From assembly GCA_949825045.1 (NCBI GenBank), contig OX463832.1, positions 18,408,552-18,472,551 on the forward strand: a DNA stretch of 64,000 bases, in the 5' to 3' direction. Source of the stretch: Argyresthia goedartella (Eukaryota > Arthropoda > Insecta > Lepidoptera > Argyresthiidae). The translations under genes and the position numbers were made by a program. Each line of letters opens with the position of its first letter. The stretch's first letter is position 1. The notes beneath the pieces were generated by a model. It had not been told where the DNA came from and did no database searches. It was given only the letters and a program-made list of their open reading frames with translations. Of this stretch, positions 1 to 64,000 are shown piece after piece.

Positions 1-1
1 C

Positions 2-568
2 GCTAATGAACAAGGCAAAGGGATGAATAAAATACTGAAAAAACTTTTAGGGGGTGAATATTGTGTAGAATCCGTTATTAAACCAAACGCAATAACGGAT
101 CAAGTAATGGCATCATGCTCAGTTCTGTGTAAAGACTACACGAATAAGGATTTTGTCATAATAGTGGCAGGGTCCAACGACAAAGATCCTTTAAAATTAC
201 AGTCCATGTTATATTGCAACCTCAGTCAAATGTACAACACAAATGTCATATTGTGTAATGTCGGGTCTAGTAAATCTCTAAATGAGAAAAAAATAAATAG
301 CACATTCGAACATTTATGCTCCCGCTTTGCGCATACAACTTATGTGGACATTCTTAATGGCAAAAGCACCCCTAGACTGTATGCTTGTAGAATCTTGTTA
401 AGGGAAATTCTAAGAGTTGCTTACAAAACAGATTTCTCTGAATACTTGAAGTCTCAAAGTAAATTGCGTAATTTAGAAACGGCTCTTATAAATGCGGAGA
501 CACAGACGGACACAGTTACAGATAACAAGGTTTTTCAGAGGGACCAGGAGAGTCCTCAAAAAAAGTAG
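2..568 (+). pseudogene. LINE A ORF1, C-terminal part (esterase-like)
   Basis: The frame is open from the window edge to a TAG stop, so the N-terminus is missing. It resembles the C-terminal half of CR1-group ORF1 proteins, which bind the element RNA and often carry an SGNH-hydrolase-like fold. A hydrophobic strand followed by AGSND (residues about 49-53 counted from the ATG at 23) looks like SGNH block III, and the homologous part of copy B reads LGRTND. No catalytic Ser or His can be assigned because the N-terminal part is absent. The tail is polar, rich in Thr, Asp and Lys, as at the end of copy B ORF1. ORF2 starts two bases after this stop, a usual arrangement for two-ORF LINEs. Confidence 0.6.
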
Positions 569-570
569 CA

Positions 571-1891
571 ATGAAAGTAGCTGTAAACACAAATGCCCTT
601 GTCATCTCTGACAAAATAGCACAAATAAATATCCAAAGCTTAAATCAAAAAAAGTTACCCCAATTAGAAGTCTGGCTAAACACTACAGTGGGAAAGGAGT
701 GTCAGTACTTTGTATCACAGAGCACCATAGAGTAGATGAGGACCTTAACCGTATCCACATAAACGGATTCAAACTGGCAGCCAGTTTTTGCCGTTTATAT
801 AGAGATAGTAAGGGAGGAGTATGCATTTTTGTCCGAGCAAATCTTGAGTTTCATGTTTTACCAAGAATTCACGGCATGTCTGTTCCTTATCTTTTTGATT
901 TGTGTGGGATCAAAATGGGCGATACATACATCATAAGTCTCTACAGGCCAAAACCATATAAAAATGATGACTTTATTGCAAACCTTGAAAATTTGCTGAA
1001 TTTTGTACATAAACATAAAGACCCTAAAACTATTCTCTGTGGCGATCTAAATGTAAATATCTTGGTACAGGACACGGAAACAAATGAGCTTTTGAGTCTC
1101 TTATCTTCGTTTAACCTTAAGTATTTTATAAACGAACCTACCCGCATCACTAATCATAGTGCGACTTGCATTGACAATATCGTTTCCAATACTTCACTGA
1201 CAGATGCAAGGGTTATTGAGATCGGTCTATCGGATCACACTCTACAATATGTCACTTCAGAGCAACCCCTAAAAAGAAATTTGAACTGTTACATAATGGT
1301 AAGAAACCTTAAGCAAAACAACCTTGAAGGTCTTCATAACCATTTGCTCTCAGCTACCTGGGATGAAGTAATTAATGCTCCTGACTGTGACAAGGGGTTA
1401 TATATTTTTCATGACATTTTGATACAAGCATTTGATATCCATTGTCCTCTTATAAGAGTAAAGTGTGATGATGGTAGTAAAAGTAAACTAGGTTGGCTCA
1501 CTCCTGGAATTAGAAAGTCCTGTGAAACTGAAAGAGATATGTTTGTTTGTATGAAGAGATCAAATTGTTTGCACCAGCGTCGTCACTATAAATTGTACTG
1601 CTCAATATTGAGTAGAGTCATATCTTATGCAAAAAAATCTTATAATGAACAAAAGATAACCAATTCACACGATAAGGTAAAATCAACATGGAACCTAATA
1701 AACAGACATATCAAGCATAAAAAAGGACATGAATTAAGGGACTACGTCGGACTGACGGACGGTACAACTATAGCAAAAACTGATTACGAGGCTTCCGAGG
1801 TTTTAAACAACTTTTTAAAAATACTGGCGAAAATTCAACAACTAAAGCTTCCACAAGCAAATCTATCCTCCCAAACCTATGTACGGACACA
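571..1891 (+). pseudogene. LINE A ORF2, endonuclease domain
   Basis: This is the apurinic/apyrimidinic-like endonuclease that nicks target DNA to prime reverse transcription. ATG at 571 opens a frame containing INIQSLN, the usual first beta strand of the domain. A frameshift near 694 moves the signal into the next frame, which carries CITEHH (catalytic Glu), LCGDLNVN (Asp and Asn of the active site) and LSDHTLQY (the terminal Ser-Asp-His). All key residues are present, so catalysis was lost through frameshifts and not by point change. The linker after about 1500 is rich in Arg, Lys and Cys and leads into the reverse transcriptase. Another frameshift lies near 1850-1890. Confidence 0.82.
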
Positions 1892-3493
1892 ATGTTTGTA
1901 AGACCAGTATCTCTAGATGAGCTTTACAAGACAGTAAAATCCTTAAAAAATAAGAGATCAAATGGATATGATGGTATTCCGTCGAGGGTTCTGAAGTATA
2001 TAGTTAAAAGTATTGCCGAACCCCTACTTTCATTATTAAATAGGTCCTTTGTTGAAGGAATCTTTCCCCAGAGGCTGAAAGAGGCCCACATAAAACACAT
2101 TCATAAGAAAGACACTAGACTTGATGTCAATAATTATCGACCCATATCTCTGCTTCCGGTTCTGTCGAAAGTGTTCGTGAGGGTTATGGCTAATAGGCTA
2201 CACACATTCCTAACTCAAAAAAAAAATCCTGGCTAAGGAACAATTTGGATTCCGACGAGGCCTCTCTACAGTAGACGCTATATTCAATATGACAGACTTC
2301 GTAGCAGAGGCCCTGAACGGTAGAGAGAATGTAATGACAGTTCTACTCGATCTGTCTAAGGCCTTTGATCACGTCAACCATACATCCCTATTAGATATTA
2401 TGTATCGATATGGTATTCGGGGAATAGTGGGAGAGTGGTTCAACTCATATTTGAAAGGAAGAAAACAAAGTGTGCTGCTACCAATACTGAACCAATCAAA
2501 AACTATAAATAATGCAGAATCGGAAATTATTAGTATTAAGAAGGGCGTTCCACAAGGTAGCATACTGGGGCCTTTACTTTTTCTTCTCTATGTTAACCAT
2601 CTCCCAAACTTGATAGAAGATAAAATAATAATGATCGCAGATGACGTATCTGTCTTTTTTAAATTTCAACGAGATACAGAGAGTAACATGGCAAACCGGA
2701 TATCTCAATCTATAAATACTGTTATAGGCTGGTTGAAACAACTCGACCTTAGTACAAATGTCAGCAAAACCAACATCATACATTTCAGGAACTATAACAC
2801 TCAGGAGTTGGCTCTACAGGTCGCTTTCAATGGGCATAATATCTCTTTGGCATCGCATGCCAAATTTCTGGGCATCTGTAGTGATGAGAATATGAGCTGG
2901 AAAATACATATTGAGTGTGTAGGAAAAAGCTGAGTAGTTTTTGTTACGCATTGAGAGGTTTAGCAAGAATTTCTACCTTAAGAGCTACCTTGCAAGCATA
3001 CTACGCATTCGTCCAGTCTAGGTTGCTCTACGGTTTGGCTATATGGGGTAATAGCGTAGACATAAAAAAACTTTTCGTTCTGCAAAAGAGATGTGTGAGA
3101 ATTATTGACGGACTCAAGTCAAACGATATCTCATGCAGAGATTCCTTCGTGAAGCTAAAAATCCACACAGTCACAGCTCTGTACGTAATAGAGCTCTGCA
3201 AACTGGTAAGGCGATACCCAATGAAGTTTCCAATGAGACCCCTTGGAGTCAGTGATCGGCTCAACAAGCGACATAAGGGCGATCTGGAGGTGCCAGCCTG
3301 TAGGACTCTCGCATACTTACGATGCTCAAAGATGGTTGCCATAAGGGTATATAATAAGCTCCCCGAGGAAATAAAAACATTGCCCGACACAACTTTTTTT
3401 AATAAACTAAGACAGCATTTAATAATAGCCTGTCCCTATGATTTAAATGAATTTTATAATCATAAATTTGATGACTTTAGACTTGTTAATTAG
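1892..3493 (+). pseudogene. LINE A ORF2, reverse transcriptase and C-terminal domain
   Basis: Reverse transcriptase blocks appear in order over three frames: NYRPISLLPVLSKVF (about 2130-2170), DLSKAFDHVNH (2350-2380), GVPQGSILGPLLF (2550-2580) and the catalytic block at 2630-2650, which reads IADDVS where LINEs normally have YADD. Frameshifts sit in a ten-base A run near 2217-2226 and near 2925. The last segment (2915-3493) is the usual C-terminal tail, with LLYGLAIWGNS and a Cys/Arg-rich region. The stop TAA is followed by a 3' UTR of about 200 bp. The Tyr-to-Ile change next to the catalytic Asp pair is notable but may be post-mortem decay. Confidence 0.85.
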
Positions 3494-3695
3494 GTTAATT
3501 AGTTTTAAGAATAACTTTATTGCAATTATTCTGATTAATACCTTAATACCATAGTTTATCCTTTATTGTGTGACATTTGTATTATTTCATTACTTATATG
3601 TGTTCTCTAATTGCTATGCCCCAAGGGTAAAATGCCATTGATTCCTGAGACATACTTCTAAGACCTTGTAACATGACATTTATTGCAATAAATAT

Positions 3696-3720
3696 ACTGA
3701 ATAGACTGAATAAACTGAAC
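3696..3720 (+). repeat. LINE A 3' tail microsatellite
   Basis: Three imperfect copies of ACTGAATA-like units end the element. CR1-group LINEs end in short tandem repeats instead of poly(A), so this supports the family call and fixes the 3' boundary. The next base starts gypsy integrase sequence on the other strand. The 200 bp before it (3494-3695) are an AT-rich 3' UTR in which I see nothing else. Confidence 0.65.
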
Positions 3721-4695
3721 TAGGAATAGATGGTTTATGACCATAGAGTAGTTCATACGGCGTGAACTGCGTTGTAGTATGTGAAGTGGTATTATAGGCT
3801 AAAACGGCTGTAGCGAGGAAACAATGCCAATCATTTTTATTGTCATTGACGAAGGATTTGAGATATTCTTTGAGAGTTGCTACTCATGACTACGTTCTAG
3901 GGCACCATTTGTTTGTGGATGATTAAGGGGTAGAAAATAGGGGTTTGATTTTGAAGATTTCGGTGACTACGTTCTAGGGCACCATTTGTTTGTGGATGAT
4001 TAAGGGGTAGAAAATAGGGGTTTGATTTTGAAGATTTCGGTGACCTGCCGAAACATTTCGGAGGTAAAACATTTTCCTAAATCTGTTAGGATAGTTTTGG
4101 GAATGCCAAATAGTGACATGAAGTTAACAAGGTTTCGGGCTACTTCTTCACTTGTGGAGGAAATCATGGGATATACACATGAAAACTTGGTCAGGTCGTC
4201 CTGAAGAGTTAGGATAAACCGGAATTTTGGGAAGCCAGCGTCGGGTAGTGGACCGACAATGTCGAGAGCTAGCCTTTCGAAAGGTCTAGTGGAGGTAGAA
4301 GTAATTTCCATAGGAGCTTTATTATAGGCACGAAGAGGTTTGTTTATTTGACAGAGTTTGCAATTTTTAACATATCTTTCAATGTCTGTGCGCAAAGACT
4401 TCCAGTAGTATGCGGCTTTGATGCGATTAAACATTCGTTTAACGCCTGGATGACCCGCGATAGTGGAGTCGTGGTTTTCCTTAAGAATTCGTGGAATTTC
4501 AGCTGGAGTAGGATAGATAAGCTGATTATTGTAAATGTGAATTTTAATGTTTGTTTTGTGGAATATATAAGCGATAATGTTGTAAATTTTAGTATAGGCC
4601 AGTTTATGAAAGGGATCAGAGAAATCGGAGATGGCGATATCGGTTTCATTTGGATTTGCTTCGAGAATTTTCTCTCAGCTTTTGCAACACGTTAT
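3721..4695 (-). pseudogene. Gypsy A integrase
   Basis: Integrase inserts the cDNA copy into the host chromosome. The zinc-binding region is visible as a His-containing GHPG stretch (about 4450) and CKLCQ (about 4360). LALDIVGPL (about 4270) and ILTDLGKCF (about 4085) carry the two catalytic Asp. An exact 77-bp tandem duplication (3888-4041) then shifts the frame; beyond it the core continues as NTTSHTTTQFTPYELLYG until it stops at the LINE A junction. The catalytic Glu segment lies in the disrupted stretch and could not be read cleanly. Confidence 0.75.
3888..4041. repeat. Exact 77-bp tandem duplication inside the integrase
   Basis: Positions 3888-3964 and 3965-4041 are identical base for base, starting GACTACGTTCTAGGG and ending GATTTCGGT. 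Because 77 is not a multiple of three it frameshifts the integrase. Complete identity of the copies means either a recent duplication or an assembly artefact. Confidence 0.95.
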
Positions 4696-4865
4696 AAATG
4701 ATGCGGAAAAAGGAAGGTCTCGTAATGATGAACTTTTGTAAACAAGAAAAAGTATGTCTTATTTTTATTTGCTGACGACTGTACAGTGCATGTTTCGCGT
4801 TCGGCGTTCAAGATAGCTGTGCTGTCATCTAGCTGACTAATCAGTTCCTCGCAGTGGGGCATAGA

Positions 4866-5390
4866 TTAATCAAAGTCTAATGAGACAGGGCAAGCGATTG
4901 ATTTCGTATCAGAATCTGGTAGGTTTTTAGTAAATTGTTTTTGGAAATAGGCATCATATGTGAGGTTGTTAAGGAAGCTTTGATCAATAACATGAATGGG
5001 GATTCGAGATAATGCATCTGCGTTGGAATTGAGTTTACCCTGTTTGTATATGATTTCGTAATCGTATTCTTCGAGTTTTAGGCGCCAGCGAATGAGACGG
5101 CTGCCTGGATCTTTGACGTTGAAAAGCCACGTTAAGGGTTTGTGATCTGTTACGATTTGGAATTTGTAGCCGTATATGTAAGGGCGAAATGTTTTTACAG
5201 CGTATAGGATAGCAAAAAGCTCTTTTTTCCTGGTAGAGTAATTACCTTCACATTTATTTAGAGTTCGCGAGGCATAAGCTATCGGTTTGTCCTTACCGAT
5301 AGGGCCCTGGGAGAGCATGGCACGGATTGCATAGTTACTCTCATCGGTAGTGACAATGAAAGTTTGGCTGAAGTCTGGATACTGAAGCAA
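4866..5390 (-). pseudogene. Gypsy A RNase H domain
   Basis: This gypsy-type RNase H removes the RNA template after first-strand synthesis. TTDESNYAIRAMLSQ carries the first catalytic Asp, KKELFAILYAVKTF the Glu, and TDHKPLTWLF the next Asp, followed by NADALSR at the end of the domain. All catalytic residues seen are kept. The frame then runs to TGA-like decay near 4866. It lies directly after the reverse transcriptase and before the integrase, as expected for gypsy pol. Confidence 0.85.
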
Positions 5391-5401
5391 AGGTGCTGAA
5401 G

Positions 5402-6087
5402 TTAAGTTAAGTTTTCGATGAATCGGCGATAGTAGCCGATGAGGCCTAGGAAATATTTGATTTCTTTAGGGTTCCGTGGTACAGGAAAGTCAGTCACGGC
5501 CTTGACTTTGTCCGGATTCGGAGAGACACCTTTATCGGTGATGATATGACCTAGGTAAGTGAATTCTTGTCTCAAGAGTTCGCGTTTTTCTATATGGGAG
5601 TTGAGATCGGGGCTGTATACAATACAGTCATCGAAGTACACATAACAATGGAGTCCTTGCAGTCCTGAAAGGACTGTATTCATGAGGCGCTGAAACGTAC
5701 TTGGTGCATTTTTAAGGCTGAAGGGCATTCGAGTGAATTCGAAATGACCTGAGGTACCGTGTTAATGACCGTAAAACCGGTCTTTTCAGCGTCTGAAGGA
5801 TTCAGGGGAATTTGATGAAATCCTGAAACGAGATCTAAGGTACTGAAATATTTCGAATGGCCTAGTTGATCTAGGATATCTGTGATTAAGGGGATTGGAA
5901 AGACTTCGTTGACTGTGACGTCGTTGAGACGTCTGTAGTCTATGACAATACGCCATTTGCGTTTGCCGGAGGCATCCATCTTTTTGGTGACCACCCACAC
6001 TGGTGCACTCCATGGAGAAATAGAAGATTTTATGATATTTTGTGCAAGCATTTTCTGGATTTGACTTTCTACTCGCATTTGTGACAT
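5402..6087 (-). pseudogene. Gypsy A reverse transcriptase
   Basis: The domain is split over two frames that break near 5700-5730. The first part has SPWSAPVWVVTKK, WRIVIDYRRLND and STLDLVSGFHQIPL; the second has MPFSLKNAPSTFQRLMN and the catalytic block CYVYFDDCIVY. This set is typical of the gypsy/17.6/412 type. The Asp pair is intact. The thumb and connection segment LGLIGYYRRFI leads to the RNase H frame. The short overlapping frame at 5786-6013 is an antisense-phase shadow and is not counted. Confidence 0.88.
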
Positions 6088-6960
6088 TCGGGGAATCGGT
6101 ATGACTTCACGTTTATTGGTGGGGCATCATTGGTATTTATGGAATGCTTAATAGCAGTTGTGCAGGTGAGTGAGTCTCCCTCCAGATAAAATATATCGGA
6201 ACACTCGGAGCAACAATCCAAGAGAGCCTTTTTCTCTTCCTGGTTGAGATGTGAATATCGAATTTGACTGAGAACACGCTCTAAGCGTTGAGATGGGGAT
6301 GAAGAGATATTGTTCATAGGAATCGTCTTTGTAAAGATTTGAGAAGAGGTAGTATCATCGAAAGGAGTTAGTTTTACCTTGAAATCAGTTATGCGAACTG
6401 GTGATTCGGTGGTCTTCGATTGGGTTTCAGTTTTATGATGCAATTAGATACATACACACCGTCAGAAATATTGTGATCTAGGACGAGAGCTTCTCTGAGA
6501 TGAGACAACTCTTTGATGTCATTTGAGACATTGCATTCAATGACTTGCTCGGAGCGGGCTGGTATGATATAAACAGGTGCATTGAATTCGATTTGGAGAT
6601 TGTGAACTTTAAGAGATAAGAGATTAGTGTTGTAATCGACTGTAGCATTGAAATGCTTATGAAAATAATTTCCGATGATTCCGTCGTAAGCGAAATCGAT
6701 GTCGTTGTCATTTATGACGTGAAATTTGAATGAAAGTGCGTTTTTGTGTATATGAAATTGTAAATTGATTGTGCCAAGAGTTTCGGTATAGGCATCCTTA
6801 TCTTTGGATACGCCTTTGAGTTTGATGATTTCAGAGGAGAGTTTGGGCTTCTTTGTGAAGCATAAATGCTTTATTATACTGACACTTGCGCTGGTGTCGA
6901 CTAAGAAACAGATGGGTTTAGCATTGTGTACCGTATTGAGGTATGCACCGCATTTTTACT
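6069..6960 (-). pseudogene. Gypsy A protease and linker
   Basis: Retroelement aspartic protease releases Gag and Pol products. In the minus frame near 6900 the active-site block reads FLVDTSASVSIIK, so the usual DTG is DTS. Downstream comes a second typical patch (DGIIGNYFHKHF, about 6665), which matches the flap/C-terminal part of the fold. A frameshift near 6440 separates this from the linker frame 6443-6069 that runs into the reverse transcriptase. Loss of the active-site Gly would be expected to abolish activity. Confidence 0.65.
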
Positions 6961-7073
6961 CATAGTAGAGTGGATTTGGATAGGAGTGCTTTTATTTGAT
7001 TTGGTAGATATAGTAGGACTCAGTTCATTCTGACAGAATGCCGGCTGAGGTGCATTGCAGGATTTAGTATTCT

Positions 7074-7151
7074 GATACAGCGGGACTCGCCTCTTTGGGT
7101 CGAGGTGTAAAAGATTCAGTGGGACTGGGCCTTTTTAGTCTAGATGCATAA
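7074..7151. repeat. Two 39-bp imperfect tandem units in gypsy A Gag region
   Basis: Units 7074-7112 and 7113-7151 both begin GAT.CAG.GGGACT and are clearly related though diverged. The length is a multiple of three, so on the minus strand it encodes a duplicated 13-residue segment near the end of Gag, upstream of the protease. Its role is unknown. Confidence 0.6.
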
Positions 7152-7164
7152 GATCAGAATCTCT

Positions 7165-7383
7165 TCGGTGAATCCATGTTGTTTGTCTGAGAGATATGGC
7201 TTCACCTGACTATAAATACGATTGTAGACGAGAGATTCAAAGAATTTTGCAAAACATGAGAGAATACTTATTGGTCGATAGTTTTCGCATTTTGATTTAT
7301 CACCTGATTTGAGTACAGGTATGATATGTGCAATTTTCCAAACATTAGGGAATGTTCCGGAGTTGAGAGATTTATTAAATAAA
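7165..7383 (-). pseudogene. Jockey-type LINE reverse transcriptase scrap (inverted part)
   Basis: On the minus strand a frame without a useful start codon reads NKSLNSGTFPNVWKIAHIIP, then ENYRPISILSCFAKFFESLV and ends SDKQHGF. These are the standard first blocks of a jockey/I-type reverse transcriptase. It stops at about 7165, where gypsy Gag begins. It probably belongs to the same LINE copy as the plus-strand piece at 7696-8357, from which it was separated by an inversion. Confidence 0.7.
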
Positions 7384-7695
7384 CGGATTCTAGTATTGTG
7401 CTAGGTTGGCTAGACTCGCCTAACAAAACTAAAACCTTTGTAGCAAACCGAATAGCGGCTATAGGTGAACTCTCCGACCTCAAAGCTTGGCGCCATGTAC
7501 CCACTAATGCGAATCCCGCAGACCTCGCTTCACGAGGTGTAGAACCCCAAGAGGTCAAGGGGTCGGATCTATGGTGGCATGGCCCTTCCTTTCTCAAGGA
7601 ACCTGAAGCATCATGGCCTTCTCTTTCAGCCGGTAAGGTAGTTGACCTACCTGAATTGAAAGCGTTGCCTGCTTTGGTGGCGGAGGATGCACCTA
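7384..7695 (+). pseudogene. BEL element 1 RNase H fragment, inverted
   Basis: The plus strand encodes SSIVLGWLDS, then FVANRIAAIGE, WRHVPTNANPADLASRG and DLWWHGPSFL. These match the RNase H to integrase linker of BEL/Pao pol, and the same order is seen intact in BEL element 2 (about 61160-60960, minus strand). The rest of BEL element 1 lies on the minus strand and stops just before the serine with which this piece starts. So this is the missing continuation turned around. It ends about 7695 at the LINE piece. Confidence 0.8.
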
Positions 7696-8357
7696 TGGTG
7701 CAATAATAGTCTTTTGAATTATGAACAGCGTCTTAATCACTTTAAACTGTTGTCCCTGGAAAACCGAAGAAAATTACTCGATCTGAAACAACTTCACAAA
7801 ATTTTACATTCCAGAATTGATTCCTCATTCCTGTTGAATAAACTTAGCATTAACTGCTACACCAGATCAAGTTTATAAAGACCATTTCAATTGCAAAAAT
7901 TCAAAAACAATACCTCTTACTTTAACCCAATCTCCAGAATGAGCCGTCTTTATAATGATCTCACCAGCAATCACCCTGAACTTGATATTTTCGAGTCTAG
8001 GCCTCATAAATTTAATAAATCAATTAAATTGATTCTATCAAAACTATCCTCATCCTCTTCCTAAAAATAAATGATTCTTAAAAAATATTTGTCTGTGCTA
8101 AGATTTATATTTATCTGTGTAACTTGATAAGTTATATGTATAAAACCAACTCAAAAATATCAGCCAATAGTATAGTGTCACACTCGATTTGATTGTCAGA
8201 GCGATATTAAGAATTAGTAGTTAATAGAAATAAACAAGTATAGTTATGTATACATATTTTGGACTACAGTTCAGTGCAGATAAGTCATAATGATGTATAA
8301 GAGTATCAAATAACTGTATTCTGTTTTGTGTACTTATGCAATAAAATAAAATAAAAT
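7696..8357 (+). pseudogene. Jockey-type LINE 3' end with AATAA-type tail
   Basis: The first 360 bp encode the C-terminal part of a LINE ORF2 (YEQRLNHFKLLSLENRRKLL, then RMSRLYNDL and a stop near 8063). This is the region after the reverse transcriptase thumb. A 3' UTR follows and ends in repeated AATAA units at 8336-8357. BEL sequence on the minus strand begins at 8358, so this is the 3' insertion boundary of the LINE within the BEL element. Confidence 0.72.
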
Positions 8358-8886
8358 CCGTCCAGAAGACGCAGCGCTTTATTTTTAGTCTTAGAGCCTT
8401 CTTGACAGCGGAAGCCAATTCAGCACCTAGTAGAGCACCGCAGAGCTCTAAGCGCTAATTAGTGCAAGCTTTGATGGGAGCTACACGGGCCTTGGCACAC
8501 AGCAAGTTGACATGCACGTTGCCATCAACATCTAGAGACCTGAGGTAGATACAGCTTCCGTAGGCTAGCTGCGACGCATCAAAAAAACAATGAAGTTCGA
8601 CTTCATATGAATTGTTGGCTAGAACCTGTCTTGGGATTAGTAGAGACGATAGAGTGCTAAGTTGTCGACTGAATTTTACCCAAACAACTTGGATAGAGTC
8701 GGGAACGGGTTCATCCCAATCTATTTTTTCGGCCCAAACTTTCTGGAGTAATATTTTTGCGCTAATAGTGCACAAGGACAATAATCCTAGGGGATCAAAG
8801 ATTTTGAAGGTTGCTGACAAAATACTTCGTTTAGTGAAGATGAATAGGCGAGAGGGAGGTGAATATGGTCGGTAAGAGAAGACCAA
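8358..8886 (-). pseudogene. BEL 1 reverse transcriptase end and RNase H start
   Basis: The frame opens with FKIFDPLGLLSLCTISAKIL, the BEL-specific segment after the polymerase fingers and palm, then HCFFDASQLAYGSCIYLRS, the first catalytic Asp block of RNase H. After a stop at about 8458, LELCGALLGAELA and FWTD continue until the LINE tail at 8358. The first RNase H Asp is present; later residues are on the inverted piece. An internal stop replaces the residue before RLELCG. Confidence 0.78.
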
Positions 8887-9444
8887 CCAATACCTAGAGT
8901 ACTAGAGGCATTGCTAATGATTAGATCTTCAGAATTGGTAGAGTCGGAAGCTAGAAGGATAGGAAAGTTAGATCGATACTTTCTGAGTGGGAAGCAGCCT
9001 TTGGCTAGTTCATCGGAGACCGAACGCTGAATGTAACCTAGCTCTTCTTCAGTATCAGCACCAGTTACGAGATCATCACAATAAAAATCTCTTTGTATAA
9101 TAGTTTTAATTTTAGAGTCGTTACATTCCTCGCCGATCTGCCAGATACACCTAGTGCTAAGGAAGCTGGAACTTGCAAAGCCGTAAATTACCGTATTTAG
9201 CTGTAAAGTACGAAGATGTTCGTCTTCATTATCGCGCCACAGTATGAGCTGGAGGTTGCGATCCGACTCTCTTATATTTACTTGACGATACACTTTCTCT
9301 ATGTCTCCTGAGAGGACGTAGCGAGCGATACTGACGAAATCTAAGAAAAATGTCAAACAATGTATTCTGAATTGGGGGGCCTACCATTTGGAGGTGATTG
9401 ACCGATAGACCGGAAGTAGTGGGTTCCGACGCATTAAACACCAC
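8787..9444 (-). pseudogene. BEL 1 reverse transcriptase
   Basis: Two overlapping frames make up the domain. The upstream one has RVVFNASEP and HLQMVGPPIQNTLFDIFLRF; a shift near 9340 gives GDIEKVYRQVNI, LQLILWRD, TVIYGFASSSFLSTRCI and the catalytic block DFYCDDLVTGAD. The BEL/Pao consensus at this place is YVDD, so Val is replaced by Cys while the Asp pair stays. It then runs into the BEL-specific segment through a frameshift near 8880. Confidence 0.82.
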
Positions 9445-9446
9445 TC

Positions 9447-10115
9447 TTAGCTTGGTTGACTCACTTTACTCTCGGATGACTGGATGATGCGGAAGAAAAT
9501 ATGAGTCTCCGTAGACTCGGAAAGATGGCCTAGGTCGTCGTACTCATGAATGAAATGTGAGTACTTTTTTTTCAATTCTAGTTCTTTTCTAAATCTAGCT
9601 TCTAGACTGAAGAACCTTTTTTTAGCTATGAAGTAGGATTCGCCCAGACAATCTGGTTCGTCCTTTAGTGGGATACCTACACAAAATCGACCATCGCTTT
9701 CCCGACAAGTAGTGGAGAGATAGTGCTTTTCGCAAAGCATTTGTTCCTCGGACAGAGGTTGAATTTTTGGGACGCTTTCCAGCTCCCAGAATTTTGATAG
9801 CTCCTTCTGGATGTCGGTGTGATTTTCATTTTTTAGGAAATTACACATTAGTGACTTAGTCGGCGGAGTACGACATTGATTAGGCACAAGACCTGCGATT
9901 AGCCATCCGAGCTTATAGCTTTGAAGATTAGGTTTATTGGAACCTAGGGACTGCTGTTTGGAACCTATCAAGTCCCAAAACAGGTCCGAGCCGATAAGCA
10001 TGTCAATAGGGGATGGTTCGTTGAAGCTGGGGTCTGCAAGCTCAAAGTCGTTTAGTTGGGTTAGTGGACTTATATCGAAATGATGCTTGGGCAAGTCATC
10101 AGTTATAGCTTTCAA
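9447..10115 (-). pseudogene. BEL 1 protease end to reverse transcriptase N-terminal linker
   Basis: This frame covers IDMLIGSDLFWDLIG and KLGWLIAG, the second half of a BEL-type protease and its linker, then LSKFWELES and CEKHYLSTTCRESDGRFCVG, the conserved BEL segment before the polymerase, and LGHLSESTETHIFF. It overlaps the gag-protease frame by about 15 bases in a different phase, so a frameshift separates them. The same order is seen in BEL element 2 within a single frame, which shows the break here is decay. Confidence 0.8.
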
Positions 10116-11630
10116 TACTAGACAGAATTACAACATCAAAGGAAGTCGAACTAGATTGGAGTTTTATGGAACAACGTTCGGGGTTTAGGTCTAGGGTATT
10201 GTTACCTATGCCTACAATATTGACATTTGATGGCTGAGAAGTCAAGTTGAGTCTTTGCTTTACACGATCAGTGATAAAGGACGATTGGCTCCCGCTGTCA
10301 AGTAAGGCCCGCACGGTAACAGTTTCGTTAGTTTCTGGATTAGTTAGTCGCACCTTAGCGGTACACAATAGGACCTCCGGGGAAGACAAGGCAGACATGA
10401 CTACAGATTTTGGTTGGCTAGGGGTGGAAGAGACTGCTTCAGTTAGGTGTAGTAGTGAGTTGTGTTTTTGTTTACATGTTCTACAAGAACCGGGGAGCCT
10501 ACAGGCCTGACAGTCATGCCCAGGTCTGAGACAATTACGACACAAATTTAGTGATGCAGCAATGGAATTCCTATCCTCAGGTGTCTTAGACTTGAATGTA
10601 GTGCACTCATATACGCGATGCTTGCCTGAGCATACCATACACTCAGGCGGGGCTCGAGATGAGGGGGAGGATTCCTTGGATGTAGCAACAAACGATTTAG
10701 TCTGTGTAGTAGTCCTATGATAGGAGGATGGGTTGGTTGGAACTTGTTTAGCTACAGCTGGTCTGTCAGTCATGTTTTTGTTAAAATTCTCAAGAACGTC
10801 GGCGCGATTTTTCAAAAATGAGAAGAAATCATCTAGGGTAGGTATCTCAGATATAGTGTTAAGATGTTCTTCCCACTTGAAAATAGTACTGTTGTCTAAC
10901 TTTGCCGCCAGAAGGTGAATAATTAGGACATCCCACTTGTCAGTAGGTAGTCCTAGCATGCAGAGGGCACGTAGGTTTTTAGTCACATGATCAATAATGT
11001 ATCGGTTGCAGAGAAGTGACCAAGCTTCGTTGTAGTTTTTCTCAGATACTTCTAGGTTACTTAGCAATCTCGCAGCTTCGCCCTCCAAATAAGAGCCAAG
11101 GTAGTGGAATTTATGAATACTTTGTATTTTAGGATTATCATGAATCAATGAATCATAGATCTCTTTGAATTCCAACCACTTGTAATAGGTACCATCAAAT
11201 TTAGGTATATTTATAGTAGGCAATTTGAAACCTAAGTTATTGCACCCATCATGCTCATGATGGTGGCAACCATTGGTGTGAGAACTACTAGCTATACTTT
11301 CAGGTTGCTTGGGGGTTGAGCTGTGAGATTCAATCAAGCTTCGGGTGATAGCAATGCAAGTATCGAATTCTAGCTCAACTAGATCCCGCGTAGTTAATTC
11401 TACCTCTTGGTTAGACTCATTTAGTACTTCTATTTGGCTCTGCAACCCGTCGAACTCAATAAATAACGCTTCTATTCTTGATAACCTCATCGCAAGCGTA
11501 CTTACTTCAACAGCAGAGGCACTGTCGAAGGATTCTAGTGAGTCTAAATACTGTTTGAGTACTTAGTCACGCGTCCCTTAATGGAACCGCGCTTGACATT
11601 CAACTCTTTTAATTTTAAATCGGTAGCCAT
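10099..11630 (-). pseudogene. BEL 1 Gag and protease active site
   Basis: The likely start is ATG at 11630-11628, encoding MATDLKLKELN with the basic RRG-like start typical of BEL Gag. A shift near 11550 moves to the long frame 11490-10099. Gag contains FKLPTINIPKFDGTYYKWLEF, a hallmark of BEL capsid, and Cys/His knuckles (CMVCSGKH, CRNCLRPGHDCQAC, CRTCKQKH; about residues 285-345 of that frame). The protease block VRALLDSGSQSSFI has the usual DSG. Gag packages the RNA in cytoplasmic particles. Confidence 0.82.
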
Positions 11631-12640
11631 TGCGATGAAGTATCAGAATTGACGATTCAAATAATGAAATTGTATACGGTACGCTCCTCGTTTCGTAGTC
11701 CTGCGCGCAGCCGACGACCGGTGTCTTAGCAGCGAAGCAGGCTATCAGCTGGGCAAGCAATCAGCTGAGCAGCGCGTAGGCAGTTATGTGCTCAGGCAAC
11801 CGCAGGAAGCGCGCGCGTTGCAGCTTCCCGTTCCGTTTACCGTTAGCTCGGTTGCGCTGGAATCAACGTCAGAAAACTATACAGCTGATTGCGATAAGCG
11901 AGCATTGAGGGATAGATAGAAGTGAATATACTTCTAGATAGGTAGGTACGTACGTTAAATAGGCAAATGATTCTTGAATGCAATGGATAGGCAGACAAGC
12001 GCAAACAATTAGGTAATTAGATGACTTGTAGGTAGGTATTTATGTGGATAGGTTATGTTTTGATTACTTATAGATTTTAGACTTGCTCGACTAAATATAG
12101 ATAAGCATGCGTGAAATTGCGAATAATTTAGATCACAATGATTAGGCGTGAATAGAGGTTGGCTTGCAATTTCCCTTTGGATGATTAGGCAAATGCTTAG
12201 CGCTAAGTAGGTATTATAGGCACGCAATTTCACTAGCAGTAGATAGATTGAGAATGATCACCAAGCACTTAGAGGAACGAATCCTGAGCATGAACACAGA
12301 TAGAAGAGGAGAGGAAAATGATAGGAACGGGCTCACGCTATGTTAGCAGACAAGCTAAGCAGGTAGGTGTCCAGGCTCCACAGCTTTATCCTTAGCTGAT
12401 TAAGCGGCTACAGGACGTAGGCTACTCCAACGTGACACGTAGATGGGTAGGTAGAAGTGGTGCACTCAGGTACGTGGCAGTTTGTCCCGCCGTTCTCGTT
12501 CGTCTTCTCCGTATGAAGTCTTCGTGTAGCGGAACCTTCCGCGATGACGAGACCGTTGTTCTTGTGCAATCCTCTTCGGCTGGTGTAGGTTGTTGGCAAG
12601 GACGTTGACCTCGACAAAGGTTAGATGCACGCCGGTCTAT
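11631..12640 (-). other. BEL 1 untranslated leader
   Basis: About 1 kb lies between the primer binding site and the Gag start. Small open frames here (for example 12408-12617) have no recognisable domain. I see GC-rich patches at 11700-11870 and tandem TAGGTAGGTA-like runs near 11930-12050, but no feature that I can name. Confidence 0.5.
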
Positions 12641-12658
12641 GTCCTGTCACGGTCGCCA
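12641..12658 (-). promoter_or_regulatory. BEL 1 primer binding site
   Basis: Four bases after the LTR end, the minus strand reads TGGCGACCGTGACAGGAC, the form of primer binding site often found in insect BEL elements. Its host tRNA was not identified here. Its place between LTR and leader fixes the element orientation. Confidence 0.75.
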
Positions 12659-12662
12659 GTTT

Positions 12663-13151
12663 TGTTCAGGATAGGGAACAATCTTTAAATAAATAGATTT
12701 CTTGAAATTTGACTTCGTTTTAATGTGCGTTACAATAATATCACACGGAAAAGTATTAGAAATTAAGCTTTAAATATTATATATAAAATTGGCACCACAG
12801 AGTGTGTTGGCGAGGTTAGGGCGATCGAGCAAGTGTCCTTGCGTGCCTGTCGTTCGTTCGCTGCAGAGCGCACGGCGCGATGTAGCGGTCCTGTCATTGG
12901 TTAATGCCTTTATCGCGTCATCGATACGAGCAGCTATTGGCTGCGGCTGCAGCATACCATCCTGGTAAGTACTTGTAGGGTTGCCTCGTTCGGAAACAGC
13001 ACGGCGCCAACAAGTACTTTGGGCGTGTAGCAGCGTGGCGTAGCCTATTATCTGGTAGGGCGCAGCTCAGAGCCTATCTAATTCACACTTTACGCATTCA
13101 CACTTGTAGCTATATTAGACACTCTCTTATCATATCGCTGATATCACCACA
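12663..13151 (-). repeat. BEL 1 5' LTR
   Basis: The LTR is inferred from a TGTGGTGATATCAGC start at 13151, a CCTGAACA end at 12663, and the adjacent primer binding site, giving 489 bp with TG...CA ends. Only one LTR remains in the window, so identity between LTRs cannot be used for dating. A polyadenylation-like AATAAAT is near the end (about 12688). The exact start is inferred from the TG rule and BEL convention. Confidence 0.65.
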
Positions 13152-13309
13152 ATAAGGCAGGCACGTTTTCGGGCGTCCAGAGTCAGAACAAAAGGCGCGC
13201 GGCGGGGTTGTAAACTATTGTTTGTTTAAATGCGTTAGCTAGGTCTCGGGGTTAGATGGGCACTATACACACATCCAAAAAAATATTAAACAGCGTTAAA
13301 CCTCAAAAC
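13152..13309. other. Spacer between BEL 1 and SINE
   Basis: I see no gene or repeat here apart from a short GC-rich patch (about 13190-13205). It probably represents older host or transposon DNA into which BEL 1 inserted. Confidence 0.4.
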
Positions 13310-13525
13310 AAACGACCCAAATGCCCGAGTCGGCAGTGACCCTGCCTACGAAGCCAAGGGTCCCGGGTTCGACCCTAGTCATGGTTGTTTATTTATCTAA
13401 GTATAATATTTATCTAAGTATGTGTATCGTTGTCCAGTACTCAAGATACAGGGAATCCTAGTTTGGGGCTAGATCAATGTGTGTAAAAAGTGTCCAAGGT
13501 ATTATTATTATTATTATTAATATAA
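13310..13525 (+). mobile_element. tRNA-headed SINE with (ATT)n tail
   Basis: The head contains an A-box-like TGCCCGAGTCGG (13321 onward) and a B-box GGTTCGACCC (about 13367), the two parts of an internal RNA polymerase III promoter. The body continues GTTTATTTATC, ATCGTTGTCCAGTAC and GTTTGGGGCTAGATCAATG, a pattern I associate with widespread lepidopteran repeats, then TGTCCAAGG and six ATT units. The same TGTCCAAGGTATTATT end recurs on the minus strand at 59105-59185. It is not a functional tRNA: no cloverleaf acceptor pairing could be made. Confidence 0.65.
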
Positions 13526-13852
13526 ACGTCAAATCCCATACACTTTTGTTTTTAAACAAGTGTTGAATGGTAGTTTTATTTTTTGTGGTATAGCCCATAC
13601 ATTTCAGAATAAATTGATCACAATAGGCACCTATAAAATCAAGATGATTATAGTTTGTCACTGAAAAACTTAGATAAGTTTATTTAACCTTAACCATTAT
13701 AGTATATATTCGAGGGGTCTGTACGGGGCCAATCTCAATAACATAAATGGCAGATCTGATAGAATTAATTGTTGAATGAATTAAATTAATTCAATACTAT
13801 ATAGGAGCAATTCTTTATAACGTAGACTGAGAATAGTCTCTTCTCTCTCTAC
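13526..13852. other. AT-rich spacer
   Basis: No gene is recognisable. A palindromic AATTAATT-rich patch lies at about 13763-13792. The final bases lead into the reverse transcriptase scrap at 13853. Confidence 0.4.
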
Positions 13853-14111
13853 TCTTATACGCCGATGATCAGGTTGTTTTTACTAGTCAGTGGATGAGCT
13901 GCAGGAGATGGTAACTTTCATGAACGAATCATTTAAGAAGAATGGGAATTAAAGTGCATGTAAGTAAAACCACGCACTCAGATACTTCTTTATCCTTTCA
14001 TAAAACCATGACTTGGTCTTACTTACATTCAAATTCATTCATGAAAGTTACCATCTCCTACAGCTCTTCCAACGATGAAACGAGAATCACTTGATCATCG
14101 GCGTATATAAG
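13853..14111. repeat. Foldback of two LINE reverse transcriptase scraps
   Basis: The plus strand at 13853 encodes LYADDQVV, the catalytic block of a LINE reverse transcriptase, followed by ELQEMVTFMNESFKKNG in a shifted frame. The minus strand starting at 14111 encodes YADDQVILVSS and, past a stop, EMVTFMNE. The two copies face each other and share near-identical DNA (13896-13929 against 14034-14066), so the segment can fold into a long hairpin. Both are fragments of one family. Neither can be functional. Confidence 0.7.
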
Positions 14112-14594
14112 AGGCTCTGGAAAAGGGCTAATATTCAATCGCACATCAAAAATACTGATTTGCACAGCAAAAAAGGATCAGCAAAAACTCTTTTTATGAT
14201 TTAAATATTTAATAAGGGTTAGCGTTATCGATAACGATAAGGGTTAGCGTTATCAAAACGCACTTGCAATCAATGTTTTTTCTAAGCCAATACTTTTAGT
14301 ATTTGACTGACAGAAACACAAAAAAAGGTTAACAAGATACAATAAAGGTTTTTAACTTTAATTTCAATTATTTCCTCAATATTTATGAGAATCTATGCAA
14401 CCGATTACTTTACGCAACATCAAAACATCGCTCATCGATGCACGTCCCTATTTAGTTCGTTCACACGATGCTCAGAGCTGATAGAAGCCTTCGGTGATAC
14501 CCCGCAATCGATGAAATTGTATGAGCATGAGATGAACCATAGACACTCGCTCTGAACTTCAGAGAGTTACGCCATAAGGCTGCTGGTTCAGTTC
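14112..14594. other. Spacer left of the copia element
   Basis: There is no coding signal. A unit AAGGGTTAGCGTTATC occurs twice (about 14214-14262), and between the copies CGTTATCGATAACG is a perfect 14-base palindrome containing TATCGATA, the core bound by the insect factor DREF. That may be chance. Confidence 0.4.
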
Positions 14595-14599
14595 CAGTT

Positions 14600-14881
14600 T
14601 TTTAAGTTTTTGAAGTGTGCGCGGTGTGGAAGCTTTGAGTTGGTAGATCGTGGATTGATAGGATTACCGTGAACCCTAAGCACAACATGTACTACAAGAA
14701 TAAACGTTTATAAACTGAGCTGGTATATTATTTGTAGCTAGATAATAAAGAAACAATAATTGGAAAATATATACAATAGCAGTCAATAGAGAAATCAATA
14801 GAGTAAGTGACAGTTGTCAAACTATTCTCATTTAATCATTTGACCAAAGAGATTGTCTTAGAAAGACATACAGCCTTCACA
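14600..14881 (-). repeat. Copia 3' LTR
   Basis: This 282-bp LTR starts TGTGAAGGCTG at 14881, right after the purine tract, and ends CTTAAAA at 14600, right before the target duplication. The end departs from the usual CA, but both the duplication and the primer binding site on the other LTR agree on this boundary. Confidence 0.88.
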
Positions 14882-14894
14882 CCCTCCCAACTTT
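14882..14894 (-). promoter_or_regulatory. Copia polypurine tract
   Basis: The minus strand reads AAAGTTGGGAGGG immediately before the 3' LTR. Such a tract resists RNase H and primes plus-strand DNA synthesis. It lies just after the RNase H stop codon, as expected. Confidence 0.75.
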
Positions 14895-14896
14895 TT

Positions 14897-16521
14897 TCAG
14901 GATCGAGAGATTCTGTTAAGACCGACTCTCTTGCTCAAATCTTGCAATCTGGGCCCATAGAGAGGTTTGGTCAGCATATCAGCTAGCTGTAGCTCTGAAG
15001 ACACTTGCTTCACTTCAAGTTCTCCGTTGATCACACATTCTCTGACGAAGAAATGCTTCATCTTAATGTGTTTGGTACGCTTGTGGTACTCATACTTAGG
15101 GTTCTGCGAAAGCTTGATTGCTGACTCATTATCAAGGTAGAGTGTAGGCTTGTTCAACTTCGCTAAATGAAGGAGGCTGTTCAGCCATATAAGTTCTTGA
15201 GAAGCCTCACTGGCCGCGATTGTTTCTGCTTCAGTCGACGAGATTGACACAACACTTTGGCGTTGAGATCTCCAGCTAATTGCAGCTCCTGCGAGTAAGC
15301 ACCCAGTACCAGATGTAGACCTGCCAGTAGATTGATCTCCAGAAAAATCAGAGTCACTATAACAAATTATGTTCTCTGGTGTGTCTTTCGTGTATGTAAG
15401 ACCGATTTCAGAGGTTCCTTTGAGATAGCGTAGAATCCTTTTCACGAGTGCAATGTCTTTTGTAGTGGGCGCTTCAAGATGTCTTGATGCCATTCCAACA
15501 GCGTAAGATATGTCAGGCCTTGTGGCTACTGATAGGTGTGTCAGTGCGCCGACAGCCTGTCTGTAAGGAAAGCTAGGTTCAGCTTGCGTTCCTTGCTCTT
15601 TTCCTCCTCCCATATTTTCTTTAACAATAGGTGTCGGTGCAGACTTACAGTTACTCATGTTGAACTTCTGTAAGAGTTTATTTGTATAGGACGTTTGACG
15701 GAGAGTGATCTTGTCATCCACTTTGCTGATTTCCATTCCAAGGAAGTATGTAGCTGGTGACGTTCTGATCTTTAGTCTCTTTTCTAGCTCATTAACAAAT
15801 TCGGTTTCAGCTTCAATATTCTCTCTAAGAGCTACGAGCCCGTCATCCACGTACAAAGCGATATGGACTTTCTTTGTCCCTCTTACTCTTGTGTATAAGC
15901 ATGGATCAGCCTCAGACGGTTTGAATTCTGATTGCAACAAAAAATCGTTAATGCAGTTGTTCCAGCAACGTGGAGCTTGTTTTAATCCATACAGGCTTCG
16001 TTTTAACAGGCATACACGGTCAGTGCCGTCGTTGAAACCGTCAGGTTGTTTCATAAAGATCTGTTCTTCGACTTTCCCGTTCAAGAATGCGGTTGACGAA
16101 TTTGCGAATGACGTCGAATTGCATAAGTCTTAGGTTTTGTTTTGCTGCTGTAGCGAGTAGAGCTCTGATGGTATTCAGTCGAGCCACCGGGCTAAATGTT
16201 TTGTCATAATCAACTCCGGGTGTTTTTTGAAAAACCTTTGATAACCAATCTTGCTTTGTAGCGTTCGATGGTGCCGTCTGGATTCGTTTTAATTTTGTAA
16301 ACCCATTTGCTTGGCAAGGCTTTTCTACCTTTTGGTAATTTAACAAGTTCCCACGTTTCGTTTTCGTCGAGGGATGAGATCTCGCTCAGCATTGCTTCGA
16401 GCCATTTGTCCTTTTCAGGAGAATTTAGTGTATCCTTGTATGAAGTAGGTTCTCCGAGTTTGTTAACTTCATCAGCAGCTGCCAGCATGAAGTCATCGTA
16501 CCGTTGTGGCAGACGTATCAA
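14897..16521 (-). pseudogene. Copia reverse transcriptase and RNase H
   Basis: The long last frame (16084-14897, 395 codons) has VCLLKRSLYGLKQAPRCWN, IALYVDDGLVALRE (catalytic YVDD), TYFLGMEI, VGALTHLSVATRPDISYAV, then RNase H with SDSDFSGDQSTGRSTSG, SISSTEAETIAASEA, YLDNESAIKL and KHFFVRE, ending LADMLTKPL. Two shorter frames upstream supply the polymerase N-terminus (KWLEAMLSEISSLDENETWEL, ALPSKWVYKIK, YDKTFSPVARLNTIRALLA), with shifts near 16220 and 16080. The catalytic residues are intact, so loss of function comes from the frameshifts. Confidence 0.9.
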
Positions 16522-16572
16522 TGATCTGTCTCGTAGAGACCGTTGGTATATTATAGGTTCTACATTTTCAGG

Positions 16573-17670
16573 TTAATCAATATTTTGTTGTGGTGTATCA
16601 ACGTTTTCAGGAGATGTGCTGTCGATTTGGTCTACTTGTTCTAGGGATTCTTCATAAACACTGTCATTCAGATGGCTTTCAGTTGTGTTTTCTTCGTTAT
16701 TCTCAAATTCAATTTCCATCATCTCTGTTTGTCGCGTTTGGTTTTGCTCTAGAGAAGTTGTATCATTGTTAAGAATGTTTGAAGTTGTTGATTCGTAAAA
16801 GTTAAAGTTCAGTATCTTGACATCTTTTGAGATGACACTCTTGCGTTCAGTTGGAAGGTAGATCTTGTATACTTTGCTGATTTCTGAGTAACCGACAAAC
16901 AAACCAGGTGTCGCTTTTGGTGCGAATTTGTGTCCTTTCAGACCTTTCTTCAGAACAAAGGCTTTAGATCCAAACGGGTGTAAGTGGTTAACGCAGGGCT
17001 TTCTTAGTACCCATCGTTCGAATGGAGTTTGATTTCCAAGAGCGCTATTGATACTTCTGTTCGCCAAATAGTTAGCTGTATTAACTGCTTCAGCCCATAG
17101 ATGCATCGGGGCTTTGGAATCAATAAGCATCGCTCTTGCTTTTTCCACTAGTGTCCGATTCTTCCGTTCTGCAAGACCATTTTGGTGTGGCGTGTAGGGT
17201 GCCGATAAACGTTGTGCAATCCCGTTTGCCTTCAGGTAGTTTAGAAATTCTTTGTTGATGTATTCCGTTCCGTTGTCAGTGTGCAAAAATTTAATCTTGT
17301 TGTCAGTAAAGTTTTCCATTAGTTCTTTGTATTCTTTGAACTTCTCAAGTACTTGCGATTTATGTTTTATGAAGTATACGCTCCCATATCTACTGTAGTC
17401 GTCTATAAACGTTACAAAATATTTGTTTCTCCCAGTGCTTGGGGATTTTATAGGACCACACACGTCACTATGCACAATTTCGAATCGTTCAGTGGTTCGT
17501 GGCGTAGATCTAGATTTGGGACTTGGCACATGAGTAATTTTGGCCTGTATGCAGGCCTCACAGTCTGACAGTACCTCGTCTTTGTTGAAGTTTAAGCCAA
17601 TTAACGTCTCGTTTTTCAACGCTAGGTGACGGTCTTTGCCGTTCGTGTGTCCCAGTTGTCTATGCCAGTC
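16573..17670 (-). pseudogene. Copia integrase
   Basis: The frame carries WHRQLGH and CEACIQAK (zinc-binding His and Cys), then catalytic Asp in IVHSDVCGPI, Asp in FLHTDNGTEY and Glu in GLAERKNRTL, followed by ANYLANRSIN and the GKG-like FGSKAFVLKKGLKGHKF region of copia integrases. It is open for at least 348 codons and all DDE residues are present. The usual start cannot be defined because integrase is cut from a polyprotein; a TGA precedes WHRQ. The acidic tail after about 16800 is a normal linker. Confidence 0.88.
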
Positions 17671-17751
17671 TCAGATGAAGTTTTCTACTGTTGTCACCAT
17701 GTTTGTTTCAGGTGTAGCTGTAGAGCCATGTTTAATTTGCGTTTTGACATA

Positions 17752-18865
17752 TTAAAGATTATTTTTCTTTTCAGCGGTCATCATAGTTTTGTTGTTCTTG
17801 GTAACTGTAGCTTTGTTTCCGGTAAAAGTTACAGTGCCACCATTTTGAGTGATTTTTGCAACAGATAGAAGATTAGTTGTAAGGCTAGGTACGTACAGTG
17901 TTTCTAGAAGGTTTACTGTGCCATATTCGTTGGTAAAAACTTTGACTGTACCTCGTCCTTTAATCTCAGTTGATTGGTCTTTAGAAGCGAAGTTAAGTTT
18001 GCAAGAGTCTGCCTTTAACGTTGTAAAGTGTTGTCTTGCTGAGGTCATGTGAGAAGTGCATCCACTGTCCAGTACCCAGTTACTGTTGGTAGTAAGTGTA
18101 GATTGAACGTTGAGTAGACAGTCTTCTTTGACATGGTTTGACGTTTCATTTTGTGATGTCACCTTCTTCGTCTTCTTGTTTTTGTTTTGTTTAGACCAGC
18201 AGCCTGTGCAAATTTTGTGAGAGCTGTTCTTGAAGTACACGTTTTTGTTCTTGCATACTTTGCACGTTTTGGCGTAGTGAGCAGCTTGAAGAGCTTGAGA
18301 ACTCGTTGGTTCCATTTGGGTTTGGTGTCGAGCCTCGCTTTCTTCTATTATTTTGGTTTTCAACTCTTCTGGTTTAGGTAGTGTGTCCCTGCTTTCAATG
18401 GCTACTCTGAAGTTTTCATATTCTGGAGAAAGACTGCAGAGCATCATGATAGTTAACAGGTCGTCGTTGATTTTTATTTCCATGTCAGCGAGTTTGTCCA
18501 CAGTGTCCATAAACCTGTTCAGGTATTCTCGTATGTTGTTCCCTTCTAGTTTAATGAGTATTAGCTGCTTTAAAAAGGAACGCCTTACGGGCTGGACCTT
18601 TGCTTGCGTATATTTCTCTTAGTTTGTCGCAAATGTCTTTAGCTGTTTTGCATTGTTTAATTTGCTTCAGTTCCGATGGAGCGATTATAAGGATAAGTGT
18701 AGACTTAGCTTGATTGTCTCCTTCGACGTCTGCAGCACTTGCAGTAGCGATTGGGGCGGTTTGCACGTGTTTCCAAAGTTTATCTTTCACTAGCACAGCC
18801 TCAGCTTGTATTGCCCAAGTGTCGTAATTGTCCTTACTTAAAGGTTCAATACGTGTCTTCGACAT
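17752..18865 (-). pseudogene. Copia Gag and protease
   Basis: ATG at 18865 starts MSKTRIEPLSKDNYDTWAIQ, the typical copia Gag opening. A shift in a T5 run near 18575 splits it from the continuing frame 18510-17752. That frame has LLTIMMLCSLSPEYENF, a Cys/His cluster (CKVCKNKN...HKICTGC) in place of a standard CCHC knuckle, and the protease block WVLDSGCTSHMT with DSG. YVPSLTTNLLSVAKI is the conserved segment after it. The order is Gag then protease, and then integrase, confirming copia. Confidence 0.88.
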
Positions 18866-18916
18866 TTTGAATATCTTGTAAGTTTTTTGTTTTTGTAGGT
18901 TTTTACGGTAAGTTTT

Positions 18917-18931
18917 GCGCGAATGCTACCA
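18917..18931 (-). promoter_or_regulatory. Copia primer binding site
   Basis: Directly after the 5' LTR end the minus strand reads TGGTAGCATTCGCGC. TGG is expected for pairing with the CCA end of a tRNA, and TGGTAGC also begins the site used by several copia-type elements that prime with initiator methionine tRNA. The source tRNA here is not identified. Confidence 0.7.
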
Positions 18932-19217
18932 TTTTAAGTTTTTGAAGTGTGCGCGGTGTGAAAGCTTTGAGTTGGTAGATCGTGGATTGATACGATTACC
19001 GTGAACCCTAAACACAACATGTACTACAAGAATAAACGTTTATAAACTGAGCTGGTATATTATTTGTAGCTAGATAATAAAGTAACAATAATTGGAAAAT
19101 ATATACAATAGCAGTCAATAGAGAAATCAATAGATTATGTGACAGTTGTCAAACTATTCTCATCTAATCATTTGACCAAAGAGAATCTTAATCTTAGAAA
19201 GACATACAGCCTTCACA
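18932..19217 (-). repeat. Copia 5' LTR
   Basis: This 286-bp LTR is the partner of 14600-14881. It runs from TGTGAAGGCTG at 19217 to CTTAAAA at 18932. Differences from the 3' copy include GTCTTA against a longer ATCTTAATCTTA near the start, and a few single-base changes. In transcription it would supply promoter and start site. Confidence 0.88.
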
Positions 19218-19222
19218 CAGTT

Positions 19223-19495
19223 ATAATTCAACTTTGGTTCGGTTCAATGAAATTCGGTATCGCGCTGAAGTTTAAGTGGTTACCGAAGCTGAACCATGAC
19301 CGAACCATTGTCGCGATCAAAACATTAGAGATGTAGCATCGATTGTGTATTGATATATCGATTGTCGATTTCGCGTTTTTGTTCTAGTTTTGACCACACT
19401 TGAATGGGAATTCGTGGAATTTGATGTGTTTACGAGGTGAACGAAAAATTACAGATAAAAAATTTAAGTGGATAGAAATGTAGCTTTATAAATAA
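19223..19495. other. Spacer right of the copia element
   Basis: No gene is seen. GGTTCGGTTCAATG and CTGAACCATGACCGAACC form a weak inverted pair, and related sequence lies in opposite orientation at 22740-22890. ATATATCGATTGTCGATT near 19355 is AT-rich. Confidence 0.35.
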
Positions 19496-19499
19496 GTGT

Positions 19500-19985
19500 A
19501 CTCCAGCCTCCCTCTGAGGGCGAAGTTCGGGATCTACAAGACCTATGCGACCCCGGCATGGTACGCCCTGTGCTCGGAGACGAACAAACACCCCGAGCCC
19601 AAGAGAACCTCTCTCTGCGTACCATCGTCGGCGCCCCCCGCTACATGAGGAACGCGACAATCCAGGGGACCTAAGATTTCCCCGTGGACCAGTTTGTTCA
19701 GAGGTTGGCGAAGGGCATGTTCCCGCGTGCGCATGCGTCGCGGACAAAACCCGCACATCGCCGAACTGGCGCCGCACCACGCGCGCCCGCCCATCGCCGC
19801 CGCCTGCCACGCGACCTGGTTGCCTAGCCGGCGATCACCCACTGCATACCAGCGCTACATGTAGACTACCGCCCGCAAGGGCCATCCGATGTCCTGTCCA
19901 CAGGAGTGGACAGAGGCGATTCTTCGGGAAGAGGTCCGTTGACCTGACCCCGACTCCCCACGCCCCAGAAGGGGTGCGTGAGATG
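19500..19985 (+). pseudogene. GC-rich LINE C-terminal fragment
   Basis: The plus strand holds pieces of the segment after the reverse transcriptase in jockey/I/R1-type LINEs, spread over two frames: FGIYKTYATPAWYALCSE, then SLRTIVGAPRYMRNATIQ and FVQRLAKGMF. These fit the usual TYA.P.W and LR.I.GAP.Y.RN..I pattern. It is far more GC-rich than its surroundings, suggesting a family from a different compositional source or a young insertion. The frames at 19545-19991 and on the other strand are compositional shadows. Confidence 0.6.
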
Positions 19986-20084
19986 ACCTAGAAGTAGAAA
20001 TGAGTGTCCTTTCAACATTACGGGTGTGAATATGTTTAGTTTGATCAAATCTAATCCAAACTTTGTATTTCATATAAAATGCAG

Positions 20085-20225
20085 CAACAGCACCGCAGGG
20101 TCACAACCTGTTCGCCAACTTGAGATGATGATGGAGTTTCTGGAAGTATCGAGATCTAGCTCTAGGTTGAATAAAATAGAAAGAGTTCCGTGCGACAGCA
20201 GACTGTCTGTGGAGGGAGTTTAAAC
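20085..20225 (+). pseudogene. Myb/SANT-like DNA-binding domain fragment
   Basis: One frame reads PVRQLEMMMEFLE; the next, after a single-base shift, reads YRDLALG and, past two stops, CLWREFKLFP. Together these resemble the Myb/SANT-like (zeste-type) domain with its QL..M..F.E..RDLA.G and LW.EF landmarks. Such domains occur in host transcription factors and in the second protein of Harbinger-type transposons. I cannot tell which this was; no flanking transposase is visible. Confidence 0.4.
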
Positions 20226-21082
20226 TTTTTCCCTATCAGAATATAATGCTTTTGTAAGAAGCTGTACGAAGTTTAGATAAATAAGTATAACAATGTTAAT
20301 TGTTTTCATATCCTAAAGGAAAATGTACAAATTCTAAGTGAAATAGGCACATATGGCAGCAAATTGTTTTATTAATATTCCAGCCAGCAGAAGCATGTTG
20401 GACGTATCAAGGCTGATGGGATTTAAAGTTGAACATCTGAGGGCAAAGGCTGCACTGACTTCCCAGTCTGCTCTGCAAATCTGCAAAATGCTCAGACTCC
20501 CCTATAGTATTAATACTATAGGAGTCCTGCAAATGAATTTGTGAAATCATAGATTGACGAAGCACGTAATTCTATACTTTACTATCAGTTTGGGTAGGAT
20601 ATAGTTATGTAGGAAATATGCCCTAAATACTAGTTACTTAATATAAATTTTTATTTTAAAAGTGCCCTTAGTATAATTTTAATGACATTTTCCCCACGAG
20701 TTTTCTTATGCATGTTTACTTTTCCTGTAAATATGCTGTAGAAAATATCAGCTATAATTTATTAATTAATGCAATCATTAAAGTGTAATATATATACTTA
20801 TATATATATTTATACAGTTTTATGTAAAACATTTCTACTTACTTGTACATTATTTCTTTTTTCAGTTTTGTACCCAAAAAGAGAAGATGTGTGAAAAATA
20901 CTTAATTATTATTACTAGCCTATAATATCCCATTGCTGGGCAAAGGAGTCTAATGTGAGAATAATTAATGTGAGATAACTTAAGTACCAAGACATGAATA
21001 AAACAAATTTACCTAGTTAAATATCATTTATTTTAGTCCTTAATCTATCAACAATTGCGCTCCCCGCAATAGACTTACTATG
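20226..21082. other. AT-rich spacer with a perfect palindrome
   Basis: No convincing gene is present. The 63-codon plus frame at 20353 has no recognised domain. At 20501-20522 there is a perfect 22-base palindrome whose left half is CCTATAGTATT, embedded in a slightly longer hairpin with GACTCC and GGAGTC arms. Confidence 0.5.
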
Positions 21083-21400
21083 TCACCCTTTTTTGTTATA
21101 GTATCTCTCCTCATGTTCATTAGGGGTAACTGAGTACCATCTCCACAAGCCAGAACCCCTGGCAATCTGTACTTTTTGAAAAATCTGAAAATAATAAACA
21201 TTTACATACAGGCTCATACATTGCTTCTGGCCCCACACTAGGGTACCCTGGGTTGTGGGAACCAGAAACAACGATGACAAGACTGGGTTTTCTTTTCTTT
21301 ATTCCCAGCCGGGGATTGAACCCAGGGCCTCTCTGATGGTAGGCAGGGTAACAACCGTACATGGTACGGTACGGTGCAGCACCACAGAGGTTGTCCTATA
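21083..21400 (-). mobile_element. tRNA-headed SINE, minus strand
   Basis: Reading the minus strand from about 21400, a tRNA-like head includes a B-box GGTTCAATCCC (about 21312) preceded by TGGTGCTGCACCG as a weak A-box. The body reads GTTTCTGGTTCCCACAACCC and CTAGTGTGGGGCCAGAAGC, and the end is near 21083 after TAACAAAAAAGGGTG. It differs in body from the SINE at 13310. No functional tRNA fold is possible. Confidence 0.5.
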
Positions 21401-21440
21401 CCTATATTATAATTAGTACATTTTCAAATAAAATCAGAGA

Positions 21441-21720
21441 CAGTCCGTCAACTTACATTTTTTAAAGTTGTTTGTTTGAAAGAACACTATCTTTCTCATC
21501 AATGCTAAGTATTAGCATGTATTAGTATGTATTTGTATCTATTTATGTATACATATTTATTTAAAGCATTATTCAGTCCGTCAACTTACAATTTAAAAGT
21601 TGTTTGAAAGAACCACTATCTTTGTCATCAATGCTGTTATAATGTATTAATAAATATTAGTATGTATTATTAGTAATATTAATGCTATTACTATTAGTAT
21701 GTATTTGTTTCTATTTATGT
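21441..21720. repeat. Tandem pair of about 133-bp units
   Basis: CAGTCCGTCAACTTACA begins at 21441 and again at 21574. In both copies it is followed by a related AAAGTTGTTTGAAAGAAC and CACTATCTTT.TCATCAATGCT, then AT-rich TAGTATGTATTTG. The copies have diverged by small indels. No coding potential is evident. Confidence 0.7.
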
Positions 21721-22044
21721 ATATGATATATATTTTAGTATTATGTAGATATTGGTAAGTAATAGTATTTAATGTTGTGCACAAAGCTCTATCTGTAGTT
21801 TCTTTTTTACCCCTCCAATCAAGGTTTGCTGGGAGAAATTTCCTGTTAGAGATAAGCTCGCCTTTGTACATGTTTTTTCCTTTATATATTTTTTGTATTC
21901 TCTGTTTTGTGCACTAAAGTATATATTTAAACTTATTAGCCACACAATCTTGGTATGCTTTTTTTTTGTTTATTACCAAACCAAAAGTAATAATCTAAAA
22001 TAAATTGTGATAGGCAAACTAATAAATAGGAATTGTTTCATGTA

Positions 22045-22200
22045 TGAGGCAGATAGGCAGACCACCGGATAGATGGAAACTGAGAAGCTGGCTGGTAAGC
22101 AGTGGCTGCTGGAGGCTCAGGACCAGAGTAGATAGTGTGGTAAAGAGGAGACCTATACCCAGCCGTAGGTAAATGTAAGCTGATTTGAATTGAATTGAAT
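22045..22200 (+). pseudogene. LINE 3' end scrap with TTGAA tail
   Basis: In shifting frames the plus strand resembles the end of an RTE-like LINE polyprotein: CAGACCACCGGATAGATGG, then LAGKQWLLEAQDQSR and EETYTQP, which follow the W..AQDR..W...EE pattern. It ends in GAATTGAATTGAATG, three TTGAA-type units. It is short and decayed. Confidence 0.5.
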
Positions 22201-22223
22201 GATGTTAACATATAGTTACTTAC

Positions 22224-22395
22224 TCCTTTTAATTTGCTCCCTATCACGAAGTTGAAAGAGAAATTTAAGATTTCTGGCTTGTTGAATTCTAAGTTGACTT
22301 GTTTTACAATTTTGGAGACACTTGACTGGTAAACACGGTGTTTCCGGCTTTCTCATCCAATCGTCTGGTAGGTCTAAGCTCTCTTAGTTCTGTTT
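22224..22395 (-). other. Possible host exon
   Basis: The minus strand has an open stretch (SLDLPDDWMRKPETPCLP, then a run with LRIQQARNLKFLFQLRDRE) ending in GGA followed by GTAAGT, a strong splice-donor consensus. It has several Cys but no family that I recognise. About 230 bp upstream another short open piece, CFGCGHE, is also followed by a donor-like GTTAGT. This may be remnant host coding DNA. Confidence 0.28.
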
Positions 22396-22959
22396 TTGGG
22401 AAACAGGGAGTAAAAATTGTTATGTCCAAACAAAAGTAAATGTGCTGTGATACATTCTAGTACTTTGTATAGTGTTACTAACCTTCGTGTCCACATCCAA
22501 AGCACTGGTTGGTGGCAAATTAAGGGTCAACTGAATAATTAACGTGTCCACAAGCTAATTCCTTCGACAGTCAATATCGCTTGATAAAATCCGATTCCCT
22601 ATTTTAGATTGGGCTCGCACTATAACTATATCATACTTGTAGGCCATTTCCAAAGTCCAGACACATCAATTTCACGATTTTCATCCACTTTTCTAAAACA
22701 GTCGTGAAAAAGTAGATCTGCATTAACTTTAACACAACCGTTCGTTTTACAGCGGTTACGGTCCAGTTCCAATCGAACTTCGGTTCAACCATCTGTCAAA
22801 ACCACAGATGTCAAAACATTAGCGCGATACGAAAAGTCCTTATAGTCGTGTTTCGGTTATGGTTCATCTACGGTTCAGTTGATATCGACGTACGAAACCG
22901 CTTGAGCATACACCTATTTAAACTCGCTCTGCAATAATTGCCAACAACTTACGTGTAAA
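22396..22959. other. Spacer before LINE B
   Basis: No clear gene is seen. Around 22740-22890 the sequence is rich in GGTTC and GAACC words and resembles, in inverted orientation, the segment at 19230-19330. Confidence 0.35.
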
Positions 22960-23341
22960 CATTTAATTAAATTCAAATTTGTACACCATTCTATAGTGAT
23001 TCCCAGTGGCTTCAAAACTGTGATATTCCTAAGTGCTAATTGTCAGTGGCCACCTCAGAAACATCTTCGAAAGATACGAAAATCCTCCGAGTAACCGTCG
23101 TAAAACAGCTGAGCAAGTTCATCGCTCGCTGTTGCCGTGCGCGGTCAGTGACCTTGTTTCTCTCGCCCGTTCTTGCGCCGTACAGCGCCGCGCAGCTGCC
23201 TCTGTCTCGCACGCCTGCGAATCACAGAGCTTGAGTCACGCGACTGCGTCATCAGTATAGGAGCGCGACCATCTCTCAGCGCTGATACCTGTTCGTGAGT
23301 AACTAACTTATAAATAAAATAAACTTCGACGGCGATGTATG

Positions 23342-23400
23342 CGTAACACCCACGCCCCTTGCGCCAGAGACCCAGGCTCGAATCTCAGCCGCGAAGTTTT
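23342..23400 (+). promoter_or_regulatory. tRNA-like B-box segment in LINE B 5' UTR
   Basis: The sequence GACCCAGGCTCGAATCTCAG resembles a polymerase III B-box (consensus GGTTCGANNCC) and lies 20-50 bases before the ORF1 start. A better A-box/B-box pair is found at the same relative place in LINE C. It could be an internal promoter, a fused SINE head, or chance. Confidence 0.4.
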
Positions 23401-23420
23401 GAAAATAGCATTTTGTTACA

Positions 23421-24686
23421 ATGGAGGCAAATGAGTCAAATGATATTTCCTTCAATTTCGTCAATACACAAAGGAGGAATAACATACAAGCTAGATCTAC
23501 ACAGGACTTATCTGCTGGAAATACGTTTCTCAACTCAACACTTCTAAATAACTCGATCAGTAATAGCTTACCTAACTTGTCAATCAGCGATACATCACAT
23601 ACACTAGAGCTGAAAAACCAAGTGCAGCAGTTACGCAGAGATTTAGACAGTGTAAATGAGGAAATTTCAAGCCTTGTAATGGAGCTCTCTAACTTTAAAA
23701 GTGAAAGTGTTAAACTCAAAAAGACGATCGAGAACTTTAAGAAAGTTACCAGTACAGGCCTACTAAATGGAAGCACAAAAACACCAAGGAGGTTCTCAAT
23801 GCAATTTCCATTTAAACCAACCTACAGAACTATAAATAAACCAATCCAACTGAGTTTAACACGTGGCCTTAACAGAAAATACACACAGTCTGTCTGTAAT
23901 GTATTGGAAAAATCATTCGAAGAGCTGACAAAGAAGCAAGAAAATCAAATTGAAACACAAGAAAAGATATTTTTTAGTACAAAGACATCAGCGAAAATAG
24001 AAACAAATAACATCACTAAACCGGCAAAGGGAAAGATTCTTATTTTAGCGGACCAACAAGGATGAAATCTTCGGGATCTACTGCAGGAACTGGTTGGGCA
24101 AAACTACCTAGTTACCTGCTTTAGTAAACCAGGTGCAACACTGGAAGATGTTCTAAAATCAGAAAGAGAAGAAGTTCTAAAGATGACCGAAGAAGACTAC
24201 GTCATTCTGCTGGGAAGAACAAATGACACAAATCCATACAGATTCCAATTTGGACTTCAATGCTGGATAAATGCGGCAAAAAAAACGAACACCATCACCT
24301 GTGAAATTCCACACAATAGGTACTTGAGCACTAGGAAGTTAAATTATGAAATGAGGTTTATAAGTAGCCAACACGAAAATATGTCATTCATCTATATGAA
24401 TTATCACCAATTTAGGGCAAGCCATAAAATGTTAAATTTAAAATTGTGCCGATCAATATTAAGTGAAATTCTAAGTGTAGGATCCAAAATAAAAATGACA
24501 AAATGTAATTCAAATGTAAAATGTCACACAAAGTCAGAACAATCAACGCAAACATATTTTACAGATGCAAACGTGAATGAGATAATAGAAAGATGTAATA
24601 ATAATATAAATGATAAAACTGATAATGGAAAGGTCATAAATGTTGACAATAATAATGTTGGTAAAAAGGATTTTTTTCGTGTATAA
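23421..24686 (+). pseudogene. LINE B ORF1
   Basis: ATG at 23421 opens a Ser/Asn-rich N-terminus followed by a heptad-like stretch (about residues 65-115: LELKNQVQQLRRDLDSV, then SLVMELSNFKSES), a likely trimer-forming coiled coil. KILILADQQG (about residues 205-214) matches the first strand of the esterase-like domain, but TGA follows at once. The frame resumes without a new proper start and has EEDYVILLGRTND, SGNH block III-like, then a polar tail to TAA at 24686. The stop truncates the predicted RNA-binding protein. Confidence 0.65.
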
Positions 24687-24699
24687 TAGTATATATGTG

Positions 24700-25935
24700 A
24701 TGCATCAAAATATAAATAGGTTAATCACAAAATCGGATGAACTAATGGCTCATCTTGAAGAATTAAAAACTAACGGGAAGGATATTGATGTAATCTGTGC
24801 AACAGAACATAACATGTTAGAAAGCGACTGGAACCTACTAAACATCCCAAACTTCACACTAGCGTCTTGTTTTAATAGGAACAAACGTAATGGTGGAGCA
24901 TGCATTTTACTGAAAAACATTCATAGTTTTAGAGAAATGATAGAAATAAAAAAGTATAACGTGCCAAATGTCTTTGAGTGCAGTGGTATCGAAATAACCG
25001 AGCATAAAATTATTGTCATATGCATCTATAGAGTCCCTTTATACGATAACAAAACTTTTGAAATATTTTTTTGTTCCCTCAATGACATGCTTCACGATTT
25101 TCTATATGATAAGAACTTCAAACTTATACTATGCGGAGATTTTAATAATGACCTACTTAAAAGATCAAAGAACAGTTTACGATTCGAACACTTAACAATG
25201 AGCTATAACTTAAAAATAGAAATCAAACAACCGACAAGACCCGCGAGCGGCACTTGTCTTGACAACATAGTCCACAATATACGAGGATGCACAAGTGAGA
25301 TCATAGAATTTGGTTTATCAGACCACTCCGCGCAAATCTTACAGTGCCCAGTGAAAAAATGTTATGTCCTGAAACACTGGTACATCAAAAAACGTGACTA
25401 CAGCCCAGAAAACATGAAAAAGTTTTCGGAACATCTGAACTCTATGTCTTTTGACGAAGTTTATAAATCGGAAGACCCAAAATATGCATTTACGAGTTTT
25501 TATGATATGTTCATTTTGCTCTATAAATTATGTTTCCCAGTAACAAAAGTAAAAATATCTTTATTACGTAAGCAAAACTGGATATCGAAAGGAATTAGAC
25601 TATGTTGTAAGAAAAAACGAGAATTACTGTGGCAATATAGAAGATGTCGTAATGAAGGAAATAAACACAAATTTAAAGCTTATGCAAAACGATTAAAAAA
25701 TGTAATTTATCTAACACAAAGATCGCAAAATACCTATAGAATAAATATGGCAGAAAATAAATGCAAAGAAACGTGGAATATTATAAAAAAAATCACAAAT
25801 AAACACACCAAAAGAATACATTGAAAAAATTATTAAAGATGGTATAGCGACAACGGAACCAACGGACATTGCAGAATCATTTAATAACTTTTTTATTGAC
25901 CTTACAAATGACTTATCAAATAATGTCCAAAGATT
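24700..25935 (+). pseudogene. LINE B ORF2, endonuclease only
   Basis: The natural start is probably ATG at 24700 (MHQNINRLITKSDELMAHL). The endonuclease reads DVICATEHNM (catalytic Glu), RNGGACILL, VICIYRVP, LILCGDFNNDLL (Asp and Asn) and FGLSDHSAQIL (terminal Asp-His). All active-site residues are kept and the frame is open to 25824. Just past a shift, IADSFNNFF-like sequence continues until 25935, the usual start of the reverse transcriptase linker. The polymerase itself is missing. Confidence 0.82.
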
Positions 25936-27861
25936 GAAGAAAATGCCTAGATTTTTTGGATTTCGGGGGAGTTGGAGGAAAAGAGGGGTTGGACGAGGGT
26001 TTGCCAAGAGTAGGGGGTCACCTCGCTCCGCTCCGCTTCGCTCCGGCTCCCGGGTCTGCTGTAACGTGTGAACCTAACAAACCTATCTTTAGTTTTTAAA
26101 CACGAAGTGACCTAAAGCAACCAATTTGTTTCTGATAAACTCCATAAAGTAGTTAGTAAGTAAACAAAGCCAAAGTCATCCAGAGAATCACGGATAAAAC
26201 GAGAGCGCAACAGAACATTCACCAAACACGGAAAGAATCGGAATGAAATGAGCAAGTCATTATGTCAGAAAATACAAAATTGCTGACGCAAATTTCTACC
26301 ATTACAACAAAATCTTGTAATTTATACTACAATCATGTACCAATATCCAACGTTGGAGCTTTTGGGTTTGACATTTGTCGTTCCGAGATTGGCCAAGTTG
26401 TAAAAATCGCGTAAACATATTTTATAATTAATGTGCTAAAATGATGTTTCCTAAATCAGAAAATGGTATCAGAGGATCGCTAAGGACCCCCCCTAACCAC
26501 CTTCAAATTTCAATGTGTCTTATATAAGACCCAACCCGCGAATGTTTATGTTAAATTTTTAATTTTTTAAGATATTGCTGACGCAGAAGTCACGGAATCG
26601 ATTAGTGTACGTTTGCTGCGTCTGCAGCGTTGCCAGAATGTTACTTTTGTAACATTTTACGTTACTTTTGAGCCTCTCATGTTACCTCCATGTTACAAGA
26701 CTCAATATGTTACTTTCGTGTTACTTTTGGGTCAATATAAATAAACTATATAATTAATTATATTCCAGCAAACAAAAAAATATCGTGAAAGTAGGGGCAG
26801 GGGGGGTTGCTGCCCACCCCTAGAAGATAAAATAAACGCCAATTTTTAATAACGCTCTATATAAGTCTGTGATCATTTAACGTGTTTTGTTTGTGTTGTG
26901 ATTCAACTTTTGTTGGGTTTGTTGATAGAGTATTATTTATATTAATTTTGCTGTAAACAGTTTGTACAGTGACTTGTATTGCTAACAATACTTGGCAAGT
27001 AAATGTTGTGTTTACATTAGTTTTTATTTATTAAGAAAGTAGGTACCTACCTACCTAAGGAATCAGTAATTCAACAACAAAGTCATGTAAGTTTGCAACT
27101 GGAATAAGTTTTTATTTTTTATTTTCATCCAAGTTACTAGTAAATAAGCATATACCTAGTGTGCCTTTTCACTGCACATTATATAGGTTCAAGAAGTTGG
27201 TGTAGCTATTTATAGCTTTTTATATTTACATTATGTTTTATTTAGTAACTTTAGTTTTGTTTTCTAACTGGGATTGGGATTTGGTTGAGTATCGGCAAGC
27301 CTGGCTCTAGAATATTTGACTTTGTTAATCGACCTACGCTAATCCAAGGTTAATAGATACATATACTATCTACCTACATAATTCTGCGTAAAGTTTTTAT
27401 TGTCTCTAGTATATGAACCAAAATGCTCATAACAGTGCTTGTGCCACTCATAGCCTTTCAAACCAATGCGCACGACTTCCATTCCAGTGTGCCCAGTGTT
27501 GCCAGTCAAAAATTTGTCGCAGACGGTATTTTTTACACCTATTCATGTTGATGTCTCTTTCGTAAAAATTATGTGCATCTACTTACGTAAATTACTATAC
27601 ATGCAAAGTTTGCCATACGAAGCTTTGTCCATAGCCTTTATATGGACAGACACTTATTTGATTCGATTCATGTCCGTTTTTGGTGATGCCGTGTTGTAAT
27701 CTCAGTATCGAATCTTAAGATTTTTTACGAATGCATGGTTTTTGTCTTGTTTTAATGCACAACTTTGAATATCACTCTTTTTTCATGTATGATGTGGTGG
27801 TGAATAATGTTTGTTATGCATGTTTTGCTATGATAACAAAATTAACATGTATCTAAAGATA
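25936..27861. other. Non-coding stretch between LINE B and the hAT element
   Basis: No long coding frame is convincing. Two local repeats stand out: an imperfect series of CGCTCCG words at 26022-26050, and five TGTTACTTT-like words at 26637-26725, which may be subterminal transposon repeats. CAGCGTTGCCAG (26622) and CAGTGTTGCCAG (27491) look like hAT-type terminal motifs, but no inverted partner was found to the right of the transposase. Confidence 0.45.
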
Positions 27862-29949
27862 ATGAAGAGGTTTTTGACTGCTGTAGCCTTGACTCAAAAA
27901 GAAACAAAAGACAATGGAGAAAATATCGATAGTTCATTTGATAAGGGACCCCCTGAAAAAATAAGCAAATTTATTATTTTAAGGAAAAATGGCTAGTAGA
28001 CATTGCATTCAAAAATTAGATTTCAAAAAGGGAGCAGCAAACCGGCTCAATCACGGCCTTTTGTGCAACTTGTTATTGCAATATGCTCAACCATAGGCCT
28101 GCTCTTATAAAGCATCAAAATACAACTAAAACGTTAACGCTATTAGTAAAACAACATCCATAGACGAAGCTTTTAAACCGAAAAAAGAAGAAGAGCTAAA
28201 GAAAAGAGCTGAACTTAAACTGTGTGCTTTTCTCGCTGAACATAACTTGCCACTGTTGTTGTCAGATGACTTAATTCCTTTTTTGGCTAGTACATTTCCT
28301 AATTCAGCAATAATCAAATCTGTAAATTTAGGAAGAACAAAAGCAACAAATATCTTAAAAACTGTACTTGGTCCAATACTGACAGAATAACTTGTACCAA
28401 ACCTCAAAAAAACAACATTTAGTGTAATAATGGATGAGACTACAGATATAAGCGTTAAAAAGCAATGTGCACTGGCAGTGATATTTTTTGATGAGGACGA
28501 ATTCTTGGTTCGTACTCAATTCCTTGACATGTATGAAGTTACTTCTGGAAAAGATAAAGACCTCACAGATGTATTATTGAATTGGCTTACCAACAAAAAA
28601 ATCCCTTTGAAAAACTTGGTTAGCTTTGCTTCTGACACCGAACAGTATGGTTGGGCAACATAATTCAGTTTTCAGCCACTTGAAAGAAAAAGTACCACAC
28701 ATTGCATGTGTAAAGTGTAGCTGCCACATGATTCATCTCGTGGCTTCTAAAGCTTGTCTCAAGCTTCCGAGATTAGTGGAGGATTTTCTAAAAAATGTTG
28801 GATCACATTTTAGCCGCAGTTCACTCAGGCAAGATAAGCTAAAAGAATTACAAATATTCTTTAATGTTGATGTCCATAAAATTTTGAGTCCTTCGATCAC
28901 AAGATGGTTGTCCATAGAGGCTTGCGTTAACAGAGTATTAGAACAGTACAATGTACTCTCTGAGTACTTTAGACTCGAAATTTAAGAAGATCCTAGTAAA
29001 GTCACAGAGGAAATAATTGGCGTACTAGATAACAAACTCACAAAAGTTTACCTAGAATTCATGTCGTACGTCCTAGATCTATTCAACGATTTCAACCGCC
29101 TGTTCCAGTCTGAAAAACCATTACTCCACCAATTAAAACCTGAAACACATAAATTAATAAAATCAATAGCCAGCAAACTACATGCAGTTCAATTACTGTA
29201 AAACTACTGATCCCGACCGAATAGAATATGCCAATCCAAGATTTGTTGTGCCCCTTGAGAAAATATATTTGGGAGAAGCTGCACAATCATCAATTGAAGA
29301 ACTGTCTAAAGAAATTCCTGAACCGAAAACCGAACTCACAGACTTCAAAAGAACCTGTCTTATGTTTTACATAGAATCAATAAAACAAATAACGCAATGA
29401 TACCATTTTGCTGACCCAATATACGGCATTATTGAAGTCATTGAACCAAGCGTGGCACAAAAATTTGAAATAAAAGTTTTATCTAGCGTGGTGATCAGGT
29501 TCCCAAACATTAAAGATGATGTTAATGATGTGGAACTACAAAAATAATGGTAGAAGCATGCTTACCTTGACCATAATGACTTAGATTTGTCTCAAAATGT
29601 TGAATAATATTGGAGGAAAACTTTAAAGCTGAAGGATTTTAATGATACTCCAATATTTCCAAATTTAAAAAAGGTTATCGGGCTTTCACTTGTGTTGCCT
29701 TTTTCGAATGCATGCGTTGAACAAGTTTTCAGTCAACTTAGATTAATCAAATGTGAAAACAGGAACAGGCTAAACACTGCAACCATTTCTTTTTTGATGG
29801 CTACTAAAGCAAACATTAAAAACGCCACAAAATTTGAGCCTTCAAAAGCAATGATGCATGCAAAAATAACATACAGCAAGAGTGGTAAAGGTACTAATTG
29901 CACAATATTCTTAAGATCTCAAAAAGTTTTAAGTAACTATTTTTCATGA
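27862..29949 (+). pseudogene. hAT-superfamily transposase, decayed
   Basis: Reading through several stops and shifts, the plus strand has an N-terminal helical part (KLCAFLAEHNLPLLLSDDL, about 28220), FSVIMDETTDIS (first catalytic Asp region, about 28425), NLVSFASDT (about 28620), PHIACVKCSCHMIHLVASKA (28710) with the Cys-x2-His-like hAT block, and ILSPSITRWLSIEACVNR (28880). The C-terminal dimerisation segment LPFSNACVEQVFSQL is at 29694-29740. Stops occur at about 28388 and 28983, and shifts near 28640, 29200 and 29400. The family resembles hAT-derived ZBED/KIAA-like proteins of animals. No CCHH or BED finger could be read at the start. Confidence 0.8.
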
Positions 29950-30179
29950 CAACGATGCTAATATAAACGATTTTTTCCAGGTTCTACCAGTTCAAATTAG
30001 CTACCCTGTCGCCATTAATATATATGATGACGTTTTTTCGTATTCATTGATAACAAAGTAAGTTGTAGTTTTAAAAGAAATTACTAAATTGCTTGGTTTT
30101 ATTCAGACACAAATGATTGATTATGTTTTTCTTTTTCCGCATCACCAGTCGATGAACAATTATTAAATAAATTTCGACG
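29950..30179. other. Spacer between hAT and gypsy 2
   Basis: AT-rich sequence with no recognisable gene. It may contain the decayed right end of the hAT element. Confidence 0.35.
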
Positions 30180-30497
30180 TTTAACAAATGGGACAGAAAA
30201 CTTTTTTAGTTTTAGTCTAATAAAGTGCCATAATAGAGTAAAATGAAACTCAGTCCGTATCCAGCAAGTGATGTTTATTTTCCGAAGTCACACAGCAGAG
30301 AGAGGCTCGTGCCTCGAATCACTCCTTTTTATATCCAATGAACCACAGACAAAGTGACCGAAAGGAAGACTGAACGACTTGTCAAATGTCATGAATCGAA
30401 TCTCGGAATCGATCGTTCGATACAGATCCTCAACTATTTTACTGTAATGTTTTAAAATTATGTTCAAAACGCAACTATTTCGAATCGAATCATGACA
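30180..30497 (-). repeat. Gypsy 2 3' LTR (one copy only)
   Basis: Downstream of integrase, a TGTCATGATTCG start at 30497 is followed by a TATA box (GATATAAAAAGG, about 30333) and an AATAAA-type signal (GAAAATAAACATC, about 30278), the usual U3-R layout. The 3' boundary is uncertain because there is no partner LTR to compare with. Confidence 0.5.
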
Positions 30498-30792
30498 TTC
30501 GGCCATCTGATAAAGTGCGTACTCCTGAAGCACTTAAAATATATCGATTAAACGCTTTAAATTACGAAATCACAATGAAATCACAATAACTTATCTAGAC
30601 TATGATAATAAAAAATAATTTAAACAAAATCAATGGCCATTTTCTAATTACTTTTATCCTGAAAGCCTATATGTAATTATTAGGGTAGATATATTATCCT
30701 GAAATAAATTATGAAGCTGAACTTATCCAATTAACATTTTTATGCATAATTTTATTTGATGACTATTTATTACATTCGTTATTGTATAATGA

Positions 30793-30931
30793 TATTCAAC
30801 CAACGAAATTAATTGATATCGTAATGAACTTAGTTATTTTATTTATGACATGTATAACAATATACATTCAAGCAACGAAATTAATTGACATTCTTAACCT
30901 AATAAACTTAGTCCTTTTATTTATGGCGTGA
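30793..30931. repeat. Duplicated 60-70-bp unit in gypsy 2 3' UTR
   Basis: ATTCAACCAACGAAATTAAT at 30793 recurs as ATTCAAGCAACGAAATTAAT at 30867, and each is followed by a related AACTTAGT..TTTTATTTATG. The copies have diverged. The UTR (30498-31255) otherwise shows no gene. Confidence 0.6.
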
Positions 30932-31255
30932 TTGACTTTTATTGACTCTCATAAATGTATACTTATACACATTTGTACATACTTACCTTATCTTTTTACA
31001 CATACTTATTAAATTTATTTACACTATTTACAGATTAGTTATACACACTATTTACACTTTATATCGTAATTCATGACATTCGTTATCTCAAATTAAATAT
31101 CTATATTATTTAAACAAAAACTTATATATACCTATATAACTTATACATTCGAAGTCTTCACTTGTATGTTATAAATTAATTATTGTTTTATAAATTATAC
31201 ATAAATTTGCTTTTAAAGTTTGATGTATCGTTTTATAATTTTAGTTAGTGTACCA

Positions 31256-32560
31256 TTAAGACTCATTACCAGTAGTCTCTTTTTCGCTATCGCTAGAACT
31301 GCTACTGCTAGCAACTTCCAAAGCCTTAATATTTATCCAAGGCCTTATTCGATCAACCGCAACAACACTATCATATGGCTTTTTCCTACCTTTAAACCCC
31401 GGCACATCCGCTATTCGGTATCTATCGTTTCCTAATACATCTATAATCTTGAAAGGACCAATAAACTTGGACAAGAGCTTCGCACTTTTGCCATTGTTTT
31501 GAAACTGGGTTCTTGTAATTTTAACAAGATCCCCGTTCTTGAAAACTGGTGCGGGCTCACGGCCTGTATCATGCAGACGTTTTTATACTTCTTGGTTCTT
31601 TCTAATTGCTTTATCTATATCATCTCTTATATTTTGGATCTTAGAATTGTCTTGAATTTGACACAAGTCAAGTTTGTTAGAGAGATGGTCACGCAAGGGA
31701 ATACCGAACAACGCCTCTGCTGCAGTTTTATTGGTTGTCGAATGAACCGTATTATTAATACCCCATTGTACTTTTCCCAAGCACCTGTCCCAGTCCCGCT
31801 CGTCTTTTCCTGTATTATGAGTAGCCAATGCATTTAGAATTAGCTGATTATACCTTTCGGCCTGGCCATTGGCTCGGGGACAAGCGACTGCGTTGAGTAC
31901 ATGTTTAATTCCATAGTTATCACAGAAAAACTTAAACGCCGATGAAGTAAATGAAGTACCGCGGTCTGAGATTATCCTGGCCGGTAAACCAAAATCAAGA
32001 AATATACTTTCTAGTATCTTAATTGTGGTTTTGGTCTTAGTATTCTTCGCTCCTCTAACAAATACATATTTAGTAAACCCGTCCACGATTGTCAATATGT
32101 GACAATTACCAGTTTTACTTTTCACAAACGGTCCTACATGGTCGATGTGGATAGTGTGAAAAGGAATATTTACTTTCTCTATTGGAAACAAGTGACCAGT
32201 CTTTTTTCGAGATGAGTTATCCTTACTGTAAGCGCATTCCAAACACGCGTCCACATATTTCCTCAAGCAACGTCGCATTTTAGGGAACCAGTAGAGACTT
32301 TTCACTCTTTCCAAGGTTTTCGCAAAACCAGGATGACCTATCTCATCGTGGTTTGCTTTACAAATTTGCCATCTAGCACTTCTTGGAATAACCAGTCTCA
32401 GCTCATCGTCAATTTTTCTGTACACTGAATTATTTTTAAAAGTATAGTTTTTCTTGATATCTTTAGAGAATTCGTCATTTTCAGGTTTAAGAATTTGAAC
32501 AATTCGCGATAAGTCTGGGTCACCCATTTGAAGAGTTAATAGCAAGTGCAGAGTTATCAT
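31256..32560 (-). pseudogene. Gypsy 2 integrase with one in-frame stop
   Basis: The frame holds the zinc-binding part (HDEIGHPG and CLECAYS), catalytic Asp in HTIHIDHVGPF, Asp in IISDRGTSFTS and Glu in GQAERYNQL, then NNTVHSTTNKTAAEALFG. A TAA at about 31583 interrupts it, after which the same frame continues through GPFKIIDVLGNDRYRI, the C-terminal DNA-binding module, to a Ser-rich end at 31256. Apart from that stop, integrase would be intact. It overlaps the gag-pol frame by 41 bases in another phase. Confidence 0.85.
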
Positions 32561-35528
32561 CGCTGTCAGGTGGTTGCTTAGTATTACGGCTCAGGGCGTC
32601 AACATGACACATTTGCACACCTGGTCGGTACTGGATATCAAAAGTATAGTCACTAATTTGGAGCCACCACCTGGCTATGCGTGGAATCAGGTCCCGCTTT
32701 GTTAAGGTCGTTCTTATTGCACTACAGTCGGTTACTACTTTAAACTTGAGACCCAACAAATATACACGAAACTTTTTTAACGAACACACGACAGCCAATG
32801 TTTCAAGCTCATATGAATGTAGATGTTTTTCTTCCGGTGTCGTCTGTCTACTGAAGTAAGCGATTGGTTTCAAGGTTCGTGGATTTTCTTGCCATTGCAT
32901 TAATATACCGCCTATGCCTAATGAACTAGCGTCAGTATGTAGTTCGGTTTCCAATTTTGGGTTGTACAGTGCCAATATCGGCCTTTCTACTAGTTTTTCC
33001 TTTAAGAGGGTAAATGAATTCATTTCAGAATCCTCCCAACGCCAAGAAACATCCTTTTTTAAAAGGTTTGTTAAAGGTCGGGCGATTTCACCAAACCCCT
33101 TTACAAACTTTCGGAAGTAACTGGACAAACCCAGGAATTGCCTCACTTCGTGGACATTGCTCGGTGTTGGGAACTCTTTAACGGCAATGATCTTATTCTC
33201 ACTTGGTTTGATGCCGTCAATGGATATTTCATACCCTAGGTAATTTATTTTTTGATCAAAGAAACGACATTTTGATAATTTTAGGGTTAAACCGCAATGT
33301 CTGAGTAGCTGTAGTATCTCTTCTAAACGTTGAAATCCCTGATCTATGTTTTCAGATGGCACAAGAAGGTCGTCAAGGTAAGCTAATGCAAATTCAAACC
33401 TTTTGTTCCCCAGCATCTTGTTCATCATGCGTTGAAAAACGGCTGGGGCATTAGCCAATCCGAACGGCATTCTTTTGAATTGGTAATGCCCATCTGGTGT
33501 TACAAATCCAGTTAAATGGCGACTATCTTTTGCCATCGGAATTTGATAGTAGCCTGAAGCTAGGTCAAGCGTCGTAAAATAAGCATTACCGCTAAGATTT
33601 ATCAGTTGATCCTCAATCAGGGGTAGCGGGAATCTATCTTTTACAGATTTACTGTTAAGAGCCCGAAAATCCACGCATAACCGCTGCTCACCGTTTTTTT
33701 TTCTTACCATCAAAACCGGGCTTGCGTAATCCGAATTGGACTCTTCTATAATATCATTTTGCATTAATTCGTCTACAATTTGCCTGACTTCTTCACGTTC
33801 TGAAAATGACAGCCTATATGGTCTATATATTACTGGTTTCGTATCTTCTAGATCAATTTTCATCTCAACTTCACTAACACAACCGATTTCACTCAGATTG
33901 TTAGCAAAGCAATCGCGATATGTCTGCAACAGATTGAATAGTCTGTCAAAGTGTTCCTTCCCCAGTGATTTACCTGCAGCGATATCATTCTTTTTAAGAG
34001 GCTCCAAGCTAGATGCATCTTTGGTTATTCTATTGGTGTGATAAACCCTTCGTTCGGCAAACGGTACGGATCTTGCTAGTATGACATTAGCATTGATTTT
34101 TAGAGTTTTCGGGGAAAGGTTTGTGACGACCACGAAACCTCGTCCGTTTTCAATACGATAAGCGCCCTGATGTAAGCGATATTCTCTCCCTGGTTCTCTA
34201 CTATCATACCCCTCTGTGTAAATATCCCCAGAATATTTACTATCCTCAACAGCAATGGGTACAATGCTAGTTTGTACTACCTCTGATGCCTCAAACGTTA
34301 TTAGATTAATCTTATTATCCGGCTCTTCGGCAGTTAGAGTGGGATCTTTATAAAATTGCAATTTGTTACTGTCCTTGAGTGTAGTCACAAAAGGCAACTC
34401 CGTGAAATTTTGTCCAATCAGAAGGGAGGTTTGCAATAACTCGTCGGGAACGATGAGTATTTCCAGGAAAGTCTCAATATTGTCAATTTTTATGTTAGCA
34501 AACGTTTTGTACGATGGCGTAATTATAGAATTACCGAACCCTTTAACTACGGGCAAATTGGCATGGTTTTCTGGTAAGCCTATAACCTGAGCATCGCTTT
34601 CTTTCATCAAAGTGCATTCGCTACCAAAGTCTATATAAGCTACTGGATCTACCTCGTTCACCGTTATAGGTTTAAAATATTTGTCATTATGTTTTGTGTT
34701 GAGCTCTATTTTTAGTGTCTTTTTCATTGATTTTTCACTTCCGTTTTCTGACCGCATCCGTTTCACGGGTTCTTGCGTACAATTCTCATTATCATGACCT
34801 ATCCTAGTACATTTTCTACACTTAACCAAAGGTTTAGGACACTTGAAGTAAGGATGTCCCTTCGATTTGCAGTTATAGCAAATCACTGAACCCTCAACAG
34901 AATTATCCGACGATTTTAGTGACACCTTACCAAAGGACCTATTCTTGAAGAAATTGTTTCGACTTTTGTCATCCCGTGGAAGCAAATCTGTTTTATTCTG
35001 CCGTTGCGAGTTCAGAAAGTTTAAAAGGTCCTCTGGTTCCTCACATTTTAAAGCCTGTGCACTGTTCCGTAATGACCTGTCAGTGATACCATGTATTATG
35101 CAGTCTACACTCTTTTTACCGGTGATTTGGCATCTATTCAACAGAGTCAATTTATCGTAATAGTAGTTTCTTAAGCTCTCATCACTTTTTGTTATGCGAC
35201 TAATCATGTCCTCTAGTAGGTCCCCATAGTTCTCCTCACTTGGAAAGGCTTTTTTAAGCTTTGCCTGCCATTCATCCCAAGTGAAGACAACTGTAGGGAG
35301 TGCTTCGTACCACTGTTTTGCTAATCCTACCAGTTTTTGTAAGGCATAGTGGACAGTTTGAGCTTCGTTCCACCCGTAAATGCCTACGCATTCATTTACT
35401 TTTCTCAGCCAAATTTCTATGTTCTGGGCCTTACGCGAAGGGTCGAACTCAAGTACAACGTTGTTGAGCTGATTATTATTAAAGATCTGCTTACTGGACT
35501 CGCCCCTCCAAGTCGTCAACAAACGCAA
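32520..35528 (-). CDS. Gypsy 2 Gag-protease-reverse transcriptase-RNase H polyprotein
   Basis: A single 1002-codon frame without stops. Gag (about residues 20-190) precedes two perfect CCHC knuckles (CYNCKSKGHPYFKC and CRKCTRIGHDNENC). The protease block reads AYIDFGSECTLM, so DTG/DSG is DFG; this family-type variation keeps Asp and Gly. Reverse transcriptase has LCVDFRALNSKSV, TTLDLASGYYQIPM, MPFGLANAPAVFQRMMN and LAYLDDLLV (catalytic YLDD). RNase H has LHTDASSLGIGGIL, SYELETLAVV, VVTDCSAIRTTL and HVDALSR. The frame ends where integrase begins in another phase. There is no ATG at its start; the true N-terminus lies upstream and is lost. Confidence 0.88.
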   Translation of the reverse strand: MRLLTTWRGESSKQIFNNNQLNNVVLEFDPSRKAQNIEIWLRKVNECVGIYGWNEAQTVHYALQKLVGLAKQWYEALPTVVFTWDEWQAKLKKAFPSEENYGDLLEDMISRITKSDESLRNYYYDKLTLLNRCQITGKKSVDCIIHGITDRSLRNSAQALKCEEPEDLLNFLNSQRQNKTDLLPRDDKSRNNFFKNRSFGKVSLKSSDNSVEGSVICYNCKSKGHPYFKCPKPLVKCRKCTRIGHDNENCTQEPVKRMRSENGSEKSMKKTLKIELNTKHNDKYFKPITVNEVDPVAYIDFGSECTLMKESDAQVIGLPENHANLPVVKGFGNSIITPSYKTFANIKIDNIETFLEILIVPDELLQTSLLIGQNFTELPFVTTLKDSNKLQFYKDPTLTAEEPDNKINLITFEASEVVQTSIVPIAVEDSKYSGDIYTEGYDSREPGREYRLHQGAYRIENGRGFVVVTNLSPKTLKINANVILARSVPFAERRVYHTNRITKDASSLEPLKKNDIAAGKSLGKEHFDRLFNLLQTYRDCFANNLSEIGCVSEVEMKIDLEDTKPVIYRPYRLSFSEREEVRQIVDELMQNDIIEESNSDYASPVLMVRKKNGEQRLCVDFRALNSKSVKDRFPLPLIEDQLINLSGNAYFTTLDLASGYYQIPMAKDSRHLTGFVTPDGHYQFKRMPFGLANAPAVFQRMMNKMLGNKRFEFALAYLDDLLVPSENIDQGFQRLEEILQLLRHCGLTLKLSKCRFFDQKINYLGYEISIDGIKPSENKIIAVKEFPTPSNVHEVRQFLGLSSYFRKFVKGFGEIARPLTNLLKKDVSWRWEDSEMNSFTLLKEKLVERPILALYNPKLETELHTDASSLGIGGILMQWQENPRTLKPIAYFSRQTTPEEKHLHSYELETLAVVCSLKKFRVYLLGLKFKVVTDCSAIRTTLTKRDLIPRIARWWLQISDYTFDIQYRPGVQMCHVDALSRNTKQPPDSDDNSALAINSSNG

Positions 35529-35590
35529 AACGTCTTCCGCTGATAGGGATGGTGTAGAAGTATCTCTGCGGCGCTGTGGTGGTGGTAATT

Positions 35591-36048
35591 TTTACTCAAC
35601 TTGGTAAACAATTAAACATAAGCCTTTGTTTTATAAGGATTCCACTTGTTCATGTGATATACTTCAATGGATCAGGGGGTGAGAGGGTGCAAATAACGAA
35701 AAAAGAAACCAAATTTCCTGTGTCGCCTGCGATGTCTACAGCTGACAGAGCCACTAGTTATATTTAAGTTACAAGATGACCTCAAATAAAACTAAAAAAA
35801 ATATGTACATAAAAATATCTTTTGGCTGGCCTCACCCAACTGGAATGGCTTTCTGAATTCCGATCCTGGACTCCGGTTTTGAAATCAGAAAGCCATTGCG
35901 GCCATTTGAGTCCAGGCTAAGACCTGAACGTCACACATGCCAGATGTTATGATGGATCTCAGCACTAAATGAAAGTGTGAATACTTTAAGTGAATGCACT
36001 GATCTGTCTGTCTGTCAGTAGTTCATTAGAGGCATGTACTCTGTTGCA
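35591..36048. other. Non-coding stretch before the ZAD exon
   Basis: No coding signal was found. GCTTTCTGAATTCC and GAAATCAGAAAGCC (35848-35896) form an imperfect inverted pair. The last bases CTCTGTTGCAG are a good splice acceptor for the exon that follows. Confidence 0.4.
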
Positions 36049-36165
36049 GATGGAGGGAGACTTGAAAGTATTACCACCTCCAAGACTCTGCTGGGAGTGT
36101 GTAATACAATTGAAGAGTTCGGTGCGCTTCAGAGAGCTAGTGCAAGACTCGTACCGACTGCTGCT
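36049..36165 (+). CDS. Host-type exon: second half of a ZAD zinc-finger domain
   Basis: After an acceptor-like TCTGTTGCAG the plus strand reads VLPPPRLCWECVIQLKSS, then VRFRELVQDSYRLL. The L-P-x3-C-x2-C, then F-R and L pattern matches the second Cys pair and final helix of the ZAD dimerisation domain that opens many insect C2H2 zinc-finger transcription factors. The first Cys pair should be in an upstream exon, which I do not find. The exon end is uncertain: GTGCTATC after ACAAAGAG is a possible donor. It could be a live gene with distant exons or a fragment copied here. Confidence 0.6.
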
Positions 36166-36691
36166 GCCGATGCTACTCACTTGTGACAAAGAGGTGCTAT
36201 CACTGGACTACTATTTTTTAAAGCTTATGAAAATTTTACTTGCATTATATGTATTTATGTATGTATGTATGTTTGAATATTAACCCCACAACCTATTTTA
36301 TAGGTTGCTAACTTTCTGGACAGGAACGGAAATCTCAAAACCATTTCGAGAAATATGTCTTCTGTACAATTTATATTTATCAGATTAATAAATATTTATT
36401 AAGATATTTTAATAAAACACAATGACATTCATTTGACCTTCAATGATATCATCATAAGATGTATGAAAACATGTCTACAAAAAAAAAACAATGTGAAGCG
36501 TCAATTTATTCCCTGTAAAGTCTCTGATCAATAAGTGGCCTCTCGTGATTGTAGGTTATATTGTTATATTCAGCGTTTTCTTTTTATATTTTATCGTTTC
36601 GTTTTGTACCCACGACGGAACGGAGTTGGTATATGTGTTTGGAGTGAGAGGATGTATGTGCAAACCAATGTTGCCATTTTTCTCAAAAACT
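36166..36691. other. AT-rich spacer
   Basis: A run of ATGTATGTATGTATGT at 36256-36272 and an A9 tract at 36480 are the only notable features; no gene is seen. Confidence 0.4.
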
Positions 36692-37146
36692 ACTAGTCCG
36701 TTTTTTATGCGCTTTTCAGTGATGGGCTCGGGTTTGATTTGTGCATGTTCTTAGATAGGTGTTACGGTGACAACTCACCAGGGGGCGCTGCAGTAAACAT
36801 TTGTTTGTGCAAAACTAAAACTATTAGTTTGATTCTGATGCGGTTTTCATTTTTTTTGTAATGGGTTTGTGGTTGATTAGTGAGGGTTCATAAATTGGTG
36901 TTACGGTAGGAACTCACTAGGGGCCACTGCAGTGATATTGTTTATATTAGCTACTAAATATTAAAGAAACTCGATAGAAATTTCTTCTAGGGGGCACTGC
37001 AGTGATATAGTTTATATTAGCTACTAAATATTAAAGAAACTCGATAGAACTTTCTTGATAACAATACAGTGAGGCCTCACTTGTGCGCTGCGTTGCGTCG
37101 CGTCGTCTATTTTCCATACTTTTGACAGTGGCATGTCACTGTCAAA
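36692..37146 (-). repeat. Helitron 3' region: tandem end-like units and hairpin
   Basis: Past the helicase stop (minus strand) lies a hairpin with 10-base arms and a 6-base loop (37121-37146), a palindrome AGTGAGGCCTCACT (37068-37081), then two 70-bp tandem units (36917-36986 and 36987-37056) differing at only a few bases, and an older third relative (36692-36830). On the minus strand each unit ends CTGCAGTG.CCCCTAG or CTGCAGCGCCCCCTGG, which looks like a short palindrome followed by the CTRR end of Helitrons. Multiple such ends suggest repeated end capture, but this is inference. Confidence 0.5.
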
Positions 37147-37300
37147 TATTTGGAAAAAGTCGAGGACAGATGGGGCCTCCCCCTCAGTGAACCAAGTATT
37201 TATGTGGGAAAGGGAGCAAAAGACGATGGCTACTTTATGGCCTTTCTTCTGTGTCCTCGGTTTGCGACCGGCGGCCTATAGATTGTCTCAATCGCTCTAA

Positions 37301-39022
37301 TTATTCCAATGCTATGCTGTTATGTGGGCTGTTAAAAAGTTTTCTTTGATCTAGATCGGTAATTACTACGCCGTCTAAAGATCGTACTCTACTAAGCGCC
37401 ACATAAGCTTGTCCTTTGGCGAATGTTTTTGGTCCAAGAATATAACTGCCTTATTGACTATAGTGCCCTGTAGTTTATGCACGGTAACGGCCCAACTTGA
37501 TATCAGTGGAATCATAACTCTCTCTATTTTTCCCCTCTCTATTTTTCCCGAACCTTTATTCCCCTGAAAACAAACACTCGCTGGAGCTATGTTCACCCAA
37601 CCATTTTCATCTTGGCGACTTCTGCCGATGGAACGGTCATCAAAATCAACGAGGACTTTCTTAGGCAGCTCTCCGTCTTCCAATTGGTCTCTTCGTAAGT
37701 CTTCCCACTCAAACCCCCGAACTACCCCCATTTGCCGTTAACTAAGCCTTCGCTGACCCTAACATTCATTCGTAGCATCACTTGTGTACCTATATCTAGC
37801 TTTATGTGGGATACTAGGCCTCCTGTATTATTAGGGTCCATTGGAACCGCAGCAGGTGGAGGTTTTTGACCGTAGTTATTGGGTTCCCTAGACTCGTCTC
37901 GAGCATTTATCGCGTTCAATTTCGTTGTTACTTTAGACAACATTGTCTGATTGTACGCATTTACGAGTTGTATGGTGGGATATATCCGAATAGCTTCTCC
38001 GTCGGCAAAAGTTTCCTTCTTATGGAACACGAGTCCTCTCCAAAAGTAGCTGATATTGCTCCATCGTTAGCTCACCCACCCGCAAATTGTTGAGCAAATC
38101 TACAAAGCCCGTATCGTTTTGTTAACGCATGTTGCGTGTCAGCTCGCAAAACCCAAAATACCTCCACAGATGCGGCTCTCCATGGAAATGGGCTGGTAAC
38201 TTAAAACAATAACTCCATTTTACAGGTAGGTAATTGCATCAAATCACCAAAAGCAAGTATATTTACACCGCCAAAGAGAGAGTCATTATTTTTCAACTCC
38301 TGAAGCCTCAAGTGGATACACCGCAACATTTCATAAGAGACCATAGAAATCTCATCGATAATTAACCAGCGGATTGTTTACCATTTGCGTCTCAGATCTT
38401 TTAAACGCTGACCCGGTAATTGTCGATCAGTAGTCGCTGAACCTTTTTCGATACCCAGTGATAACGCACTGTGAAGTGTTCGTCCATTCACTAGGCGAGC
38501 TGCAACTTCAGTAAGGGCAGTGACTTCAACAAAACACGGCCGAAGTAAAGAAGGTACAGTCTGTTTGTAACATCTTTTAATCTACTCTACTATTGCTTTC
38601 AGGGTGAAAGTTTTACCAGATCCCGCTCCGCCTGTTACAAACAATTTCATGGTATTATTTGGTGGCTCTTGGTGTCTTATTTCTGTATTGATCTTTGTTG
38701 TAATAGTATTCATTAAATTTCTTTGGTCCACATTCATACTTGACATTGTCATCGAAAACTCTGCGTCCGATATCACACGATTGTCAATGTCACCTAAATC
38801 ATCATCTTGTATTTCTACTTCGACCATATTAAAATCGAAACCTTCAACAATTGCACCTACTTGATCGTTATTTATTCGCGCATTTATATTTGAAGTGTTT
38901 TCATTTGGGTATCCCAGAGCTAAAACTTGAGCAATAACTTGTTGAAGTTCAGTCTGTACAGTTTGAAAACGTTCAACATCTTCACCCGGCTGTAGAGGTC
39001 GTAGTAAGTTGCTTTTAGCCAT
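37301..39022 (-). pseudogene. Helitron PIF1-type helicase
   Basis: Helitrons fuse a rolling-circle initiator to this 5'-3' DNA helicase. The first frame (39022-38582) ends in FVTGGAGSGKTFTLKAI, the Walker A motif. Beyond it, over broken frames, come RWLIIDEISMVS (Walker B, about 38350), LAFGDLMQLP (38225), and LDIGTQVMLRMNVRVSEGLV with NGKWG (37750). The frame 37731-37375 has WAVTVHKLQGT (helicase motif V/VI area), and after a shift GQAYVALSRVRSLDGVVI runs to TAA at 37303-37301. Motif order is complete, but at least three shifts and two stops are present. Confidence 0.85.
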
Positions 39023-40034
39023 AAAAGCATCTTCAGAACTTTATATTTATATTTTATTTATTTGGGAAGCCAACACAATAGACAAAATACTTCTTAGGTT
39101 GTGCATCTACGTTATCTATATCTAGTTGAGCATCGCATGCTACACAAATATCCTATTAAAAATCAAATATTGTATTATACACTAGAAAATCTCTAAATTC
39201 GAATTATTATTATATTTATAAAATGTATTATTAATCTATAAAACTTGCATGTACTTCATTTCCTTAAAACAATTGAAAAAGTATTACATTAATGTTTTAT
39301 TTACAAGAATAAAATACTGTAAAACTTAAAATTTTCAATGTAAACATAAACTTGATCAAAGGATGGACGTTAAAAATACAAATATAATTCAATTCATTAT
39401 AATAATTTCTAATAATTATTATTTAAAAAATACCTATTTATATACAACATAAAAGTATTTACACAAATATAAATAAAAACAATATTGCTCAGTTTCCAAA
39501 CAGTGTAAAGATAAAAAAAAGAATAAATGGCATCAATTAATTTACACATATATTTTTTGTGCAAAAAGATTTATATAAAACAAAGAAAATGGATAAAAAC
39601 TTACAATATGATTAAAATCAGTTAAAGATTCGGCTTTTCTCGGATATCATCGCCTAAATCCGGAGACGGAAATGACATGAAGTACATTACCGCGATTTCT
39701 TTTAGGTAGCATTCAATTTGAAGTATCATAAACGCAATGTATAGCACCTGCCAAAATGACATTACTAACAGGTAGACCTAAGAAATTTATTTTGCAGAAG
39801 CGACGTGAATTTGAACATTAATAACATCTATATATGGGACCATCTCGGAAGTGTACCCTATAAAATACAAAAACTTCGGTTGCTTCACAAACCCTGTCCA
39901 AATATTTTTTGATGATACTTACTTTCTTCTTTTTGAAATAAATTAGCTTCTTTTCTAAAATAGTTATATATAATATTTACAATTTTACGAAATTGAGCAT
40001 CAATTTTTTTACCACGCTTTAAAGGAGTTAGCCA
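39023..40034. other. AT-rich stretch upstream of the helicase
   Basis: The catalytic His-x-His and Tyr region of the Helitron initiator should precede the helicase here, but I could not find it in any frame. The sequence is strongly AT-rich with short A and T runs. A deletion between the two Helitron halves is the simplest reading. Confidence 0.45.
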
Positions 40035-40301
40035 AAAAAAAACCCAGAATCGCCGGAAATGTCATATATGCCGTTTTTATAGGCATAATATGTACATCAA
40101 AAATATATAATAAGTTACTGCAAAAACGACGTGTTATACTAGATATTTTAGATTAACACAGACTTGAATAGTAGGGACATGGCACGGAGCGCTTGAAAGT
40201 GTCGCTACAAAAACAGCACAAAATCGGGAAAATTGTACTGTTTGCAATCAGTCGCGCTTGGACGGTGACAGCCGATTGACATATCGGCAGCAAAAACAAA
40301 A

Positions 40302-40378
40302 ATGGTGACCTGCGACGTAAAAAGTTGTAAATCATACCCAAATCGCAATACACAAAAACAGGGAGTGTCGTATCACAA
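40302..40378 (+). CDS. THAP-domain first exon
   Basis: ATG at 40302 begins MVTCDVKSCKS, then GVSYHK, and the next bases give GTAAGTA, a near-ideal splice donor. Cys-x4-Cys at the N-terminus and the later SxHK are the first half of the THAP zinc-binding DNA-recognition domain; the remaining Cys, His and AVPTIF motif would lie in the next exon, which I did not find within the next kilobase. THAP proteins include host transcription factors and P-element transposases. About 26 codons are present. Confidence 0.55.
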
Positions 40379-40556
40379 GTAAGTATTATATTTTCAATTA
40401 CTATTGGCTTTAAATTGATTATCTATAAAATATTGTTCTCGAAAAAATCCTCAAACGAAAATCAACCATTCGACTGACGTAACTTTGTAGCGACGCGCGA
40501 CGCACAGTGAAACTGCCCGCTTCCTATATTTGAAAAACAATCCGATTTGGTTATTT

Positions 40557-40620
40557 TTCTATTCGTAATGTCAAAATTACTATTCGTAATGTCATTAGAT
40601 TACTATTCGTAATGTCATTA
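40557..40620. repeat. Triple ATTCGTAATGTCA repeat
   Basis: CTATTCGTAATGTCA occurs three times in 64 bases, with short AT spacers. It lies in the presumed intron after the THAP exon, with no function evident. Confidence 0.75.
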
Positions 40621-41734
40621 ATATGTTTGCCTATTTAATTATGTTTCAACTTTTTACTAATTAAACATGAGGTAAATGCGTGAGACCTCGCCCCTTAAGT
40701 AAAATTTTAGCTAGATATATTTTATTTCTACTTCTAATCACCGATTAAAAGTCACCGGGTATATGAGAGTTATCCGTAGATCAACTTTCCTAATATTGTG
40801 TCTATACACCACAAATCGGAACGTGACCGACCGTGACGCCGTTACAATTTTTCGTACTGTCTTGGTTCCGACGAATTCCGACAGGGGCGCTATTTTTCTT
40901 AGCCTCAAAATGGTAAGAAATTTAGTACGGGAAGGCCTATCCTTAGTATTTATATCGATGTAGGTTAATGACACAACAAAAAATATTTTAAACTCACACC
41001 TAAGCTATGCGGTACCACGTTACCACATGGAGGTTTCACACAAAAACATGCAACCTTCTTGGAGTTAGCCTGGCATCACGTGAAGACATGGCGAGGCGAG
41101 CAAAAAGGCGGGAAGATGGTGTCACACACCGTATTTAAAAAAAAAGATTTTGGCGGGCGTTCAGCTGATTTGTATAGAGTAGTGAAAAATAAAGTTGCTC
41201 CGATCAAATCGGTCTCATAGTGAAAGCTGCTCAAAATCATGTCCCTAACAATCCCCTTAAATACGACTATACCTTTCTGTTACAACCTGTATATTAAAGG
41301 GTATTAAAGTGACAGCGATAACATAAAATTCAAGAAAAATAAATTTATGTATATAGTATCATATCTTCTATACTACATCGTTTCGGGGGCTGATTTTTTT
41401 AAAAACATAACAGTTTGACTATAGTGAACCCATTTTTATAGATTTCGTCGCTGGCGATTCTGGGTTTTTTTTCTATGACCTTTTGTCCAAGTCTTTTGTT
41501 GAAGCCATGATACATAACTATTGTAAGTTAATTTTGATAAAATTTGATAGAATCGAATATTTTCACGAATGAAATTAGCATTCATAAACATAAATGTATC
41601 ATGTACGTCACACTGTTTTTATTGTCACTAAGAAGGCAGACTGTCAAAATAGTCAATTATTTTTCTTATTTCAATATAAAGGTTGTGTTAATTTTGAGCT
41701 ACAAATAGTACATTACTTCAGAGGGAAGAAAGTG

Positions 41735-41810
41735 ACAGTTCCATACCGAGATTATGGCATTTGCGCCACGAGCTTGCGAGGGGCGCAAACCATTTGAGGT
41801 ATGGAACTGT
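41735..41810. repeat. Strong hairpin
   Basis: Arms ACAGTTCCATACC and GGTATGGAACTGT are perfectly complementary (13 bases), and inside them ATTTGCGCC can pair with GGCGCAAA across ACGAGCTTGCGAG. The whole 76-base unit would make a long imperfect stem-loop. It could be a decayed miniature transposon or a structured RNA. Confidence 0.7.
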
Positions 41811-42222
41811 ACTTTATCCTGAGGTATGTATAGTGCTTTTTATTACACCTACGAGGAAAATAAATAATAATGCATAATAAATAAATGCATCCATATTTTA
41901 CAAAAAACACAAAGATAAATGCTAAATCAATCGAAGTTTTTGCGAAAATGCGCGGGCTTTTCCTTTTTTTTAATCGCCCGTTTCTGGAGTAGGCTAAGAT
42001 CATAAGGTCATGCAGCCACTTCTTCCGTGATTCCGCGCGTTTTATATACAAAAATAATTTCGTTTTTAATTTTCTGTATGCACCAAGGAGGTTGGTAACT
42101 GGTTAAAAAAAAACTGTATGTGGCCAGTAACAATTTACTTGAAATTTAATTAGTAGACAGTTAAAGTCTCTTTGCAGTATAACTGCTAACAAATTAAAAA
42201 AAAAACCGGGTATGTAATGGAA

Positions 42223-42294
42223 TTTCATACATACTTCCCATCTTTGGGTCGGAAGGATTTTCATACAAACTTCCATACCTTGGGATGAAAGGAT
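42223..42294. repeat. Two 36-bp tandem units
   Basis: Both units start TTTCATACA.ACTTCC and end GGAT (42223-42258 and 42259-42294), with several substitutions between them. Role unknown. Confidence 0.7.
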
Positions 42295-42500
42295 TTGAAG
42301 GGCGGGATAAAGGCGTTTCTTCCCTCTAATTGGTATAATTAGTATGTATTTTCAGAGCTGGTGTGATAAAAAGAGGTTTTGTTGCTCATATCGTTCTTGT
42401 ATTGTATTGAACAAGACAACGAGTAAAATAATTAAAGGTGATATCTGTAAATTGATAATTCTATGCGAGAGATGAGCGATTCACGACAATTTCCGAGGTT

Positions 42501-44073
42501 GGCCGAATCGTTAACTGATTTTAATCGTATTGTAACTAATTTGATTGCAATTACAATGTATATATGTAACTACGTTATTAAGTATAGTTTGACAAATAAA
42601 AGTTTTTAATTTTCTTCTTAAAATGGCAGGCTATCATTATAAATGTCATGTTTCATATATTTAGCAACTTGATTATATAGATTCGTTATCCGATTGACTG
42701 GTGCTGATGCACCTAAATAGGTATTAGTATGACTTCGCCTGAATGGTGTATAGTTCTTTGGTCTAAAATTGTGTTTTGGTATAGTAAAAGTTATGTTTTC
42801 GACTAGCTAATGTGAATCGATTTATTAATAATCTTGAATAAAAAGCATAAATCTAACATATCACGACGATCCGCTAGAGTGAGCGTTTTATATATGTTGA
42901 GCTGTGTCAGGTATGAATTATGACTCGGAAGAGTGTGCTCACCTAAACTAACATTGCGTAGAAATTTCTTCTGTACTCTTTCAATTCGTTCTGAATGTAC
43001 TTTATAATAAGGGTTCCATGCTATGGAGGAATACTCCAAGATGCTTCTCACTAGTTCTCACCAATGAATAATATAGGGTCAATACGTTAATGGGCTTTTT
43101 GAAACTTTTCGTTGTACGAAGTATTAGACCAGTAATCTTGAATGCGCTTTTAATGGTTTTGTCAATATGTGTAACAAACGTGAGTTTACTGTCCATTGTC
43201 AACCCAAAGTCCCTTATATCAGATCATCTAGTCAGGGCTATGCCATTGATGTGATAACAAAATCCGTGTTATTTACAGGACTTTTTCTGGTGAAAGAGAC
43301 AACAAAGCTCTTATTTATGTTTAAAGTCATTTTATTTAAGTGACACCAGACTGTCAATCTGTCCAGATCCTCCTGTAGCAATTCAGCATCTTTTTCACTC
43401 TCTATTTTTCGGTATAACTTTAAATCATCCGCATAAAGAAGGAAATCACTATTAAGAAAGCAATTACCGATGTCATTTATAAAAATGTTGAATAGGAGAG
43501 GGCCAAGGCGAGAACCTTGCGGCACACCAGTTCCAGCAGTGAACTCCGTCGATTCATAACCACCAACCACAACTTTTAGTTTCCTATCAACTAAGTATGT
43601 ATTAAACCATTTTAAAAAACTAACTTCGAATCCATAACCTCGTAACTTTTTTATAAGCATGGAGTGGTCAACTAAGTTGAATGCTTTCGACAAATCTATA
43701 TAGATGGCGTCAACTTGTTTTCTTTTGTCTATAAGTTCCGATAAGTCATTGACGTACAGAGCTAAGTTTGTCATAGTCGACCTGCCTTCTAATAAACCAT
43801 GTTGGTTGGACACAAATAGATGGTTCATCCGCTAAATGATGACTGGACAGATGACCGACTCGAACACTTTCGCAAAAACACAGAGTCTATATTTAGTTGT
43901 ATCATTTCTGTCACCATTCAAATGGGAACAACTCTTGATTCTTTCCAAAGTGATGGGATTACACCCTCCTTAAGCGACCTGTTAAATATTGTAGTTAGTG
44001 GAACTGCTAGTCTAGAGGCGCATTTTTTAACAAAAATGGGAGGAATATTATCTGGGCCAGCACCCTTATTTGC
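42501..44073 (-). mobile_element. Jockey-type LINE E, 5'-truncated, inside the Helitron
   Basis: On the minus strand the copy begins inside ORF2 just before the reverse transcriptase (NKGAGPDNIPPIFVKK) and runs to a stop at 42618 and an AT-rich 3' UTR. Its 5' junction at about 44073 fuses in frame with Helitron initiator sequence. The 3' boundary near 42500 is uncertain, because I could not identify the returning Helitron sequence or a target duplication. Confidence 0.75.
42618..44073 (-). pseudogene. LINE E reverse transcriptase and C-terminal domain
   Basis: Blocks in order: TIFNRSLKEGVIPSLWKE, a shift near 43920, HGLLEGRSTMTNLALYV, IYIDLSKAFNLVDH, GVPQGSRLGPLLFNIFINDI and FLLYADDLKLY (catalytic YADD intact). 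The tail has a shift near 43220 and another near 43050, then LEYSSIAWNPYY and LTLADRRDMLDL. The last residues (NRITNLYNQVAKYM and on) end at TAA 42620-42618. Sequence is similar in type to LINE D but clearly a different family member. Confidence 0.82.
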
Positions 44074-45280
44074 ATTTCTCACCATTGCGATAATATCGCT
44101 ACAGGCACGTTGCCAGTAGGCATTGGAACCTCTTGAACTGCGCATATTCAAATGTAGGTTGTCAACTAGACCTTCAGGTCTGTTGTTTCCTCGTCGCATT
44201 CTCAATACAACTCCAACGTTTTGCTGTGCCTTATAAAACTCCATCACAGAGAGGGCATAAAGAAGATAATCGTTACGCTGAAATCTTGTATCTTCACTCA
44301 TTATTCTTGCTTGGCAATAATCCAAGGGAGTAATATGATGATTTCTTGTTTTATGAAGCCTATTTTGCCCTTTCGGAAATAAGTAGAACCAACTCAATTC
44401 TTCGGCTCTTTTTTCGTTATTCATATGTAAAGGCTTGCTTCTCTAATCGTGCAGCGGTATATTGTTAGGGTCGCTTTCTATAACTGTTCTAGCTTGAGGA
44501 ATGTGTTCATTAATAGTCCGCAAAATTGACGTCGATACAATAATATAATTTTCTTCGCATTTTTGTGTTCTGCAATTAGAACCATAATTACCAAGGTTAT
44601 TTGTATCCGGCGGGTTTTGCTGCCTTGACAGGTTTTGCAAATTAACCAAAATTCCTGTAAATGTGTACTGGTTTGCATCGAGAATGTTACCTGATTTAGG
44701 TATCACGTTTTTAACCAAAGTGTACAAAGTGCCTTCGCAAAGAAATTTAATAGCACAACTTTTACCATTTTGTGCGAATCTGCCTTTTGGACCACGGATG
44801 TGCGAATCGAACACAAAACACGAATTGCCTCTTTTAAAAATTGCATTTGAAATCCTGTTGGCTGTTAAAATTCCAGAGTCGTACTTGTCAAATAATCTAC
44901 TTATTCACTTTTGAAGGTTCGGAAACCTATCATCTGTGTTATCAAGATGTCCACTAATGGTCTCTTCTTCCATTTCAATGCATATGTTACAAATATGCGA
45001 AAACGCTTTGAATTGTGTTTTCAATTCATGTGGTTTGATATATTCATTCTCAATTATATTAGGCACATTACGAGTGTTGATACTTTCAATGTACAGATTA
45101 TCGACCACAATCAAAATATTATCAATGACACCAGTGTCCCACAAAGTTATATATATAATTTTGCTGGTGGCTATTGATACAGCTGCTGCGGCTGTGCATT
45201 GTTTTCCACGACTTTCTTCCCTAAATGTATCATGTCCCTCATTAAAATATCCTCTTAGAATTTCACGTTCAGTATCAACG
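44074..45280 (-). pseudogene. Helitron initiator, piece 4 (N-terminal region)
   Basis: The minus strand continues from piece 3 with RGKQC, ITLWDTGVIDNILIVVDNLY, then FDSHIRGPKGRF, and after shifts RAEELSWFYLFPKGQNRL, ITPLDYCQARIMSEDTRFQR and NDYLLYALSVMEFYKAQQN, followed by SNAYWQRACSDIIAMVRN. The last blocks are the Helitron-like N-terminal domain that precedes the His-x-His and Tyr nuclease core. It stops at 44074 where LINE E starts. Shifts near 44440 and 44880 break it. Confidence 0.85.
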
Positions 45281-48197
45281 CATTATCAACTTCACAGGAT
45301 GGTTGACGGACTTTGTTACTGCGTACCCTGATGACTACCACATAATAACAGGTGATTTTAACCTAAGTATGGTCCGGTGGGAAACGGGTGAACCAGTACA
45401 TATTAAACGAGGAACGGTTGAGCTGCAAAATTCGGCATTCGAACTGACACATCACGCTAATCTTCTTGGCCTACGTCAGTTTAATCGTCATACCAATGTG
45501 TCAGGAAATACATTGGACTTGCTTTTCTCTTCATTTACCTTAGATGTTACTAAATGTGATGATCCAATGGTCAAGGAAGACCCCGCTCACACTACATTAA
45601 CTGTAAATGCAAATGAGATTACCATGCCTCCCTTGCCAAAGATCCCGCGTCGTAAGTATTTATTCAGAAAAGGTGACTACACAAAAATAAATGATGCACT
45701 TCGGTGTAATGACTGGACCCATATTCTTAATCATGGTACTATAGACGACGCAGTTACAATTCTATATGATAAAATAAATAGCGTGATAAAAGAGTATGTA
45801 CCACTAGTCATTACTAACACATCTAACCGCTACCCAATATGGTACAGTCGAGCACTCATTAACATTATCAAGGAAAAAAGCAAAGCACACGCACAATGGA
45901 AGAGCTACAAGAATCCAATTGACTATGCCACATTCTCACTCCTCAGAAAAAGACAAAAAGATATGGTAGTTGATTGTCATAAATCATACATACAAAGATC
46001 ACAAACTATAATAAAAAGGGATCCTAAACATCTTTGGTCATATATAAAATCAAAGAGAAAAAGTGACTCCGGGTACCCAAGTACCATGTATACAGGTAAT
46101 AATAAATTAAACAACGAAAAAGAGATCTGTGAAGCTTTCAGCGCTTTCTTTGAAAAAATGTTCAGGAAGCCAGCCGATGCATACCCTACTGTAGAGGCTC
46201 AAGATAGATATATAAACTCGATTAACACATTAAACATAACTACAGAACTCATTTCCAAACTATTGAAAACAATCGATCCCAACAAAGGACCTGGTAATGA
46301 TGGCATTCCACCTGGCTTTATTATCAGATGTAAAGATTCACTATTGGAACCCCTTAGTATTATATTTAACCGTTCTGTAAACGATGGTGAGTTCCCTTTG
46401 AAGTGGAAGGAGGCACTTATAGTGCCAATACATAAAAAAGACTCAAGATTGCACGTAGAAAATTACAGACCGATATCTATCTTAAACACATTTGGAAAGT
46501 TATTCGAAAAATTGATTCTTGACAAAATCTACCCCATTCTAATGCAAGGCATCCCAGAGGAGCAACATGGCTTTATTAGGGGTCGTTCAACCACATCTAA
46601 CTTGGCCGTTTTTGTTAGTGACGTACTTCAAGGTATGCGCTCTCATGGACAGGTGGACGTGATCTACACTGACTTTGAAAAAGCCTTTGACAGAGTAGAC
46701 CACATTATCCTGCTTCAAAAGCTGCAGACACTAGGCTTACGTGGGGATCTTCTACACTGGGTAAAATCATACGTATCTAATCGTCGACAGGCTGTGGTCA
46801 TAGCTGGACACCGATCTAACTACATTGATATACCCTCTGGAGTCCCACAAGGATCCTTACTAGGGCCCTTACTTTATGCAGCTTACCTTTTCGACATCAA
46901 TGAATGCTTCAAAAATGCTAAATTTCTACTTTATGCTGATGACAAAAAGATCTACACTAATATTAAAAGCGTTGTTGATTCGCAAAATCTTCAAGAGGAT
47001 TTAAACCGAGTAGGAGACTACTATGACAAAAATAGAATAGGTGTTAACACATCCAAATGCGTACATATAAGCTTCACAAGGAAAACTAATCCTATATCAA
47101 CTGTCTACAAACTTAATAATGTACCCATAAATAAAGACACTTGCATAAAGGACCTCGGTGTCATACTTGATTCTAAATTGACATTTTCGGCACACATAGA
47201 ATCAGTAAAAAGGAAAGCTTACAGAAATCTTGGCTTTGTAACACGAGTCTGTAAAGACTTCACAGATAGTATTTGTATAAAGATTATTTATTTTGCGTAC
47301 GTTCGCAGTGTCCTTGAATACTGCAGTCCTATTTGGAACCCACAATATACAAGCTATGTAAATGAAATCGAGAATATGCAAAAGAAATTCCTCAATTTTC
47401 TCAACTATCGCACCCGAAACCCAAACCTAAGCTACGCCGAATCATGTAACAAATATAAACTACTGACTCTAAAAGACCGGCGTGTTATAGCCGATATGTC
47501 ACTTCTGCATGATGTGTGCTCCGGTACTCTCGACTGCTCCCGTTTGGTCAATGATATTATCAGGTTATCTGCCCCGGCAAAACGTACCAGGCACACTCGT
47601 ACTAAACTTTTTCACGTCCCTTACAACCGTACCAATTTTGCATCTAACTGTACTTGTCTCAGATTGCCTAATACTTATAACAAACTTTTCTCAGACATTG
47701 ACCCATTCTGCGCCAGTAAACCTATGTTTAAGCGGAAAGTAGCGCTGAAGTTATTAGAAGACGACAAAACTGTATTAGACTAACGCCATGTAAACCTACT
47801 CTTACCATCGCAACAATACAACTTTGTAGATTATTGATCGAATTAGAATACATCGAGTTTTTAGCTGTAATTACCATTCATCTAAACACATAACACACAC
47901 GCAAACACAACAATACTAACTGATAAACACACACACACACACACCCATAAACAACCTTTCACACACACGCATACACTGCACATATTACTGTACACTGTAC
48001 CCTACAACATAATATGCACACAGATGTTTACTGTTTTTAAGTTACCTACCTACCTGTCTCTTTGAGTGTACTCTCACCTGTTCTTATTTGACTATTTACA
48101 TAGTTAAATCCTTAATTGGCCTAGTTATTTAATCTACATTCTTGTTTAATTTTATATATGGCTGTGGATTTTTGTTCAATAAATAAATAAATAAATA
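45281..48197 (+). mobile_element. Jockey-type LINE D, 5'-truncated, inside the Helitron
   Basis: The copy spans the end of the endonuclease, reverse transcriptase, 3' UTR and an (AATA)n tail (about 48177-48197). It is flanked by a likely 10-bp target duplication with two differences: AGTATCAACG (45271-45280) and AGTACCAATG (48198-48207). Removing it joins Helitron pieces 3 and 4 in one frame, which supports both boundaries. The 3' UTR holds CA-repeat runs around 47930. Confidence 0.88.
45282..47783 (+). CDS. LINE D ORF2 fragment: endonuclease end and reverse transcriptase
   Basis: A stop-free frame of 834 codons up to TAA, beginning without an ATG because the element is 5'-truncated. The endonuclease tail has HIITGDFNLSMVRW (GDFN block) and NTLDLLFSS, with EDPAHTTL in the place of the terminal SDH. 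Reverse transcriptase reads NYRPISILNTFGKLFEKLI, GFIRGRSTTSNLAVFV, IYTDFEKAFDRVDH, GVPQGSLLGPLLYAAYLFDI, FLLYADDKKIY (catalytic YADD) and DLGVILDSKLTFSAHI. The C-terminal part has SVLEYCSPIWNP and LTLKDRRVIADM. This is the best-preserved LINE frame in the window, though the lost 5' end makes it non-autonomous. Confidence 0.9.
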   Translation: MINFTGWLTDFVTAYPDDYHIITGDFNLSMVRWETGEPVHIKRGTVELQNSAFELTHHANLLGLRQFNRHTNVSGNTLDLLFSSFTLDVTKCDDPMVKEDPAHTTLTVNANEITMPPLPKIPRRKYLFRKGDYTKINDALRCNDWTHILNHGTIDDAVTILYDKINSVIKEYVPLVITNTSNRYPIWYSRALINIIKEKSKAHAQWKSYKNPIDYATFSLLRKRQKDMVVDCHKSYIQRSQTIIKRDPKHLWSYIKSKRKSDSGYPSTMYTGNNKLNNEKEICEAFSAFFEKMFRKPADAYPTVEAQDRYINSINTLNITTELISKLLKTIDPNKGPGNDGIPPGFIIRCKDSLLEPLSIIFNRSVNDGEFPLKWKEALIVPIHKKDSRLHVENYRPISILNTFGKLFEKLILDKIYPILMQGIPEEQHGFIRGRSTTSNLAVFVSDVLQGMRSHGQVDVIYTDFEKAFDRVDHIILLQKLQTLGLRGDLLHWVKSYVSNRRQAVVIAGHRSNYIDIPSGVPQGSLLGPLLYAAYLFDINECFKNAKFLLYADDKKIYTNIKSVVDSQNLQEDLNRVGDYYDKNRIGVNTSKCVHISFTRKTNPISTVYKLNNVPINKDTCIKDLGVILDSKLTFSAHIESVKRKAYRNLGFVTRVCKDFTDSICIKIIYFAYVRSVLEYCSPIWNPQYTSYVNEIENMQKKFLNFLNYRTRNPNLSYAESCNKYKLLTLKDRRVIADMSLLHDVCSGTLDCSRLVNDIIRLSAPAKRTRHTRTKLFHVPYNRTNFASNCTCLRLPNTYNKLFSDIDPFCASKPMFKRKVALKLLEDDKTVLD

Positions 48198-48207
48198 AGT
48201 ACCAATG

Positions 48208-48573
48208 TCTATAAAACAACTATGGTGGTTTGTTGTGGTAGCTTCGCTATGTGATCTTTCAGTGCGAATTTGTGGAGTGGAGTCGGCTGCTATTTGGCAA
48301 ATATCTCTAATATTAAAATGCACATTCGAGTAATCAATTTGTACATTTCTGTACAGCTGATTGTTTTCTTTGAGCCAATGTTATGCTGAATGTCAACCGA
48401 AAATTGACGTTGTATTTGAACCGATTCAAATTCGCAAACGATGACTATTCCAGCTGAAAACATTCTCAGAGGTGGCTGTTCAGCAATCTCTTCCAGATTT
48501 TTGCCAAACAATACTTGGCCTTGAAAGATATATTGTCCGAATCGTCCCGCGAGTTTTATTACCTTTATTAAAG
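48208..48573 (-). pseudogene. Helitron initiator, piece 3
   Basis: The minus strand reads VIKLAGRFGQ, then VLFGKNLEEIAEQPPLRM, GIVIVCEFESVQIQRQFSVD and, after a shift near 48320, NHHSCFIDIG. GQV.LF...EIAEQLP and the V...FE.. strand are typical of the N-terminal part of arthropod Helitron initiators. It connects to piece 2 across LINE C and to piece 4 across LINE D. Confidence 0.78.
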
Positions 48574-48729
48574 ATAAAGATAAAGACTTTTATTTGCGAT
48601 AGATATGGTTATACAAAGGTGGTACTATATAGTTTCAGTCAGATACACACATCCAGCTAATTAAATTATAGCATGCAAAACAATTATGACATAGAGCCAC
48701 ATAATTTTAAATAGTAGGTAACAAATTAG

Positions 48730-50539
48730 TCAAAGTTTACAATTGACACAAATTTTAACATTATGTGCTAGGAATTCCTTAATCGAGTAGAAAACATGTT
48801 GCATTAACCAATATCTTATAACTTTTTTAAATTTCTGTTTGTTTCTTATAATTTGGTGGTGACTTGGTAATTTGTTCCAAATTGTTGTGCACATAGCGTA
48901 GCAGTTTTTTGTAAATCTTGCACTTTTTGGGATCACATCAAGGGTAAGTTTGTTAGGTTTCCTTAGACTCCTAGATGTTAGGTTTTTCGCTTCTGTAAAC
49001 ATTTTTTTATTTTGAATCACAAATGTAGCTACTTCTAGAATATAAAGGCAGGGTAGAGGCATATATATAGAGCTTTAAATAATTGTTTACATGATACGTC
49101 TGGGGCAACTCCTACGATTGATCTAATACATTTCTTTTGAGCCACAAATGCCTTGTTTACGTCTGTGCTGTTTCCCCAAACAAGCAACCCGTATCTCAGT
49201 ACTGATTCTACGTATGCAAAGTATGCTGTTAATGCTGTGTCTCTGCTAGCCACTCTAGTCAGCTTACCAAGAGCATACGAAAACCTATTTAATTTATTGC
49301 AAACGCGATCTATTTGAAATTTCCAATGTAATTTATTACCAATGTCAATACCCAAAAATCTAACACATTCAGCATTTTTAACAATTATATTATTATGTGA
49401 TACATTAAGATTATTTATATTATTGAAATTGATATAACAGGTTTTATTAATATTTATATTTAAATTATTTTTATTTAACCAATTAATAGTATTTAATATT
49501 ACGTCATTTATTTCCTTTTCATGTATTGATAATGAATGTAGTTTTGGTGTTGTTATAATTACTGTTATGTCATCAGCGAATAATATATTTCTATACTTAG
49601 TAATTTCAGAAATATCGTTAATGTAGAGCAGAAATAGGAGCGGTCCGAGTACACTACCTTGAGGCACGCCGAATTTATTAAATTTAGGTTCGGATTTGTA
49701 AGTTTTTAAATTCCTTGCGGCATCAAATCCGGTAATCTCTACAGTTTGAGACCTATTTTTAGGTAGGTTTGAACCCAGTTATATGCCGGTCCTCTTACAC
49801 CGTATGTATAAAGTTTTGTCATAAGCAGCTTGTGGGACACGAAATCGAATGCCTCTGACATGTCAAAGAATAGAATTGTCACATAGTTATCATCGTTTAG
49901 TCTGTGAAGTATGTCGTTTACCAAATTAAATGTTGCTAGAGTTGTAGATTTTTCTCTTTGAAACCCTTATTGATTTTCGGTTATAATATTATACTTTGAC
50001 AAAAAAGATGAAAGTTTATTATGCATTACTTTTTCAAAGAGTTTCGAAAATATTGGTATTAGGGTAACAGGTCTATAATTTTCTATAAGATTCTTATCAC
50101 CTTTTTTGAATAAAGGTTTTACAATGCTTATCTTTAATCTGTCTGGAAAAATACCACTTTGTATGGACAAATTAATCAAGTAAGCTAATACTTCACTCAT
50201 CTCTTTCTTGCAGGCTTTAATTATTTTTGTACATATTTTATCATACCCTTCTGCGTTTGTATTGTTGAGGGTCATTGTATGTTTTTCAATCTCTATTTTG
50301 TCTGTTGGCGTTAAGTAAATCGAATTATTTATTAAAGTTTGGTTGGTATTTTTACAATTATTGTTTTCCACATTTGTCAGATCAATAAAGTAATTATTAA
50401 ATATATTTGATATTAATTTAGGATCTTTTATTGTTTCATTATTATAAATTAATTGATCTATATTTCTAGAAGTGTAAGAATTGTTTATTTCCTGATTGAT
50501 TATTTTCCAAGTAGCGCTACTTTTATGTTTGTGATTCAA
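48730..50539 (-). pseudogene. LINE C ORF2, reverse transcriptase and C-terminal part
   Basis: Over four frames: NYRPVTLIPIFSKLFEKVM (about 50060), a Gln codon turned TAA at about 49965, FFDMSEAFDFVSH (49850), MPQGSVLGPLLFLLYINDI (49650), ILFADDITVII (catalytic FADD, 49580) and FLGIDIGNKLHWKFQI. The C-terminal part has ALTAYFAYVESVLRYGLLVW and, after a shift near 49050, the Cys-containing end to 48730. The 150 bp after it are 3' UTR. Confidence 0.85.
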
Positions 50540-50756
50540 TATGTATTTTCTATTTATATTTCGTTTAGCTGTATTAATACATTTCTTTAAAAGTTTGTTG
50601 TAGTTTTGGTATTGCTCCTTATTATATGTAGTATTATGAGTATAATATAAATAACGTAACTTCCGCTTGGCAATACAACACTTTCTTATCCCTTTAGAAA
50701 TCCAATTTATTTTGCATTTGGTGTTAATTTTAATCCTTATATTTGGGAAACATAAC

Positions 50757-51479
50757 TTATAAAGTAAACAAAAAATATTGAAACTCGTTGAAAGCTTGAT
50801 TTAGATCATTTTGATTGTATACTGTATGGAAAGATAAGCTTTTCAAATAACTCTGAAATGTTGCAATGTTCTCTTCTGTATACATACTCTTGAACATATA
50901 AAAGGTTTCCGGTATATTCAGTGAATGTTTAAGCTTCATGCGTAAGAATTGAGCTGTATTATGATCCGATAAGCAAAGAGGAAGCACAAAACCATTCACA
51001 TTTCTCACGTTACTAATTATAAGATCAATGCACGATTTTTTTCTTGTAGGTTCTAAAATATCTAAATTAAGGTTATAATTTTTTAAAATGTCACTTAGTC
51101 TAGATGATTCATATTTTTGTTGTAACATATTTATATTTAAGTCTCCTGCTAATATTAATTTCTGGTTTTTGAATTTACAATGAAATTTATAAAGTAATAA
51201 CTCTAGTTTTTCAAAGAACATGTCCAAATTATGTTTCGTATCATTTGAAGGTCTATATATACAAATAATTACAGTGTTTTTGCAGGGAATCTTAATTGCA
51301 CAACATTCAAAATAGTTAGAGACTGAAACGTTCCCAAGAGATTCTAGTTGCTCATATTGAATACCTCTTTTTAAGAAAATGCAAGAACCACCTCTTCTGG
51401 TTTTTCTGCAGTAAAAAGCCGCTAGTTCGTAATTTGGCATCTTAACGTTTAATGTATCACTTTTTTTTAGGAACGTCAT
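50757..51479 (-). pseudogene. LINE C ORF2, endonuclease
   Basis: The frame has RRGGSCIFLK, VIICIYRPSND, LILAGDLNINML (catalytic Asp and Asn) and LCLSDHNTAQFL (terminal Asp-His). The Glu block expected before 51479 is not visible, and between here and ORF1 there is only about 30 bp, so the first 60 or so residues of the endonuclease appear deleted. A shift or stop near 50757 ends the frame before the linker. Confidence 0.8.
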
Positions 51480-51505
51480 CTATTATTCACGAATCATTTC
51501 TACTA

Positions 51506-52949
51506 TTATTCACGAAAAAACCTGTTGGTTTCAGGACGAACTTCTTCTCTGATTATGCTTGACAAGTTATAGTTACCTAAGTTTAATACAAATTCTTTTA
51601 AATCGTGGAAAATAATTCGAAAGCCTTGAGTGTTTATTCTACCATCACGTCGATTGTACATTTCAAAGTCGCATCTTAAGTGTAGATTAGAGTCTAATAA
51701 GTAAGCATATTCGTTGTCTTTATTGTTTCTGTGTAACATTGAGAACTTTTCGACTCTACTGTTATATAATGTAGTAAAGTGACCATATTTGTATGTTGGT
51801 ACGCAAATTATCACGTTTGTATTCACAATCTTCCTTATATTTTCATTAATTTTCACAACAAGATCTTCAAAATTTTCAGTCTTTTGAAAATCGGTTTCTC
51901 CTAGAAATAGTACGCCGTAGTCGTATTTGTTTAATTTTTTTGTCAATTTTTCAAAACATTCTAGTAGATTTTCAGTGCCAGCATTAGGGTAGCGAAAATG
52001 ATTGTATTCAAACTCATCGTTAAACATTTCAAACCCCAATTGCGCTATTTTAGTATTTTTATTGTTACTGACCATGCATATCTGTGGTTTTTTATGTGCC
52101 TGTGCTCTTTTAGATTGTGGTAGTCTATATTCAATATTGATATGACTATAATTTTCTGTGTTGATCTGTTCTTCTACTATTTCTTCCTCTAAAGTTGCGG
52201 GTAACGTTTTATTTATTTTATTTAGCTTTACCTTGTTCTTTGAAACATTTGGGTCAATGCATATTTTTTTTAGGTGGTCGAATTTTTTCTTGTATTTTGC
52301 TAGCTCTTTCTTTAGTTTACAGTTTTCAGATAGCATAATTTCGATTTCATGTTCTGCTGAGTTTAGCTGCGATTCCAATTTTGTAATTTTGTCTTTCATT
52401 ATATCCAGTTCTCTACCCACAATCATGTTGTTTAACTCTGGGCAACTTCTATTCATGTAAGATGGCTCTACCATTCGTGATTGAATTTTCTTGCTCGGTA
52501 TCAGACTGCAATGAATCGGCCAGGGATTCAAAAGAATTTCTAGTTTCGACCCTTATGATTTGGACTTCTCGTTTTCTATGTGTAATGTTGTCAATAGGAT
52601 TGATCATTGAGAGCTCAAGGGAGTTGAGTGTGTCATTGCATGATGTTGTCGGTTCTATATTCTCGACGTTGAATTTACTTGTTGTATTTGTCATATTCTG
52701 TTTTTTTGTTTGCAGTACTGGAACAGTGCGGCTCTTTTTTGTATTTACTGGGGTACTCGATTTTTTTAAACATTTCTCGCATTTCCATGTAGTCCGCCGT
52801 GTAATTTCCATAAGTATATAGCGTTTGTAGCTGACGTTTGAGCATATCTGATCTAAACATAATATCTGTTTGCACGTAGAACACTGGATATATTCGTTTC
52901 TCTTGCATGTTGAACGGCACTTGGAACAAGTGTTTAAGGTAAGTGGCAT
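51506..52949 (-). pseudogene. LINE C ORF1 with PHD-like finger, coiled coil and esterase-like domain
   Basis: The start at 52949 gives MPLTLNTCSKCRSTCKRN, then CSTCKQILCLDQIC and WKCEKCLKK, a PHD-like zinc finger as in CR1-group ORF1. A shift between 52531 and 52449 leads to LESQLNSAEHEIEIMLSENC, a heptad coiled coil, then an esterase-like half with YDYGVLFLGETDF (SGNH block III-like) and FRIIFHDLKEFVL (terminal His block). It shows the full domain order that copies A and B have only in part. Confidence 0.72.
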
Positions 52950-53212
52950 CTTGCGGAAGTTCTTAGAACCACTATGTTGTCAGTTTATCATCAATATATT
53001 TTCGTCTATAAGTTTGGCTACTCCTCACACGATGGCGCTCTTTGAAGTACACAAATTATGTCATAGATGGCGTCGTTTCACGTTTCTTTGTTCTAATGGG
53101 TATTGTATTATAGTATCTGTGGTATTGTGGACTTTTTTTTTACGTTACGATGGCACTACTGTTCGGCTATGAGAGTACTGTGCACGTTTACAAAATAAAA
53201 AAAATAGAAAAA

Positions 53213-53300
53213 ATTCTGAACCTGGGATTCGAACCACAGGTCCTTCTTCGTAGCGAATGGAAGACGGCCTCCTTAACCGTTTCGGCTATCGAGTCTTCGA
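53213..53300 (-). promoter_or_regulatory. tRNA-like A-box/B-box pair in LINE C 5' UTR
   Basis: On the minus strand TAGCCGAAACGG (A-box-like, about 53288-53277) is followed 42 bases later by GGTTCGAATCC (53235-53225), a perfect polymerase III B-box. The spacing suits a tRNA-type promoter. It lies inside the element, between the target duplication and the ORF1 start. It may be an internal promoter or a SINE head fused to the LINE; it is not a complete tRNA gene. Confidence 0.55.
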
Positions 53301-53762
53301 TAATACTCGATGAAAAACTTTATTGTATTGCAGCGTAGATGAATGTCAAAGCATAGGTGGGTGTGCTTTGTCGTTAGTGGACCTTGCACTGACGCGTTTA
53401 ATAATTGCAAATGCAATTACTAATATTCTGATTTATTCACTGAGATTTACGATTGTTTGAGTATTATTTATATATTGGTACTGGTATATTATTATTGTTT
53501 TTATCTTGAAGCACTTTTGTTTTTGTTTGCTGATACACTTTCTATTCCGTTGGTTTATAGAGTGATTTTTGTGTGTCATTTTTCACATATGTATCACTTT
53601 TATTATAATATGTTTTCTAATACATGTACAGTTTATCACTTGATTAACACGATTTACACAAAAATTTCTATTTATTCGTCTTAATACTATTTTTATTTAA
53701 TTTTGATCACGGAGACACGTTTTAGGGAATGTTTACATCGCATACGCATACGACGATCGCGA

Positions 53763-53912
53763 TATTAAAGGAATAACTCGAGATATAGCCGCTTTTCCAT
53801 ATCTAATAGATAAGCAATTTTCTGAGGTATGGTATCTAAAAACATGCTATTCCAATATGCTTGTGTTGGCATTCTTACTCCCCGAACACTGTTAGCACAC
53901 CTGTTACACATA
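53763..53912 (-). pseudogene. Helitron initiator, piece 2
   Basis: Fifty codons on the minus strand read CNRCANSVRGVRMPTQAYWN, then IPQKIAYLLDMEKRL and RVIPL. The C-x2-C followed by MPT and ...IP..L..L...EKRLISR pattern matches arthropod Helitron initiators just after their zinc-finger start. It begins at the TA where the mariner inserted and ends at the LINE C target word. One base is missing near the RLIS segment. Confidence 0.75.
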
Positions 53913-55209
53913 CATAGTCAGGTCATAAGTTCTGTCACATGTGCAATATGAAATAATTTAGACATGTTTATTATTTATGTAAACATTTATATAGCAAAAT
54001 GAACTTAATAAAACATAGATTCTTATGGTAATAAAGTTTACTCAAAATGACCCCCGCGATTTTGAATACAGGCCTTTATTCTGCGCGGCCAGTCGTCTAT
54101 CGCAGCACGAACGAGGTCCATGTCAATATCGGCGGCTGCCTTAATCAAGGATGCCTTGAGTGACTCCAAATCAGGATGAGCAGGCCTTTTCCTCCAAGTG
54201 TTGCCATATCTTGTAATCTAACGGACTCAAATCTGGACTGGAGGAGGGCCAGTCTTCGTGCCAGATGAAGTCGATTTCACGCGCCGCCAGCCAGTCTTGT
54301 GTGCTTTTCGCTCTATGAGCTGGCGCAGAATCTTGTTGGAATACCCAGTGCCTGTTATTAAACATGGTATGAGAAACAGGTTCCACAAGGTTCTTGAGGA
54401 CTGTATTTTGATACACAACTGCATTCGTTTTTACGCCTTTCTCACAAAAATGTACCTCAGTTAAGCCCCAATAAGAGACTCCCAAGCAAACCATGAGCGA
54501 GGATAGAAAATGACCTCGTTGGACACGCGGAATACGGTTGCTCGCTTCTTCACTGCTGTGTGAACCTTATCACTTTGTTTGTTGTAGCTCTCTTCCACGG
54601 TGAAAAATTTTTCATCCGAAAAAAGAATTTCTCGATGCTTTTTTTCCGCGTACCGCTTCAACAAAGCGCGGCATCTCTTCAGTCTCAGGTCCATTAAACG
54701 AGCGTCCAAACGATGTCCTGTTTTTCTTCGATATGCCCTAAGCCCTAAGTCTTCATTTAACACCCTTTTCACCGTGGTCCTGCTTAACCCCATCTGAAGG
54801 GCCAACAGTTTCTGCTTACGTATGGGATTTCTTTGAATTCGCGCCTTCACAGCTTTTATCACTGCTGGAGTCCTAACAGAGCGAGGGCGACCACTTCTTG
54901 ACCTGTCATCTACACTAGAGTCTTCATTGTATCGTTTTATGGTACGATAAACGAATCTTTTGGTTATATTCAAATTTTTCAGTAAGTCGAAAATCTGAAT
55001 TGGCGCGTAACCGCAACGATGCAACGCAATAACTGCGACACGGTCTTCTTTAAGTGTCCACTCCATATTTAAAAATGAGGAAAATTCTAAAAAGTACACA
55101 TTTTTATTTTCATGAAAAATTCGAAATTCGAATTCAATAAACTTTTTTGTGGCTAGCGTTCTAAATTCAAAAGTTTTTATTGTGTGACAGAACTTATGAC
55201 CTGACTGTG
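53913..55209 (-). mobile_element. mariner transposon (DD37D type) inside the Helitron
   Basis: The element is 1297 bp with 27-bp terminal inverted repeats (53913-53939 and 55183-55209; one mismatch) starting CA.AGTCAGGTCATAAG, and TA on both sides, the mariner target duplication. One transposase frame lies between them on the minus strand. Length, repeats and target site are all as expected for an almost complete copy. It separates Helitron pieces 1 and 2. Confidence 0.94.
54171..55066 (-). pseudogene. mariner transposase, frameshifted
   Basis: Likely start is ATG near 55066 (MEWTLKEDRVAVIALH). An N-terminal helix-turn-helix pair and GRPRS hook precede the catalytic blocks EILFSDEKFF (first Asp), WVFQQDSAPAH (second Asp) and DLSPLDY (third Asp). 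I count 37 residues between the second and third Asp, giving DD37D, the signature of the maT branch. A frameshift near 54510 separates the first Asp from the rest, so this copy is dead. The piece after 54171 is the normal C-terminus. Confidence 0.9.
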
Positions 55210-55211
55210 TA

Positions 55212-55722
55212 GTAATACGCGCTGCTTCTCCTTTTAATTCATTGGCAACTGACTATCAACTGCAGTTGTTTGTATTTGGTAGCACCGTTTCCTACAAACA
55301 ATACAAATAACGTCCGCATATTTGAAGATACTCACTTCAAATTGACGTAGCTTTTCCCTGTAATTTGTATTATATGTTTGCTGGTGTTGGAGACGTGTTT
55401 GTCGTTCACGCATGGTCTCATTGAGCCGCCGGTCAGAACGCAATGTGTTTTATGTATGAAGTCTTTCTTTACGCCTTTCAGCGCTCTCTTGACTTCTCAA
55501 TGAAGCCATGCGAGATGCGCTGGCAGAAATTCTCGCTTGATATTCATCAACGCTCTCTTGGCTTCTTTGTAAAGCCATGCGACAAGCATTGGCTAGACGT
55601 TTTCTTTCCTTTTCATGATCTTTATCAACATGAACCGTTTTCTGAACACGATCATCATTACTCTGATTATTACGTTTTTTATATATGGCGCTAACTTTTT
55701 TAGTTTTCCGACCTAGACCCAT
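55212..55722 (-). pseudogene. Helitron initiator, piece 1 (N-terminus)
   Basis: ATG at 55722 (MGLGRKTKKVSAI) begins an Arg/Gln/Ser-rich region with a repeated unit (RLANACRMALQRSQESVDE, then ASRMASLRSQESAERR), followed by YREKLRQFEVSIF and VICIVCRKRCY. Such basic, repeated N-termini followed by a C-x2-C are common in arthropod Helitron initiators. A shift near 55440 splits it, and a stop after LPMN is one frame away from the sequence that rejoins piece 2 across the mariner. Confidence 0.72.
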
Positions 55723-57160
55723 TTTTGTTTATACTTTGTGCAACTTGACAAATTATACATATGCAATCTAGCAAATAGCATTAACAAATAAACAAGAACT
55801 ATAATAGAACTTGAAAAAAAAAGCCACCACTACGCTTGGATAAAAATTACATTTTTGTGTTAAACCTTAGAGATAAATAGGTACCTTTATTATTTATTAG
55901 TTATTTTTTCAAAATTGAATTTTCTTGCTGCTATTTAATCTAGTGCTTGAATTTGGCATGTTTATAGTAACTTGATTATTTGTTTATATTTAAAATAGAG
56001 ATAGCAGTCTACGACGGATTTTCTTGTTTTTTTTTATTAAGTTTATAGTATAAATTCTTCGAGTCGGGGGTTTCAAAATTATTTTATCCTTTTTCAACTA
56101 CGTTTTAACCGTCGTGGGTTTTTTCAAATTTTTTAAATTTGTTTTTTATATTCGTTACGACAAGAACGGCAAATTTTGAAAAAGCAGACTCGTGAAATTT
56201 TTCTCAAGTTACCAAAATTATGATCATGTCGAAGTTTATGTCGAATTCCAGCAACCACAACATTGCTGATGTCAGAGCAAAAGCCCTAATGTAAGTAAGA
56301 TACTGATGCTAAGATCCTGGAGTCAAACTGTTGTGATTGTCCAGCTTCTGCAGGTGGGAATTTTTATCTACTGCGAAATTGCATATGTATTGCCGTGACA
56401 AACGATTGTAGTTTTCTTGATAATTTATAACGCGTTTGATATTTAAACTACAATATGCTCTTCCTCTCAATGACCCAAGGCATCATATGATGCCATTTTC
56501 CCGTTATAGGTTTTGAATTTTGATACTTTAGGTTTTGAATTTTAATGGCATAAGGTTCAAAATCGCGATGCCTAAAAACAACCTGGGGGTTCGAGAATTA
56601 AGCTTATTGTAGATCTTTATTTGTTTGTTATGGTAATAGGTATGCAATTTTGTATATTATTGTACAAATATTTTCTTGCAACATTAATTATACCTATGAT
56701 TTTAATTTTAAGGTGGTTGCATTGCAACCATTCCGTACTGTTTTTATTATGTCTTGAGAAGCGGACCTGTGATCACATGTATCACCATATACCCGCGGTA
56801 TATCGAACCGGTGCAGTGCAGACCATAGACTTATTGGCCCAGAACCCAGACTGCCTATACCAGCAACTCAAGAATAAAGAGATTTGGGGAGGGAAGTCGG
56901 CTAAATCAACAGTAATCGGTTTTCAAATGCTGGGAATTGGGTGAAATAGTCTTAAAGAGGACCGATTATCCACCCGTGTTCAGCGGGCGTCCCACCTCAT
57001 CATCTATCTATTTACCCGTGGTACTGCCGGTGGTACTTCTGATAGTATCAATGCTGAGTCTATTAAAACGCGTTGGCTTTCGGTAAACGACTAATTATTT
57101 TTATTTATCATTGCTACCTTCACATACATTTTGTTATACAACATTGCCAGTATTAATATT
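55723..57160. other. Spacer between the Helitron and copia 2
   Basis: No gene is recognised. A 107-codon plus frame (56621-56944) has no known domain. CACCCGTGTTCAGCGGGCG near 56971 can form a small stem. The Helitron 5' terminus should lie in the first few hundred bases, but I could not fix it. Confidence 0.4.
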
Positions 57161-57225
57161 AAAACTGATATCCCCTCTTAACAAAATATCTAATGATAAC
57201 TGACTCTTAAGTGTTAATTAGGTAC

Positions 57226-58284
57226 CTAGTCCATAGGTCTCAGGCCTATAATTTTCATAAATTTGTAGTGCTTAGTTGGCAAGAGTCCTTTAGTAAGTAA
57301 GTCAGCAGGCATATCTTGAGTCGAAATGTATTTAACATTAACAAGATTGTTTCTAATTGCATCTCTAATATAGTGAAATCGTACATCAATTTGTTTCGAC
57401 CTATTATGCGACTGATGGCTTAATGTCATTTTTAATGCACTCTGATTATCACAATATAATGTAATTATATATAATTTACCTAAGATCTCAGACATTAAAT
57501 TTCTTAAATAGATAGCTTCCCTGCATGCCTCTCATAGAGCTACATATTCTGCCTCAGTGCTTGACAAAGATACAGTCCTCTGTTTCCTGCTTTGCCATGA
57601 GATGACAGACCCACACATAATAAAGCAGTAACCAGTATAGGATTTCCTGTCTAATTTATCACTTGCCCAATCGGCATCTGAAAAACCTGTTAACTCTACA
57701 TTTTCTGTATTGTACTTTAAACAATAATTTTTAGTCTTTTGTAAATACTTCAGAACTCGTTTTGCATAACTATAATGACTCTCATTGTGACTATTATTAA
57801 ACTGACTAAGATAACTCACGGCATATGATATATCTGGTCTCGTCAAAACAGCTAAATACATCAAACTTCCTATCAGTGCTTGATATGGAATATCAGTATA
57901 CCATTTTTCTGACTTTTCCAAGTTCAGTTTAGATTCAATAGGAGTATCTATAGATCTACAATTGGCTATGTTAAACCTAGACAACAATTGTTCAATGTAT
58001 TCATGTTGATCTACTGTTATAGTAGAACAATTCCTATCCACATTGACTCTCATTCCCAAATACCTTCTAACTCTACCTAAATCCTTCAATTTAAATTCGG
58101 AGCTTAGTGCTGTTATCAGTTTATCTGTCTCTTCAGTACTATTTGAGTATGCCAAAAAATCATCAACATATAAAGTAACTATAATCTTAACATCATTAGA
58201 TATCTTTATAAACAAACATGGATCAAATTTACTAATTTTAAAGCCAAGTTTACACAAACAATCTGTAACTCTTTCATACCACAT
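57226..58284 (-). pseudogene. Copia 2 reverse transcriptase end and RNase H
   Basis: The frame starts at MWYERVTDCLCKLGF, inside the polymerase, and has IIVTLYVDDFLAYS (catalytic YVDD), RRYLGMRV, LIGSLMYLAVLTRPDISYAV, then RNase H with GFSDADWASDKLDRKSYTG, SLSSTEAEYVAL and, past a stop near 57533, LYCDNQSALKMTL and DVRFHYIRDAI. LADLLTKGL-type sequence ends it. Catalytic residues are intact. It is a different copia family from the element at 14600. Confidence 0.87.
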
Positions 58285-58317
58285 CTAAGATGTGGTATGA
58301 AAGAGTTACAGATTGTT
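58257..58317. repeat. Perfect palindrome with 30-base arms
   Basis: Arms 58257-58286 and 58288-58317 are exact reverse complements around one central base (58287). The left arm is the copia 2 coding sequence for MWYERVTDC; the right arm is its inverted copy. It marks the exact place where copia 2 becomes unreadable. Confidence 0.95.
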
Positions 58318-58604
58318 GTGATGGACCTTTTTTTTCCTAGAAAAGATAAATCGTTAAATGAACTAAGACACTTTTTTGACAAAGGATTAAATGGTTGGTG
58401 TGAAAGAGTGTCTGTCCATTTCATAAATCCTAAGTGTGACAAAAACAGAAAAAAGGAGCAAAAATCTAAATTTTCCTTTAAATTTACCATTTTATAAATT
58501 TGCACCTTAATATGACAAAACGACCATAAAACCAAAACTAAAGGTAAAGTGTAAAGTGTTGTACCTCATTTGAACCAACATTAAATCGGCAAGATTTTTT
58601 AATA
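58318..58604. other. Unexplained segment inside copia 2
   Basis: About 290 bp follow the palindrome. The plus strand has an open frame (to 58497) rich in Lys and Asn without a known domain. It is neither copia reading on the minus strand nor clearly part of the adjacent inverted-repeat segment. Confidence 0.4.
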
Positions 58605-58980
58605 CAGGGTCACTTTTCCGTGATACATTTTTTTTTCACAGGATGCTCTTAAAGTGAGAAGTAATTTTTCGTAACGCTTCACAATTTACGGAATAAAAAT
58701 TATTGCTCGTTAAATTTGGTACCAAGACCTGCAATACAATTCTTGAAGTATTGATACGTTATCGAGTCATAATACAACACGTTTTGTTTTATTGATTTCA
58801 ATCAATTTACTTTTTCATTGATTAAAATGTAAAAAAATCGGTAGTTTCATTGAATTTTTTTTAAAAAATCATAACTTTTCGTGAAATGAATTTATGGCCA
58901 TGCTGTAGAAAGATTTTTTGTTGGAAATTACCTCTTTTATCTCCCTGTTTCGTTTGATCCACGACTTTTTGGCCACCCTG
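58605..58980. mobile_element. Candidate miniature inverted-repeat transposon
   Basis: The segment starts CAGGGTCACTTTTCCGTG and ends, in inverse, CAGGGTGGCCAAAAAGTC. Ends sharing CAGGGT with loosely similar continuations are seen in several DNA transposons. It lies within copia 2 coding sequence (which breaks off at GGATATAA). There is no coding content. The target duplication is unclear (TAATA against TTATA). Confidence 0.4.
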
Positions 58981-59111
58981 TTATATCCTTTTGGAACCCA
59001 CATGTAAATGTCCTCTTTTAAATGTCCATTAAGAAATTCACATGTGACATCCAGGTGTTTAATGTCCATACCCCATTGAACACTTAGGGCAAACAGCATT
59101 CTCAGTGTAGA

Positions 59112-59112
<1 letters not shown>
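58960..59112 (-). pseudogene. Copia 2 reverse transcriptase N-terminal fragment
   Basis: On the minus strand the reading is STLRMLFALSVQWGMDIKHL, then EFLNGHLKEDIYMWVPKGYN. This matches the copia block around QLDV..AFLNG.L.E.IYM..P.G. The normal DVKTAF is DVTCEF here. It precedes, in element order, the fragment at 58284-57226. Confidence 0.75.
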
Positions 59113-59167
<55 letters not shown>

Positions 59168-59185
59168 CTTGGACACCTGTAATTA
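59105..59185 (-). repeat. SINE tail with long (AAT)n microsatellite
   Basis: The plus strand has about 17 AAT units (59114-59165) followed by ACCTTGGACACCTG. On the minus strand this is TGTCCAAGGTATTATT, the same end as the SINE at 13310-13525. Only the tail remains. Confidence 0.6.
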
Positions 59186-59319
59186 TTTGAAAATGATGAG
59201 ATTCTTGGGAAATTGAAAAAATAAACGCAGCACGATATGTAGTTCTCACAGATTATTATAAGAGAGAAAACGCCTGACTGAAAAACAACAGCAACAACAC
59301 ATTAGGTACTTATTGCTAG

Positions 59320-61827
59320 TTACGAAGTCACAGGCGCTTCATTTACAACATGCCCCACCACGTTGAAAGCTTTGCTTTCAACCTCTACGATATCTTCTGG
59401 GAGAGGACAAATCCGCGAGAATGATCGCCGTACAACTCCACCAGCGGTTTTGATGTCTGCTACACGACTGATTCCGTCGCGACCAGGAAAGACTGCCACT
59501 ATTCTTCCAAGTCTCCATTTCAAAGGAGGCATATTATCATCCTTAAGTATTACCATTGAATTAATTTTCAAGTTATGGTTGTTCTTCTGCCATTTGGTTC
59601 GATGTTGCAGTTGCGACACATATTCTTTATACCATCTGGTCCAAAAATGCTGCCTCAATTGTTCTATGCGTTGATAACGGCTGAGATGAGTGGTGGAGTA
59701 CTCCATGAGATCTTTCGTCGGCAATGAAGTAATAGGACGTCCGATAAGAAAATGACCTGGTGACAGCGGCGTCAAATCTTCAGGGTCCGTCGACATCGGT
59801 GTGAGCGGCCTCGAATTAAGAATGGCTTCGATTTGGGTTAGAGTAGAATTTAATTCCTCATAAGTAAGGTTACATTGTCCCAACACTCGTTGTAAATGAA
59901 ATTTAGTCGACTTAACCCCTGCCTCCCAAAGTCCTCCAAAGTGTGGTGAGTACGCAGGAATAAATTTAAAATTAATGCCGTCATTGGCAACCTCCTCTGA
60001 AAGCGAACTGCAATTGTCCTTAATGAATTTAGAGATATCATTATACGCCCCTGTGAATGAAGTACCATTGTCTGAGTAAAGATTTTGGGGTTTGCCCCTC
60101 CGTGACATAAATCGACGCAACGCCAGTAAAAAAATGTTGCTAGTTAAGTCGCCAACTAATTCTAAGTGAATGGCCTTGACGCTGAAGCATATGAAAATCA
60201 CTATATAAGTTTTAACTATTCGACAGCCTCTACCTTGATGACTTGCAATTGAAATAGGGCCAGCGTAATCCATACCTACATTTATAAAAACTTGACCCGG
60301 TACGGTAGCAGGTAAATTTCCCATTAATGGGTTGACAGTGCGACCTATCATGCGCACACAGCGAACGCATCGCCTGTAACAAGCTTTCGCTAATCCCTGG
60401 CCGCCTATGGGCCAATACCTATCCTTGATACTGTACAACAATAATTGAGGTCCGGCGTGCATAAGCCGCTTGTGTTCTAACTCGAAAATTAACCTTGTAA
60501 GTGAATGAGTGGACTGTAGTAGTATTGGGTGTTTCTTTTCATATGAAAAATCCGAATTAGCTAAGTGACCACCAACCCTCATGATTTTATTATCATCCAT
60601 AAACACATTTAATTTCAATAATTGACTTTTGTTAGGTAACTGTTTGTTGTGTAACAGAATCTCATATTCAGGAAATGATTCTCTTTGAGAATCCTTTATT
60701 AAAATGTTTAATCCTTGGTCTAACTCATCTACAGATAGGTTGTTATCTTTGGTTTGTCTTTTACATGCCTTGATGAAATGCAGAACATATGCTATTGTGC
60801 GATTTAAACGTAAAAGATTTGAAAACCTTTCAAAATTAATGATACCAATACGATCTCTATTTTTATCAGTGACAACTGATTTTAACGAAACTTCAGGGCG
60901 CGTTTCCGGCAACAATACATTAGATACCTGATGTGAAGGCCAATTTGCTGAATCATGCTTCAAAAATGCGGGACCCGACCACCACAGATCAAGAGATTTC
61001 AATGAATCTATACTGACTCCACGTGATATTAAATCCGCAGGGTTCAAGTCCGTAGGGACATGTCTCCACATACAATTGCCAGTCTTGTCTACAATTTCAG
61101 CAGTGCGATTACGCACAAATGGTTGTAATCGTTTGGGCATCATTTTCAACCAACCCAGCACTATTGTTGAGTCTGTCCAGAACGTGACAGACTTTATCTT
61201 TAAACGAAGAGCCTCTGTAGCCTTTACATAAAGACGTGTTCCAACCAACGCTCCGCAAAGTTCTAGGCGAGGAATCGTGGTTGGCTTGATTGGTGAGACA
61301 CGACTTTTTGCCATTAACAAGTTAACAACTACGTCTCCACATTGGCTAACGCTGCGAAGATATAAACAAGCGCCATACGCTTTTTCAGAGGCATCTGAGA
61401 AAACATGAATCTCAACCCACTGATATGATTCGCTCAATACGTGCCGTGGTATGCTAACTTCATTTAAACAAGGCAACGTCTTTAATATTTCATTCCAGCT
61501 CTCTGTTATATCAGCTGGCAACTGCTCATCCCATGATAATTTCTTAAGCCACAAATTCTGTAATAGCATTTTCATTCTGATGACACAGGGAGAAAGGAGA
61601 CCTAACGGGTCGAATATTTGAGCAATTACAGATAATACATTTCTTTTTGTATTGTTTATTTTGACTGGGGCAATACAAATGGGGAAACTAAGTTGATCCT
61701 TCTCAGTTTGCCAGCTCAAACCTAGAGTTTTATTCGGTTCTGACGCTCCGATATTCATATTAATTGTGGTTGTGCATGTGTCAGCTGACAATGGAGCATG
61801 AGTAGACTTCCACTTTCTTAGTGGCAT
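59320..61827 (-). CDS. BEL 2 RNase H and integrase
   Basis: An 835-codon stop-free frame. It begins in the BEL-specific segment (SVIAQIFDPLGLLSPCVIRM), then RNase H: EIHVFSDASEKAYGACLYL (Asp), IPRLELCGALVG (Glu), VTFWTDSTIVLGWL (Asp) and WRHVPTDLNPADLISRG. Integrase follows: ELEHKRLMHAGPQLLLY and CVRCVRM (zinc binding), VGMDYAGPISI (Asp), NLYSDNGTSFTGAY (Asp) and GGLWEAGVKSTKFHLQRV (Glu), then NSRPLTPMS. The C-terminal module (WRLGRIVAVFPGRDGISRVA, DIKTAGGVVRR) is typical of BEL integrase. All catalytic residues are present. Start codon not meaningful: the protein is cut from a polyprotein. Confidence 0.93.
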   Translation of the reverse strand: MPLRKWKSTHAPLSADTCTTTINMNIGASEPNKTLGLSWQTEKDQLSFPICIAPVKINNTKRNVLSVIAQIFDPLGLLSPCVIRMKMLLQNLWLKKLSWDEQLPADITESWNEILKTLPCLNEVSIPRHVLSESYQWVEIHVFSDASEKAYGACLYLRSVSQCGDVVVNLLMAKSRVSPIKPTTIPRLELCGALVGTRLYVKATEALRLKIKSVTFWTDSTIVLGWLKMMPKRLQPFVRNRTAEIVDKTGNCMWRHVPTDLNPADLISRGVSIDSLKSLDLWWSGPAFLKHDSANWPSHQVSNVLLPETRPEVSLKSVVTDKNRDRIGIINFERFSNLLRLNRTIAYVLHFIKACKRQTKDNNLSVDELDQGLNILIKDSQRESFPEYEILLHNKQLPNKSQLLKLNVFMDDNKIMRVGGHLANSDFSYEKKHPILLQSTHSLTRLIFELEHKRLMHAGPQLLLYSIKDRYWPIGGQGLAKACYRRCVRCVRMIGRTVNPLMGNLPATVPGQVFINVGMDYAGPISIASHQGRGCRIVKTYIVIFICFSVKAIHLELVGDLTSNIFLLALRRFMSRRGKPQNLYSDNGTSFTGAYNDISKFIKDNCSSLSEEVANDGINFKFIPAYSPHFGGLWEAGVKSTKFHLQRVLGQCNLTYEELNSTLTQIEAILNSRPLTPMSTDPEDLTPLSPGHFLIGRPITSLPTKDLMEYSTTHLSRYQRIEQLRQHFWTRWYKEYVSQLQHRTKWQKNNHNLKINSMVILKDDNMPPLKWRLGRIVAVFPGRDGISRVADIKTAGGVVRRSFSRICPLPEDIVEVESKAFNVVGHVVNEAPVTS

Positions 61828-62262
61828 GCATGCTGATGCAAGTTTGGCAGTGACTTGTTCACGTATGTATCTCCACCGGTGAGCAGATCATCGACGTAAA
61901 AGTCATGGACAATCACATCTGTGATCTGTTCATTTTCACACTCAAGGCCTATTTGTTTGATACATCTTGTAGCTAAAAACGGGGCACTCGCCGTCCCGTA
62001 GGTAACAGTGTTAAGTTGATAGGACTTGATGGCTTCAGATGGAGAACTACGCCAAAATATTTGCTGCAGATGTCGAAAGTCAGGATGAACCATGATTTGG
62101 CGGTACATCTTCTCGACATCTGCGGCTAATACATACTTATGCTGCCTAAATCTCAGGAGCAAGGACAATAGATCGTCCTGCACAGTAGGACCAACCATCT
62201 GAATATCATTATAACTAATACCAGTAGTAGTAGGACAACTGGCATTTAAAACAGCTCGAAGT
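61818..62262 (-). pseudogene. BEL 2 reverse transcriptase core
   Basis: The frame contains IQMVGPTVQDDLLSLLLRF (partly before its first start codon), YVLAADVEKMYRQIMV, LQQIFWR, LNTVTYGTASAPFLATRCI and the catalytic block HDFYVDDLLTGGD (YVDD). It is separated by shifts from the Gag side (62262) and from the RNase H side (61820). Sequence between 62262 and 62198 has AVLNAS, the usual start of the BEL polymerase. Confidence 0.88.
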
Positions 62263-64000
62263 TTAGTGGTTGAATTTTTCTCTCAGAACACCATGATGTG
62301 GGATGAAATGACCAGGTTTGTCTGAATTTGGTAATGTGCACTCTGACATGTGGCCCAATGACTCGTATTCTGCCATGAAATCTTTATATAACTGACCTAA
62401 TCTTGATTGAGATTCAAAACGGCGCTCTTGTGATAAAAAGCACTTTTTAGCTTTATGATGTGTATCGCCGAGTAACTCAGGTGATTCCTTCAAAGGGATC
62501 TTTTCACTAAACCGTCCGTCCTTCAGACGAGTAGTGTTTTCCATGAAATGAGTCTCGCATAATTGCTCCTCTTTCGAGTAGTGAGGTAAATAAGGATTTA
62601 CTTCCTCTAACTGCCAAAATCGCACAAGGTCATGATGAAGTTTGTCCGTGTCATCGATTAACTCATGTTGAGTTGTACCAATTTTACTAAAATTGCATTT
62701 AAGTGTTTTGCTTTTTGATGAGTAAGTGGGACCAATAGGTCCTGAAACCAACCATCCAAACCTCGTTTCAAACAAGATAGGTTGACCTTCACCCAATGCT
62801 ATGCGCTGAGATCCTAAAATGTCCCAGAAAACATCGGCTCCTATTATCAAATCCACCGGGGCCGGTGTGTGAAAGTGTGGATCGGCCAAATTAATCTCTG
62901 ATGGGATATCTAAGTTATTTAAATTGATATGACTGCAAGGCATGTTGTCAGTGATTGAAGGCAAAACGTAGCAACTAAACTTCATCGAAAATGAATCATC
63001 CAATGACGTAACTGATACCTGACATAGTTTATTTATTTGCGTGGAAGCATTGTTGATGCCCATTATTGACTTGTCAATATTATTAACAGGCAAGTTTAAT
63101 TTCGAATACAATTTTTCGGTCATTAAACAGGATGTTCTTCCACTATCTAAAATAGCTCGTGCAACATGTTGTCTGTTATGAGAGTCATAAATTTTTATCA
63201 AAGTCGTTGATAGTAGTACAGCACCACTACTCTCGGTTTTAGACGACATGGTCGCTGAAAGACTAACACCGCCACTAGCGCCATCTTTTGGCTGACTTGT
63301 GTGACTTGGAGGCGTCTGTAATGAATCATTATTATTAATAGGTTTGGATGTAGTCCCATTACCTTCTAATTTCGATGACTTGAAATCAGCCACATGAATA
63401 AGAGTACTGTGCTTACGCTTACATATTTTGCAGCTTACCCTTTTCTTACAGTTATTTGCAAAGTGACCGCTACACAAACAATTAAAACATATTTTATAGT
63501 TAGGCAACAACTTCAACCTCACTTCATTACTCAATGACAAGAATTGAGAACACTCGCTAAGACTATGTTCACCATTACATTTTTGGCATGACTTATTATC
63601 ATTACCAGACGTAACGGACACCATAGTTTTAAGTTTGGGGGTATTGACTTTCGTCTGACCTAATTGACCTGACCGCGACAGTTCCAAAATTTCTACTAAA
63701 TCTGCGCGACTGCGCAGGAATGAAAGAAATGACTCAAATTTAATATCTTTGCCTGCGTTCATTCGCCCTTTAAATTCCTCCCATTCGCGATATGTTTTAG
63801 AATCTAATTTTTGAGTGATTATATATATGAGTAGAGTATCCCAATATTCAATTGGATCATCGAGGAGTTTAAGAGCTCTTAGATTCTTGTTAATTTGGTC
63901 AATAAGACGTTTTAAGACTTCTGAGGATTCCTTTGTGATGTGCTCAATGTTGAATAGCGCCGAAACGTGATTTTGCACTAATAACTTTTTATTATTGAAT
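62263..64000 (-). CDS. BEL 2 Gag, protease and linker (N-terminus outside the window)
   Basis: The frame is open from the window edge to 62263. Gag shows LRALKLLDDPIEYWDTLLIY and EEFKGRM, then knuckles CQKCNGEHSLSEC, CFNCLCSGHFANNC and CKICKRKHSTLIH. The protease block ARAILDSGRTSCLM has DSG. Then come IDLIIGADVFWDILG, RFGWLVSG, and CETHFMENTTRLKDGRFSEK and HMSECTLPNSDKPGHFIPHH, the BEL linker to the polymerase. No stop interrupts 579 codons. Confidence 0.9.
   Translation of the reverse strand, partial: FNNKKLLVQNHVSALFNIEHITKESSEVLKRLIDQINKNLRALKLLDDPIEYWDTLLIYIITQKLDSKTYREWEEFKGRMNAGKDIKFESFLSFLRSRADLVEILELSRSGQLGQTKVNTPKLKTMVSVTSGNDNKSCQKCNGEHSLSECSQFLSLSNEVRLKLLPNYKICFNCLCSGHFANNCKKRVSCKICKRKHSTLIHVADFKSSKLEGNGTTSKPINNNDSLQTPPSHTSQPKDGASGGVSLSATMSSKTESSGAVLLSTTLIKIYDSHNRQHVARAILDSGRTSCLMTEKLYSKLNLPVNNIDKSIMGINNASTQINKLCQVSVTSLDDSFSMKFSCYVLPSITDNMPCSHINLNNLDIPSEINLADPHFHTPAPVDLIIGADVFWDILGSQRIALGEGQPILFETRFGWLVSGPIGPTYSSKSKTLKCNFSKIGTTQHELIDDTDKLHHDLVRFWQLEEVNPYLPHYSKEEQLCETHFMENTTRLKDGRFSEKIPLKESPELLGDTHHKAKKCFLSQERRFESQSRLGQLYKDFMAEYESLGHMSECTLPNSDKPGHFIPHHGVLREKFNH

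What the first reader, a model, noticed from the sequence alone, without database searches (positions are those of the whole stretch)
44074..55722. One Helitron initiator gene split by three insertions whose removal restores its frame
Four minus-strand pieces (55212-55722, 53763-53912, 48208-48573, 44074-45280) read in order as the N-terminal half of an arthropod Helitron initiator. The gaps are a mariner with TA on both sides, LINE C with identical 8-bp flanks TATTAAAG, and LINE D with a 10-bp flank matching at 8 positions. Taking out LINE C plus one flank copy joins ..VIPLIK to VIKLAGRFGQ in frame; taking out LINE D joins FIDIG to EREILRGY in frame; taking out the mariner joins the basic N-terminus to CNRCANSV. 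The insert ages can be ordered by how far each has decayed.
Basis: partly seen in the sequence, partly recalled or inferred. Interest (0 to 1): 0.75.

Follow-up and report, generated by a model that had tools for sequence, protein, structure and literature searches.

The report
Dead Helitron broken by nested transposons
An already dead rolling-circle transposon gene was later hit by a mariner and two LINE retrotransposons, and duplicate copies of the same DNA nearby still show the sites empty; it is ordinary genome archaeology with an unusually clean record.

Summary
The geometry is right. Four minus-strand pieces belong to one Helitron and are colinear with a near-complete relative on another chromosome. 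The gaps are a mariner (53913-55209, TA duplicated), LINE C (48574-53762, TATTAAAG duplicated) and LINE D (45275-48197). Natural proof comes from 12 other copies of the segment on the same chromosome (16.3-18.9 Mb): LINE D is absent in 12 of 12, LINE C in 11, the mariner in 11. The exception, the window's closest copy, has LINE C and mariner but not LINE D, so LINE D is the youngest of the three.

Corrections: LINE D's 10-bp flank is not a target duplication (six of its bases are LINE D; the real one is 3-4 bp). The Helitron continues past 44074: its helicase half is at 37253-39042. 'Removal restores its frame' holds only at the junctions: an N-terminal stop, frameshifts, another stop and loss of the catalytic Rep core are shared with copies that lack the inserts, so the gene was dead first. 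LINE C and mariner could not be ordered. A new member of a known kind; low interest.

The parts
55212..55722 (-). Helitron piece 1: basic N-terminus from ATG (MGLGRKTKKVS...); in-frame TAA present in all 8 C26 sequences aligned; 22-nt deletion at its 3' end shared only with copy c16896
53913..55209 (-). mariner-like DNA transposon, TA duplicated at 53911-53912 and 55210-55211, transposase split by a frameshift
   Evidence: (HTH_29 50.3 bits; DDE_3 25.5 bits, below cut-off); absent at this site in 11 of 12 other copies
53763..53912 (-). Helitron piece 2 (CNRCANSV...), holds an older frameshift
48574..53762 (-). LINE C, non-LTR retrotransposon with broken ORF1 and ORF2; 8-bp duplication TATTAAAG at 48566-48573 and 53763-53770
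   Evidence: RVT_1 51.5 bits; absent in 11 of 12 other copies
48202..48573 (-). Helitron piece 3 (VIKLAGRFGQ...FIDIG), holds an older frameshift
45275..48197 (+). LINE D, 5'-truncated non-LTR retrotransposon, 845-aa open frame, (AATA)n tail; flank duplication only (A)GTA
   Evidence: (RVT_1 102.4 bits); absent in 12 of 12 other copies
44074..45274 (-). Helitron piece 4 (TEREILRGY... to AMVRN), equivalent to the L031 stretch with a VTD-type deubiquitinase domain; two in-frame stops (TAG shared with the copies, TGA seen in the window alone among those aligned)
39043..44073 (-). Filler that replaces about 1.27 kb of Helitron (the Rep catalytic core): starts with a 5'-truncated LINE reverse transcriptase (43238-44073), ends in an A-rich tail; carries later inserts at about 40158-40960 (shared with c16896) and 41706-42368 (window only)
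   Evidence: (RVT_1 86 bits)
37253..39042 (-). Helitron C-terminal piece: helicase half, 77-86% protein identity to L029
36603..37252 (-). Helitron 3' non-coding repeats, ending in CTCCGTTCCGTCGTGGG as L029 and L032 do
35790..58292 (.). Reach, in window coordinates, of the segment shared with other C26 copies (left edge limited by what was fetched; right edge is a fold-back junction in the window)

Best explanation
A Helitron (rolling-circle transposon coding for a Rep/PIF1-helicase protein with an N-terminal deubiquitinase-like domain) died in the ancestor of a chromosomal segment: its Rep catalytic core was replaced by LINE-derived filler and its reading frame took stops and frameshifts. The segment, flanks included, was then copied to at least 13 places over 2.6 Mb of chromosome C26 by segmental duplication, not by Helitron transposition. 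On the branch leading to the window and copy c16896 a mariner (cut and paste, TA target), LINE C (target-primed reverse transcription, 8-bp duplication), a 0.8-kb element and a 22-nt deletion were added. After those two separated, LINE D (5'-truncated, 3-4 bp duplication) and a 0.66-kb element entered the window copy alone. Shown: colinearity, empty sites, shared lesions, loss of the core, LINE D youngest. Inferred: the enzymatic mechanisms (from the families) and the duplication mechanism.
For: Colinear hits on one intact-order Helitron. Empty sites in natural copies: LINE D 12 of 12, LINE C 11 of 12, mariner 11 of 12; c16896 carries LINE C and mariner with shared junctions. Tree of window plus 10 copies puts window with c16896 (split support 100; 98.7% identity over 8317 columns). 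Rep core absent in window and all 10 copies tested, present in 4 of 4 non-C26 Helitrons. Frameshift near reference residue 125 in 4 of 5 natural copies tested (the fifth has lost that stretch), near 196-202 in 5 of 5, TAG at 529 in 4 of the 4 that reach it; none of these in L029. Flanks outside the Helitron shared by the copies. LINE D start fixed by 34 of 40 relatives.
Against: Gene conversion between copies could move or erase inserts and would blur the tree and any date. For c18209 and c18877 the fetched DNA does not reach the helicase half, so only the left break at 44074 is seen there; c16896 lacks about 90 bp around the right break. c16325 has an altered LINE C site with a small loss. 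The frameshift positions come from my own alignment scoring. LINE C's ends could not be checked on relatives: the search did not complete (and repeats).
Confidence: 0.95

Rival explanations
1. The gene was intact when the mariner, LINE C and LINE D struck, so that their removal alone gives a readable initiator.
For: The three junctions are in frame in natural empty copies apart from nearby older lesions; the joined parts match one protein.
Against: Copies that lack the inserts carry the same N-terminal TAA, frameshifts and TAG, and lack the Rep core.
Confidence: 0.03
2. The pieces come from two or more different Helitrons brought together by rearrangement.
For: The N-terminal and helicase pieces are separated by about 5 kb of filler in the window, and the genome has many Helitrons (108 hits).
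Against: Pieces 1-4 and the helicase piece all match L029 best at 76-86% DNA identity, in order and one strand; pieces 1-4 are contiguous in 11 other copies.
Confidence: 0.03
3. Precise excision of the inserts from the other copies, rather than later insertion into the window, explains the empty sites.
For: DNA transposons such as mariner can excise.
Against: LINEs have no excision step (established knowledge); the sites are empty without duplications; L029 on C10 is also uninterrupted there; inserts follow the tree.
Confidence: 0.01

Closest known systems
Canonical animal Helitron (RepHel)
   Same: Relatives L029, L030, L031 have Helitron_like_N (99-120 bits) and L029 and L030 PIF1 helicase (94-98 bits); the window pieces are parts of that protein.
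   Different: Window copy lacks the Rep core, has stops and frameshifts; the end where L029 and L032 homology stops shows no CTRR.
Helentron with VTD deubiquitinase (PMC9741609, passages; PMC4067079, passages)
   Same: L031 has a Herpes_teg_N (VTD) domain above Pfam's cut-off (32.0 against 25 bits).
   Different: No AP endonuclease found: no such Pfam domain in the L029, L030, L031 ORFs searched and no frame of 150 aa or more after the helicase in L029, whereas PMC9741609 says VTD-bearing Helitrons carry one.
Nested transposon insertions used as a relative clock (REANNOTATE, PMC2672092, start of abstract seen in listing)
   Same: Younger elements interrupt older ones and give an order.
   Different: Here the order is also read from presence/absence among segmental copies.

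Membership tests
Helitron | Rep (Helitron_like_N) region with HUH and tyrosine motifs | tested here: not met
   Absent in the window and 10 of 10 copies, present in L029-L032. Motif names recalled; the window holds a remnant of a Helitron, not a working one.
Helitron | PIF1-type helicase in the same protein | tested here: met
   Window 37253-39042 is 77-86% identical to L029_C, which has PIF1 at 98.5 bits; broken frame in the window.
Helitron | 3' CTRR end with hairpin, insertion between A and T | tested here: inconclusive
   L029 and L032 homology ends after CTCCGTTCCGTCGTGGGTAAAA; no CTRR seen; 5' end not found.
Helentron | C-terminal AP endonuclease | tested here: not met
   None in L029/L030/L031 ORFs searched.
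mariner | TA target duplication and terminal inverted repeats | tested here: met
mariner | DDE/D transposase | tested here: inconclusive
   HTH_29 50.3 bits (above cut-off), DDE_3 25.5 bits (below 28.6); frameshifted. DD37D spacing counted by eye, class name recalled.
Non-LTR retrotransposon (LINE C) | reverse transcriptase and target duplication | tested here: met
   RVT_1 51.5 bits; TATTAAAG duplicated, empty site seen.
Non-LTR retrotransposon (LINE D) | reverse transcriptase and target duplication | tested here: met
   RVT_1 102.4 bits; duplication only 3-4 bp, which is weak by itself; empty site seen.

The most novel reading that the evidence does not exclude
The repeated segment is not a chance duplication but an actively spreading unit: a transposon-built block (dead Helitron plus filler) copied at least 13 times in both orientations within 2.6 Mb, two pairs nearly identical over most of 20 kb though 0.8-1.6 Mb apart. 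It may be a piRNA-cluster-like or heterochromatic amplicon whose copies each log new insertions. A smaller novel point: this family shows a VTD deubiquitinase domain in a Helitron with no AP endonuclease.
Probability: 0.12. Interest if true: 0.5.

Novelty: new member of a known kind. Interest (0 to 1): 0.2.

Why it matters
It gives a worked case where nested insertions are proven by natural empty copies, and where a tempting 'frame restored by removing inserts' reading fails because the same lesions sit in copies without the inserts. The set of segment copies could date insertions and measure duplication and conversion on one chromosome. No new kind of system is involved.

Tried and rejected
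Tried and rejected: (a) the 10-bp LINE D target duplication. (b) A tRNA-like stretch that I thought I saw by eye in LINE C's 5' part (about 53220-53300): ARAGORN found no tRNA in the window and Rfam nothing at E up to 1 in 53000-53780. (c) Ordering LINE C and mariner by decay: both are shared by the same two copies, with divergences like the flanks (98.9, 99.2 against 98.4-98.8%). (d) Deciding whether C26 is a sex chromosome or what the species is: not tested; records are unnamed.

Led nowhere: the genome search did not complete for Pfam PF14214, for LINE C's 5' end and for its 3' end. So LINE C's family, and its and the mariner's divergence from relatives genome-wide, are untested. Rows dropped: alignments under 80 bp, 150 bp and 500 bp; columns with fewer than 8 of 11 sequences in the tree; the two copies fetched last are not in the tree.
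Full report
What was checked. The window is G000:C26:18408552-18472551, part of an unnamed 1.109-Gb genome in 89 contigs. The finding says that one Helitron gene on the minus strand is cut by a mariner and two LINEs.

The pieces are one Helitron. On L029 (chromosome C10) pieces p1 to p4 fall in order on 652-1597 (with the relative's longer N-terminal repeat array in between), 1599-1747, 1741-2117 and 2130-3355, at 76-86% DNA identity. On L031 (C4), whose 1051-aa frame is open, they cover residues 5-68, 84-132, 132-250 and 253-655. L029, L030 and L031 carry Helitron_like_N, and L029 and L030 PIF1 helicase. The Helitron does not stop at 44074: the helicase half is at 37253-39042 (77-86% protein identity, E down to 1e-145) and a 3' repeat region runs to about 36603.

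The inserts are real. led to 12 other C26 places (16.3-18.9 Mb, both strands) where the same Helitron fragment is present at high identity together with the same foreign junction at 44074; hit lists of repeats are lower bounds. I fetched 10 with 20 kb each and two with 2.7 kb each. Window 45274 joins 48202 in 12 of 12 (no LINE D); 48573 joins 53771 in 11 of 12 (no LINE C; in c16325 with a small loss); 53912 joins 55212 in 11 of 12 (no mariner). The exception for LINE C and mariner is c16896, which has both, with the same LINE C 5' junction and mariner left junction read through. L029 is uninterrupted at the sites too.

Target duplications. Mariner: TA, with inverted ends. LINE C: TATTAAAG, single in the empty copies. 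34 of 40 other LINE D places start matching at window 45275, one at 45274, five later, and the seven fetched copies carry TCAACG as LINE sequence. That leaves (A)GTA, and c16896 shows the site before insertion, CACGTTCAGTACCAATG.

The gene was dead first. The Rep core (L029_M 320-431 and L029_C 1-303) has no match in the window or in any of 10 copies, but does in L029-L032. Instead there is filler (39043-44073) that starts with a 5'-truncated LINE reverse transcriptase and ends in an A-rich tail. In 7 of 10 copies the helicase match begins at the same residue (304); in c16896 at 316; in c18209 and c18877 the fetched DNA does not reach it. In five natural copies read against L031, a frameshift near residue 125 is in four (the fifth has lost that stretch), one near 196-202 in five, TAG at 529 in the four that reach it; the window has all three, L029 none. 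A TAA near the N-terminus is in the window and all seven copies aligned, not in L029. A 22-nt deletion beside the mariner is in the window and c16896 only. So taking the inserts away would not give a readable initiator.

Order. In the tree of 11 sequences (8317 columns) the window and c16896 form one side of a split with support 100 and are 98.7% identical. Shared by the two: LINE C, mariner, a 0.8-kb insert at about 40158-40960, the 22-nt deletion. Window only: LINE D, and a 0.66-kb insert at about 41706-42368, empty in 10 of 10. Other inserts follow the tree: a 1.3-kb element with inverted ends is shared by c18700, c17064 and c18209 and missing in c18877. LINE D's open frame of 845 aa and 99.0-99.5% identity to seven relatives agree with youth. 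LINE C against mariner stays open.

How the copies arose. They share DNA outside the Helitron on both sides (35790-36602 and 55723-58292 in window terms, where fetched), and the Helitron in them lacks its catalytic core; so segmental duplication is the likely route (inference). c17064 and c18700, 1.6 Mb apart, align at 98.8% over 20 kb; c17530 and c18346, 0.8 Mb apart, at about 98.6% over 14.7 kb of pieces.

Comparison with what is known. Nested insertions and their use as a relative clock are known (PMC2672092, start of abstract in the listing). The family itself has one mild oddity: L031 has a VTD deubiquitinase domain (PF04843, 32.0 bits, cut-off 25), yet no AP endonuclease was found in this family, whereas PMC9741609 (passages) says VTD-bearing Helitrons carry one. 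The window's own piece gives only 13 bits for that domain. No search was made for whether this exception is already in print.

Verdict: a real, well-recorded but ordinary nest of transposons; the headline claim about the restored frame is wrong for the gene.

Noticed in passing
54690-54777 (-): Rfam's mir-2780 (102.8 bits, cut-off 95.5) lies inside the mariner transposase coding strand, suggesting that this 'microRNA' family is mariner sequence.
   Followed up: partly
58256-58316: Perfect 30-bp inverted repeat with a 1-base centre, exactly where the window's homology to 7 other copies stops (58292): a fold-back junction made in the window copy.
   Followed up: partly
L031:4847-7999 (-); window 44074-45274: VTD (herpes tegument-like) deubiquitinase domain in a Helitron without a detected AP endonuclease.
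   Followed up: partly
L022 (copy c18209), at window-equivalent 42891-42895: A second, independent copy of the same mariner (97.4% identical) at another TA in the same segment.
   Followed up: yes
43918-44442 (-): The Helitron frame runs in frame into the LINE reverse transcriptase at the old break at 44074; probably chance.
   Followed up: no
1-36000 and 57200-61900: Long ORFs read by eye as gypsy-, copia- and BEL-like elements and further LINEs; no host gene recognised (not searched in Pfam).
   Followed up: no
C26:16324556-16326107 (L014): Copy c16325 holds an internal partial duplication of the Helitron/LINE junction.
   Followed up: no
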